NCBI RefSeq assembly: GCF_037975245.1
Contig: NC_092567.1
Span: forward strand, 11,504,376-11,568,375
From: Apostichopus japonicus
Taxonomy: Eukaryota; Echinodermata; Holothuroidea; Aspidochirotida; Stichopodidae
Length of the DNA stretch: 64,000 nucleotides
Reading direction: 5' to 3'
Shown: piece by piece, positions 1 to 64,000 of the stretch
How positions within the stretch are numbered: position 1 is the stretch's first letter
Layout: each line of letters opens with the position of its first letter
Notes under the pieces: model-generated
What the model was told of the DNA's origin: nothing
What the model saw: only the letters and a program-made list of their open reading frames with translations
The model's database searches: none
Translations under genes and position numbers: made by a program

Positions 1-2979
1 ATGGTTTTGTTCTCTGAAGGGATCGTTTTCAATCCGTAGTGCGGCTTTGGCAGTGATTTAGCTTCCATTCACTATATCACGTAAATGATAAAAAAAAACA
101 CAAATGTTGTACACAATATCATTGCTTTTTTGGTAATGATGATGAATGACGTGATTGAAATAATTAGGGGTAAAAATAAAGTTGCAATTAACATCTCAAG
201 ATAGGGAATTAGAAGCATTGTCCGAAAATGGGAACCACGAATGTTTTTTTTTTTTTAATGTGAGATTTCTTCAATTGGTTTGAATACAAATTACATTTTT
301 TTGTACTCAAAAAATGACCTTATCACCGTATTAAGTAATGTTTTCTTATTGTATCTCATTCAATGCACTTTAACCAATATATTATATATGCTTTATACTC
401 TCGAGGCAAGAAGAAGCTTCAATACACTTGGATCACGATGGGGCTGCGAGGCGAAAAGTAATAATTTTAGCACATTAATTTGAATAGTTTGGCATGACTG
501 ATTTATTCTATTTAAGTATGATTGGATGGTTGTAGATGTGAAGCAAGCTGTTTGACATACGGTTTTGGGCAGAGTACTGGAGCAATTTCGCAGACGTGCA
601 GTGTTAACGAGGTAGTCCATCTGTACTTTATATATGATACTTTGATATGGGAAGCCTCTCATCTCGGAGCAGCTGTTTGTAATCTTGTAGTCTATGTTGC
701 TACCCTGTCAGAATATCAGTAGCATTACTTTCAATGGCCTACTGCTACCATTGTGTATTTAATATTACTTTTCTGTAATAAGTAAATATTTCTTTGTTAA
801 CGAAAATTGGGATGAAACATTCGCATTTTTGAATAATTTTAATTCGTGTATTTCTGCACAGTTTCGTACGAGTAAAAGGTACTGAACAGTTTAACCCTTA
901 GTGAAAGACATTGCTGTTATCTATTAATAAATTTAAGTCTTTTAACTTAAATAAGTCACAACCTTTTCGACTTACTTTTAATCTATATAATACAGACACG
1001 ATTTTTCCTATATGCGTTAACTTATCGTTTTCGATTCAAAAATAAGAAAGGTGAGAGATTAAGCTCCACGACAACGTTTGGATATAGATGATGAATGCTA
1101 ATATTCATGATATATTGAATATTCAGATGTCAGGTTTGACGAAGAATTAACATTGAATTTCGTTGTCTGTTCTACACAAAGTACGTAACAGAACAATCTC
1201 ACGTAGAAAAACTGACAAGCACTTTATGAGTGAGTGGGTATGAAGAGTATGTTTGTGACAGCAAGGTAACTGATTACGGAATGAACGGAAAATGTTTTAC
1301 GAGATGCAGAAAATTTACTAAACGAAGTTGAAAAATGTTATCGTGCCCAAGCCCCCCTCCCCCCACCCTGAGCCACTTCCATCCTTGATCATAGTTACAT
1401 TAACGTCCCAACTTGCATGCTCAATAAACTAATTCCATAAGCAGGATGTTGTTGAGTCACTTTATAAAGCCCTTTGTTTCCAGATTTCTCGATACCAAAC
1501 CAAATATCATCCTCTGTTTCAGTGGTATAACGTCATTGATCTTTACCATGGAATTGAACTTGTGACTATAATTTTCATTCGAGATACCATAAATAATACC
1601 TATTTATGATGCTTTAATGTACGACACTCGCTAATTATTTTTCATCGGGAATAGTTTTATTTTAACAAACTGGAGAACTGTCAGAAAGGATGTATCGAAC
1701 TGAACTTGAGATAATCAACGGTTGGCTACATCTTTATTATTTCCCGAAATGATTCAAAACAATATAACTGTAAGGATGTGGTGGACAATGCAAAGAAGCA
1801 ATATTTTATATTTTTACCACATTCGTTTCGGTGGCGTCATCTATTTAAACCTGCAACTACAAACGGACATCGAGATCAAGTCAAAAACAACATCAAGAGG
1901 TTATTGGCTATGAATAGTCACTAGACTTTATGTCTGCCTGTAAAGAAATGAATATAAACAATAATAAAATAACTATACAATATCTACAAATCCTAGGAAC
2001 AATATTATCAACACCTAACACCAATTTGAATATCAATCATGCAATGGACTTCATTATGTCATAATAATTCAATGAGCAGTGATAATAATCCAATGCAGAA
2101 TATTTAAAGTACAATAAGTTGAGACCATTACGTCATCAGCACGTCTACCTATAACAACAACTTAATCCTAAACAAAATAACATTGACTATCTGCTACTTC
2201 AACTACCAAACATATACTGCCTAAAGGCGTGATGTACTATATTGCTTTAAATTGTTACCTCCTCAAAAAGCGTAATACACGACTGATACAATGCATGGTG
2301 CAAGTACTGCAGATAAATGAAGTTGGTTCAAAGAGAATGTTAATATTTTCAACTATAAACATACTATCCCTTTAAGACTAAATCAGCAATCATAAAGGTA
2401 ACATGTGTCTATTAACAGCATATGTAACAAGACTGCTGATAAAATACATCCCTAAGCAAGAGAATATTAACTCAAAGAAGACATGCGTGTGATTGCAACA
2501 CAGTGAAGTATAGCAACAGTAGGCCTACACTTCAATTATACGAATAGTTCGCAGTCTACTGTACTACTAATAGAATCCCTAAATAGATACACTGGAATGA
2601 GGCTCACTAACGATACGAGGGAGCCACCATTTTAAACTAAATAAGAGGGTGGTCTCCCATAATGTTATTTCCTTCACGTGGATTCACGTTCCACTGTGAA
2701 TCTACCATTCAAAATTATCTGTAAAGTATTATACCCCCTTAAGTTATGGTATTCAACTGTACCTAAGGAAACCATATAAATTACTATGAAGATTAAATAC
2801 CAAGAAACTAAAGTTAAATGTGAGCACTGTAACCAGTAGTTCTTGTGCTGCATTTTACGCTAGCCTAAGGCAACTCCCACACAACCCAAGAATGGTAGAA
2901 ATATATAGTAGAACCTGAAATTACCCCACGGGCCTGGAAACAGTCCGCAATTACCATGATATTATGCAGTTACGGAGTT
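1..2979. other. AT-rich stretch without a supported gene
   Basis: I see no convincing splice-bounded coding exon here. The only ORF with any protein-like look is 522-722 (+). It is 66 codons with Cys at spacings CxCxxxC near its start and a later SQTC, but I recognise no domain and its flanks are not clear splice sites. The rest is AT-rich intergenic or intronic DNA with short T and A runs. Confidence 0.5.
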
Positions 2980-4090
2980 AATATATATGCTGTATTTGCG
3001 AAAAAAATACATGGTTTACTTCAAAAATAAAATTTAGACATATTTATATACATGTATACACATATATATTCCCTGAAAATTATATATATTCCCTTAAAGA
3101 ATTATTTATATTTTCTCCAGGCGTACAGAAAGTATTTTCTTAATAACAAATAGTATTCTCTTACACTAAAGAGTCTGTCAAAAATATATATTCTCTAACA
3201 CAAAAAAATATTTTTTCTCTGTCAAGAATATATTTATTCTCTTAGAGAAAAATAATATTTTTTAAAGAAATTTAATATCCTATTCAAAAAGTATGTCAAT
3301 TCTGTTCACGAATTTTTTTTTCTCTAACAAAATATATAAATTCTGTGACAGAAAAGATATATATTCTATAGAAAAAATATTGTCTGTGCAAAAATAAATG
3401 TGTAATCTTTGTAAGAAAAAATATACATTCTCTAACAACAAAGTTCTATTCTGTGCAAACAATATATTCTGTAAGAAAAATATATATGTTAAACAAAGTA
3501 CGGTGCTCTGTAAGCGCCAACTGAGATGTTTTGTTGTTCAGTAACTTCAGTGACCAGCTTATCATTATATTGGTCACTTGCACAGCTCAAATTTCCTGCG
3601 ATCTATCGCCAGGGCCTATTCAAATTTCTAAGGCAGGTAAACTGTTACGGCAGTGGTGCAGGGCGCATTTTCACTGAAAGGTATATTTTTTTTAGAGAAT
3701 ATATATATATTTTTCTCTTAGAGAATAAAAATATTCCTGGCATAGACAAATATAATTTTTGTGTTAGTATATATATTTTTACAAAATATTTATTCTAAGA
3801 TAATATATATTTTTCTATTAGAGAATAAATATACAATGGGCTAAAAAAAAAAAATTGTGTAAGAGAATATATTTTTTTTCAAAATATTTGCTGTAAGAGA
3901 ATATATATTTTTGTACAGAATACATATTTGTTATTAAGAAAATAATTTCTGTACGCCTGGAGAATATACTTTAAAGGAATAAATATCTCTTTCAGGAAAA
4001 ATATATGTGTATACATATATATTTAAATATGTCTAAAATGTATTTTTGAAGTTAACCATGTATGTATTTCGCAAGTACAGCATATATATT
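2980..4090. repeat. Large imperfect inverted repeat (fold-back element)
   Basis: The left arm (2980 to about 3490) and the right arm (about 3680 to 4090) are reverse complements with mismatches and small indels. Landmarks shared in inverted order are CTCCAGGCGTACAGAAA (3115-3131) against TTTCTGTACGCCTGGAG (from about 3946), the ATGTATACACATATATA stretch, and AATATATATGCTGTA at the outer edges. The arms are built from TATATTCTCT/AGAGAATATA words. The spacer of about 190 bp is less AT-rich and carries a separate dispersed repeat. Transcription through both arms would give a long hairpin. It could be a fold-back transposon or a head-to-head insertion of two copies. Confidence 0.75.
3574..3672 (+). 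repeat. Dispersed repeat, copy 1
   Basis: This segment in the spacer of the inverted repeat matches 32707-32809. Shared words include CAGCTCAAATTTCCT, GAGGCAGG/AAGGCAGG followed by TAAACTGT, and GGGCGCATTTTCA at the end. Two same-orientation copies 29 kb apart indicate a dispersed repetitive element rather than local duplication. Confidence 0.7.
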
Positions 4091-5012
4091 TGCACGTAAT
4101 ATATTCAGCTTTCTCGCGCCATAGAAAACTTAACATAAGTTACGTAATGATATTCCTCATATTCTGTACTTCAAGACGTGTATAACATCTGCTTCAGACT
4201 CCCAAAGTTCAACAAAAATGTAGGCAATTTTGTGCTGCTGGCAATTCTGAGTGGCACATTGACTGTGGTATACTGGCCCTCAGTCTGTCCTATCCCTGAA
4301 CAAATGGACCCATTGTTCTGTGTGAGCAGTGCGTAAATGAGTCATATGCTCCACTGTGCATGGAACGCCGAGACTCCTTTACACTGCCTAACTAAATATA
4401 AGTTTGTCCTCAAACTAACCCTGAACAAATTCAACATAGCATTAATATCTACGTTGGATAAATATAGGGAATAAACCCTGCTGACAGTTCCCCTTTAACT
4501 ACACAAGTAGCATTTTGAGAAATGTCCAGACTAATCTACTGACATTACAATCCCTGCCAGACTTGCAAACCTTGCCAATTCAGTTATTCTTACTGAGAAA
4601 GAAAGGGAACAAAGTAACATAAAGCTAAGAATAATATAGATCAAAAGCATAACTTAATCTAAATAAAAACTAAGTTAACACAATAGACTAAACACAATGT
4701 TAATATCAGTGGTCACAGATTGGTATGGTCATGTCGTTACAAGTAAATGCTATAGAAAACTAGTACTACACACTCTCCAACAACTTGTTACACATCCCAA
4801 ATAGCTATCCATGCTACACGCCCCACATTTTGGTATGTGTTATAAGCCACACAACATAAATGATCAGTTGATACTTTCCATCAACCTTGAGTACAGACTG
4901 GAAAAGTAAGCAGTTTGGAAATTTGAAGTGAGGTAAACGAAAATCAATCCAATCGAGAGAAACTGGTAATACTTGGAAATTGAAAACTTAGGATGTTGAT
5001 CCAGTTTAGAGA

Positions 5013-5288
5013 TTATAAGACTCTTTTAAGAGGAGGAAAGTGCTCCCAGAACCTGTTTTGACATACTACGGTTCTTTTGATGCTTGATTTAGTTACGTCC
5101 CTAATGAACCTGTTTGGTTTATGATATGTGTTCCTATGCATGCCCCTCTGTGCTCTTGTACTTTGACTGAGCTGAACGTAGTCATCGTCATCAGTATCAC
5201 TGTCTGAGGTGGTGACAGGCCTAATTGGTGAATAACAATCATCTGTTATATGAGGGATCTGTTTTAGTAAGTTTCTTCTGATGTTCAT
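5013..5288 (-). CDS. Uncharacterised ORF, possible retroelement polyprotein tail
   Basis: This is a 91-codon open frame starting with ATG on the minus strand. It has an acidic Ser/Asp run (SDSDTDDDDY) followed by a basic, His/Asn-rich stretch (STRAQRGMHRN). Acidic run plus STR..G.HRN wording recalls the C-terminal tails of LTR-retrotransposon polyproteins, but that is recall of style, not a search. No other pol motif was found on the same strand nearby. It may be a decayed fragment or a chance ORF. Confidence 0.25.
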   Translation of the reverse strand: MNIRRNLLKQIPHITDDCYSPIRPVTTSDSDTDDDDYVQLSQSTRAQRGMHRNTYHKPNRFIRDVTKSSIKRTVVCQNRFWEHFPPLKRVL

Positions 5289-5616
5289 TATTTGTGAAAT
5301 AAATCTTAAGTTCAGGAATAGCAGCTGTTTTTTAACGCTACTAAACTATAAAGCAATCACAGAATGGTCTGATAATTAAAATCGTGATAATATCTTCTGT
5401 AAACGGTAGAATAGTTTGGTCTTTTCTCCAACAGTTGTAATCTAGAATAGAAATCTAAAGTTAAGTAACACCAGCTGTTACAATAAGCTTGAAAGAAGTA
5501 CAGGATAACAAAAACAGTTAATGATATAGATTGAAACCAGCACATGATAGCAAAACAGCTAATAATAATATATGATACTTGCAAGCAGCACAGGATATGG
5601 TTAATAGCTTTATGTT

Positions 5617-5972
5617 GTGTTTACAAGGTTTCAAATTTGACCCTGGTAAACCTAAATGACCTTTGACCTCCACCAATAACAACAGGCTTCCTTTACTCAA
5701 TGTGGTACTTCTATACATTAAATATGAGGTCTGCCCATGTTTCCTTTCTTGAGATATTGGTTTTACAACGTTTTCACAATTTGAACCATGGTGACCCCAA
5801 ATGACCTTTGACCTCCAACAAAAACAATAAGCTGCCTGTACTTAATGTGGTACTTCTACACAAAAAATATGAGGTCTGCCCAAGCTTCCTTTCATGGGCT
5901 ATTGTGTTTACAAGGTTTTCACAATTTGACCTGGTGATCCCAAATAACATTTGACCTCCACAGAAACTAATA
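5617..5972 (-). repeat. 145-bp tandem repeat with DR1 hormone-receptor sites (about 2.4 units)
   Basis: The unit recurs with a period of 145 bp: the perfect 13-mer TGACCTTTGACCT is at 5657-5669 and again at 5802-5814. Each unit also has an 'AATGTGGTACTTCTA' block and a 'CTTTC(A/T)TG..ATATTG' block. The third unit is truncated and its site is mutated. The same family lies in opposite orientation at 15,490-16,560. Confidence 0.85.
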
Positions 5973-5999
5973 GGTGGGTCATTACGAGTCAAATCATGG

Positions 6000-8740
6000 A
6001 TGGCTGTTGCTGCGCCCTCTCCAAAAATTCCCCAATTTTTTGTGTGATGTGATCACCATGAAATAAGTATATTCTGAAAATTTCAGTTGCGTTGCTTTAC
6101 AATTGGCCGATTTATCACACTTTGAAATTCCGCAATTTGTCGCCACCAATGCATTTTGGCAATTTCTTGACTTTTGAGGTCTCATTTCTCAGCAATTAGA
6201 CATCCTACTACCTTTCTATTACATATGCCTATAGAGTCTATCTCAAAGAACAGGAAAAAAAAATAGGCTACAAAAATATTGTCTTGTAGAGTTAGGTCAA
6301 CTTAAAAATGTCAAAATATTCGATTGTTGTACTTTTCACTAAAAAATGTGCTATTTTTAGTGATGAATTGCTCCTAAACCATTGCTTTAGGGTACTTGAT
6401 TCTTTCAGAGGTTATTATGTCTAGTAAAAATATTACAAAATATTGATTACAATGCTTTCCTATAATTTGTTTGCAAGTTGTGCAACTCTAAAGTTGCATG
6501 ATGCTGCGATTCAGCATGAGGTAGGGGTTTTGATGCCAACTTTTACCAAAGTAACCATGTTAGAGCTGTCAGGGTTTTATACTTTATTGTTAAGTATAAA
6601 GTTCTTACACAGGCAAATTTCTGGGTTCTAGCTGTTCTCAATATTATTTTATGAAGTTGTTAAGCTGTTCCGATGTACAAAAGAGGTCGTCTTTGACGGC
6701 CAATAACTCAAAACGCGTCATGTTGAAAAAATCTGATAATTTTTTTTCTAGAAGAGATATAGTACCACACTGTTTGTACAAAAAAAATCAGGAGGGTGTT
6801 TTGCCTTATTTTGAAATGAAAGATCCTCAAAGTTTGGGATTTTTACAAAAAAAAGTGTTTGCCTGTGTTGATTTTCCATGTGTTTTGAGCCTGGGTATCG
6901 TACTGTACTTCAAGGTCATTTAATTCAATACTGTGCAGTTTTTAATTTCATATAAAAAAAAATACTATTTGCAATGTACTTGTTTGCTCCTGGTTGAATT
7001 CATTTAATTAGAAGACTTATAAAATGAATTTCAACCAGTACATGTATGTACAGTGTGTACAGTACATACACTGTACTGGGTGTATATGCAAGGAGTGCCA
7101 TGAGTGCCAGAAGACTATGTTTAAACCTAACACATGTATACGCAGAGCCAATACAAAGTCCTAACATCTGTATTTCATAACGCTGTGTTTTGCCGTAAAT
7201 TAATTAGATAACAGTTGAAAAAAAACTAGTGCTAATTTGGTATTGTTGAAAAAGCATCATCTAGACTATAGCCAATTTTACCTAAAAATGTGCATTTTTC
7301 TCCTGTAACTAGCCATGAGAAAAGGGGCAAAATTCATTGGAGATTTATCACAAAAATAGAACTTTTTACTGCTTTATTACAAAGATAAATGTTGTAAGAT
7401 TAACCTTACCGCGTCATGGTGGCTGGACACGCCTTCTTTGGCATTTACAAACATTTAGACCAGAGGGGTAGCTAGGTCGCAAGCAGTTTCGCAAAATGTC
7501 TTACGTCTTTTTTAGGGGGGGGGGGCAGGCTATAAGAAAACTGCTCTCTGAGCTCATTAACTCACTCGTTGGGGTCTGACGTAGTCTAGGCTATGTCTAC
7601 TTTGACCAAAACATGGGCTCGACTCTTTTTCATTACAAAGATTTGAGATAAAACTGAGGGCACTACTGGCAAATACCTCAGAATTATTTCAACCTATAGG
7701 CTATAGCCTAACTGCTTCCTAAGCTAGAAGTAGTACAGGAGTATAAGCCTCAGTCTTAAGTTTTCTACCTATGGATGTCACCCATATGTAGTATCCAGTG
7801 ATAGTAGTACTATATAGCAGTACTATCGAGTGATAGTAGGCTAATCATATAGCATATCACACGCTAGGGCCTAAACTGTTTGAGGCGTGGTAACAAACTT
7901 AGCCTGTTATAACTACCCGTATCTCTGTAGGCCCAACAGCCTTAGTACTGTACTGCAATTTGACCATTTCTCTGCTAACCCTAACTTCACATAAAGCTGC
8001 CAAAAATGCATCAAATCAGTCAAAATCTTTGAAAAGTTTCAAATGAAAAACATATTGTTACCTTATAGAGCCTAGATGATAAACTTCCGCAGGGAAATTG
8101 AATCAACAGTAAAAACATAGTTTTGGATACGTAAACCTTAATTAGATTTCGTTCACGAACCATTTTGTGAATGGTCCTGGCCACAAACTTTTTCGGGTTT
8201 CTTACCCTCAACTTCATGGAGTTTGGAAAGCCGAAATTGCAAATAAACGAGTGCATATCCCGTCCTACACTAGCATATTTTGAGGGGAAAAAGTTTGCAT
8301 TTAAAGTACCTTTGTTAACAGGTACTTGTGGTTACGAGTCATGCAATTGACCAGTTTTGCATAATTCTACCAGGTAGGCCTAAAGTCAACTGATATTCTT
8401 ATAGTCCTTGTTTGTGAATGTCGGCTCCGATCTTAGCTGGTGATGTCACTAATCATCCTTTGCGAGATGGACACCAGTCTATTGCATAGTACCGATAAAG
8501 ATGTAGCCTAGATGTAGCTAGTAAGGTTTGTCCCGAACATATTTAGCTATATAGAGGCATAGGAACTGAGAGGGGCGGTGAAGGGGACGTCTTCATATTG
8601 TTATGGTACGGTATCATGGATACTTGGTAGGCTTACGTGGGCTTGTTATTCACGTTCTATTTGCCAGATATACACTTTATTGAGAAATTGATTGATAGAA
8701 GTGGGACAGGGCCCACCTTCACGGGTCAATTCTCGCATAA
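6000..8740. other. Intergenic stretch, nothing identified
   Basis: No coding exon or RNA gene is seen. A G-run after a GGGGTAGCTAGG word near 7465-7525 resembles the ends of the hAT-like elements further right and may be a remnant. The segment 7800-7850 has short repeats of the word ATAGTAGTACTAT. Confidence 0.4.
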
Positions 8741-8855
8741 CGAACGGGATTTCTCCGCGACGGAATACCTCGCGACGAAATGAATTTGGATAACCGAATG
8801 AACTTGGACAACGGAATGAAATTGAAGAACGGAATGAAATTAGACAACGGGAGTT
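8741..8855. repeat. Short tandem repeat around GGAATGAA
   Basis: A degenerate repeat of about 20 bp carries the words CGAAATGAATTTGGA, CGGAATGAAATTGAAGAA and CGGAATGAAATTAGACAA in succession. It is a local minisatellite with no coding sense recognised. Confidence 0.6.
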
Positions 8856-8899
8856 TTCGCGAAGGCAACATATTCAGCAACTGTAACATAAATCATAAA

Positions 8900-11100
8900 T
8901 GTGGTGCAAACGGCGTGCATTACGATTGACCTTAATCCTTTGATGTTGAAGTTATGAACCGCCTAACCCACTGATCTACACTGTGGCACTGTAGATCAGT
9001 GGCCTAACCATGTTTTTACATGAAGTTTACCTTCCGTTCGCTCACACACATTAATTACATGTTTGTTCAAGCCGCAAGGTACGCCATAGGTTCTTGCAAA
9101 CGATGGTTCGTACTGTACGCAGCCATTATTTTACGCGCTGGTACAACAGGATCTTTCCGCGTTCGGTTTCTCTACATATTTGCTTCAAAACACTGGTACT
9201 TACATCTTGATAATTCGAGTTGGTAACTAAGTTTAACTCAGGTAGGCCTAAGTGTTTATCATTTTATTTATTAATTGATATCTAGGACTACTTGAACAAC
9301 TTGACTATTATTATCATAATGTCTTCTATGTACTAGTACAAGAACTAGTGTAGCCTGTAGGCCTAGCCTAAGTACTAGGCCTAGTAATACTAAACGGAAG
9401 CTACAGTATGTGTGTCGACCATATTCTTCAGAACGATGTTAATACTGTATGGTTGCCCTACAAAATTTCATGATAGTGTTGAAATATTGTAAACCACCAT
9501 ATTGAATTAATTCAACTATCAGAACCGTAACTGTGTATAGCAAAGGCTTCACAGTTAACGCACCTTCGTTATTGACGCACCTTCAAATATTACTACTGTA
9601 GCAACATACAGCAGGCAACCTAGCCTAAACTGTTTGCAGCAAAGAAGAGTTACATATTTGATGAGTTTTATTCCATTTCAGTTATATATGCTGATCAAAT
9701 TGTGGTTTTCTAAGCTTTTAACATCCTCCCCTCAGTTTTGCACATGTTTTGGGCATTTGGAAATCTTACTCCTAAAAAAAGCCAAAATTACCCAAGTACT
9801 GTACCACATACGAATTACGATACCATTACCACATACATACTGTACAGTGCTACTCTCTGGGCCCTGACCTGTCTGAGCTTAGAGGCTCAGAGCATACAGT
9901 AGTAAACAGCATCCAAAGTCAATGAATGTGTGTACTGAGGCCTACACTTCAGTTCTAGCTTATCAACGAATGTGTACTGTAATTTATGGGTATGAAAGAA
10001 CTTGACACGTCAGACATTTTGTAGTCAAATTCTGCTCAATTGGTCTTGCATATTGGCACAGAACAATTAATATTTTGAGATAATTAGCATGCATTCCTAT
10101 ATTAAAGTGTAGTGGGGTAGTGGCAGGAACCAAGCTGGGTGAGTGCATATTTTGCATATAGCCTACAATGTACGAAATCAATTATTTACCCTTTTTTGGC
10201 CACCTTAGTACTTCCCACGAATCCCAGTACAGTAGTTGTACAGTGTAGCTACTGTACTGTATTACTCTGCAATGAATTTGGCAGTCAATGTTCTGTAAAA
10301 TTCTGAACACCAAGTGCTCTTGAGAAGCAGCAATACATGTACTGTAAGCCTATCACATGTTCGTTAACTTCAGCAATTTAATGGTAGTTCAAGTAAACTA
10401 CAGTATGTGCAGGATGCATTACAGCCCTATGATTATGTGTCTAACACAATCAGTGGTCAAAATGCTAGGCCAGGGCAACACTATCTAGGCATCTGTTTAT
10501 AGCATTAGCAAACTGGCAACTATAAAACGCTAATCATGCCAGCATGAGAATTCAAGAATCAAGTGTAATATTATTGTTGCTACTGAGCTTATCATTGCTA
10601 CCATCTAGGTCCTGAGGCAGGAAGCCAGGCTGGGACAACCACATTTCATGTATTTTGAATAAACTTATTCCAAATTTACTCAGCTATCCTCACAACAAAA
10701 TGTCATGTACATTGATTACTGTTGCTTAGCAAGCTTCGTGAAACTAGTGTCACACACTCATATAGGACCTAGCTTAAAGTGAGTAAATTATATAGTCTCA
10801 CTTTGTGACATTAATAGGACCCCAACAGAGTCCATCTCAGCAATCTCAGGCCTTAAAGTCTAAATTTTGACCCAAATACTCATTTTAGACAACATAAATC
10901 ACTGAAGCGTGATATCACAGAACATCATTCCTGAAATATCAATTGCTGTACACTATATGCTAAGCATTGAAGCCATTAACATTCTGGATTTCCGCCAAAT
11001 TGCAAAAAATCACACAACTTTGCATAAAGGTTTGGTCAATTAATTGCTCCCATTGACTTGCACTACAGTAGGCTAATTGAGCTGCGATACCAGTACTATT
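8900..11100. other. Intergenic stretch, nothing identified
   Basis: There are no splice-bounded coding exons that I trust. The segment is rich in words built from TACTGTACAGTA and TAGGCCTA, which recur through the window as low-complexity genomic background. A near-perfect palindrome, ACTGATCTACA with its complement TGTAGATCAGT, lies at about 8968-9002. Confidence 0.4.
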
Positions 11101-11930
11101 TGTAATACATCTGTTACAGTAGCAGTCCTGTCTCCTACAGTATATTAGCATGTTAGCATACATGATAGCATGTATCATCATGTTTATTGGCATGAATGAA
11201 CTAGCATACTGTACATATGTTAGCTTGAAGGCTATGTAAGCAGTATGATACCATACATGTACAGTATATGTACTTGTACTGTATGTTAGCATGTATGTTA
11301 ACATGTATGTTAGCATATAGCATACATGTATGTTACAGTAGTTTGTTTGTTAGCATGTATGAAAGCATGTATGTCAGCATGCATGATAGCATACATGTAC
11401 AGTATGATAGCAATTATGTTAGCCTGTATGTAAAGCCTGCTTGTTAGCCTGTATGTTAGCCTGTTTGTTAGTGTGTATACATGCTAGCGTATATGTTAGC
11501 ATGTTATAAGCAGTATGATAGGGTGTATGTCAGGCTGTATGTTAGCCTGTTTTTAGCATACATGTAAGTTAGCATACATGTTAGCATGTACAGTATACAT
11601 ATGTTAGCTTGAAGGCTATGTTAGCATGTATGATAGTAAGTATGTTAGCAGTGTATGTTAGCAAACATACATGTTAGCAAACATACATGTTAGCATGTAT
11701 GATAGCATACATGTATGTTAGTGTGTATGATAGTAAGTATGTTAGCCTGTTTGTTAGCCTGTATGTTAGCATGTTAAAAGCTGGTAGCGTTTACGTCAGG
11801 CTGTCAGTCTGTTTGTTAGCATACATGTTTGTTAGCAACTTAGCATGTATGTTAGCATTCATGAGCATGTATGTAATTCAGCATACTGTACATTAGAATG
11901 TATTTTAGCATGTTATTTAAGCAACATGAA
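11100..11930. repeat. Degenerate minisatellite of TTAGCATGTATG words
   Basis: Words such as TTAGCATGTATG, TTAGCCTGTATG and TTAGCATACATG recur dozens of times at irregular spacing over about 830 bp. Both the word and its complement (CATACATG) occur, so the tract can fold locally. Open frames here on both strands are by-products of the repeat. Confidence 0.85.
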
Positions 11931-11989
11931 GGACTTAAACAATTTTTGGTTCCTTGCTTAAGCAAAAGGGGTCTATGTAGTCAACTAGA

Positions 11990-13200
11990 TCCGCTATAGT
12001 GAAAAGGTGTGCCCTATTGTTCTCGGTGCCTGTAAAGGTCACCAAAGGTCAGTTAGGGGCCAAAAACCAAAACAATAAACAAGCAATAACTCCCATTGAC
12101 AGGGTCAGACATGATTGTTATTTTGGAACTTGTAATATACAGTATACCTGTATACTTGTAAATAACGTAGGGGATCATTTTTCAACTTAACAATGGTGTG
12201 ATCCAAGGTCAACAAAGGTCAATTAGAGGTCAAAAACAGGTATTGTTGTGATAACTTGAGAACAAAATGTCCGTCAAGGTTGGGAGTTACGCTATTGTAA
12301 TCCAATAGTGGACCCACATCTTTGTGACAGTTGACCTTAGGTTGACCTCTGATGACCTGTAAATTAGCTTCTTTATTTATTTGAATTTATTGTGGCCATA
12401 TCCAGATATCAAATGGTCTTTTGATCAAAATTGTCCATGGGTTGACCCCTGTGCGACCTTCAGGTGCAAAGTCCTGTTTGCTCATTTTAGGAGGTGCAGG
12501 ACATAAAACCAAAACAAGTTTGTCAATATTTAACTATATGATAGAGCTATACATGTATACTCTAAAGATGAAACTAACTCCCGCTTCGATCGAACACCCG
12601 GTTCGTAAGTTATGAGGTGCCAAAGGTTGGATTTGATACCTTTTTAGCAATAACATTGTGTGTGTACATTGGAGTTCATAACAATTTTAGGATGAAGTGC
12701 ACATCAAAGGGAATATTTTTCATAAAAGCTGTCATGCCTTCCAGGGTCATTCAAGATCTCTTATCATGACAAAATCTGCCCACTTATGTTAATTTTATGC
12801 AACAACTTCCAGTGACAAAGTCTGACATGGCTGATATATTGGGACAAGTTGTGAATTAACTAGTTGCACGTTTTCCAAAATTCCCTTTATGTAATCCAAG
12901 GTCACCGAAGGTCAATTATGGCTCAAAATGTGTGTTTTGGGGGCAATAACTTGTGAAACTCCCACTGATGGGGTGTAATATGGTTGACATTTTGGGACTA
13001 GTTATGAATAGGGTAAGGGATCGTTTCCAAACATAATGGTCATGTGATCCAAGGTCAAAAAAAGGTCAATTATGGGTCGAAAACTCAATCTCCAAACTGA
13101 TAAAAGTTGTCCATGGTTGATCCCTGTGCCACCTTCATGCGCAAAGTTATCAGAGGTCAAGGTTTTGTTTAGTTTCAAATGAGAGGTGGATCTCATGACC
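11990..13200 (+). repeat. Degenerate repeat family with AGGTCA direct repeats (DR4/DR5)
   Basis: Blocks of the form 'ATCCAAGGTCANNNAAGGTCAATTA' recur around 12,030, 12,200, 12,895 and 13,045. The AGGTCA pairs are spaced by 4 bases at 12036-12051, 12206-12221 and 12899-12914, and by 5 at 13052-13068. Between them are related blocks about cumulative statements of TTGACCT. The copies are diverged and irregularly spaced, so this is an old repeat. Confidence 0.7.
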
Positions 13201-13229
13201 TTGGAATATGATTTACAGTAAAGTAATAC

Positions 13230-14235
13230 TTATGGGTGTGTACGGTGCAGTGCTGTACCCATTGACTACTGGAAATGTACATACTCCAGTAGTCTATGAG
13301 TACTGCAATGACCCCTTACACACCAAGAGGTATTGTCCTTACTCTATAACTGTAGACACTACAGTAGTCATTGAGTATTGCACTGCTCCTTACACACACA
13401 GAAGTATGACTTTACTGTATAACTGTAGACACTACAGTAGTCATTGAATACTGCACTACCCCCTAACACACCCACAGGTATTTCTTTCCTGTATGACTTT
13501 ACATACTTACAGTACTTAGTCATTGAGTACTGCACTGCTCCTTGCACACCCAGAGGTATTACTTTACTGTATAATGTACAGGTGTACTACAGTAGTCATT
13601 GAGTACTGCACTGCTCCTTGCACACCCAGAGGTATTACTTAACTGTATAACTGTAGACACCACAGTAGTCATTCAGTACTGCGCTGCCCCTTACACACCC
13701 AGAGGTAAATATTTCCTGTATTTACTGTACATACAGTAATCATTGAATATGTACTGCACTGCTCCTTGCACACCCAGAGGTATTACTTAACTGTTTAACT
13801 GTAGACGCTACAGTAGTCATTGAGTACTGCCCTACTTCTTACACACCCAGAGGTATTACTTTACTGTATAAATGTTGATGCTACAGTAGTCATCGAGTAC
13901 TGTACTGCTCCCCTACACACCCAGAGGTACTGTAATACTTTACTGTATAACTGTAGACACTACAGTTATCATTGAGTACTGTACTGCTCCCTTTCATACA
14001 CAGCTCAGGTCTTATTTTACTGTATAACTTTAGATACTTGTAGTCATTGAGTACTGAACTGCTCGAGTTGTACACCCAGAGGTATTACATAACTGTATAA
14101 TTTTCCTACTATTCTCTGAGTGCTGCACTACTCCTTGCACACCAAGATGTTTTACTTTACTGTATTTACTGTAGACACAGTAGTCATTGAGTAAGTGCAC
14201 TGCTCCCTTGCACACCCAGAGGTTTTACTTTATAT
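13230..14235 (+). repeat. 75-bp satellite array (about 13 units)
   Basis: The unit carries CACACCCAGAGGTATTAC, ACTGTATAACTGTAGAC and TAGTCATTGAGTACTGCAC. CCAGAGGT recurs near 13551, 13627, 13699, 13774, 13848 and 13920, giving a period of 72-76 bp. Units differ by a few substitutions and small indels. The array ends about 190 bp before the decayed Ig exon. Unit length is not a multiple that keeps an open frame, so I do not read it as coding. Confidence 0.9.
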
Positions 14236-14422
14236 TAATGGACTGTAATGCAACATTGGTGCACAATGGAACGTATACATTTATATGATCTGTCAAATGT
14301 TTTTTTTTTTAATATACGGACTTCTTTACATGTTAAGTTCGTATTGACTAATATACAACGTATTTAAGTTGTTAACCAGTCATTGTGGGAAAAAAAACAA
14401 TTTCTCCTTTTTTCTTGAATAG

Positions 14423-14700
14423 CCTATCCAAGCCCGCCGTACATAATTGTAGAAGGATGTGACCATACACAGTATGTGTACTCGACGTCGCAAGAGCAGG
14501 AAACGTGACGTGTTCAGTTCGTGGAATACGACCAGAAGTCAAACTCCAATGGAGAACTTAGGAAAACTATCCTGCTCTTTCTCTAACAGAGCTGGAAAGG
14601 ACATCAACAGAAAAGTGAGGAATCTTTGACATTTCTCTTACAACAAACTTCAAAATTTTATCAGCGCCTGAAAGAGGGATCACATTAGAGTGTTTTATAA
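14423..14700 (+). pseudogene. Decayed immunoglobulin-like domain exon
   Basis: After an acceptor (TTCTTGAATAG) the frame starting at 14425 reads YPSPPYIIVEG and on to QEQE. One base is missing near 14503, after which the frame from 14505 gives VTCSVRGIRPEVKLQW, the typical first-Cys to Trp core of an Ig domain. The same frame then meets TAG at 14559 and TGA at 14616, yet still reads GIFDISLTTNF and GITLECF, which fit the E/F strands and second Cys. The exon starts in phase 1, as Ig exons usually do, and the transmembrane exon that follows also needs phase 1. No good donor is visible after the last Cys. It is a dead exon of the gene downstream, probably skipped. Confidence 0.75.
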
Positions 14701-15169
14701 TGAGTGTTTTATACCTGAAGTTACATTAGAATTGATCTAAATATTCTCCAGTACAGATCCAGTACAGTAGCCTGCTCGTGTAGTTAGAATACAGCCCGTA
14801 TGTTCAGTGAATTTTATGTCTGATAGAAGAATGCTTCTAAATGAATGGCTAGTTTGCATCTCCAATGACTTCTTCTTCGATCCGACTTACGGTTTCTAAA
14901 TCTGACTTTAAGCTCCATCAGAACAACTTTATTGTTATCTGCTTCTTTATATCGCCAAAAGGCTAGTCTTTTCTCACACACTGATGAATACTGATACACA
15001 GTAGTCTAAATCTACAGTATCTGAAATATGTGCACTTGGAAAGTGCAGTTGATTTTATTGAATAATTGTTCTGTCTTTGTGATAATGTTAACCCTTTCAG
15101 ATCCTCACTTAATATTTTCAAATGCTTAATTTCAAATTGCTAATTAACATGTGTTTTTCCAATTTACAG

Positions 15170-15265
15170 ACAACAAGGGGACTTTGGGTTCATCGAAAGT
15201 TGCTGTGGTTACAATTATAATTGTAGTACTTCTAATTCTGGTGGTTTTGGTCGTCTGTATGAAAG
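15170..15265 (+). CDS. Transmembrane exon of the NACHT receptor
   Basis: This 96-nt exon lies between acceptor AATTTACAG and donor GGTACT, phase 1 at both ends. After a short Asn/Lys/Gly/Ser segment (NKGTLGSSK) it codes about 21 strongly hydrophobic residues, mostly Val, Ile and Leu, followed by CMK. That is a single-pass transmembrane helix with a positive residue on the C-terminal side. By the positive-inside rule the downstream NACHT is cytoplasmic. Phase 1-1 matches Ig-type extracellular exons upstream. Confidence 0.8.
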
Positions 15266-18200
15266 GTACTGTACCATGGTGCATAGCACAATTACTTTGC
15301 AATATATAGCAAAGTTTGTCAGCTATTTTCTTGTATTCTATTTGTATTCATTGCATCTATATTATCCTTATTGACTAACAGAAAAGTATAGCAACTATTT
15401 GTTTTATCTAAATTTATATTTTTTATGTTTTTTATTTTGATGATAATAGTAACCGTTGCATTGATGATGGCGTTTGTGTGTATGTGCGAGTTTGTGATGC
15501 CCAGCTTGTAAACATGATATCTCAAGAAGGGTGGTTCTGACCAATATCATATGTAATGTGTAGACTTACCACATTGAGTACAAGAAGCCTATTGTTTTTG
15601 GTGAAGGTCAAGGGTCATTTGGGGTCATGAGGAGTCAAATTGTAAAAATCTGGTAAACACAATATTTCAAGAAAGGAAGGTCGGACCAACTTCATATTTG
15701 GTGAGCTTAAATTCACATTGAGTACAAGAATCCTATTGTTTTTGGTGGGGGTCAAAAGTCATTTGAGGTCACCAAGGATCAAATTGTGAAAACCTTTTAA
15801 ACACGATATCTCAAGATGGGAAGCATGGGCATACCTCATATTTGATGTGTAAAAGTACCAAATTAAGTCAAAGAAGTCTATTGTTTTTGGTGGAGGTCAA
15901 AGGTCATTTGGGGTCACTAGGGGTCAAATTGTGAAAACCTTTTAAACATGATGTGTCAAGAAGGAAAGCATGACGAACAGACCTTATATTTAATGTGTAG
16001 AAGAACCTTATTGATTAAAAGAAGCTCATTTTTTTCGGGGAAGTGGAAGGTCATTTGGGGTCATCAGAGGTCAAATTATGAAAACCTTGTAAACATGATA
16101 TCTCAATATTAGAAGCTTGGGCAGATCGCATAGTTGGTATGAAGGTGTATTGCATTGAGTGAAAGAAGCCCATTGATTTTGGTGGAGCTCAAGGTTCACT
16201 TGGGGAAAACAGGTCAAATGGTGAAAGCTTTGTAAACATGATCTTGCAAGAAGGGAACCTTGGACAAGTTAAGGAGCCTATTACTGTTTTTGGTGGAGGT
16301 CTAAGGTCATATGAAGACAACAAATGCCAAACATTTACTTCACTCCCCTCTTACCTGTCTCTCTACACTAACACACCTTCCTAACATAATATCATGAGGG
16401 AAGCTTGGACAGATCGCATATTTGGTATGTAATTGTACAACATTGGGCGGAGGTCAGTGGTCGTTTGAGTTCACCAGGTGTCAAATTGTGAGACCCATGT
16501 TTTACACAATATTTCAACAAGGACAGATGTCATATTTAGTATCTTGATGTATCTATCACATTTAGTACAAGATGCCTGTTGTTGAGGTGAATGGTAATTT
16601 CAGGACAGCCTCTGTCATTGTGACTTCTTTTTTTTTTCACATCACACTGCTTTTCACTGTATTACTATGTTCAAGTATGTTGTACACCCTCACTGTACAT
16701 GATGTCAGATTCATGAAGAAAACTGCTGATGTTACATCATCGAAACCACGATGCATCTTTGCATTCTGGTTAATTAACCTTACATAAATTATTCCTGCAG
16801 TGTTAAACTTCCGAAGGAGTCGGAGGAAAATTGTGGAAGACGAAGAGGTAAGACTGTAATATCTGAAAATATATATAAGATCAAGGGAAGCAAAATATAT
16901 AAAGCTGTTAAACATACTGTAACGCTAATTTAGTCTAAGATTCCGGGGGCACTTAAATATTCCCTACTGAGGACTGGTGGTGGTATGGAAACAAATGCGG
17001 CTTGGATGATTGTATGTTAGTAACGACGAGCCTTTAATCTCGCAATAACACGCAAAGAATGTAACACATAGATAAACTTAAGTAAAGAAACAGGCGCTGA
17101 GATTTCGTAATCTATTACTTTAATCAGTCACGGTACATACCATAAAGAAAATGGTTACAAACGTGTCACTTGTCTGATGATCACCAAACACGTGGGAAAC
17201 TCAGAGATTACACATGATTAAACAAAATATACTACTGTATATTAACTTGCGCTACCTATATTTATTGAGCATTTTTGATGCCGGAAGTGAACAACTGAAT
17301 TAATCGATACACATAATATGTTGCAACAACAAGTTAACATTATACTCATTTGAAATATTTAGCATTCCTACCAATGGATAGTTTCATGTTGTAAAAGATA
17401 TAAGTAATACACGCAACTGTCAGGAAATCCTCTCCCTACCAGTTTTGTGTTGAGAATAACATGTACATTACGATCATCCCTGCAGCAAAAACCACCCCAT
17501 TCCCCCTGGTCTTAGCCAAAAACAGGGAAGATTAAATATCTACCTGAGTTGGTAATGCAAGCCATACTGAACTCTTCTCTGCACAAATTCATGATTAAAA
17601 GAAACAGTGTATTTTTTCAGTGGTCAAGCCAAACTTGTCTTCACACACAGGAAAGTAGTACTGGCCATTAGAGCACTTGTGTTTGCAATCATACAGGTGA
17701 CTGGTCAACTCAAGGATGAATCCTAATGACAGTATTTGGGGTAGTTTATGCTATCAAGTAACAAATTATTATGCTTGAGTGAATTAGATGAGGACAGTTT
17801 TTCTATAGGCAAGCTTGACTGCCATGTAGACTCTGAGTACATTTATATAAGAATAAGGTATAACCTACGGTTACTTAGCAACATCAAACATATTATGTTA
17901 CCTTGTATCCTATTTAATAGAAAATGTTAGTTACATAGTCAAATTATTTGCAAATAGTGACTTCAAATTGATAATTTTATTGATAATATGTTTGAAAGTA
18001 TCATTACCTCTCTCTTGTTTAGATGTTGCCCAAGACTAAGACTCACCGCACACCTGGTAAGTCTGATGTACAAGTTATTGCAAGCTGAGTGCAGTGAATG
18101 CTGCAAACAATACCTTCAATTGCTTTAAGATACTGTTAAATACCACGCATAAATTAAAATAAATTTCAACATACATATCCTCTACAAATGATAATGTATA

Positions 18201-21200
18201 ATAATGTAACTGATTCCAGTGACTTTATTGCTGTCATATCAAATTCATGTTGCAGTTAACTTTACCAAATGGGGATACAGTATATAAATGACACAATAAT
18301 TTCACGGTTCCTTTTGTGGTTTATGAAAATAAGATATGAACATTCTGAATACATCAGAATGCGCCCCACTTCAGATAACAGTTATGACCCAATGATGACT
18401 CTCAAATGGTCTGAGCCAAGAATTTTTTTTTTTTTACACATCTTTGCCAAATGTTGGAATCGATTGTCTCTTTGCAATTAAAGCAGCTGTTCAAATAACC
18501 ATTTAGTTTGAGAACGAATCTAAAGTTAAGCAATTCAATTAACATATCAAGACATTTTCTACAACAAAATTTGGTTGAGCAGCTACCAATAATGACATTC
18601 CCAATTAAAAAAAAAAACTTTCATCTGACCATTTTCATTATTGAATTTGTTCCTGATATAAAATAAGATTGTCACTAATCACACTTTTCTGGTTTCCTAC
18701 AGAGGAGGAACAATTCATCAAGGAACTAAAGGCAAAGTATGAGATACTTTATCACTCCGTACAACCATTGCCTTACATCAGAGACAGAATGTATTGTGTT
18801 GATAAAGTATATGTTTATAGCGGCATTGAACGGTTAGTTCAACAAGCACATGGAAACAAAATGTGGAAACTTTTAGAGTCACATCATGAACTACTAAAGA
18901 AACCTGAGAATTGTGGTAGGCAAATTATAGAGGGCGAACCTGGATCCGGAAAATCAACACTGACACTACAGCTTGCATACGATTGGTGCCAAAGAGTTCC
19001 AAAATCCCCTTTAAGTAACGTACCGGTACTTATTTACCTGCGGCTAAGACAACTGAGAGGGGTGAAGTCAATATACCAAGCAATACGGCGTTTTATATTA
19101 CCCAGAGACTCAGATCTGAGTGAGGTTATAGTGGAATCAATCATAAAGAATTGTTCAGGTGTATTGGTTATTTTGGATGGATTTGACGAATACCCTGATA
19201 AAGACGATCAAGAGACTGATATTTCTCTTATCCTTCGGAGAGAAATGTTGCAGGATATAGACGTCATTCTGACTACCAGGCCTTTCTACTTACCGAAAGA
19301 ATTTGCACCGCATAGTGATCGAATACGTTTAACAGGTTTCAACGAGGACATCCGAGATCAATATATTCAGAAAGCAGTTGTACACGGTGACGAACAAGCT
19401 GCCAGGGAAATAATACTTAAACTCCAACGAAACCCTCTACTTGGTGACTTGTGTCAAGTTCGTTTGTTGTTTGTTTTGTTTGCTCACATGAGCCACGAGA
19501 ACAAAGACTTGAAGACATTCAAATGCGTTACTAGCTTCTTTCGTAATGTGATAGCTTGCTTACATAGTCATTTGATGAACAAACCAATTGAAAAGGTATG
19601 TTTTGACTTAAAACATGATGAGTTGAACAAGGTTGCTTTTGAGGCATTGAACGGTAGAAACCAACTGATTGTGTGGGATAGTACTTCCCTGAGAAAACGA
19701 CTTGGGGATGACTTTTATGAGCAGTATCTTAATACTGGAATATTTTTTGAGGAAGAAATACTGACTGGTGATCAATTTCTCTACAAAAAGGAAGTCAGAT
19801 TCTTCCACAAATTGTTCTGTGAGTGGTATGCTGCCCACTACATTGCTGATTATCTATCTCAAGAATCTTTAACCTCTGCCACAACAGAGAGCCAGAGTGT
19901 AGCTGAACTGCTCCGTTTTTTGGATCCTTTTGAACTTCACTATGTTTACAGATTTGCCTGTGGTCTTAATAAGACTGCTTCAGGTAAAATTGTAAATTAT
20001 CTGCAAAACAACCTTAAACATAAAAAGTTTGCTATGATGTGCATGCTGGAACAAGACTATAAAAATGAGAATGTTGTTGATGCAATCACAAAGTTGGCCT
20101 CTAAAGTGGTCCACGTGCATGGCGATGACAGTCAACTACATCAGAGATCAACTTTACAAGTTTTGGAATTCGCGAGTGCAACACAGGTGAAGTAATTTTC
20201 TTTCACTGCAATCAAGACATATTTCCTCAGGTTTGTGGTCATGTGGTCACGGTCTTGTACTGTTATTGTACAATATAATTATAATCAGTGTGTTCTTATA
20301 CCTACAAAAAACAATGCAAAACTTCCAGCCTCCACCGGGATTCGGACCTTTGCCCTCTCATGTATTTAAGTGCCTGGTTTATTTTTCTGCCAAGTCCTGT
20401 TTTGATTTTTCCAGTTTGCACTGCATTTCTTGAAAGTTATATAATAGCAGTCGATTCATGAGATCAGATTCCCAACTGTATACATATCTTCAGAGGTTGA
20501 ATCCCAAAATAATGACTTAATGACCATACGAACGTAAACAATTTCAAATGCTAACAACACTTAGTGTCAATGTCGTTACCAATAGTGTCACTTGATTTAT
20601 TGCTTTCATGTGGCCATACTGCCAGTAATAAATGAACACACTATGACATAGACAATCCAAACCTTGAAAATATTGAATAATTTGAGTTTTAGTTGTGAGG
20701 TCTTCATAACAGCAAATGGTGTTAAATGCAGAACTGAAGTCCATAAAACAAGTCCTTGCATAATTACTAGGAGTGTCTACATGTTGACGTAGAATAGTGT
20801 CCAGAAGCAGGCGGGCATCCCCACCCGATCTACCACTGCGATATGCGAATCGGTATTTGTCCAGTGATGGACTACAGTTCAATATTTCGCTACGAAGAAG
20901 TTTCTCAAAACACTTCATTGAAACACTGGTCTAACTCAATTACATAAAACCCTCCATCCGTTCATAATGTAGCATGATTCTTTTACTAGAGGATAACTAC
21001 AATACATTAACCTTGTTCATTTCTCTAACAGATTACCATAGCCTGCCTTCACCTGACCATGGCCTTCAAGGAGTGTGATGGATACACTATTTTACTCCAA
21101 TCTGGCCTCTCTCTCTGTCCTTTAGTGACAGTAGAAAAGATACACATAGAGACTGAGAAGGAAGGAAATGAACCGTATGCAATATCAGAGATACAGTTAA

Positions 21201-24200
21201 CAAACATCTTCGGTTTTGCGCTTCGTTGTCAGTCTGTTAAGGAGCTGTCGTAAGTTGAATCTCATGTTTTTTGTTATCATACTATGTACCTACAAGTATT
21301 CTCTCTTGTTACATTTAAAATAACTGATTAACCAAAGTAATAAAGATAAACACAGAGCTCTGACAAAACTTGTATTAGAAATGACGTACCATCAAGAAAT
21401 ACATTGTAATCGGAAATTTTAGTGTTACAATCATGAAAAAAGATGAGTTGTTTATGTTGGTATGACTAGCCATCACGGTATTAATTATAACCAAAAGAAA
21501 CAATGACAGTTGTGAATTTGGAAGGTAAGAATATTTTTCATATATCATTGGGAATATGTCTTACATGATATGATAAGTATCATCAAAGAGGCCAAGGTGT
21601 AATTGAACCCAACAAATTTCTTCATGAATTTTGGAGGATTTAATCAGTAATGTGGTAGTATGAGGTAATCCCCCACTCTTAAAAACAGAGGACAACATAC
21701 TGTGCGTGGAATTGTATTACAAACAATTCTATTTTACAATCTATCTGATTGTCTGCACACCAATTCCTTTCATGGACTCCTAGCACGACCTAAGGACGAG
21801 CCTAAACATACTGTATATTACACTATTACCTTCCTGCAGTTATGGGCTCATTTGCTCATATTAAACAGCAAAATGATGTCCACAGAAATGATGTCCACAA
21901 AATGATGTCCACTGTTTTGCTATCTTTCTCTCATGTTGGTTTGTTTCTTCCTTTCTACTTCAAAGGTTCAGTGAATGTCTGCTGCCTCTTTCGCCCTCTC
22001 AAGAGTCTATCAATGCAGAGATGATATCTAGGAAACTTAAAAGTAACTATCGATTCTGTCAGTATTGGTTGATTATTTGATAAAATCTAGTCATTTAGGA
22101 GCTGATATAAGAGATAATATATTGTAACATTTTCATAAGAAGTGCAAAGAGCAGATTGTAAGCCTTTGGTAAAAGCAAGAATGATGCAAAAGTAGAAAAT
22201 ATGACAAAATAAATTGCTTTGTCAGGAGGATTACATTGATTTTAGGAGCAGTAAGTGTTAACCTCCTGACTGATTTGTCCTGCTCGACACATTCCTTTGG
22301 TACAAGCTACTGTAATGGCAATGTTATTAACTTATCATACCTATACTTAGGATATTTGTTTAAGAACATTACTTTAAGTTTAAACACTGAAATCGTGTCG
22401 TTTTAAGTCAAGCCATATTTATTGGATGAAAAACACCAAAATCAAAGTTAGGTCTTAAGTGTTCCATTTTTAGTGTAGAGGTGTCCGTTTCATTTATGTG
22501 AAAAAGTTAATTCCTCTCCTTCATAAATCCTAAAATGTCTTTTAAAATTTAACATATTTTTACATACTTGTCATCATAGTATACTGGCGAGACTACGGTT
22601 ACAGCCTGAATCTCCATTCTGGTGATTGGGAGGTATGATTCTTTTGTTTTTAGTTGCCAGGGCTTTTTGTTATTGTGTACGTGTCCATTAGTGCAGAACA
22701 AGTTGGAAGTACAGTAGTGTAAATGCCGACAACCACTAGACAACAACAGAGATCGTGACATAGCTTAGGGAATATAATGTGTAGTTCTAGATTGTGGAAA
22801 CAATATTTAAAATATGAGTTGGTCATTGGACATTTTTGTTTACTAATTAATTCAGATCATTAATCAACTGAAGATACTCAAGGTAACCCTGTATGACGTT
22901 TCTTTTCTATTGAGACTATTTTGAACTTTTCTGTACATAGTGATAAGTCTGGTAGTATGAAAATGACGTTTTGCTGGATGTGTTTTGGACTTATTTTCAT
23001 AACAATGGATTTTCTTTAAGCTATAGTAATACCAATGATACTACAATTAGAATAGTAAAAACAAGTAAAAACAGAGAGATAAGTTTACACTGCTTCATTT
23101 TGTGTTTATTTTCAGGTTGATAATATCAATATTATTGAGTCACTGTGTTCAGAGAGGTTACAGATCTGGACTAAAGATAGTAAATTACAACAGAATAGTA
23201 CTTTGCAGCTACTGAAGAACGCATCTAACAATGATGTAAGTCAGTAGTCTAATATCAAAATCCCTATGATGGACTAGATATGTCAAAATACATCATCCCC
23301 ATTATGTACTAGATATGTCATCCCCATTATGTTATTAAGTGTTTTTTGAGATACCATAGTATCATTTTGCATTTTGCAGTCAAATTATTTAACAAATTTG
23401 ATTCATTGTCTTCAACAGTGTTAAGAATGCAGGATTTTGCATCCGGAACGCAAAGTTCCAGAGATGGACGCAAACACTTCACATTGCGTCCCGCGGATGG
23501 AAACCCTAAGTACACACACTCACAACTAGGCCTATATGCAAAACATAACAAAACAAATTTTTGAATGAATATCTTTTGAATGAACATTATTTTCCAAACC
23601 TCAGGGTAATCAAAATTTCTTCCAATCATTCTGATGATTGAATTTGTCTTAAATCAAATAAATCATAGCAATCAACCACAAGGTACGGAGTTATAACTCC
23701 GTACCTTGTTATAACAACATTTACATTACAGAGATTTACATGCAAACAATAGTCATAGTTCCTTCCAAACTTCCCATGATCTGATTGGCTAATAGTTCCT
23801 TACCTTTTTTCTGGAAACATTCTTGTGTCTGTAGTGCTCAATGAAAACAAATTATGTAAATTAACAACAATTTAACATTACTTTCCCTGTGTAGAGATGA
23901 CAATGTTTGTGCTATAAGCTATCATATGTGTGCACTCAAATATCATAACATTAGGCCCTGTTGACAGTCATGTTATGAAATTTTGGTTTTTTTTTTCTAC
24001 GATATCATGTAATATTTGAGTCATTGTTTTGATAAAAAAAAAAGTTGTGAGTTGAGACAAGTTAGTAATTTTGTAGGAAGCTAACATCTCGGATACTAAA
24101 AAATTATTTTGACCTCACAGTACGTTTGTTCTCTCCACATTGACAGTTGTTCAAGTAATATACTGTACATTCATACCGCAGTACTTTCTTTGTTGCAAAG

Positions 24201-27200
24201 TTTTTCGCACTGTCTTTGACCATGTGCCCCACTGATTTATTTTTCTTGTGCAACATTCATACATTGTCAAAAGTAGCTATTGAAGCTTGAGTTTTTATTG
24301 GACTTTGTGTGAAGAGATATTTACATACTGTATGAAAGGGGCAATGGGTTGGAACTGGCTGGGGTTGGGCCAACTTGCCAATGGTGGTTGAGGAAAGGGT
24401 AAACTTTGTTCAATTTTAAATAAAACTAATGAATAACATTGCATTGGTTAACTGTTAATGGTAACTTACAACAGAACTTCATAAAAGTTGTGAGCAAGTA
24501 GTTATAGGCCTTTAGGGATGTGTTCTTGTGTTGTCGAGATCTATTTATATTTTCTACAAAATTTAAGGGGCTCAATAAAATGAGTTTAGCGTGCAGCGTT
24601 TTCACTTTTACATGTTCTCTCTAAGCACTCCTATTACTTAACATGAATTTCCAACATTCACAGCATATGCATAGCCTATAACATTTCACACACGCTTTGT
24701 AAGGAAGTTGTTTATGATGCAGAGGTATGGATTGTGTGATCTAGGAAAGCATATTTGGTAACTAGTCTATGGTAAAATTTCTCTCTTCAAAACTTTGAAA
24801 GTCTTTTTGTTGGAGTACAATAGTTACAGGTTTATCATTTGATGATTTTTTGTGCATGGCATAGACCTATCACTAAAGGCTTCTTGTTGTGCACAAGCCA
24901 ATGTGCTTTCAGGGGTCATTATAGCTCAGTATTATGTGTTCCTGTAGAGGTATTTTACCTTGCATTTTGCATGGAGGACTACAGGGATGCCAGTTTTTCT
25001 GAGCAGACTCAAACCCTGTTAAACGTTTAATCCTAGTAACCATGCTGGACTTCACAGTGTACTAAATTTCACGCTAATTGCACACATACTGTAAGAGTAC
25101 TCCAGCTAGTGGCACACATAACACAAGATGATTTAAAGATAACATATCACTCTGTAGTGACAATATATCTATAATTCATAAGGTGTGTGGTTTGACAAAA
25201 TAAAAACAGGACGTTTAACATAACTAATTCATATCAAGAAATTTTCTCACTACATTCCTAGTCTAACAGCCCATATTTCATCCTGGTCATCATTCATATA
25301 TCAGTCATTTTGCCCATTTTATGTTTCATGCATTTATAGTAAGACGGGGTAAAAAAAAAACGTTTCCTTAAAGTTTAACATAAAACTCGTTAGGTAGATG
25401 CTTAGGTAGATATTTTAGCATTGTCAGTTGACAAGTGGGAATACCTTCCTAAATAGCCATAATAAAAATTTCAATCACAATGAGTAAAGGAGAAATTCCA
25501 GAAAAGGGGTGGTTTTTTTTTACCCCGGCTGTTAGTCATTTTTGGGGTAAAAAAAAACCCTGCTGGGGTAAAAAAAGTCCACACTGTTAAAACAACATAC
25601 TACCAAAGAAAATGTGCAAAACCACCAGAAATATTTTCAGCACACTTTAGAAAAGCTTTATTTGGGCATTTTCAATCAAGTTCTGCATGAATTAACCTAT
25701 TGCCAAACGATAAACTCCGGGAAACAAACCCCACCTTCCGAGACTTAGCAAGATTCTATCAAGACTGTTTAATGCCCCCTGAAACATTATTGACCATGTT
25801 TTATGAGTTTTATTCTATATATTAGTATCACATCCAGCTGTGGGGTTGGGACTTAGGGTAGAGAATAATTTAGGACTCTAAAAATAACAAGATAACCATA
25901 TACAGCAGACATATATTGTGTTAGGCTATAACACTAGGCTTACATAGAAATAACTTAGGTTAAGAACAGGCAACAGTTAGTTATAAAAATGTAAATTATT
26001 ATATTGGTAGAAATTAGAGGAGCATAGAGCATAGGAGCATACTCCCTGTGTCAATCATATAGCAATTCTAACATTCTGTGATAAATATAAACCATTTTGG
26101 GAGGAAATTAACTGGTCTTTTTTTACCCCATACGGACACTAAACCCTGGGGTAAAAAAAAACCACGTCATTCGAGAAAACTGGCAGATCGTGCGGGTAAT
26201 TACATTACTGATTCATGTAGGTACGCCTCTTGTTATCATAACCAAGAAACAAAAACCTCAATATCAGTTCTAATATTTTTGCAGGATAAAGTTAAAGGAC
26301 AGTGTTCAGAACTTAAATATTTGCTATTTTTAGAGTATAGGAAAAATCGGCGCTAAAAGTATCGGTACGCCGATGGAAAAGAATAGTAACAATCAATTAA
26401 GTATGTCAGAATTGACTTGGGCACCATGGTTTTCACATACACCATACAAAAATGTGTTTCTATTTCTCACGACTTGTAGTTGGGGGGTGGTTTTTTTTTA
26501 CCCCAACTACCCTGTGGTTTTTTTTTACCCCGTCTTACTATATTCACTTTAGTGTTACTGTCTTTTTATACATTGTGTACTATGTTAGATAAAGAAGTTG
26601 GATCAACCCATATTAAAAATGGTGAAGAAAAATGTTGTTTCTGTTAACATTAATGTGAGATTTCAATAAACAAACTTGAGCCTAATCGTAATAATGCGAG
26701 GAGTGGATTTATGCTAGTATTAAGATGTATAAGAGATACCTTCAGGAAAGTTACTGGCAACAGTAGGTTATAATCGTATTAATAATCGATATAGCTCTAA
26801 ATCATTCACAATGTTGATTGAATCGTTTGTTACCTTCCTTCAGATCCCCATCTTCCATCTGGAGCTTCTACAATCCTTCTCCAAGGCTGATGCTGGTAAC
26901 ATCATCCTCTGTTCAGGTCTACAATTGTCCTGTCCTGTGTCATTAAAGAAGCTATCGATAGATACGTATGAGGAGGGAAGAGAACTGACAGAGACAGAGG
27001 TTGTTGGCATATTGATGTTTGCACAACATTCACAGCGATTGGAAAAGCTAATGTGAGTATTTCAATGAATATCGTATCTTAGTAATGCGTACCTAGATAC
27101 CACTTTCACACTTTAAATAGGCATAAATACCTGCAAAGTTTTATCACTATTTGCCAAGTGGAAAGATACTCTCAAGGACAGAACTTTATTGTTTCTGTAT

Positions 27201-30200
27201 TGAGTATTTACAAACCCATTTTTTACCTTCGCCTTGTTTGTTAAACTCTACATTGGATCGTGAGGAGTGGTGCTTTGTTCGGGTTAATTGTCATTTTAGG
27301 GACTTGGCAGAAAATAAGATATATTTCAAATATTTCGCAAAACAAATACTATATCATTGAATGACTTTCCTTCTAATGAATAGCTTTACTCATTGTTTAT
27401 ATATGATATACAGGTTAGCTTTATCATCTGTGTTATTGTCAATGCTTTACGCGTTCAGGTCATTGACAGTGATCGTCTGAAAAATTTACCAAAAATAAAA
27501 TCGGATAAATTTTTGTGAATTGTGATCAGGCAATTGACCGACTCATGGTTCTGCTTTACTTCACAGGTTCTTATTTTGTCTGTTGCCCCAGTCTATTGCT
27601 GGTGAGGATATTCCTTCAATATTGAAGTCAAGGAAAGTGAAAGGTACTTTATGCGAATGCTCAGGTTAACCTCTGTCGATTGATCAATATCGACAGTTGG
27701 TACATTAACGTCATGATCTGATACTGATTACTATTATTACAGCAGCCAATCATTGTAGTCAATAATGTAAATTGTATTACTTATCATTGGTTGCCTGAAG
27801 TTATCATTAAAATAATACATTAAATGTGTGAAACATCAAGCAAAGGATGTATATTTATAGACGATTCTGATATGATGGAGACATCAAGCCTTTTATCTTG
27901 TTTTATATTCAAAATGAAATAAAACTGTTAGCATGCTGCTTATCCACTAAGGAGCCTGTGTAAAAGAATGTAAAAATAAGTTGGCCTGACATATCAATCC
28001 TACAGTAGCAGGAACTTCTTTAGGTAGCATACGCCCATTAAAAGCCCCATTGACTTACACACTAAATCACAAAAGTAATGTGGTCTCTAAGTCTAGATAG
28101 ATGTTTTCACTAGCTACACGCTACCCATCACCAGATAGCTGACATGTTGGCCTATCATGGCACCATCAATTTTCCGTATCATGGCCATGTAGATTTTTTG
28201 CTATCCGAGCCGGAAGTTTTCGTCACTTGTAAACAAACCTCTTCACTCAGTGGTAAACAAATTTCCTACGCTGCTCCTGGGAGGCCTAAAGGGGTCTAAA
28301 ATTGCCTCAATTGACCCAATTTTCTCACTACATGTACTTCCATTCATGCTCTTCAACATGCAAGCCACAAAAAACTAGATTATGATTGATAACAGGTCAC
28401 AAAAGATGTTCTCCTGCTGCTTTTTGGCACTTTTCATGATGGAGAACAATCGAGCGGATTGATATAGACTCTAATAGGAGTATGCCACCTTCAGAGGCTA
28501 AATGAAAAGTATCAGTAACAGAAGGGACAAAAACACACACAGAATGCAAACAGGTTAATGAGCAGGGGGAACACAAAGAGATAGATGTAAGAGGATTAAT
28601 AGACAAGGGATGTAGAGAAGAAAAGAAACCAACAGGGGAAGAGGAGAGGTAGGAGATCCAAAGAGAGGATGAAGGGAACAGGGTAGGGAGTAAACTGGAG
28701 GACACAGACAGAAATGTGTGGAGAAAAAAAAGGGGGTGGAAAAGAGCCACGGGAAGAGGAGTGACAGGGGGGACAAGGGGAGAAGGGGGGGGACAGAAGA
28801 AAAGTTAGTCATGTCCTTCCTGAATGTTGAGCTCATGAGGTTTCGTACCAGGTCAGGACGGCTACCTAAGGAGACAATCCCCTGTTGGGACGTGTTATTC
28901 ATGGTATGGTTGGGAAGTCTTATATTCTAATACATGCTACATGCAGTAATAAGCTTGATACAAGACTGAAGAGAGGTGGTACAGCTGGCTGAGATGTTGT
29001 TGTTTTGACTTCTGTATTCAGAGTGTCTGTCATTGCTAGACAATTATACATACACTAGGTGTCTAAATATAAACATACCACCACAGAGATATGGTGAGGA
29101 ATTAAGAACCAGACTGAATTAGTATTAGATACCCTCAGGATGTTCTACAGTTACAATAATATTATGAAGTGAGGGTAATTTAAGACTGGGAATATCTCCA
29201 GATCAGGGTTAACATGAAATACATCCAGTATGTTACATATGCTGAGCATCAAACATTTGCCTTTTGCATGATACATGACAGTGAAGGGGGACCATGATTT
29301 AATTATAATCTAATGATATGCTTTTCTAAAGAATGTCAGGTTAAATGTTTAAAAGAAATAATGATACACAAACTGGTTTATCCCGTTTCAAAGCTTTCCG
29401 CATAAATGAAAGTTACATTTTTCACTCGATAACAGAACAGAGAATGATGGCAAAACTTGCCCTTCTGCCTTGTTTTGCGCATGTTCTACATGTTAATGTA
29501 ATTATGTAAAATAGCTGGGCGTAGCAGATTCTTGTACAGTCTCTTCACAATAAATTGCTCAAGGCCTATGTGACTGTAGTGTAGTGTAGGTCATTGGGGT
29601 GTCTGGGAGTGAAATATTCATGTTTTATTTTTATTTTGTTAACCATGGCATTGTAACCTCTTTCATTTTAGTCACTTGGTTACCGTACGATAGTGGCAAA
29701 ATTTATGACCTCAACCTTGAATCTGGTCGATGGATGGTGAGTATCAAGAACTTACATGTTTCACTAACCTATTGCTTGACAACTGGTTGTATAATTATCT
29801 GGAAAGAAGTATTAATGTATTCAAAGAATCGGAACTCCCCAACGACTGTTAAGTGATTTTCAAAATGAATCAATTAAAGAAAGGAACAGTTTGACAGGTA
29901 AGATGCATCAATATATTTTGCTCAGATTGTTGAGGTGGACTCACATACTGAATCAAGTAACAAGAAAATTAAACAGAATAACATAATGTCTGTGTAACCT
30001 TACTTTGACCAGTGTTCGTATCGATTGATTGTTTTTCAATTAACAGTTCAGGGGGTATATGGAAAATGTTTAACCGGTTAGTTTTCAGAGTTTCTTGTTG
30101 TGGTCACTCAAGTACATTAAATTAACATTGATTACAGTACCGTCGTGCATCTTGCCTGAAAGTAGTAGATGAAAACCTCATGCAATTATCTTCTGTATAA

Positions 30201-32171
30201 CAGTTGAGTTTTCGAATCCATAATCAATTGCTTCGCACTGTCAGTTACAACTGCTGCGTGTGTGTCCAGTATCGTATAGTCTTTGCATTAACTTTTGATC
30301 AGCGTCAGTCTACGATACCATTACATAAATATCAAAAAGGTTAAGATGCAACAAAGAACAGTTGATAGATCATTCATTCTTGTCACCTTTGCTCCTGTAA
30401 TTACCAGATACATGCTCCTTATTGCAGTTTGAATATTAACGTCATCAGAGTGTCGTCAAAGTGTCACGCGACAGATATTATTTTTATAACTTTGATCCCA
30501 AGCATCTCTGATATTCATCCCAAAGTAACATTTTTCTTTGTAGCATACTTCCTTCTTTGTTTGAATTGAAAAGAAAATTAATTCTTGATTCGCCTCATAA
30601 CTGTTGGAGTGATTTTGTGACGTCATATTGGTAAGCTCATAAACCTTCCTGTTGTATCTAACTTATAGTATGATGATCGTACACTCGATGTGACAGATGC
30701 AGTTTACAGCAAGGAGGTAGGTAGTGAAGTATAATGTATTACAATACACACAGATTCATTGGTTTAATCTCGATGAACATTGTAATGGAGATTGATCATT
30801 AACCTACAAACTAATCTGAACATTTTTTGGTATGTATAGAAATATAATAATGTTTGAAAGGGACGATTAAAAAAAAAGATTGTCGCTGTGTGCACCTTGA
30901 ACACAAAAGAATAGATTACATATCGCAAATAGGAAATGTGGAGTTTTGCTATCTTTTTATAAGTTACATAAGGCTTGCTAATAGATCATAGAAAACATAA
31001 GTGATTCACGGATTCATTAGACATAACAAACATAGCTTCTTAATGTTACTCTATTAACCCATATTACTATGAAAAAGTAAAATTAAGGGTAACATTATGT
31101 TGATTGCTCCATATTTATTAATCTCATTTGATTGACAATGTGATTTCACAAATCCCTAGCAGCCATACTTTTGAAATTTGAATTATTTTGTCATACAATA
31201 AAATTACAGCTATCATTTATGATTGACTTCTTTTATACAGGTTAGCGAATTCCGGGAAGTATGGCAGTAAGTTATTTTTATGTGTATTTTTTCGTACGAT
31301 TGGTGATTTATTGAGTTAACATACACAAATCCCCATCATTACGATAATCCCTGCCTATAGCAAATACCACCCAAATCCCCTGTTTTGACCAAAAATAGGG
31401 GAGATTGAATATCTACCGGAGTTGGTAATGCTATAGCCATACTGAACGCTCTTCTGCAAAATTTCACGATTAAACACACAGTGTATCATTTCAGTGTAAA
31501 GCCAAACTTGTCATCGCACACCAGAAAGTAGTACTGGCCATGAGAGCACTTGTGTTTACAATCATACAGGTGACTGGTCAATTAAATAGGTGCACTCAAG
31601 GATTAATACTTATGGCAGTATTTGGGGTAGTTTATGCTATCAAGTAACAAATTATTCATGCTTGAGTGAATTTGAGGAGGACTGTTTTTCTATAGACAGG
31701 CTTGACCAACAAGGGAGTAGTATACAGTACATTATGCTACTTCAAACCCCCCACCCCCCCCCCCCCTGTGAAGCAGCATGATATATACTACTTATGGGAT
31801 TTAGATAAAGGATACACACTTGTACAGTATGCAGGTTGTGTATATCAAATAAGATGCATTGATGGCCATACGTAATTGATATATATACTTCATATATATA
31901 TATATATATATATATATTACGTAAAAATATCTTTTTAAGAATGAATTATAGATGACGTCGCTGCAGCCTGTTCAATCCAGCAAAGTCAGAACTATGTTTT
32001 ATTGAATAGAATTGGGTAAAACAATGTTAAACTTTATTTGCATTGTAACGTAGATCTATGTTCACATTTTGTTGCAATTTATCTTACTGCAGGGGTACAG
32101 ACTGTCAAAAGGCTAGAGAAAGGAAACTGAAGGTACCCAAAGATGATACACTGACACCACTGCTACAGTAA
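15170..32171 (+). CDS. Membrane-anchored NACHT (NLR-like) receptor gene, 5' end not found
   Basis: Fourteen exons form one open frame of 877 codons plus stop: 15170-15265, 16801-16847, 18023-18056, 18703-20186, 21032-21249, 21966-22042, 22580-22632, 23116-23235, 26844-27052, 27567-27643, 29672-29736, 30669-30716, 31241-31266 and 32093-32171. All have AG acceptors and GT donors, and every junction keeps phase. Order: transmembrane helix, charged linker, NACHT NTPase with a winged-helix-like end, a repeat-type C-terminal module present twice, and a short tail. NACHT proteins are NTP-driven oligomerising sensors, usually cytosolic. Here the helix places the NACHT inside and a missing N-terminus outside. 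The first exon uses one base from an upstream exon that I could not find; the only candidate is the broken Ig exon. No canonical AATAAA follows the stop closely. The gene may be expressed through another first exon, or be losing function at its 5' end. Confidence 0.8.
15490..16560 (+). repeat. 145-bp tandem repeat in intron 1, with a perfect DR1 site
   Basis: About seven diverged units of about 145 bp carry 'TCAAATTGTGAAAACC', 'ACATGATATCTCAAGAA' and 'GAAGCCTATTGTTTTTGGTG'. The GTCAAATT word recurs near 15633, 15778, 15913 and 16069. The unit at 15894-15906 contains the perfect 13-mer AGGTCAAAGGTCA; other units have one-base variants. This is the family of 5617-5972 in the opposite orientation. 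It lies in the intron between the transmembrane exon and the next linker exon. Confidence 0.85.
16801..18056 (+). CDS. Two short juxtamembrane linker exons of the NACHT receptor
   Basis: Exon 16801-16847 (acceptor CCTGCAG, donor GTAAGA) codes FRRSRRKIVEDEE, a basic then acidic juxtamembrane segment. Exon 18023-18056 (acceptor TTGTTTAG, donor GTAAGT) codes MLPKTKTHRTP and ends in phase 1 to join the NACHT exon. The second exon begins exactly with ATG. A transcript starting in the preceding intron could therefore make a protein without the transmembrane helix; this is inference. Confidence 0.7.
17471..17820 (+). repeat. Intronic dispersed repeat, copy 1 of 2
   Basis: This segment of about 350 bp matches 31336-31706 in the same orientation. 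Shared words include GAGTTGGTAATGC, AAAGTAGTACTGGCCAT, GAGCACTTGTGTTT, CAATCATACAGGTGACTGG and GTTTATGCTATCAAGTAAC. Both copies lie in introns of the receptor gene, one before and one after the NACHT and C-terminal exons. The divergence (substitutions and small indels) shows it is not very recent. Confidence 0.85.
18703..20186 (+). CDS. NACHT NTPase exon
   Basis: This single intact exon of 1,484 nt (acceptor TTTCCTACAG, donor GTGAAG) encodes about 495 residues. Walker A GEPGSGKST is at 18933-18959. Walker B with the NLR-type extension, VLVILDGFDE, is at 19161-19190. The sensor-like DVILTTRP is at 19260-19283. The residues FFHKLFCEWYAAHY (about 19800-19840) match the winged-helix/superhelical end of NACHT proteins. 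The exon starts with EEEQFIKELKAKY, and a region of about 70 residues precedes the P-loop. No Death, CARD or Pyrin domain is visible. The last 40 residues (DSQLHQRSTLQVLEFA) are related to the separate exon at 23116-23235. All key nucleotide-binding motifs are present, so ATP or GTP binding is likely. Confidence 0.95.
20325..20352 (-). repeat. tRNA-derived SINE-like B-box remnant
   Basis: On the minus strand the text reads GGTCCGAATCCCGGTGGAGG, close to the RNA polymerase III B box GGTTCGAATCC. No matching A box or complete cloverleaf was recognised, so it is a SINE remnant rather than a tRNA gene. Confidence 0.45.
20544..20918 (-). pseudogene. Non-LTR retrotransposon reverse-transcriptase fragment
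   Basis: A minus-strand frame reads FEKLLRSEIL, then LDKYRFAYRSGRSGGDA, then FMDFSSAFNTI. These match the conserved RT blocks 'Q.AYR.GRS..DA' and 'FVDFSSAFNT' of LINE-type elements. After NTI a frameshift occurs; another frame continues with KLKLFNIFKVWIVYVI and FITGSMAT, resembling the next RT block. No YADD box or endonuclease is present. It is an old 5'- and 3'-truncated insertion in the intron between the NACHT exon and the next exon, antisense to the gene. Confidence 0.85.
21032..22632 (+). CDS. C-terminal module A of the NACHT receptor (three exons)
   Basis: Exon 21032-21249 (ITIACLHLTMAF ... QSVKELS; phase 0 to 2), exon 21966-22042 (77 nt; FSECLLPLSPSQES ... SRKLK; phase 2 to 1) and exon 22580-22632 (IYWRDYGYSLNLHSGDWE; phase 1 to 0). 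Each has a close counterpart in module B with the same phase. The first exon has the Leu-rich alternation of an LRR-like fold, but no clean LxxLxLxxN repeat. The third ends in the motif W....Y.LNL.SG.W. Downstream of NACHT this is the position of the ligand or partner-sensing part in NLR proteins. Confidence 0.7.
23116..29736 (+). CDS. C-terminal module B of the NACHT receptor (four exons)
   Basis: Exon 23116-23235 (40 codons; SKLQQNSTLQLLKNAS) resembles the tail of the NACHT exon. Exon 26844-27052 (IPIFHLELLQSF ... SQRLEKL; 209 nt) resembles exon 21032-21249. Exon 27567-27643 is 77 nt, as in module A, and reads FLFCLLPQSIAGED ... SRKVK. Exon 29672-29736 reads VTWLPYDSGKIYDLNLESG. Phases are 0, 0 to 2, 2 to 1 and 1 to 0, the same as module A. 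The set therefore arose by tandem duplication of a whole exon block. A large intron (23,236-26,843) holds the TIR element at 25,336-26,541. Confidence 0.75.
25336..26541. mobile_element. Non-autonomous DNA element with GTAAGACGGGGTAAAA inverted ends
   Basis: The left end AGTAAGACGGGGTAAAAAAA (from 25339) is matched by its exact reverse complement ending at 26539. The flanks are TATA on both sides, which fits a TA-type target duplication but cannot be separated from the terminal repeat. Inside, the word GGGGTAAAAAAAAACC or its complement recurs at about 25510, 25545, 25565, 26120, 26148, 26488 and 26515. An ORF at 26078-26356 (+) lies inside; it shows no transposase motif that I recognise. Length is about 1.2 kb. 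It sits in the intron before exon 26844. Confidence 0.8.
27644..28540. other. Intronic stretch, nothing identified
   Basis: This is part of the intron between exons 27567-27643 and 29672-29736. No coding, repeat or regulatory element was recognised. Confidence 0.4.
28540..28800 (+). repeat. Purine-rich tract
   Basis: The plus strand is nearly all A and G for about 250 bp, with runs such as GGAAGAGGAGAGGTAGGAG and AGGGGAGAAGGGGGGGGA. Such mirror-like purine tracts can form triplex or G-quadruplex DNA. The apparent Pro/Ser/Leu-rich ORFs on the minus strand are by-products of this composition. Confidence 0.8.
30618..30625. promoter_or_regulatory. CRE-type palindrome TGACGTCA (intronic)
   Basis: This is a perfect TGACGTCA, the CREB/ATF consensus. 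It lies 44 bp before exon 30669-30716 of the receptor gene. Function is unproven; a single 8-mer can occur by chance. Confidence 0.3.
30669..32171 (+). CDS. C-terminal tail exons of the NACHT receptor
   Basis: Three small exons close the gene. Exon 30669-30716 codes YDDRTLDVTDAVYSKE, exon 31241-31266 codes VSEFREVW, and exon 32093-32171 codes GTDCQKARERKLKVPK and then DDTLTPLLQ before the stop TAA at 32169-32171. The tail is hydrophilic with mixed charge, and no known signalling motif was recognised. Junctions keep phase (0, 0, 2). Confidence 0.7.
31336..31706 (+). repeat. Intronic dispersed repeat, copy 2 of 2
   Basis: This copy is homologous to 17471-17820 (see that entry). Here it lies in the last intron of the receptor gene, and shared words end with TTTTTCTATAGACAGGCTTGAC. 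A polypurine/polypyrimidine stretch ACCCCCCACCCCCCCCCC follows at about 31747. Confidence 0.85.
31893..31919. repeat. (TA)n microsatellite
   Basis: A simple AT dinucleotide run in the last intron of the receptor gene. Confidence 0.9.
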
Positions 32172-32256
32172 CTGCCACATCAGTATAAATCAGCCACGTT
32201 ACTGCCACCTCAGTATAAATCAGCCACCAAACTGCCAGATCAGTATAAATCAGTAC
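32168..32256 (+). repeat. 30-bp tandem repeat starting at the receptor stop codon
   Basis: The unit ACTGCCACATCAGTATAAATCAGCCAC (27-30 bp) occurs three times in a row with minor changes. The first copy overlaps the TAA stop of the receptor frame. It would form the start of the 3' UTR. Each unit carries TATAAAT. Confidence 0.8.
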
Positions 32257-32431
32257 AGGTATCAACGACGATCTTATAACATTGGTACTGAATGAACAAT
32301 TGAAGTTTATGAAAAAAATAAGTGCAACATTCTTGGATTGGATTAAGTAGGTATAATGTTCAAGTACATTGAGTAACAAAACTATAACACATGCTCATTT
32401 TGATGGAAAAGACCAAATAACAATTTTTATG

Positions 32432-32500
32432 GAACGGATTTGAACCAGTCACCTCAGCATCACAACTCCTGCGATATAGAAACTGAGGTACCCTGCCTTA
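32432..32500 (-). repeat. tRNA-derived SINE-like fragment
   Basis: The minus strand reads GGGTACCTCAGTTTC, then an anticodon-arm-like middle, then GGTTCAAATCC, a perfect pol III B box. The D-arm-like segment is degenerate and there is no complete acceptor stem, so this is read as a SINE head rather than a tRNA gene. Confidence 0.5.
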
Positions 32501-32706
32501 ATTTTTCAATGATTCCTATATTGAAATTTCTTCTGGGGTCGCTAGTCAGAAGCTATGCATTGAAAAACCGCCCTTTAGTATGAAAGCATTTCATTTTTCG
32601 TCACTGCCCACTTCTTCACCTTTCAAGGTGATTAGTCTGGAACGTTAGCCTGTGTTTTGCGTAATTTATTCGCCAAGCCTAGCAAAGGAAAAAAAGCGTG
32701 GAAAAG

Positions 32707-32809
32707 TCACTTGCTCAGCTCAAATTTCCTTTGATCTACTGCGAGAGCCTATTAACATGCTCGAGGCAGGTAAACTGTAATGGCAGTTGTATTAAAGGGC
32801 GCATTTTCA
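32707..32809 (+). repeat. Dispersed repeat, copy 2
   Basis: This copy is homologous to 3574-3672, the spacer of the large inverted repeat. Here no inverted AT-rich arms accompany it, so the shared unit is separate from the arms. Confidence 0.7.
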
Positions 32810-35290
32810 AATGGATACCTTGCATATCGTGTGGCCATGCAGGAATCATGCCCATTTTCATTCGATATAACCATTGCTTACAATTTTGCAGTTCAAAATT
32901 TTGTTTTAAGTTATTTACCAATGCACTGAATGACATTACATTGAAATTTTCAGTTCCACTCTTTATATGTACGTAACTTACACTCTTTACATATGTAACT
33001 TAAGTAAAGAAGGGTATAAAGAATAACATTAAACGTTTGCCATGTGGTACATAAAATTAAACTATTACGTCATTACCAACAACTATATTGATGTGGTGGA
33101 GACTTGATTACAACATAGCTTATTCGAGGTCTTATTGTAGGGAAAAATTATCAAGAAGAGAAGAATCCATTATCAACTACTTAGAAATGGTAAAGAGATC
33201 AAACCATTTAAATATAACAAGTCTCAAGCAGAGAATTAAGCAGCTGAGCACGTTTATGACTGATACAATTTGACTTGTGATATAATTCTTATGAATCTCA
33301 TGAAAGTTGGAAGGTAGAACTTTTTTATACTGTTTAAGCATAAATGTACCAAACTCACTTTATATTCGCATTGTCGAATTTCAAAAAATCCCCCAAGAAA
33401 CTACAATATTACATCTGGAATAACACTCACAAACACAAAACACAAAATGTTACCTCAATTTGTTAACATGTTTACAATTATGTTTGTTTTTGTTAGTAGT
33501 AGGCCATATGAAGCTTTTCAGCATTTAGCATATTCTTTTGGTCCATGAACTGATAGATATTCTCTATTAACCATGGCAGGCCTTTTGTGCCAACTTATTG
33601 TGCCGTGAAAAGTCATCATTTTGTTTCACAATGACTTTCTGGTTCTGATATCAAATCCCTACCCTTTAGAAAAAATGCATTGGTTTACGTTCATTTTGTC
33701 TTTACTTGTAATCAATTTTGATATTTGAGGCAATTTACTATAATTGCCAATGCAGTTATATATTGTATATTAACACTTCATGAGATCTCTCTTGCATCTA
33801 CTATTGTTATATACACTTTTTTACATTCCTTTTAAGAGAATGTCATATTGTAGCCTGCAATACATTTAAGTCCGTAAAAGGTAACTTCGTTTGCTGAATC
33901 CTTGGAACTTATTAACTCCAGTTTTTAACTTTGGATTTAATGAACAGGCTGGGAATTTGAATTTTGTAACACCTACATTTTAGTCGTTCAGAACAATGGT
34001 ACTCTAGGCAAATAGTTTTAATGTCAGGAAACATGCGTGTACTTTAGAGTGAGCTTACTGGAAACATCTTGACTTCACTTGTGATTGGTTCTTTGAAGTA
34101 TTTAATTAATTACAGCAATAGTAATATTTTTAAAGTGTTGATGTTTTCCAGTATGTTTTATAATAATCTTTTTTTACATGACCACATTGTAAGTTACCTG
34201 AGAGAACTCATTTTTTTCTTCAAATCACTTATTCAGGAATATGGGAGAATAAGTAAAGATAATTATCTTGAGCTTTTTAATCATTTATTTGAGTTATTGA
34301 AACTGATTTGAAGGCTTCCTAGCCTAACCGTTACTAAATCTCAATGCAAGATCAGTATTCCCTATCTGCTTACCCACGCTACTCTATGCTATCGGGAGTA
34401 CCATCTCTTAATCTGACAAAGAACGGCTAATTAAAAGTAAGGCCTTTAGCATGAGTGCAAATGATTTAGTGAGGAAATAAGGAGGATGTGAAAGTTCACC
34501 AGTCATGTACGTGGTAGTCATGATGGACTGGTCTCATTGATCCAAATTTAGATAAATTGGACGAGATCAATTCAAGGATCAACCTGATCAATACTATAAC
34601 AGAGATTCCCAAGTCATAGACACTCATGTTAATTTGTCCTGACTCCCAAACTTAAAGCTTGAATTCTAGCTGAACAAAATACTTGGTCGAGTTACAACTC
34701 TTATAACCATTTCAGTACTTCTTTTTGTGGAATTGTTATAATTATGCGTAAGAAAATACACACAACAGCCTCCTAGACTAACCAAAGTCCTGATATATTT
34801 CAATTTGGGCACTTTATACAGATAACCAGTGACAGGTCAAATTGAGTAACGGATACTTAGTTATAATGTCACCTATAATTGGATGGTCTAGGTATAGATT
34901 ATGTAAACCTACTGGCAACTTAATTCAGTTAACAAATGGACACCTGCTTTGGTGGTTTATTGAATATTAGGATATAAAAATTTTACTTTGATCAAGGTAC
35001 TCACCGACGAGAGAAAGTACTTCTTTCTGAAAGGACCGGATGGCTAGAAATATATCTGATGGTGACATCTATAGGGGAAGGGGAGGGGGAGGGAGGAAGA
35101 GATATAGTACGAAAAGAGAAGACAAAAACTCATTTCTCCTCTTGTATTGTGTTCCCGAAAGCGAGCTCTCGCAGAGCTTTTGACAGGGGCGGCGATTTGT
35201 TTCAAATATTGGGAAGGGGGGGGGGGGGGGGACATTTGCTTGGGTGCAGGCGCTTAGCAACTTTCATCCCCAAAATTGTTAGCATAAATC
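32810..35290. other. Intergenic stretch, nothing identified
   Basis: No exon or mobile-element end is recognised. Weak AT-rich ORFs at 33088-33273 and 34069-34311 lack splice signals and domain features. A G-run of about 20 lies at 35213-35231. Confidence 0.4.
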
Positions 35291-35293
35291 GTG

Positions 35294-35298
<5 letters not shown>

Positions 35299-35380
<82 letters not shown>

Positions 35381-35390
35381 ATTTATATAA
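35299..35390. repeat. (TA)n microsatellite
   Basis: About 90 bp of nearly pure AT dinucleotides, with two TTTAT interruptions. Confidence 0.95.
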
Positions 35391-35860
35391 AGTGCACATT
35401 AGGTGCCCATTGCATATTAAAAATTGCTACCTTAGAGGGACAGTAACGTTAGGGGAACATATTCGTGTTCCCCTAATGTTTAAGGGTATGTCCATTCTGT
35501 TATGAGGGCTTCGGTGTACAGGTAATTAGTACCCATTGATCGTGGATGCTGCCCTCTACACTCCTTTATTTTGATTGGACGATTATACATCTGAATGGAC
35601 ATTTATAGCTTGGCAATTTTTGTAGTAGTATATGTGACCTGTGCAAAATTTAGCTATTAGGGACCCATCAAGATATATCTCGTTTATTTTATCGTCCTAT
35701 CGGTATATGTTTTACTATCGATGCTCTTTTAATGCTGGTAAAACTGACCAATGGAACTGTGACCTTGAAAGTCACAATTTCGATCCCTATCCCTTTCGGT
35801 GATACATATACTGATATCCATGTTCATATTGACGCATTTTCTTTTGGTATACAAGTCTTG

Positions 35861-35868
35861 TGACGTCA
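35861..35868. promoter_or_regulatory. CRE site in the likely promoter of the small basic protein gene
   Basis: A perfect TGACGTCA lies 168 bp before the ATG at 36036, followed by a short CpG-bearing stretch (ACCGCGC). Position just upstream of a first exon fits a CREB/ATF promoter element. The transcription start itself cannot be seen. Confidence 0.45.
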
Positions 35869-36035
35869 TCACCGCGCAATGTCGCTAAGTGTAATGTAGA
35901 GCTCATATGGACGTGTGTACAGTGTGGTAAACATGTTGTCCGTATGGCCGCAAGTTTTCACACTGTATGCAAGCAAGAACGGTAAACCTAACTTTTGTTC
36001 GCGAATCGGCGCGGTATCCATGTTGCACTATCAAA

Positions 36036-39000
36036 ATGAGAGCCGTCGAGATTGACTTTGGAAGCCTAGGTAATACCGTAATACTTTCTTGCAATTGCTA
36101 GATATTAATTCCTTTACCAAATGCTTTATTGACTAGCCTAGAATTAGTAATAGTGTAAAGTAGGCCTCAGTTCCCTGTGCAGCTGGCTGATTACCAATCA
36201 CAATTTGTGCAAATTATAGCTCAGTCTCACTTGTCTCACTCAGTGTAAGCCTAACATTAACAAGGTCTAGCCTAAGTTACAGTAATGTTAGTGTTGCCCC
36301 AGATAGGCTTAACTTCATTTTAATTGCATGACCTTTGTCCCAAAACTCTACAAAAACATAAATAGTGATGAATGATGCTTACATAGCACCGTTTTTTGAT
36401 ACAAATGGTACAGTAAATATACCCTAGGCCTAAGTTAAGCCTTAGCCAACAGTAGAAAGACAGGCAAGGCTGGACAATGCTTAGCCTATATTAGTAAAGT
36501 GCCTTATTGTCTAGAGCTATTGTGATTTTTTTGCCCACAATTAACTTAAAATACGAAGCCAATTTTCAATTCTGCCCAAAAATTTAATTTATAACAGCTA
36601 GCCTTAACCAGGGTAGGAATTAATATTTGGCTTTGGGGGACTAGTTTGGATATAGAAAAGTTAAAACGACCCCTTATTCCCTTAATGTATTTACAAGGGT
36701 TTTTTAAGGTTTAGGGAGGCTCTTTTCCAAAGTTCAATATACGCTGTTTACGGATATGGTTGTAGCATTCAACAGGATAAAGTCAGCACAATTGCCCTAT
36801 TACTAGTGTTGCAATTAACTGTATAGCAAGTTCATTAAAAGTTTGATAGCAAAAATTTGCGAGCATTTAGCAAATAATGTCAATCCACTGAATATATGAC
36901 GAAAACAAATAACCCATCAACTGAAATAGAAAACAAAGGTTTACTTCCGCTGGTAACTCCTTTTCCTAAGGCATGTATGTTTTTGTGTGTGGATAAAATC
37001 ACATACCTTCCAAACAACTGCCAATTTCCAGCAAATTTAAAGTTGTAAACAAAGCTACGCAGTTTTTGTTTGTTTTTGCAAAGTGATGGTTAGGCTACAT
37101 TTCCCATTGACTTAGTGTGGTTGTTAGGCTAATATTTGCTTAAAGATTGCAACTTTTAATGGATATTTTTAATATTTATTTTCAACACAACTTGAGCGAG
37201 TAAACAGATGGATAGGTAAGATTACCATGTTGACCTTTTTCACATGTGAAGTTAGGCTACCATGTGGTCTGATATTTGTGGGGATTTTAGGTTATTGGCA
37301 CTGAAATTGCTTAGTGGAAGCCGTAATTTGCCAGTAACTGTGCGGAGATTGTGCGTGACCCTCTGGCACTGCTTGAAATTTTATGCGGGATTGTGAGAAC
37401 TGTTTGTGCGATTCGCGCTGCTACTGCAATGCCTAGCTAAATCAAAAGCATGTCACAATTAATTTTACACAGACACCTGATATAAGGAGGCCATGATGGC
37501 GATTTTCATAAGGACGAATCGCCCTTCGCCCTGCTTATTTCCAACCCTGGCCTTGACATTTCACTTCCATGCTGTGCACGTAGAGGTGGGCAAATGTACG
37601 CACAAAGTTAGGAGGGGCACATTATTAGAATAATCCAGTTGCATAGTGGGCTTGTTATTGAGGATTTTAAGGATTAGATCAATGATCCTAATGAAAGATA
37701 ATCCACAACAACCATCTGCAAGCATTTTTCATGTTAGACCAAATAGTATTTCCTCCAAATATATTGTTCACTACATAAATAATGTGTAGAATTTGGCGAA
37801 CTTTACCCCAAGATGTATCTTTTCCATCACAAAATTGCCCATGTGCTAGGCCAATACAGATATTCATGATTGACAAATTTGGCATCAGTTTGTCCAGTTT
37901 TAAATTGCATTTTTTTTCTTTTAATAGATTATACAAACAGTCAAGGCTTATTCATCTTTCATTGTAAATCAAACAAATTCTTTTTAATGGTATGTACCTG
38001 TAAAGGTTCAAGGTTAAGTAGTACATATTTCTGCTTTCTTTAACAGTGTTAGCTAAGCTGGCCTACTGTTCCTGGGGTGGTACTCTGATAAATATGGAGG
38101 CACCTCAGTCAAGGTTCCAAGTCAATGGCGGGCCTAAGCCTGTTACTATAAACCAAGGGTATAGTTAGGACACAAGGGCTTATTAACATGCGGGAGGGGG
38201 ACGGTTGACCAAAAATTAGGAGTCAGAGCTGTTTCACTGATGAGGAGTTTGTGGTGCAATTTTCAGCAAAATTTTGCTTATTTGACATGTGGCCTCCTGA
38301 CCTTTGACCCTTTAGCTAACTTATGACAACATAAAAGTTGTCTGTATTATGTAGGCTACTTCACATATATGCTATATTGTGGAGTCAAAATTGACTCCCA
38401 CACATACACAGACATCAAACATTTGTTTATTCCCCCTGCACCCCAGTTGGTACAGTACTTGCCAGCCAATGGGATAAGGTTATCATAAGGTACCCCATTA
38501 AGTGCCCACTAGCCCACCAGCTAACAGTTCTATACCACAAGGGATGGAAATTAGGCTACTTGTCTGTTTAAAGACCATTGGTTTGTTCAAAAACAGGTGA
38601 ATACAATGGAATAAAACATCTCCCTGTCTCTAAATGTATACAAGAATGAGATAATAAAGTTACAACACAAAAAGTGACAAATATTTTAGCTCCTTGTTAG
38701 AGTTTGGTATTAAGGTGGTGATAACTTTATTAAACAGATCATGGAACATACTTCTTTCTAAAATTTTACAGGGCAGGTTGCGAATGAAGACCGAGAAGAG
38801 GCAATGGGTAAGATCAAAAATTATACTTGTAAGAGAAAGGAAACCATTTCATTATGTTTTGGATAAAAGCTTTGTCAATTGAATGATGGAAACAAAAGGA
38901 CCCAGTAATGGCGCATTTGAAAAACTTCATGTAAGAAATTTTAGAGGCTCAGCCGTAAGTGTTTGTTTTGTGGATATACTATTTGGTGTCCTTAATAGCT

Positions 39001-42000
39001 AGGTATGTAAGGAATGTGCAATCACACAACTTTTCATGTGGATTTTGCGATTATTCCTCCCATGTTTTCCTCTGGGCACATGCATGCAATGGTAGACAAC
39101 CTTCACTGAAACGTATTCCACATGGAAAACAACCCCATCGAAGTTGTAACCACCTAAAATATTATTAGTGTTTGGATGCACCATTGACCACCATAGAGTG
39201 GATGACTGGTAGTCCTGGGGGGGGGGGGGGTGATGGTTCGAATATCCTATCTAAGCCTCAGTTTCTTTGCATATTTCAAATTTCATAGAAGTTTCTCCCA
39301 GCCAGTCAGTAGTTCTAATATGGTGACTCATGTATTAATGTTGTTAGTTCATTTCTTGCTATGTCCAGCAGAACAGGAGGCTGATGTTCAACAGAGAAAA
39401 CAAAGAGCAAGAGGAGAATCCCCATCCATGACCAACAAGTCACCTGTATGTAAGTATGACAGTTTATTATACTGGATATGTAGAGGCACCAAGAATTATG
39501 GGAAGAGGGATAAATGGCAAGAATGATGTCGAAAAATATAAAATGTTATTGGATTAATCTTCAGCAAATTGAGAATAAAGTGAGACTTAAATGAGGGAAG
39601 TCAATCAGCTCCTTTACATTTTGCAGACTAGATCATTGCCTAATAAATAAAATGATTTTATTGAAGTTTGTTATCAAGTCAGTTTAAACATTACATAACT
39701 GATTTTGTCATAAAAAAATAGATATTAGAGGGACACAGAAAAAGTTATTAATCTTAACTGAGACAATTACCTGCACTGACCTATAATATACTGAAGTAGA
39801 ACATGGTAGAACTAGATGTATTAATGTAATAACTGGTGAGGCTTATATTCCTCTAGCTATGCTGTTGATTTTGAAAGCTACATACTGTAAGTGATGTTCC
39901 ATGTGAGAAACAGTTATTAGCTTGACATTGTATTAAAACTTTTGTATTTTGTATCTGCTTTAGCTGTTCATTGGTCTCAAGACTCAAACATCTGCATTCT
40001 ATCCTTTATGAAATACATTTCCTACCTCGAAACAAAGAACTACAGAACTGTAGTAAACTTACCAGACCCTGTAATAAAATACCTATGCTACATCATTGAC
40101 CTACTATATCAAAAGAGGTATTAGTTAACAGTAACAACTGGCTGTTTGACTTTTGTCATGCAGTCTTACCAATACTATAAATCAGCAATCAAATTGAAGA
40201 ATATAGAGTGATCCTTAATAAATAATAAATATACCCCAGATATTCATTTCTGGTACAGAAGGACTCTCATATGCATGTGGCATACAAGTCAGAACTATGT
40301 TATCCCTAATTCCAGTTCTTTTTCTTTCTCAGGCAAATGTAATTGCATTCCAAATGAATTACATTGTCAGTCTTAATCTCCCTGACACATGCAATGGTTA
40401 ACAACCTTTACACAGTAACAGAAGGAAGAAAGCCTTCAGACTTTGTGACCCCATAATGCTTGTGTTTTGTAAATTTGGTTGGATGGATCATTCAATTGAT
40501 ATGAATTATCATTATTAGAGCAATTGGGCAACTAAATTTAATAAGCTACAGTAATATACTTTAATTTTACATGTAATTGCTAGTTGAGTCAAGGGATGGA
40601 TATAATTTGGTGCCATGAGTTCTAGTTATTTCCTGGTGTCTGTTATCATTTGGTTGAATAAGATTAAGTAGTTGCATGTTTTAGGAGAGATGAAAAATCT
40701 GTGACATTTGCTTCAAGATGACTATGCAGCTACCAGAATTATCAATTAGTCTTGAAGCATAGAAATTTTAAAGGCATTGAACACTCGCCCCAAACCGCGT
40801 GCGGCCATCTGAAAAAGTTAACTTTCTGTTGCTTGTAAGTGACCTTTTTTCGTGTCACTACAAAATGCAGACAGTACAGTAATGAAATGCGATACCTTGT
40901 TATCTTTAGCTGGACCTGAGATGTCCATCGCTGTATTGGTTTTTACACTATGCTGTGGGTATTGACCGCAGCATGAACTGACTGTACACTAGTGTCTAAA
41001 TACCGATGGTAGCAAGCTGTGTGTGTGTATTTTCTGGGATCGATGGTGATGTCCAACACTTCTATTACACCTCATTCGAAACTAGGTCAGATTACCGGCA
41101 TTAGACTTTCTTTTTGAGCGAGTCTTGACACCCTTAAACTAAATACATGCTGCCATTATCTTATTTGTATTGATTTGTGTATCCTCATCAAACTCAATTG
41201 TTTTAACGGTGTTCATTTAATTTCTTGCTGTGTCCAGCAGTGCAGAGGGCTGATGTACAACAGAGAAGAAAAAGAGCAAGAGGAGAATCCCGATCCATGA
41301 CCAACAAGTCACCTGTATGTAAGTATGACAGTGTGTGAAGATCTTTATGACGGAATGTCAAAAAGTGTGTTTACAAAATCTTTAAGAGTAACAAGTTTAT
41401 GAAAATAAAGGGACTAGGATAATGGGAGGCTCAATTTGTCACACTTTCACTAGGGAGAGGTTTTTCTTGCATCATGTTAACATGATTGCCTTCTAACCAA
41501 CAAATTTGATTCAAGTTTTTACATCGGCTGTTATGTCGTATTCTTCACTGAGCATGTCAATGTGGCCTGCATTCAGGCAAAAGGAATATACCAATCACTG
41601 CAGTATTGGAATGCTGACAAAATACTGATCAAATAAGAATTAATATTTACTTTTCTTCACAATACAATTTGATCGCCCTTGTGCGTGGGATCAGATCCTC
41701 CTTGCATACTCACATGGATCGGCAGGAAGCAGCTAGGGTAAACTGATTTCAGTAGACAGGACTCACTTGGTTATATATGCTCCATTAGTATACTTTTGGG
41801 CAAGAATTAATCAGTTGCAGTTAAAGGTGGCAATTGCTCTTATTGTGCTTTGGTAATCTGTTTAAAACAATAATATTGTTAGTTTTTATTTTGGGTAAAT
41901 GCAATAACCAAATCATGTGGAAATCTGGCAAATGAGTCAAAGCAAGGAAGGACAGCTATTTCGAAAGAAACACCATTAGATGAGCTCCTTTGGCATGCAA

Positions 42001-43497
42001 ACAGGTGGAGTTTATTTGAAAAAAAGTAAAAACAAGAAATGTGTACAATTCTTTGTGGGAATCAACTCAACCAATGAAAAGTTTGCAGAAGTACTCCCAT
42101 AATAAAGAAGATATTTTTATGCTTTGTCTACACAGATGACCTTTAGGCTTTGCTTGTATAAATATTGAGCATCATGATGCACCTTAGTAAGAAAGCAGGC
42201 TAAATTTAGTTTGCTCTTTTTCTGGATTTGAAACGACAGAGTAAAGTTTTATTTAAGGACTGGAGACACTCTTCCAGTACCTTGTTTTTATCAATTCGTA
42301 TGTGATGAAAGGAAGGTTGTAATTACTGGTGCATCTTTATATAATGAAGAAAAGGTTTAATCCTATGAACAAGTTGTACAACTTCACATACCCTGACCAG
42401 AATAAGGTATTACATGTGGAGGATTCCCAAGTTTCCCAATTGCCTCTACAGCTAGCTGCTGCAGCAATCATTTCCAACACCAGACAAATTGGGTATAGAT
42501 GTTTATTGTATACATATATTCAGACATTATGACTGCAATAGTTTCAAATCTGCTGAATATTAATGAGCATTCGCAAGACAACACTTCCTCTGGTTGCTTT
42601 ACCTAGTGTTGTATGTCAGGCGTCAGGTACCTTTCATGGTGTATAACTGTATCATCAAACATGATTTCATATATAGTTCTTTCTAATTTTTGAAGTCATG
42701 TTCAAGCTCAATTAACATGGATTTCACTTTTTATTTTCCTCATTTCAGGTAGGAAATACATTAAATGGAGTGAAAGTGCTTCAAAGTGTGTGGTGGAAAA
42801 TTTTGAAAGTTACATCAAAGGACTTGCAGGAAAGAAGCTCCCAAGTAAGTATGCATGCCTAAGTTAAGGCCTGATTAAATTATATAATACATGTTTGCTT
42901 TATCTCATGAATATTAATGAGATCCAAACACTTAATGTTAATATCTTTAAATTGGGAAATCAGGCAACTGTAAGGTGTGATTTCTTCAAACATATTCCAA
43001 TTGCAAAAGTACAGCTACCAAATGTTGGAGGTTCGTCAAACTTTGTTATGTTGACATTGGCAGATATTTGGAAACCTGCTGATATGTGCTGTACAACTGA
43101 TATCAAGCACGAGGGACAAGTCTTAGCATTATTTGCAAACACAAATTTTGCTCTTGTTTCCATAGAGCTTTTTGGAAAAAATCCCTATGAAACTAATCAG
43201 TGAACATTAGCAAGGAACTGTGTTTTCATTCTGGTTGTGTTCCTATCAAAAAGTACCACTGGAGTTACCTTTCATGATCCTAACCCTCATAATATTTTAT
43301 AAGCAAAAAAAATCATTTCTAATTCGTAAAGTTATTTTTTTTCCCAACTAGGTCGCAATGAGATTGAAGATTTTCTGGAGGAAGGAGCAATAGACCATAT
43401 GTTTGATTGGTGGACCGTCAGAACAAAAATTTTCAACGAGACTAATAAACATAGATTTAGGGAAAGGGCGAGATCAGTAAGGATGAAGATGTTATAG
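36036..43497 (+). CDS. Uncharacterised small basic protein gene with a duplicated exon
   Basis: Exons: 36036-36069 (MRAVEIDFGSL), 38772-38807 (QVANEDREEAM), 39372-39449 (copy A), 41241-41318 (copy B), 42749-42844 and 43352-43497. Every junction is phase 1 with AG/GT borders. The ATG has A at -3 and an in-frame TAA upstream at 35982. With one copy of the duplicated exon the product is 129 aa; with both it is 155 aa. The middle is basic (QQRRKRARGES), a possible nuclear signal. The C-terminal part has RKYIKWSESASKCVVENFE, then KKLPSRNEIEDFLEEG and FDWWTVRTKIFNETNK. The two Trp-centred helices recall Myb/SANT-like tails of invertebrate zinc-finger-type proteins, but this is a resemblance only. 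The first exon assignment is the least certain part. Confidence 0.6.
39372..39449 (+). CDS. Duplicated 78-nt basic exon, copy A
   Basis: Codes EQEADVQQRKQRARGESPSM and then TNKSPV; phase 1 at both ends, donor GTAAGT. Copy B (41241-41318) has the same length and frame and only a few changes (for example RRK for RKQ, SRS for SPS). The flanks are also alike: TTTCTTGCT(A/G)TGTCCAGCAG before and GTAAGTATGACAG after. Either copy, or both, can be spliced without changing frame. Confidence 0.7.
40775..41110. repeat. Possible inserted repeat between the two exon copies
   Basis: The stretch from AAAGGCATTGAACACTCGCC to about 41100 differs in composition from the AT-rich introns around it (CpG-bearing words such as ACCGCGTGCGG). 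It looks like a dispersed repeat insertion, but no terminal repeats or target duplication were found. Confidence 0.3.
41241..41318 (+). CDS. Duplicated 78-nt basic exon, copy B
   Basis: Codes VQRADVQQRRKRARGESRSM and then TNKSPV (the first residue depends on which exon is spliced before it). It lies 1.8 kb downstream of copy A. The copy-specific changes make it slightly more basic than copy A. Splice sites look equally strong, so mutually exclusive or cassette use is possible. Confidence 0.65.
42895..43203 (+). other. Intronic open frame of 102 codons
   Basis: An uninterrupted frame from an ATG in the last intron of the small basic protein gene contains residues such as DFFKHIPIAKVQLPNVGGSS and LALFANTNFALVSIELFG. 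The composition is protein-like, but no domain is recognised and no acceptor is evident at its start. It could be a retained-intron 3' exon, a fossil repeat ORF or chance. Confidence 0.2.
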
Positions 43498-43540
43498 ATT
43501 AAGTGTGTTCTAATTTTACTGTGCTGACTGTAATGGATAT

Positions 43541-43546
43541 AATAAA
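43541..43546 (+). terminator. Poly(A) signal AATAAA
   Basis: A canonical AATAAA begins 44 bp after the TAG stop of the small basic protein gene. A hAT-like element starts only 8 bp further on, at 43554, so it inserted at or just beyond the cleavage region. Confidence 0.6.
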
Positions 43547-43553
43547 CACTGAC

Positions 43554-44443
43554 CAGGGACGTAGCTAAGGCCTGATGATTAGGGGGGGGGGGGCTACTCA
43601 CATGAACAATTTTTCAATTGTTCACTTTATTCCAACTGAATATTTGGAATGAAGTGAACAATTAAACATTTTGCAGAAAGATGTTGAGTTGACCAGATAC
43701 AATACGTTGTCAATTAAACATTTTGCAGAACATTTTTCAATTGCTCTGATGGAATGAAGTGAACAATTGAACATTTTGCAGCAAATGTCCAATTGACAAG
43801 ATATGATAAGTTGTCAATGAAACAATTTGCAGAAAAATGTCCAATTGACGAGATATGATAAGTTGTCAATTAAACATTTTTCAGAAAATTGTTCAATTGC
43901 TCAGTTAAAGCAACTGAGCAATCCAACATTTTTCTGATTTTTGATAAGATTTTATCTTGTTATCTAAACAGTTTACTAAAAATGCCAACTTATGGGGCAA
44001 ACTTTTTCTTATGTTGATGGCACTTTTAAGCCTCTGTAGATTATCATTTGAGTGTTTTATTGTATTCCATAGAGACTATATATCCTGAACTTACTTGAAG
44101 GGTCAACGCACCCAATAGCAAAATTAGTACATATATAAACCGAATTGAAGCTGGCAGTATTCAAAATCATACCTAATTTTTGTATGGTGGAGTATAAGGA
44201 TCGCGAGATACAATTTCTCAAAGTGGCAAGGAAAATGTGGTAAATATGACTGATTAAAGGTCAATTTTAACCAAAATATTTAGGTAATTCACAATCACAA
44301 GAATATATGAATAGGCCTAGGTAAATTGGAGTGCGACAGTCAGAAATTCTGATTGTCACACTCAAATTTTCCAATGTCAGTTTTACCAAGATTGGGGGGG
44401 GGGGTTGAGACACTCCCACAACCCCTCTCTAGCAAGGTCCCTG
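43554..44443. mobile_element. hAT-like non-autonomous element, copy 1
   Basis: The left end CAGGGACGTAGCTAAGG and the right end (reverse complement CAGGGACCTTGCTAGAG) agree at about 13 of 17 positions. The 8 bp outside each end are ACACTGAC and CCACTGCA, matching at 5 of 8 positions in register, as expected of an aged hAT 8-bp duplication. Inside are a G-run and a tandem repeat of about 55 bp built on TTGTCAATTAAACATTTTGC and CCAATTGACGAGATATGAT. No transposase remains. A second copy of the body is at 55466-56300. Confidence 0.75.
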
Positions 44444-44449
44444 CCACTG

Positions 44450-47400
44450 CATTGTGGGCTCATATGTTTAGCTGTTCAAGTGTTATAAAAAAGTACAGAG
44501 AAGGAAGAGAAACCTGCTAATGAAGAGCTTCCGTGTTCCAACTTGATCTCATTTTCTCTATTTTCTCATAACTTGGGTAGCTAGGCTACTGAAAGTGTTC
44601 TAATTTAAACTTTAAGTGTTTACAATTGATGGGTATGTTATTTGCATTATTGAAACACAACGTAATGGTAAAAGGAAAGATACTTAGAAAGTTGTAAACA
44701 AGAATAACAAACTGAAGGAGCTTCAAAGATTAAAGGGATAAAGTCCTTGATTATTAGGGTTTTTTTTAAGTCAAATCATGTACTATATAAGATTATTGAT
44801 TGTTATATAGCATAATAAAGGTAATCTGATCCATGGAAGGAATATTCTTTGATGGTAAGACACTTTCCATAGAGATCAAGCATACCTCTATATGTATGTT
44901 TTTAACTTTTTATGAGTGATATGAATATTAACCTGTTCAAGTTTATATTGAGTGGTATCAATGTTCAGCTGTTCAAATGTGTTAAAACAAAGACAGAAGT
45001 GAGAAAAGGCTGCAAATTAAGAGTTTGTTCCAGTTTTATGTTTACCAAATCTTGTTTATAGTTGTGTTTTCTTTCTGTTTACCTGTGTAGTACATAAGGA
45101 CACACGGTAGACAACAAACTTCAAGCAGAGGTTTCAAAATGAAAACAAAGGATTCAATTTTTTGTAACTGAATACATATTTTTTTAAATGAGTGGTTAAA
45201 CAACTTATATGTGCCATTTCAAATTAAAGTAATGCACAAGAGGTTACATCACTTGATAAACTCTCAGAGTTATGTACAGTGAGCATTACCAATGTGTTGC
45301 TGATACTTAATATCATGAACTCATGTGTTTCAATCTGCAACAATCTTTACCTGCATTAGCGGGAAGGGAACAAGTTATAGCAACACCTTTGACAGTGATT
45401 TGCCAAATTAGCATTTTTTGGTGTTTTCTGCCTAAATCAGCACTTTGAATGAGCAATGATAGTAGTTAATAATAAAAACAAAATTTGCCTGTTTAAAAAG
45501 GGTTGTCAGTTGACAGCCAAGTTATGAGAAGGAGGTTATGGTTGGCTGTATGTTTGATAACATAGACAAACTTAAAATACTAGGTTGAACACCAATTACA
45601 TTTTCATTACTATTTTCTTATGCGAATGTACTTCTTTGCTCAAATAGTTTGATGCATAAATTGCTAGTTTGCATACAGGGAAAATATAAATAAACAGTAC
45701 CTTGTTTCGCAAAGGGAACCTCTTAGAAGTGAATGCAGAGGTCAACATGTTTAAAAGCTGTATGTAATGGTGCATTTTCACTGCAGCTTAATCAGTATTG
45801 ACAGCCCAGTATCTGTTGCCTCATGTTTATGACATGGCTAATTTTCTTTTTTTCTTCATCAAGATAGGTCAAGTTTGCCTACTATAGATCTGTTCATTTG
45901 ATTATTAAATGTTAGTTCACTGTTTAAAATATTTCAGAGATGTTGAGGTAATTGTACCTTTCTTTTGCTGTATATTAAAAGCATTTCTGGTCACCTGTCT
46001 ATTCTATTCTTTTTTTTATCTCATCCTGATAAAGCATGCTAATACTTACTAAAGATCACTCACTGATCTGTTTAAAGTCAATCATTGGTATAAACCAACA
46101 CACATGCACACAAGGATACATTGCTTGTGAGAACCTGTACACAAAGCTCTCAACAAGATGCAAGCAAGCAGGTGTAGTTCCAGCAAGTAACTCAAGAATT
46201 ATACCACAATTGACAATCGATTACATAATCACAGAAACTTTTTTTTTTTTCAATTCAGCAGATTTTCAAGCTTATTGTATTGTGTTTTGTTTTTCAAAAT
46301 ACTATGTAATTTTATTGGTCATTGAAACTTCTCACGGAGCACTCACAAAGAATTCACATAAGATATGAATACTTTGCTATACTATGACTCTTGTCAACAC
46401 TACTGCTAAAATCTAGTTTACTATGTATGTTTTATTCAAGATTTCAAGGCCTTATGTTTCCTTCATTTAATAACCAGCAATGTTAACAGAAAGGGATCCA
46501 CACTTCTCTTGTGGTGTACTTTTGTATTATGTTCTCATTCCAAATGTTCACAAGTTGACTAGTATAGTGTACTCCTGTAAACAACACAAAATGTTCATTT
46601 AACTTGTATTTTCAAGAGTGTGTATGAGTAATTGATGACCTTTGGAATGGTTCATACTATGGAGATAGTGTCAATTGCATAGTATACTCTGCACCCAATG
46701 ATCAGTTTTAATCTACATTAATTTCAAAGCTGCTGATTTTCATTTATTTTTGTTGTTCACGTGCCATAAGGATTTTATTAAAATTAAATTAAAAATATCT
46801 TTGTGCTTGAATGTTTCCTTTCTTAGTATTTATGCTTTCTGGCTTGGTTTGTGGAAGTACTGTGATCATATGTATTGTGTTTCTGGTAACATTGAAAAAG
46901 GCTTAGGGAACATAGGCTGTGATGGGGGAGGGAAAGGATGTATGATTGATGAATTGCTGACCAATTTCATTGAATATGCTAGACATGGATCTTCCATCTA
47001 GCCAAATGGATTAAAGCCATATCCGTCAAGATAGTCACAAGTCTGCCCCCCACCCCCACTCACACAACCCCAACATTTTACTAACTATGCACGCTAGTGG
47101 TTCCACAATAGAGCTAAGAGTTTACTGAATAAAATCTGTGGCAAAAAAACCTTCACACCCATAAATACAGCCGCCCACACCCCCACCCCCCCCCTCCACC
47201 AACAAAAGAATGCCTCTTATAATGCAACTTGTACCCTAATTTAATGTCATGTGGTGACCACAGTATGCCTGAAGTATACTGGCTTTGTAAAAGACCAAGC
47301 TAATTAGGTTTTCCTCGGTGGAAAAATCTAAGCAAGCTATGTTTGAGGTTAAAGCTACACAGATAAGAGAGGTACGTAGAAGTGTGCCATGAACACTACA

Positions 47401-47520
47401 AACATATTGCTAAGACTAGAACTTCGAAAAAGACGAGAAGGAAAGCGCCGTACTTATCAAAATAGCTACTCCGAGGGAATCTGACCAACTTTTGCTAATT
47501 ATACACTGACAGCATTTTCT
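44450..47520. other. Intergenic stretch, nothing identified
   Basis: There is no convincing exon. AT-rich open frames (46036-46368 and 46750-47001, plus) lack splice borders and domains. The segment 47046-47200 has several C-runs. Confidence 0.4.
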
Positions 47521-47521
47521 G

Positions 47522-48684
47522 ATCAAGAATAGTGTTCGACCGATAATAGGTTAGATAATCGGCATCGGGCCGATTATCAGACAATCGGTAACCGGCATCG
47601 GCAAAATCCATTGCGCTACCGATTATTTGGAACCGATTATTAAGTTCCACATCAAGGATTGTATTTTTACGCGCTTTTGATTCACCACAACTACAACGGG
47701 AGAAGTTCGATTCAGCGTTATTCATAGTCGGGGAAGGTGCGCTAATCTACCGTGAAGCGGTATCACAAGTCCCTCACGCGAGTTTGTACTAATGCTGTTC
47801 GATATACTATCCAGTTTTAGCAGTTAACATCATACAGTATACACGCGATAAGCTTAGAGGGACGACGTTATTATTATTTTTTTCACTTCGCTTCTTGCAT
47901 CTAACGAAACCTCCTGTTATCAGATTTAACGATTGATAAGATTATTTGTTTCGAGTAAATGAAAAACCAAATCAATATACTTTTAAACCACTTTGGCCAT
48001 TTCACCGTAGGTGAAACTGGAAAGTGAGAGTGACATTACGCTTTGTTCATTGTGAGTTCTACGCACAATAGGCTAGTCTGGCTAGAGAACGGTTGAGCAT
48101 AATAACTGTTTAGTTTGAAAATACGCCCAATTTTCTACAAATGCCATAAAATTATGCAATCAAGGCGCCAAATACTCCTAAAATTCCCTAGAAATGTTTG
48201 GCGACAGTCCTCGGTAGTTCTACTGCATTACCATTTGTGATTACTAATCAATGATTAGGCAAATATTCTTATGCATATTTTTGCGAAAAACCCGAAGCAA
48301 CTTTTTTCCCCTGACCTAATGTACTATACGTGCTAAAATATCACCTTTGCAGTAATTAAACTCACCGACTAAAGCATGTCTGATTTCCAGCGACAACGTC
48401 AATGGGACTTTAGTGTGTGGTTTTCCCACGTGTAGTAATGTCAATGGAGAAGCGCCATTGACTTACTGTGTATGATCGTTTAAACAACGTTCCATCGGAA
48501 GGTTTCCCTTGCATATGGCAAAACTTGAAGCAAACGTTCGGGATTGTGTTATCTTTTTCAATAAAATATTAAAATAAAACTGCTTATCCACTAAAGGTAA
48601 TAGGCATTGGCCCGATTGTCACAGAAACTAGTCGGTACTCGGTAAAGCTCATTATCATTTAATAGGTCGAACTCTAATCAAGAA
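47522..48684. mobile_element. hAT-type non-autonomous element with perfect 8-bp target duplication
   Basis: The element spans 47530-48676 (1,147 bp). The 8-mer ATCAAGAA flanks it on both sides (47522-47529 and 48677-48684). The terminal inverted repeats are TAGTGTTCGACC and, on the other strand, TAGAGTTCGACC (11 of 12). Near the left end are words built on CCGATAATCGG and CCGATTAT. An 8-bp duplication with this TIR style is diagnostic of the hAT superfamily. No transposase ORF is present; a minus-strand open frame crossing the left end (47495-47725) is a by-product. The perfect duplication suggests a fairly recent insertion. Confidence 0.9.
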
Positions 48685-49244
48685 ATCTATACCATAATTT
48701 GGGTTTTTGTCACACCGTAACATTGGAAAATAGTGTTGTTATAATCTAATAAAATGTGTATACTGACAATTGAAAGTTCTACATTAGCTGGTTATATTTT
48801 GAGCAAATTTATTGCTTAAAATTGCCGATAATGCAGTCAACTTTTTTTATATAAGATTCTTTCCTATAACATGCAATGAATGAATGACACACACACTTAA
48901 ACCGTATACCGATCGGAGAGTTGTATAAATGCACACATTATGTGAACATATGTACTGTACCCTTAACTGTGAATAGGGGGACATATGCAAGTGTCCCTCT
49001 ATCGTACTAAAAATTGTTTGAAGTACGTAAAGAAGACACAGTTACTATCGCTTTTCAGATATATCTGTCAATGAATTGCATACAAGATGCGATCCAAGTT
49101 CCATGCACTGCTATCATTCCCTCCAGTCTGCGGTGAATTTATCCTTAACGACGCATTTGCATTAAGACTTATATGTGGCATTAAGTGGAAAGTCCATCCA
49201 AGGTGGGTTTTTTGACGGTGTCCTGGTACTGTACACTTTAGGGT

Positions 49245-49245
<1 letters not shown>

Positions 49246-49276
<31 letters not shown>
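49246..49276. repeat. (TA)n microsatellite
   Basis: A short AT dinucleotide run, interrupted by AAATA and followed by GGCC. Confidence 0.85.
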
Positions 49277-49461
49277 GGCCTATATGTAGATGTGTAAATG
49301 TATATATAGTAACTGGTTGCTACAGCCCTGATTTCCTTTTTTATCGGCAAACCAAATTTCATTACGGATGCAGTCCGTCTAGCTAATTCATTTTGAAAAA
49401 GTAAAAACTACTTTCGTTAAAGTCTCTGACGTTTCTTTGGTGATATTTAGTAACAAATTGT

Positions 49462-49660
49462 GGAATTTGCCAAGGAAGGGGCAAATTGTGAAGGCATACC
49501 AGGCGCGTATCCAGGATTTTCTAACCCGGGGGGCGCGAATTACTATCTAAGCGGAGCGCCACCATCGGTTGGTGTGGAGCGTACAAGAAAATTTCTGGTT
49601 TTGATACCCCCCAGATCACCGGAAATGGCACTTCTCGGGCTTGAAAATGAGCAACCAGAT
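49462..49660 (+). repeat. Dispersed repeat with CAGGCGCGTATCCAGG, copy 1
   Basis: Shares words with 51795-51930: TTGCCAAGG(A/G)(A/G)GGGC, AGCG(G/T)AGCGCCACCAT, AGCGTACAAGAAAATTT, CCCCCCAGATC and GGAAATG(G/A)CACTTC. Same orientation. The word CCAGGCGCGTATCCAGG looks like the edge of a hAT-like element inserted into it. The 127-codon open frame across it is repeat-derived. Confidence 0.7.
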
Positions 49661-50171
49661 GTACACTTTTGCCTGAGAACCAAGTATTTCCCAAAAGTTT
49701 TTTCCATCCATAACCTTTTTGAAGATTGTCACCAGTCACACATCATGTTCGACCTCATTGCATGTCCTATGGGTCATTGCTTTTGTAGGTTATTCTACGT
49801 CACGGCCCACAATATCCGAAAGCCCCACTTTTCAAGGTTTTAAGCCCATTACTTGTTGAGAATTTGAAAATTCACTTTTCTCGTGAATAAAATCACTTCA
49901 AAACATACCCATAATGTTGCACAAAATTCAATCTATAGACAAGCAATATAGAAAAACCTCCTTGAACCCCTAACAGACAGGTCAAAATTGAACGAGTAGA
50001 GCGAAGTATGATGAAGAATGCTGGTCAGGAATTTTTCTAAAATTCCGACACAGTTAATTTATTGGTGTAGAAATATTGCAACCTCTTATAACAGCTATTA
50101 AAACTTGGTTGAAGGAATTGAAATGAAAAATAGCAGATATTTCCGATATCAGGTATCTCGAAACCGAACAC

Positions 50172-50672
50172 TACACACATAGGCGTAGGAGGCGGGGGCT
50201 GCAGCCCCCCCCCCCCAACCATTTTTTTCGCCCTGAAAATTCGGGCAATATGCTGAGAATTTTTCGGGCACCTACTGAAAGAAAAATAAATTGCAATGAT
50301 GTAGCTTAAGGAAATGGATAGTTTAAAAATGATCTCCTTGGTAATTAAAATAAAGTTGTAAGCTTGGCCGACTAATTCGCCATTACTAATGTAAAAGAGA
50401 GTTTTGACATAATTGGACCTGTATGCTTTTTCTCCATCTACATAAGACATTTCGTTGTTTACATTAGCATCCGGCGGTATACTGTGCAACTTTCACCGAC
50501 CGTATGGTACACGATGGCATGCGATGTAATAACAGATTCTTACATATATGATATTGACCTTAACATGTTGAACGCGCGCTTCGCGCGCAAAAAATTTTGG
50601 TTACATTTTTCGGGCAAGTCGTTACAGCCCCCAAATCCAATTTGGCTCCTACGTCTTTGACAACACACATAG
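50172..50672. mobile_element. TIR-bearing element flanked by ACACACATAG
   Basis: The 10-mer ACACACATAG occurs at 50172-50181 and 50663-50672, directly bounding a segment of about 480 bp. GCGTAGGAG near the left edge and CTCCTACG near the right edge are inverted. A GC palindrome GGGGGCTGCAGCCCCC follows the left end. This fits a short non-autonomous DNA transposon with a target duplication. The inverted ends are offset by a few bases, so the left edge may be trimmed. Confidence 0.65.
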
Positions 50673-50879
50673 ACAGTTTTTGGCGCAATGAAAAGAAGGA
50701 CTACTACAGTCTGGAAATCCTGTTATTGTATAAGTTTTATTCAATCTATAACAAAAAGAAAGAACACATCCACAATTACCACAAGGTAAAATGTTAACAA
50801 TGTTTGAAAAAGGAAAAATGTGACTGATCAACATTCGTGTCTCGCATACACAAATAAACACCATACACAGAGTATATAT

Positions 50880-51790
50880 CAATAAGCAGTGACTTCGGTA
50901 AGGTTATATAATCGATAAACAACCAATTGACTGCATTAAAAATTGACTGCTAACTGTTAAAACAAGTTTAAAATGGTGGAAACACCATCAACATAACGTG
51001 ACATACCTGGACACTGAGTCCTGTAACAATACTGACATGAAAATTACCCTAGTACATTGGTAAACAAACGATGACTGCTTAATTAATGAGCATTTCAACC
51101 CATATCCATCACAAAATTGCCTGAACTCGAGTAATCCACAAAACAGTGAAACCTGTATGGCACACTAACTACTCCGTACTGACAAAACAAAGATGTTATG
51201 GACCGGTGCTACACTGAACCCACTCCCGTGCTAGCATTTGGCTAGCTTCAACTCGAACTATGACTCTCTTGAACATTTCTTAAATCGACAACACATGTCT
51301 CATGCTAACATACTAATATATATGAATTGGGGAATATAAAGTACATAAGTAACCCTCGGTAACAACCTAGCGTTATTCCCTAGATAACGAATACTCTACA
51401 AAGCAGATTTTGATTAATACAAATGATTTAACACCTTAACGACTTCTCAAAACAAACAATACTCACTTCTTGGCAGGATAAACCAGCAACTCGTGACAGA
51501 AACAAACCCTCGCGGGATTAATTACTGAAAAACTGACAGATACTACGGACAGACAAGAGTTCGCCGTAGTCAAATCTTTAACTGAACTGAAGCTATCGAC
51601 AAGGCTCGACATCGACAACTTTTACAAACAACCGAAAACTACGGAAGTGCTGCAAAACTATAGTTACGTGAATTAAATTAAATCAATAATAAAAGTGTAT
51701 AATAAACCCAAACTGTACAACGAAACAGTTTTGATGCTGATATGATGTGACATCTGCTCTTTGCTTTACCAATTTGAATTGGCGTGTAGC
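50880..51790. other. Intergenic stretch, nothing identified
   Basis: No exon was recognised. The base composition of 51,480-51,660 (CTCGCGGG, TACGGACAGAC, CTATCGACAAGG) differs from its surroundings and may be part of an unidentified repeat, but I found no ends. Confidence 0.35.
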
Positions 51791-51794
51791 TAGT

Positions 51795-51930
51795 AATTTG
51801 CCAAGGGAGGGGCGAAGCCTGTAGGCAGCTAAGCGTAGCGCCACCATGAGTTGGCGCGAAGCGTACAAGAAAATTTTGGCCGAAAATGCCCCCCAGATCG
51901 CTGGAAATGACACTTCCCAGGCCTTGTAAG
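51795..51930 (+). repeat. Dispersed repeat, copy 2
   Basis: Counterpart of 49462-49660 in the same orientation, with the shared core from AGCGTAGCGCCACCAT to ACACTTCCCAGG. A G-run of about 17 at 51991-52007 and a (TA)n tract follow. Confidence 0.7.
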
Positions 51931-52033
51931 TTGCATCTAAGCATTTGCTATTTTGAAATTACTAGCGATATCATAAAGAAAATTTGCTCGGGGGGGGGGG
52001 GGGGGGGCGGTCGCCCCCTTCCCGAAATGCGTC

Positions 52034-52035
<2 letters not shown>

Positions 52036-52107
<72 letters not shown>
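52036..52107. repeat. (TA)n microsatellite
   Basis: About 72 bp of uninterrupted TA dinucleotides. Open frames through it on both strands give only Tyr-Ile repeats. Confidence 0.95.
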
Positions 52108-52319
52108 TAACCACGTGCCGTGCCGTGCCGTATATTGATTTCTGCAATTTGTTAAAGAGTATCTCAGATGTGCAGTAGACTCTCCTTTGGAGAAGTTGGA
52201 TGATCCGTTTACAGCAATGGTTGGATGACAAGATTAACTTAGCTGGTTTCGTTAACAGTATCGACTTAATAACCATCAAATAGCACCCAAAAGCTTTCAT
52301 CAGTTTGATGAATTATTAT

Positions 52320-52372
52320 AACTTGGATAGATGCATGAAATGCATGAGATGCATAATGCATGAGATGCATGA
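52320..52372. repeat. Short tandem repeat ATGCATGAG
   Basis: The words ATGCATGAAATGC, ATGCATGAGATGC and ATGCATGAGATGCATGAG follow one another over about 50 bp. Confidence 0.7.
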
Positions 52373-53176
52373 GAAACCTGGTTGCTCTTTAACCAGCATC
52401 GGAACTTAAATAACACCTATCACAGTTTGTTCATAACACATACACATACTAGCTTCACCTTCTTATACATGTAGGAACTTGAGCTGAAGTTGTTTCTATT
52501 CTAAAATCCTGCTGAGGTTAATGCAAGCGGTCAGATTCATAGTTCCTTCTATAATATTGCTAAGTATACCGTTCTTCAAATAACATGTGCACTTAGAGTT
52601 TCCGCAAAAAAAATATTGTTCATTTCATTTCCGTTATCACCAGTATAAATATACAATATTTATTAATAGGAGAACCAAAGACATATAAAAATATGTACAT
52701 TAATATGAACATAAATATCAGAAAGTAAAAGATTAAAGAACTGTTGAAAACTTATGTTACTAAAAATAATCTACAAACAGGATCCAAGTCATTATGTTTG
52801 AATAAACTTTACAGCAAAGCAAAGAAAAAAAAACTAAGACTCCGGTCACACGTATAAAATCTCATCTTCCGACCATCGTTTCTTAACTATAGTCCGGACA
52901 GAATTTACGAGGAAATTACGAGCGATCCCATCATTAAACTAACTACGGTAGCGGTCACACGTACTCACACGGCGTTGTACTATATTCGGACGATCGTTAT
53001 TCGCGAACACATGCATCGGTGAGTTAATTATTCTTTTGCAACGCTATCATGCGCAGTTGCGTTGGGTCGGTCAAGGGTCACGGTTTTGACGATGTTTCGC
53101 GGGGTTATTAGATGTAAGTAGTAGATGATGGCGATGGAAGCTCAATTTGCAGTAGCGCTTTCATTGTTTTATTATT

Positions 53177-53461
53177 ATGAGGTTTGTATTACGAAGGAGG
53201 CGTCACATATTGGAAGAAGCATTCCTGCAAAGACAAGAAGCCGCTGTTCGCCGACAGAGAGCGTGTAGGCGCATATTCATTCGTAATACACAGCGAAATA
53301 TTATGGATATGCAATCCCAGCACGCACTGCTCACGCTAATGTGTATGCGTCCGTTCGTATCCCTCTTTCGCCATCATTTCCGCACACATTCTAAACACCT
53401 CCTTATTCCCGGTGTTTTCCACCATACTCTGTATCTACTCCCCCCAAAATATATCAATTAG
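53177..53461 (+). CDS. Arg-rich ORF, possible DNA-transposon leader
   Basis: From ATG at 53177 the frame reads MRFVLRRRRHILEEAFLQRQ and EAAVRRQRACRR, then NTQRNIMDMQS, and stays open for 94 codons. An overlapping frame starting nearby at ATGGCGATGGAAGC reads MEAQFAVALSLFYYYE just before it; the two would join by a 1-base shift. A Tyr-rich helix followed by an Arg-rich helix recalls N-termini of Harbinger-type nucleases, but no catalytic motif follows. Treat as a weak, possibly broken coding fragment. Confidence 0.25.
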   Translation: MRFVLRRRRHILEEAFLQRQEAAVRRQRACRRIFIRNTQRNIMDMQSQHALLTLMCMRPFVSLFRHHFRTHSKHLLIPGVFHHTLYLLPPKYIN

Positions 53462-53641
53462 TGTCAGGACTTCTTGTTCCTCCCAGGTTTTACCGCGAGC
53501 TGTGGCCGCCATTGCGAGTTGTCTTGTCGAATTGTCCGGAGTGTTGATTGTTGTGTTGTTTTGTGGTAGAAACCGTACGTGTGTATGTACCGTTCACGTA
53601 TTAGTGTACAGTATGCAGTGCAGTGCAGGTTTGTTTTGTTT

Positions 53642-54068
53642 ACATCGTATCCCAGCCAGCATGCCCAGTTGGGGCCCAATTGGGTTTCACTCGGGCTGCC
53701 AAGTGGGCCCCAATTGGGCTTCCCAATTGGGGCCCATTCAGATTTGTCATTCCGTTCCACACAGGACCCAATTGGGCCAAACAGATTGGGGCCCACGAGT
53801 GGCCCAAACTGGTCCCAGTTGGGCGAGACTGATTGGGGCCCAAACCAATCCCATACGGGGACCAACCGGGCCAGCTGTATGGGGCCCACCTGGGACCCAT
53901 TCTGGGCCCCAATCGTTTTGGCCCACACAGAACCTATACTGTGCCCAATCAGGCTAACTGCATTGGGCCCAAATGGGACCCATTTCGGGCCCAGTTGATT
54001 GGGCTTGACCCAAGTGAAACCCACACTGGGCCCAACTGGGCCAACTGTGTGGTCCAAATTTTAAGCCC
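53642..54068. repeat. Degenerate GGGCCCAATTGGG repeat
   Basis: Over about 430 bp the words TTGGGGCCCA, TGGGCCCAA, CCCAATTGGG and GGGACCCA recur about every 18-24 bp. Both GGGCCC and CCAATTGG are palindromes, so either strand looks alike. This explains the long Gly/Pro/Trp-rich open frames in several frames of both strands; I do not regard them as genes. Confidence 0.85.
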
Positions 54069-54123
54069 AGCTGTTTCACTGTGTCCCTTAAAATAGTTCA
54101 GTTATCTACAGGTTTACCACCTC

Positions 54124-54351
54124 TCAGCATTCGGGGAAAGTGGCTGAAGGCCAAGTTTCAATCACGACCATGGGATGGGGACGTAAAATAACAGCCCTGG
54201 GAGCATGCAGGAAGTGTTTGTAAAAGTCATAAGTTTGTCTCAGCGTGAAAGTGTAGTCGCCCCTATCATCCAAAGGACGAGAGAAGAGCTGGATATAGCT
54301 TGGTTGCACTTGTGTCCCACATATTATAGTAGGTTGTTGAATCAATAACAC
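54124..54351 (-). other. Unassigned minus-strand open frame
   Basis: The frame reads VQPSYIQLFSRPLDDRGDYT followed by FTLRQTYDFYKHFLHAPRAV. The balanced composition and absence of simple repeats are unusual for this region, so a real exon or a transposon ORF fragment is possible. I recognise no family, and the splice borders are unclear. Confidence 0.25.
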
Positions 54352-55103
54352 TTGAACCGTTCATGTACTGTCGTGGTACAGCAGAGATTAATTGCCTCAG
54401 AAACAAATCCAAATAAAAACAAATGTATTCATGTCTACATTCATTGAAATATATTTTTCAAGAAGACAACAATGAAAACTAAACAATAATTCATAAACTC
54501 CATAATTACATTTTAATTTAAAGAAAAAATATGAAACTCTCAGAACTGAAACTATATGCATCCTAATTTGAGGGAGCATTTTGGCATTTGGAGAAAGAAA
54601 AGAATGTCCAGGCAAACCCTGCAAATGTTAACGATGAGGGCAAGATGCTATATATTGCACATACTTTTGCATTGCAAATGCAATGCTAACGTTGCTCAGG
54701 GCCAACAGTATGTATCCTCTAGATCAAATGGAATCATAAAAACATGAACTCATTTAAAATCGTGACCGAAAGCGGAACTTTTACTTTTTCTGGCAAGGTG
54801 AGAATAAACATCTTCTATGTTTTATGACAAGATAATGACATAGGTAATAAAAAATATTGCTACAGTAAATCTGGAAAACACAAAAATATAAATGGATGGA
54901 TGTACTCTAGAATAAAGAACATTGATGAGCAAGAATTAAGGTGTATAATCGTTTAATGTAGATACGACACTATGAAAAAGAATGGAATGGTTTAGTACTA
55001 AGCATAAAAATTCACATTAAAGGGCAAGTGTACTCAAAATGTGATTTATGTATGTTATCAAGCTTTAAAAATCATGCCAGTAGCTATCCATCCCATCTCT
55101 ACA

Positions 55104-56300
55104 CAGGGACGTAGCTAAGGCCTGATGATGGGGGGGGGGGTGTAGTGGCTGAAATTCCAACTGGATGGATTTTGGAGCCAGAAAATTCCAACTGCTGCCT
55201 TGTACCCCCCCCCCCGTACTACTCATCAACATTACCATGTGGAATTATGCGGAATTATTTTTCGATACATCTGTACCACTGGCCCTCACTACACAGTAAG
55301 CAACTGAGTATAGTTATCTGCTTGAAGGCTACATAGACTACTGACTACAAAAGCTATGTTAATGTAACGAAAGGGAAAACTTTTTTTTCAACAAATGATA
55401 TGCGACGACATAGTGAATTACCAAAAAATACAGTGCTTTTTACTAACACGCTTAATATTATTTTCCTGGGGGGGGGGGGGGGGCTATTTATCACTCACAT
55501 GAAACAATTTCAATTGTTCACTTCATTCCAGCTGAGAATTTGGAATGAAATGAACAATTAAACATTTTGCAGAAAAATATTTATGTTGAGTTGATGAGAT
55601 ACCATAAGTTGTTAATTAAACATTGTGCAGAAAATATTTCAATTGCTCAGATGGAATGAAGTGAACAATTGAACATTTCGCAGCAACATTTCCAATTGAC
55701 GAGATATGATAAGTTGTCAATTAAACATTTTGCAGAAAAATGTCCAATTGACGAGATATGATTAGTTTTCAATTAAACGTTTTTCAGAAAATTTTTCAAT
55801 TGCTCAGTTAAAGAAACTGAGCAATCCAACATTTTCTGATATTTGATAAGATTTTATTTTGCTATCTAAACAATAGACTGAAAAATGTCAATTTATGGGG
55901 CAAAGTTTTTCTTATGTTGATGGCACTTTTAAGCTTCCATAGATTAGCATTGGGTGTTTCAATTGTACATACCATAGTGCCAATGTAAGCTAGTGAACAG
56001 GGTCAACCCACCTAATAGCAAAATTAATACGTAAATTAACCAAATTGAAGCTGAACGTTGTACAGTAGTTCTAGGCATTTCTTTTAGAATATTCAAAATC
56101 ATACAAAGTTTTGTTATGGTGGAGTATAAGGATCGCGAGATAAATTTCTCAATATGACAAGGAAAACGTGGTAAATATGACTGATTAAAGGTCAATTTTG
56201 ACCGAAAATTTTAGGACACTCACAAATTACAAGAATATGTGAAAATTAGAGTGCGACAGTTGGAAAAATTGAGTGCGACAGAATATGAGCATTTGGAAAA
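55104..56300. mobile_element. hAT-like element related to 43554-44443, copy 2
   Basis: The head CAGGGACGTAGCTAAGGCCTGATGAT (from 55104; first 20 bases identical to copy 1) is separated by about 330 bp from the body at 55466-56300. The body repeats copy 1 almost word for word: CAATTGTTCACTT(C/T)ATTCCA, CAATTGACGAGATATGAT, GGTCAATTTT(A/G)ACC and GAGTGCGACAG. The right terminal repeat is not found, so this copy is truncated or rearranged. The extra 330 bp carries C- and G-runs. Confidence 0.65.
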
Positions 56301-56697
56301 TTCCTAAGAAATCAAATAGAACGGCAACACTAATATTTGATGACATCAGTTCCTTAGGTTTGTAGCAATTCCTATGTTTTAAATTGTTATTCATAGTCAT
56401 ATAAACATGGAAGTTATAACCCTATCCGTTCTAAAATGTTAACATGTTATGTCAGCACTTGGGATTTAGATGATGTTTACACAAAATTATTTATTTCACA
56501 TGTAAGGAATGTGTGGAAACATATTATATATATTTCAAAGGGAAATATAATACTTTTAGTAATAGCCAGGTATTGACATGAAAAATATGGTGTGGCCATT
56601 CTACTCCTATTAAACAACAAACTGCAAACAGTCATATCTTGGTAACTGAACATGCTATGAATATGGAAATAGGGCTACCGATATGATTTTCAATGCT

Positions 56698-58051
56698 CTA
56701 AGTATCAGATAGGTGAACTACAGTTTGAATAAATGCCCCCTTTAATCTACAAAAATGTAAAAAAAGTTTGAACATGAAAAATACATATTTACGAATGTTG
56801 AAATTGTCTTGCGGTTGATGATTGAAACAACGGATGAATAGGTTGACTGCGTCCAATTGATTGTCGAGATCGTGTTGACAGGCCTTGAGTTGTTCAGTAG
56901 TGAGTATTGGCGAAAACAGCTGCCTACTTTCCCGGAACTTAACAAAGGAGGCTGTAGGAATAGTAATAAAGGCAACAATAATGGGTGGGTGCTCTCGTTG
57001 AACAGCGTCCTTAAAATGTTGGAGACGTGAGATTAGCCAAGGAGCAGTAACTGGAGATCGACGGAGAACTCTGTGACCTGAAGAATTGCTGGCCAATTCC
57101 GTAAGGTTGTTAAATGTCTGCAGCACAGCGAAGAATGACCCAGTCGTTGGTAGGATAGTGACGTAGCTTATCTATGGTATACAGAAGCAAGTCTGCAACA
57201 GTGGCTCCTCTTCTAATTACAAAGTCTATGCTACGTACAGGTCCTTCAGGCCTACGATAGTGATCGAAAGAATATGCCGTTGAATCGGTTACAAAGAGAA
57301 AATTAATGCGTGGTGATCCACTACCAGACAGGTGTATTTGAAAACGAACAAGGAGACTTATCTATGAAAAGTTTATAATAATACACCAACCGCGATTGCT
57401 CTGCAACTGTAAAAGTCTAAGTCTATGTAGACCGTAAGGATAGGCTGTCGCGAGTAATACACGAAATGACATGCCATTAGGTCTAGGCTAGTTGCCTGAT
57501 AATGCTATAACTTATACTAGATTAAGGGTATTGTAAAACAAACCTCTGATCTAATAATTTGGATCAGTCCGTCTAGTAAAATTAAATGAAAAGTGGTCGG
57601 TCCTCCAATACACGAAAATACACACAGTGCACCGTCGCTCAGTCCAAGCTTAGATCGGTGGCGTGAGAATCTTTACGCCAAGCCGTGGTTGGAACTTCCA
57701 GAAGGTGGCGCGAAGTAGTAGTAGACTATAGGGTGCCTAGGCTTACCATCCTATGAACAGCAACCACGCTAGGCTACGCTGATAAACAATAATCACCTGC
57801 GACGCGGACAGGGGGTGATCGTTAGGCCAAGAGCTCGCGGAGCAGGAAATTACACGAGCGGGCAATGTCCGAACAAATATAGATATTAAGGGTTGAAGTT
57901 CCCGAGGTAAAGATATGCGTGTAGAGCTGTAATTAAGTATATTAATAAAGGTCAGCTGGTACTCGTAATAGTAATAATCCACATGTCGCGGAGGTCCCAA
58001 GCTAAGATGACGCATGTATTCCTCTGGTGAGTCCCTTAGAGTATTTTCCAA
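56698..58051 (-). pseudogene. SGNH-hydrolase-like coding remnant, frameshifted
   Basis: Exon 1 (58051-57797, minus) reads SPEEYMRHLSLGPPRHVDYY ... SASQ and ends at CAG|GTGATT. Exon 2 starts at 57361 after TTTTCATAG, phase 0. It has a block-I-like FLFVTDSTAYSF (DS for the usual GDS), then RRGATVADLLLYTIDKLR, then WVILRCAADI. There one extra T in TTT (about 57112-57114) gives a stop; the next frame continues NNLTELASNSSGH and HPPIIVAFITIPTASFVKF to about 56698. Order and spacing of these blocks fit an SGNH/GDSL-type fold, a domain also carried by some retroelements. The nucleophile block is altered and the frame is broken, so it is likely not functional. No start ATG is certain (first in-frame Met is in EEYM). 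Confidence 0.55.
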
Positions 58052-58119
58052 ACGAGGAAACCCGTCACAGAAAGTTTACACTTCCGGAGATGAGGGTGCA
58101 AGGAAATAAAACTTGCTAC

Positions 58120-58753
58120 CAGGGGCGTAGCGAAGGGGTTTTTGTTGGGGGGGGTGTGGAGAATTTGATTTGCCGACGGATCTGGAAGTGGTGACTGAAA
58201 TGGGGCAAGGGTCTAAGGGGAGGGGGTGCCCCTCCCCTTTGGCAATTTTTTAGATTTGAAACGTCATTAGATGCAATCTGGTGTATATTTTAAGTACAAT
58301 TTGATTTGACGACGGATCTGGAAGTGGTGACTGAAATGGGGGAGGGGTCTAAGGGGAGGGGGTGTCCCCCTCCCTTTTGGAAAATTTCTAGTTTTGAAAC
58401 GTCCTTAGATGCAATCTGGTGCATATTTTAAGTAAAATTTGATTTGACGACGGATCTGGAAGTGGTGACTGAAATGGGGGAGGGGTCTAAGGGTAGGGGG
58501 TCTACCCCTCCCATTTGGAAAATTTTTAGTTTTGAAACGTCCTTAGATGCAATCTGGTGCATATTTTAAGTCAAATTTGGCACGGAAGAAGGTCCCGTTC
58601 TCCTTTTCTCTATTCAGCTTTCCTTCTTTCTTCCCCTTCCGCTCTCTTCACCTTTTCTCCTTTTGCCGACAGACCCAAAATTTGCCGACAGCGACCAAAT
58701 TATTGGGGGGGGGGTGTGACACCCCCACACCCCCCCCGCTCGCTACGCCCCTG
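58120..58753. mobile_element. CAGGGGCGTAGCGA-ended element with internal triplication
   Basis: The left end CAGGGGCGTAGCGA (58120-58133) is matched by its perfect 14-base reverse complement ending at 58753. CAGGGG ends are hAT-like, but no 8-bp duplication is seen (CTTGCTAC left, TATCAAGG right). Inside, a unit of about 135 bp occurs three times between about 58164 and 58575, each with GATTTGACGACGGATCTGG, GTGACTGAAATGGGG and CAATCTGGTGCATATTTTAA. Each unit also holds a GGGGAGGGGGTG...CCCCTCCC hairpin. Confidence 0.8.
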
Positions 58754-59488
58754 TATCAAGGCCCCAATAGCTACAGTATGGCCATCTTTATGAAAGTAAA
58801 CCTTGCAATCCCATGTTTTAGGCCACTTGGCATGATTAACTAAATACTAAATATTGTTTCCATGTCCTTGTAGAAAACGTCAACTTCGCAAAATACAATT
58901 AGTTGTGTTTTTCTGGTTACGTGAGATCCGTAACCGACGAAGTGGTTAGGCTATGTACTATACTCTTAACTATGGTAGGATAATTATTTGTCCTTTTATT
59001 GTGGAAATTCTAGAAAATACTTTCTTTTTCCTCCGCTTAACAGCAGATGTGGTCGTATGGTTTATTCATAAATGGGTGTACTAGAGCCTTGTTTACATGA
59101 CATTTGTTGCATTTAGCACGATATGCCAGTTTCGCGTGAATTTTTCGAAAGTATTTTGCTCGATCTTTCGTAAAATTTGAAAGGTGTACCAACTTACTGT
59201 TCGTACACAATTGGTAACTTCTCTACTGATTTTCGAGCTGTTTTTCTCTATACAGTTAATGTTGTAAAGGACGGGTTTTTTACGAAGTTCAAAAGTCAGT
59301 GAATGAAGTTGATAAACTTTATTTTTTTTTCAACTTTCTTAACCATGGAATGCTAGAATAATATTTACACATAAAACGTAGAAAGGATAATCGCATTTTT
59401 ATCCACAGTTATTTCAAATTTCTTTCACAAGAAATTATCGTCATTTGTTCAATACTCCAAAAAAATCGTGTTAAAATTTTTTTATCGA

Positions 59489-59525
59489 GATAATAAGAAT
59501 TTTCGATATATCGCCCAACCCTAGT
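59489..59525. mobile_element. Possible terminal part of a small DNA transposon
   Basis: The minus strand reads GACTAGGGTTGGGCGATATA followed by TCGAAAATT, a word type common at the ends of non-autonomous hAT-like elements. Only one end is recognised. Confidence 0.35.
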
Positions 59526-60932
59526 CAGCACTGCACTATGTAGGTCTACTAATGCAAAAGTACACTGTCGGTGCAGCGCAAATGTATACGGCACATGGCC
59601 GGTTTAAGAAGTTGTTTACATTCGAGATGGGTTGCCCACTTGCTCTTTTGACTTGCTGTGTGTTGTATGCCGTTTTATAACATCAGCCGAAAATAACATC
59701 AGCAGCGAAATATTACTGTGCTTCGTGAAATAATTTACTTCGAAATTATTGCAGTTATTCATTTAATTTTTAAATTATTACTGCATATGAAATTCCCAGA
59801 TTCTGTGAAACGTTCGTTAAAATATTTGTACGAAACTTGCATCATGAATACTGCACTTGGCAGCCATGTTTATAGCGTGCTTTCCGCGAACTTTTTAGTG
59901 AACATGCTTTGCCGTTCAAAAAGGGCAGAGTCCGGCAAACCCCACGTTTCTTTGGAGTGTACTGTGTAGTCTCCATCTTCCTTCAACGTTGATGATGACA
60001 TCTGTTGGTGATTGGTGACCAGAGCAGACTCTTCTGGAACCATGTGCATCTGCATCACCCTCTATGTGGCTCTGACTGGATACTAGATCACAGGATGTGC
60101 TGGTATGGTTGTACTTGCCTTCATTTGATTGGTCGCATATTAAACAGCACGACTTGATATTTGTTAATTTTTCAGGTCATTGTGCTGTGCTTACCGATTC
60201 ATGAATTGTGCTTACTAACTGAGAAATCTTGGCTCATGTTGGTAAGCACATTTCATCAAAAAATGAAAAATTGCTTACCAACTTTTTTTGCCAAATTCCC
60301 ACCCTGTTAATCACACGTTGCAATTTAGGACATTATTCTAATTCAGTAAACTTTAACCCAATTAAAGACAATTGGTCATAAAATTCTACGTATTGCCTAC
60401 TTATTGTAATGGCACACTTCCTATGGTTTGATTCGTTATTTTTAAATAATATATTAAAGATGAAAACAAAACTTCCTTAGAGATTCTAATTGGAAGGGGG
60501 GGAGGGGTCTAGGTCCCCATACTGAGGTAACGACAATTATATTTAAAGTTAAATCTGCAATTGACCTAGGACAAGGAGTTATTTGTCCAGGATGTATATA
60601 TATTGTACAAAACACATTATACGTTAGAAACCTTGTGACGACGTTGGTACAAATAAATGGAAGTCTCCCTTCCACGCTCGTACTCCAGCACTTTCGTCAT
60701 ATTTTTCTAATTATTGTTGTCCTTCTTTCTCTGCATGTAGACTCCTATGTGCTCTCCTTATAGAAGTTATTGTCTTGTGAATTAACATTCTTAATTTTAA
60801 GATAGAGAATATTCAAACAGATAAAAACATATAAAGAGAAATTAATCTATCGTGCTACCAGTGTTTCTTAGTCAAAATGTTTTATTGGTGAAAATATCGA
60901 TAGATAATTTTCATCTCTAGATTCTTTAACTC

Positions 60933-60940
60933 TGACGTCA
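60933..60940. promoter_or_regulatory. CRE-type palindrome TGACGTCA
   Basis: A perfect CREB/ATF consensus in a gene-free stretch; significance unknown. Confidence 0.25.
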
Positions 60941-61051
60941 CTGCATGCAGCAATACAGCAATCATTAAATGTTAATCGGTGTTAGTAGTTTGAGTTGTAA
61001 TGGGATTTGAAGGATCCATATTGATTATATTTCATTATTTATTTAAATTAA

Positions 61052-61076
61052 TTTATATATATATATATATATATAA
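61052..61076. repeat. (TA)n microsatellite
   Basis: Short AT dinucleotide run. Confidence 0.85.
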
Positions 61077-61079
61077 GTG

Positions 61080-62350
61080 ACTGATATGAATGTGTGGGTC
61101 CAAGCAGGCTTATATATGAAAGGGCGTATCTGGGTTTAACTTGAAACTAAGAAACAAATGGATTGTTTAGGTAGGTTTCATCAACTTCATGTACTTTAAC
61201 ATACTAGGAAAATTAAGGAGAGGTGAATACTTAAAAGTTTAACTAAAAGATTAAATTTAAGGTTTTTAATTCATTTTCAAGAAACGTCTTTTTCTACCAT
61301 CCTCTTTAAAATATTTGTCATATTCCTTTCGTCTTTTGAATAACTGCTAAATAAAAGCTTAAAAAAAGCAGTATCTTGAAGGAGCTCAGGCCCGAGTGGG
61401 AGGAGAGGGGGGGGGGGTGGGGTATTCAAAGTACCTAGTAATGTGGTTGATTTTGTAAAATTTACCACCGGGCAAATTAATTTTGTATAATTATATTTAA
61501 GTGCTGACGATAATATAATGCAACATCCGAGCCTTGTATCCTCACATGGTACCTATTGTTATTAGTACTCTTGCTATCAGAACCATTCAATATGTCTGTA
61601 TATTATTGGATAAGAAACACTCTGATGTAAGTAGAGTAAAATTATTCCTTATCCCGACCCAAGTCCGAGACGACTTGGTTCTAGTATGGCACTCTCGAGT
61701 CCTAACAGCGTTCTATAGAGTATATGAGCAACCCAAACCAAGTCCGAGTAAGCTAATACATAGAGACAAAGCAATGTCGAGCTCACGCGGTTTCTGCCAA
61801 TACTAGTCTAATAGACACGTAGGGAGTATCGGTTACATAAACCCACTCTAAATAATCTTTAATTTACAGACCGTTGCTTACTGGTCTAAATGTTCCCAGC
61901 CTAACGTTGAACTGAGAGAGTCAACTATTGGAAAATTGATTATGTTCGCATGTACAAACTACCAATTAAACATATACACATACCCAGGGTAAATTGAGAA
62001 AGAAAGTAATCTATACAGGGTTTATTATATTTCAGGATTGTTTTGCAATGTTAACAGGTCTAGACTATAGTCTATTTAATTCTCCCCTTATGGCTCTTAT
62101 TTAATGTGTTCATCATACAACTGAATTTCCCAAACTTGCATGATATCTCTACTCGATCAACATTACGATAGAAACAGACCATCTAAGACGAAGGGGGATG
62201 GGGGGGGGGGGGTGTTGGGGGTAGCTAATATAATGCTTTGTGGGCTAACCAATATTTTTCTTTTTTTGCCATTACATCGATACAACCACGAGGTTATGGG
62301 GTTTATCTTTGAATACTGCTCTCTTTTCTCTTGTCGTGAGAAGTTCATTA
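61080..62350. other. Stretch without a supported gene
   Basis: The ORFs here (for example 61534-61806) lack splice borders or domains. Two CCAAGTCCGAG words at 61660 and 61738, each near a run of mixed composition, hint at a repeat. G-runs occur at 61407-61420 and 62200-62220. Confidence 0.35.
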
Positions 62351-62353
62351 TGA

Positions 62354-62381
62354 TGACGTCACTCAGTGTTTAATGACGTCA
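62354..62381 (+). promoter_or_regulatory. Tandem CRE pair (two TGACGTCA, 20 bp apart)
   Basis: The block ATGACGTCACTCAGTGT occurs twice in succession, placing perfect CREs at 62354-62361 and 62374-62381; a third, half-matching TGATGACGG follows at 62391. Twenty bases is about two helical turns. The candidate exon at 62646-62681 lies 265 bp downstream, so a promoter or enhancer role is possible. Confidence 0.5.
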
Positions 62382-62645
62382 CTCAGTGTGTGATGACGGA
62401 TTTGAACATAAAGCTGATGTTTATATTCATGTTATTAAGTCCGTGCATCTTACATTGACGAGTCTGTCTCCTTTATTGACTTTAGGGTGTTCAATGTAGA
62501 TGTGCGTTTACCTGCCAGGAATAGTTTACTGTGATATTTGTGCAGATATATGATCCAAATATATATACTTTTTGCTTCGCTATAGTATATTTTCCTGAAA
62601 TTCAATTTCAAAATCTCATGAATATAATATTTCTCTTCCTTTCAG

Positions 62646-62681
62646 GCCTGTGACGAAAATGGCAAACTACCAGGAGAAGAG
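62646..62681 (+). CDS. Isolated candidate exon of a further gene
   Basis: A 36-nt segment between a strong acceptor (TTTCTCTTCCTTTCAG) and a strong donor (GAG|GTAAGC) codes ACDENGKLPGEE in the open phase-0 reading. Its size and charge resemble the juxtamembrane linker exons of the receptor gene. If real, the rest of the gene lies beyond the right edge. No companion exon was found within the window. Confidence 0.35.
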
Positions 62682-63577
62682 GTAAGCGAGACATATATTC
62701 ATGTTCCTGTTAATTAGTAACGGTAATTTTAGTAACAGACATAGAGGTATTAATTAATGTGAAACAAAGAAATAAGACAAACGAGCATTAAACTTTGTTT
62801 CTCATCACGGGGAAAGATTTATAATTGTCGTGTATCGAAAAGGGAATTCAGATAGCCCAGTTACAAGTGTATACCTCGTAATGATGATAGCACCGTTCTC
62901 AATGTCAAGTTTAGATGCGGCCTAAATAATCTTACTTCCGCACACACGGTCAAAGTAATGCTAAACTAAGAAACGGATATACTTTAAAATAAGTTTAGTC
63001 CGGTGTTATGGTGTGTTACAAGCCTCATACAATATTGGAATATAACTTTTAAGCTGTCAATCCCCTCCCGCTGGTAGATGCTTCATGATTATTTTATTTC
63101 ACTCTGCTGATGTGCATATCATAATTCGTTACCAATACCAAAAGTATAAAAGAAGATATTTATAATATTCTTGTAGAACATCCTTTGTTCATTAATTTCT
63201 CCGTGAAAATTTTGTTCACAGTTTATTGACCGTGAAAGGAACTGATAAAAAAAAATTAACATTTTGAATGTTACTTTTATAGCGTAACAATTTTCTCTAC
63301 ACACAAAGGGCTAACTGTAGAAGTCTTTGCTCAAATCTACCATAAATCTCTACTCCGGTATTCTTTGATATATTAAAATCATTAGAATCATTCCCTGGGG
63401 TCGGGGAGGGGTTGGGGATGGTTTAGGATTGTATCCGTTGGGTAATAGCATCATGAATCATTGTGGAACGAGAGCATACACTGTGTCATAAAATCACTAA
63501 CTCGGAGCGAACTGTTGTCATATGACATGTAAGGAAACTAGTAGAAATGAACGGTTGATGTTTTAGTGACTGAGTGA

Positions 63578-63585
63578 TGACGTCA
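63578..63585. promoter_or_regulatory. CRE-type palindrome TGACGTCA
   Basis: A perfect CRE within AGTGACTGAGTGATGACGTC, which echoes the ACTCAGTG words of the 62354-62381 pair. No gene start is identified beside it. Confidence 0.3.
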
Positions 63586-64000
63586 TACAGTAATCCATTA
63601 CAGAGTGGATTAAATGGAGGAGGGGTGCATCAAGTAAGTTCCAGTTCAGGTCCGTTTATATAAAAGACATGACAGCAACGGTGTAGGTAGCTAACGACAC
63701 TATAGTGATTAGGATGAATCTGCGTGCATGAGAGTCGACTCTCTTTCAACATAAACCTTAAAAAAAAAAAAAAACATTTATTGAGCAATATACTTCCCAA
63801 ATGTGTGTCAGTTCAAAGCCTACAGTATATACGGTCACCGTTGTTTTTAGTCTGCATTTATTTTTGCAATATGAAAGCCAATTTCTTTATATTTTACCAA
63901 ACCTTTCTAAAGTTAGTCAAAATGAGCTAGCAATGAAGTACTGTCACGGATTCTTTTAAGAAAGCAGCCGACAACGGCGTAAAGACGGACAGAGAGCGTA

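Follow-up and report, generated by a model that had tools for sequence, protein, structure and literature searches.

The locus considered here raises the question of whether a NACHT protein of Apostichopus japonicus is anchored in the membrane and carries an extracellular immunoglobulin (Ig) part. A sequence-only reading of the window (the whole stretch of 64,000 nucleotides that was analyzed) had joined an Ig-type exon, a transmembrane (TM) helix exon, two linker exons, and a NACHT exon into an Ig-TM-NACHT receptor and had suggested a possible separate receptor class. We evaluated these elements in the window and across its paralogues.

TM, linker, and NACHT exons

The following exons form the central part of the locus.

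15170..15265, plus strand: TM-helix exon, 96 nt, phase 1-1, AG/GT, open in the window
16801..16847, plus strand: linker exon 1, a basic juxtamembrane segment, phase 1-0
18023..18056, plus strand: linker exon 2, phase 0-1, acceptor AG at 18021-18022, first codon ATG
18703..20186, plus strand: NACHT exon, open, with an in-frame stop at 20193-20195 if unspliced at 20186/20187

The proposed in-phase joins from the helix exon through both linkers to the NACHT exon were confirmed. The TM exon has a mean hydropathy of 3.79 over its best 19 residues and was the sole stretch passing a phase-1 TM-exon scan of positions 10000-18700. The NACHT exon, which judging from its sequence probably ends by splicing at 20186, matches Pfam NACHT (E = 3.4e-19) and contains GEPGSGKST and LVILDGFDE, which we take to be the Walker A and Walker B motifs.

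Of 20 paralogue upstream regions retrieved, 18 had the TM exon, both linkers, and the NACHT start in this order; the exceptions (L027 and L028) are the two relatives at 55-57% identity. In the branch to which the window belongs (C7), we read 16 copies exon by exon, namely, the window and 15 of its 16 close relatives. All 16 retained the TM splice dinucleotides, and 14 retained the TM frame. The exon was also collinear with the three copies read in a second cluster, C16, where seven DNA matches to it were found overall. We rejected ownership of the TM exon by another gene because these three copies place it between an open Ig exon (Ig2) and the NACHT exon; the same arrangement contradicts the refutation that had been envisaged, in which the helix exon of paralogues would belong to another gene.

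Downstream of the NACHT exon, we identified five candidate C-terminal exons.

21032..21249, plus strand: candidate exon with open frame and splice sites, no Pfam domain
21966..22043, plus strand: candidate exon, boundaries set by eye
23117..23236, plus strand: candidate exon
26845..27052, plus strand: candidate exon within an 88% match to a C16 paralogue
27568..27643, plus strand: weaker candidate, open frame only, outside all C16 match blocks

A single block matching a C16 paralogue at 86% on the DNA level contains the first three, and the third has a weak similarity (39% over 38 aa, E = 0.047) to the last part of the NACHT exon. When the candidates, a set predicted from the DNA, were joined, they matched no leucine-rich repeat (LRR) family at E values up to 0.1.

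Ig exons in the window and among its relatives

Three further features flank the TM exon.

13276..14232, plus strand: 73-bp minisatellite with 12.9 copies, immediately 5' of the Ig relic
14423..14700, plus strand: Ig2 pseudo-exon with a 1-nt deletion and in-frame TAG and TGA, 3' end and splice donor absent
15505..16266, plus strand: 145-bp minisatellite in the intron between TM exon and linker 1, present in paralogues too

The Ig-type exon placed upstream of the TM exon in the same phase shows homology to an Ig exon that is open elsewhere and has the expected phase and place, but it is not intact: in addition to the deletion and the two stops, the last 70 nt expected from the intact exon, whose end is inferred, are unmatched, and the donor is missing with them. 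By homology, it is a real Ig exon that is dead at this locus. Both stops recurred in all 15 C7 relics aligned, and we therefore rejected an assembly error as their source; the 1-nt deletion was also present in four C7 copies (L013, L017, L021, and L022). Queries with the IgV, double-Ig, and Ig2 exons found no match in the 14.4 kb of the window upstream of the relic, the relic being the sole window match. The open Ig domains that characterize receptors of the AjNLRC4 type (see below) were thus not found in the window, where Ig2 is broken and the IgV and double-Ig queries were negative. The complete C16 gene has its further ectodomain exons upstream, where the window has the 73-bp minisatellite. 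This repeat also occurs in C7 copies and, shortened, ahead of the C16 gene; the breakpoint of a possible deletion joining it to Ig2 is unproven because the left flank of the repeat had no C16 match.

A search for paralogues with intact Ig exons, as proposed with the sequence-only reading, was successful. One C16 paralogue (L032+L024), read end to end, has signal-peptide-like, IgV, double-Ig, Ig2, TM, linker, and NACHT exons in collinear order. IgV, double Ig, and Ig2 each had seven open close matches among those listed at 31.2-33.0 Mb of C16. The three C16 copies read (L024, L025, and L026) share with the window a NACHT exon of 89-91% identity and collinear Ig2, TM, and linker exons, but unlike the window, their Ig2 and double-Ig exons are open; IgV was read in one copy (L032) and is open in the IgV matches listed.

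The C7 branch, including the window, comprises 17 close NACHT copies, 16 of which have a NACHT frame without stops. All 16 Ig2 matches listed at 3.1-12.3 Mb of C7 carry at least one TGA and at least one TAG, and Ig2 is open in all seven close C16 matches listed. When NACHT exons were linked to Ig2 matches on the same strand within 25 kb (using the best 74 of 150 matches), the C7 close group had Ig2 with stops in 16 of 17 cases, no linked match in one, and an open exon in none; the linked Ig2 was open in 6/7 cases in the C16 close group and in 24/24 in the C16 group at 52-57% identity. Nothing was scored at 3-12.5 Mb of C7 in the searches with double Ig, which gave 147 matches elsewhere after scoring 150 of 255 candidates, or with IgV, for which 150 of 384 candidates were scored. 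From a further C7 NACHT group and from C22, one locus each was read (L036 and L037, respectively). Neither had an Ig match with E below 0.13 or a TM-exon candidate in roughly the 8 kb upstream, and both therefore look Ig-less too on these searches. The proposed architecture thus holds for the gene family, given the collinear C16 gene and the open Ig exons at C16, but not for the window locus, where the Ig exon is unreadable, the 14.4 kb upstream yielded no further known ectodomain exon, and none was scored in the C7 cluster.

Probable origin and product of the C7 genes

We consider the C7 locus to be an Ig-less NACHT gene, one of 17 close copies clustered on contig C7, derived from an AjNLRC4-type receptor (probability of about 0.65). 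This reading draws on homology, exon order, the dead Ig2, the finding of no other Ig exon in the C7 cluster, and selection on the NACHT exon. Pooled pN/pS for NACHT, a property of the clade and not of the window copy, was 0.31 over the first 163 codons (16 C7 copies) and 0.39 over the whole exon (8 copies), and NACHT divergence was below that of 124/124 equal-length intron windows, which overlap and so are not independent. These results show that NACHT is under purifying selection among the 16 C7 copies. Divergence of the TM and linker-1 exons is intron-like (pN/pS of 1.14 and 6.3; 21st and 87th percentiles among the intron windows), and linker 2 lies at the 2nd percentile, in tests that have little power for short exons and that use nonindependent copies. 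Ig exons of three C16 copies, used as a control, gave pN/pS of 0.22-0.46.

The order of events, start site, cellular location, and function may be reconstructed as follows. The ancestor would have been an AjNLRC4-type receptor (signal peptide, IgV, Ig, Ig, Ig2, TM, linkers, and NACHT). The C7 ancestor would have lost the signal-peptide and first Ig exons, and Ig2 would have gained its two stops, probably before the C7 copies multiplied; gene conversion could have been another way of spreading the stops among them. The NACHT exon would have remained open under purifying selection. With the ectodomain exons lost, Ig2 stopped, and NACHT open and selected, we regard an Ig-less NACHT protein as the most likely product. 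Tentatively, we place its start at the ATG of linker exon 2 (18023), a candidate translation start, in which case it would be cytosolic; counting against this, the three C16 copies read also have an ATG at the start of linker exon 2, although the exon is internal there. It is less likely that the protein is Ig-less but membrane anchored through an unseen 5' exon, an option that keeps some weight because C7 copies have retained the TM splice sites (16/16) and frame (14/16). The product would still oligomerize through NACHT and might act as a regulator, as a partner of Ig-bearing receptors, or as a sensor via its C-terminal part.

An unlikely alternative to an Ig-less gene is that the whole locus is a decaying pseudogene whose open NACHT exon merely reflects recent duplication. 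The known 5' exons were not found, Ig2 is dead, one of the 17 C7 copies already has a NACHT stop, and close copies differ little (window and L001 are 99.67% identical over 4.49 kb, with one synonymous and no nonsynonymous change in the NACHT exon); against this stand the low NACHT pN/pS and the divergence below every intron window, though the copies share the Ig2 stops. It is far less probable that the TM exon is spliced to an unrecognized upstream exon encoding a signal peptide or another domain. The kept TM splice sites would fit such an exon, and 5' exons of such genes may be many kilobases distant, but Pfam gave no match, including to a Death, CARD, or Pyrin N terminus, in the 10 upstream plus-strand open reading frames tested of 89 (at least 38 aa, positions 1-15200), the Ig queries were negative upstream of the relic, and a signal-peptide scan, itself weak in that it was also blank in the 3.3 kb upstream of the AjNLRC4 IgV exon, returned two weak candidates, both within a simple-repeat tract. 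That the window locus makes a working Ig-TM-NACHT receptor is the least credible of all. The order and phases of its exons would suit such a receptor, and this architecture exists among the paralogues, but the Ig exon has a frameshift, two stops shared with sibling copies, and no donor.

Known receptors and the meaning of the probable Ig-less branch

The suggestion of a separate new class was anticipated in the literature: Ig-TM-NACHT receptors of A. japonicus were published as AjNLRC4 (PMC8699970, 2021) and AjNLR-new (PMC13133943, 2026) and were pursued further in PMC11932488 (2025), and the surprise of a new class is therefore gone. For AjNLRC4 (accession MN607598, as given in PMC11932488), surface location, microbe binding, and internalization are reported (PMC8699970). 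We located it at L031, on a different contig from the window, because of primer matches (mismatches: EX-F, 1; EX-R, 1; qF, 0; qR, 0) and the LRTD motif, which is at residue 177 in the published protein (PMC8699970) and at residue 47 of the double-Ig exon in L031; three other printed oligonucleotides (IN-F, IN-R, and siRNA) did not match L031, with 10, 11, and 4 mismatches at best. L031 has IgV, double-Ig, Ig2, TM, and NACHT exons in this order, with linker exons not identified. It resembles the window in the order of Ig2, TM, and NACHT exons and in the NACHT exon (47% identity over the exon, 456 bits) but differs in that its IgV, double-Ig, and Ig2 exons are open, whereas the window has a broken Ig2 relic only. 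AjNLR-new (PIK48001.1), from the same species, is likewise reported to combine Ig, TM, and NACHT but is said to have NACHT outside the cell and Ig inside (PMC13133943).

Structures of NLRP3 and NLRC4 aligned with residues 74-422 (best E = 9.7e-9) and 74-440 (best E = 6.4e-8) of the window NACHT exon, respectively; in contrast to these vertebrate NLRs, no CARD or PYD was found among the upstream frames scanned at the window (10/89), nor any LRR at the threshold above. In the holothuroid Chiridota heheva, 22 of 53 NLRs are reported as NACHT only and 6 of 53 as having other domains, including Ig V-set (PMC8913654); the NACHT-only set resembles the Ig-less C7 genes by domain description only. An earlier report of an Ig-less C7 branch was not found in the open-licence literature as available, which is weak evidence of absence.

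It is conceivable, though somewhat short of probable, that C7 is a surface Ig-TM-NACHT lineage that lost its ectodomain and signal peptide once and then multiplied as Ig-less genes; a membrane receptor would thus have turned into a cytosolic NLR family, with the membrane form kept in the genome. Alongside full Ig-TM-NACHT genes, A. japonicus appears to have a separate branch of close ectodomain-less NACHT genes. Together, these gene sets would allow a direct test of the role of NACHT without extracellular recognition, as well as of whether the Ig-less copies regulate the surface receptors.

Exon plan of complete family members

Complete family members were found on C16, another contig of the same genome, where the fetched loci L032+L024 carry signal-peptide-like, IgV, double-Ig, Ig2, and TM exons and then the start of NACHT.

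Exons ahead of NACHT in L032+L024 (C16), by position in these loci
2752-2806, signal-peptide-like exon
3051, IgV exon
8883, double-Ig exon
10623, Ig2 exon
11697, TM exon

The exon order was the same (IgV, double-Ig, Ig2, TM, NACHT) in L031, a C16 locus that we took, by sequence, as AjNLRC4. Four AjNLRC4 primers in Table 1 of PMC8699970 matched one 9-kb stretch there (1, 1, 0, and 0 mismatches), and three other AjNLRC4-named oligonucleotides of that table had no match in L031. The published domain order of AjNLRC4 (Ig-like 31-132, Ig 251-353, TM 483-503, NACHT 600-757; PMC8699970) agrees with the exon plan of L031 and L032+L024; a further TM at 776-795 is predicted in that publication. The LRTD motif of AjNLRC4, at residue 177 (PMC11932488), falls on residue 47 of the double-Ig exon in L031, which would fit with room for 130 residues ahead of that exon. 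Ig-TM-NACHT receptors are already described in Apostichopus japonicus (PMC8699970, PMC13133943, and PMC11932488); membrane anchoring of NACHT is therefore not new, and the sequence-only proposal of a possible separate receptor class with this architecture was anticipated by those papers.

Table 1 of PMC8699970, as printed, may include one primer from another gene: the sole genome match of AjNLRC4-IN F within 2 mismatches was exact and lay in L029 (C14:1474164), in a gene where the exon ahead codes for a ZZ zinc finger (E 1.8e-12) reminiscent of sequestosome-1; its best match in L031 had 10 mismatches. The siAjNLRC4 sense strand as printed had no exact genome match, one match within 1 mismatch (L035, C9:18902179), and 4 mismatches at best in L031.

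NACHT chain and Ig2 relic on C7

In the window (C7:11504376-11568375), the TM exon (15170-15265), two linker exons (16801-16847 and 18023-18056), and the NACHT exon (from 18703) join in phase and have AG/GT ends. The protein read from them matched Pfam NACHT (E 3.4e-19), and the NLRP3 and NLRC4 structures aligned with the NACHT exon. Of 20 paralogue regions fetched, 18 showed these segments in the same order; L027 and L028, both 55-57% relatives, did not. Given this recurrence, the in-phase joins, and the NACHT match, the chain is no chance reading, and the helix exon does join NACHT through two linkers, as first read from the sequence. Presumed introns of the gene hold two copies of a dispersed repeat (17623-17770 and 31496-31656, 90-91% alike) and, 3' of the NACHT exon, a reverse-transcriptase-like fragment (20544-20930, minus strand; Pfam RVT_1 E 7.7e-4, under the curated cut-off).

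The Ig-type exon proposed upstream of the TM exon held up as to homology, matching an open Ig exon of three C16 paralogues, but not as an intact exon: it carries a 1-nt deletion and in-frame TAG and TGA. The match stops at exon position 278, whereas we infer that the intact exon runs to 348 and a GT donor follows; its closing stretch and the donor are thus missing here. The relic was present in 15 of the 16 C7 loci read; L016 had no Ig2 match. Among the Ig2 matches listed genome-wide, all 16 at C7 3.1-12.3 Mb contained stops, seven close C16 matches had none, and a further, open match (39% identity) lay outside the C7 cluster at 25.47 Mb.

We paired 86 NACHT matches (the best 86 of 578 candidates) with Ig2 matches (the best 74 of 150) within 25 kb. 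Among these, the close C7 group had Ig2 with stops in 16/17 and none in 1/17; Ig2 was open in 6/7 of the close C16 group (none in the remaining copy, at 39.72 Mb, where NACHT is partial and has two stops), in 24/24 of the C16 52-57% group, in 3/7 of the C16 group at 49% or less (none in 4/7), and in 1/1 on C21. No Ig2 occurred within 25 kb in 21/21 of a second C7 group or in 9/9 on C22. This second NACHT exon set (at least 21 on C7 and at least 9 on C22) is 47-49% identical to the window NACHT exon, and by coordinates at least 7 of its C7 members have a close C7 copy ~22-37 kb upstream of them.

Searched with IgV, double-Ig, and Ig2 queries, the window gave matches on the Ig2 relic only, and C16 IgV and double-Ig queries gave just weak cross-matches on the relic in the fetched C7 regions (E 0.002 or worse). 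For AjNLRC4 queries, the subjects inspected included one reverse-strand match (E 0.14), in L033+L009 (L009 is a close C7 copy). Genome searches placed no double-Ig (best 150 of 255 candidates) or IgV exon (best 150 of 384) at C7 3-12.5 Mb, where a divergent exon could escape either search. Outside the cluster, the matches listed included a double-Ig match at C7 2.54 Mb, weak at 20% identity and E 9e-4, and, at C7 25.46 Mb, matches of both IgV and double-Ig. Open IgV and double-Ig exons at C9:13401948-13404373, 89-90% like the C16 cluster, are possibly an Ig-only offshoot; the matches listed included no NACHT or Ig2 on C9.

Selection and probable loss of the ectodomain

Selection was evaluated in 16 C7 copies (the window and L009-L023; a 17th, partial copy was left out) against overlapping, length-matched intron windows, with a tandem repeat masked. 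NACHT pN/pS was 0.31 (first 163 codons, 16 copies) and 0.39 (whole exon, 8 copies), and NACHT fell below 124/124 intron windows. Linker 2, with no synonymous changes, was at the 2nd percentile, the TM exon (pN/pS 1.14) at the 21st, and linker 1 (6.3) at the 87th. The TM frame was lost in 2/16 copies and the linker 1 acceptor in 1/16, whereas linker 2 and the NACHT start had no lesions (0/16), a difference too small to count by itself. As a control, Ig exons of three C16 copies gave pN/pS of 0.22-0.46.

The two Ig2 stops common to the C7 copies and the missing upstream exons suggest that ectodomain loss preceded multiplication of the copies, although gene conversion could also have distributed the two stops among them. 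In the texts covered by a narrow literature search, the Ig-less C7 branch was nowhere discussed. The Ig-less product may be either cytosolic, from the linker 2 ATG, or anchored via a putative further 5' exon. The data also suggest that NACHT remained constrained while the ectodomain went, and the simplest reading of the window locus is a working Ig-less NACHT gene.
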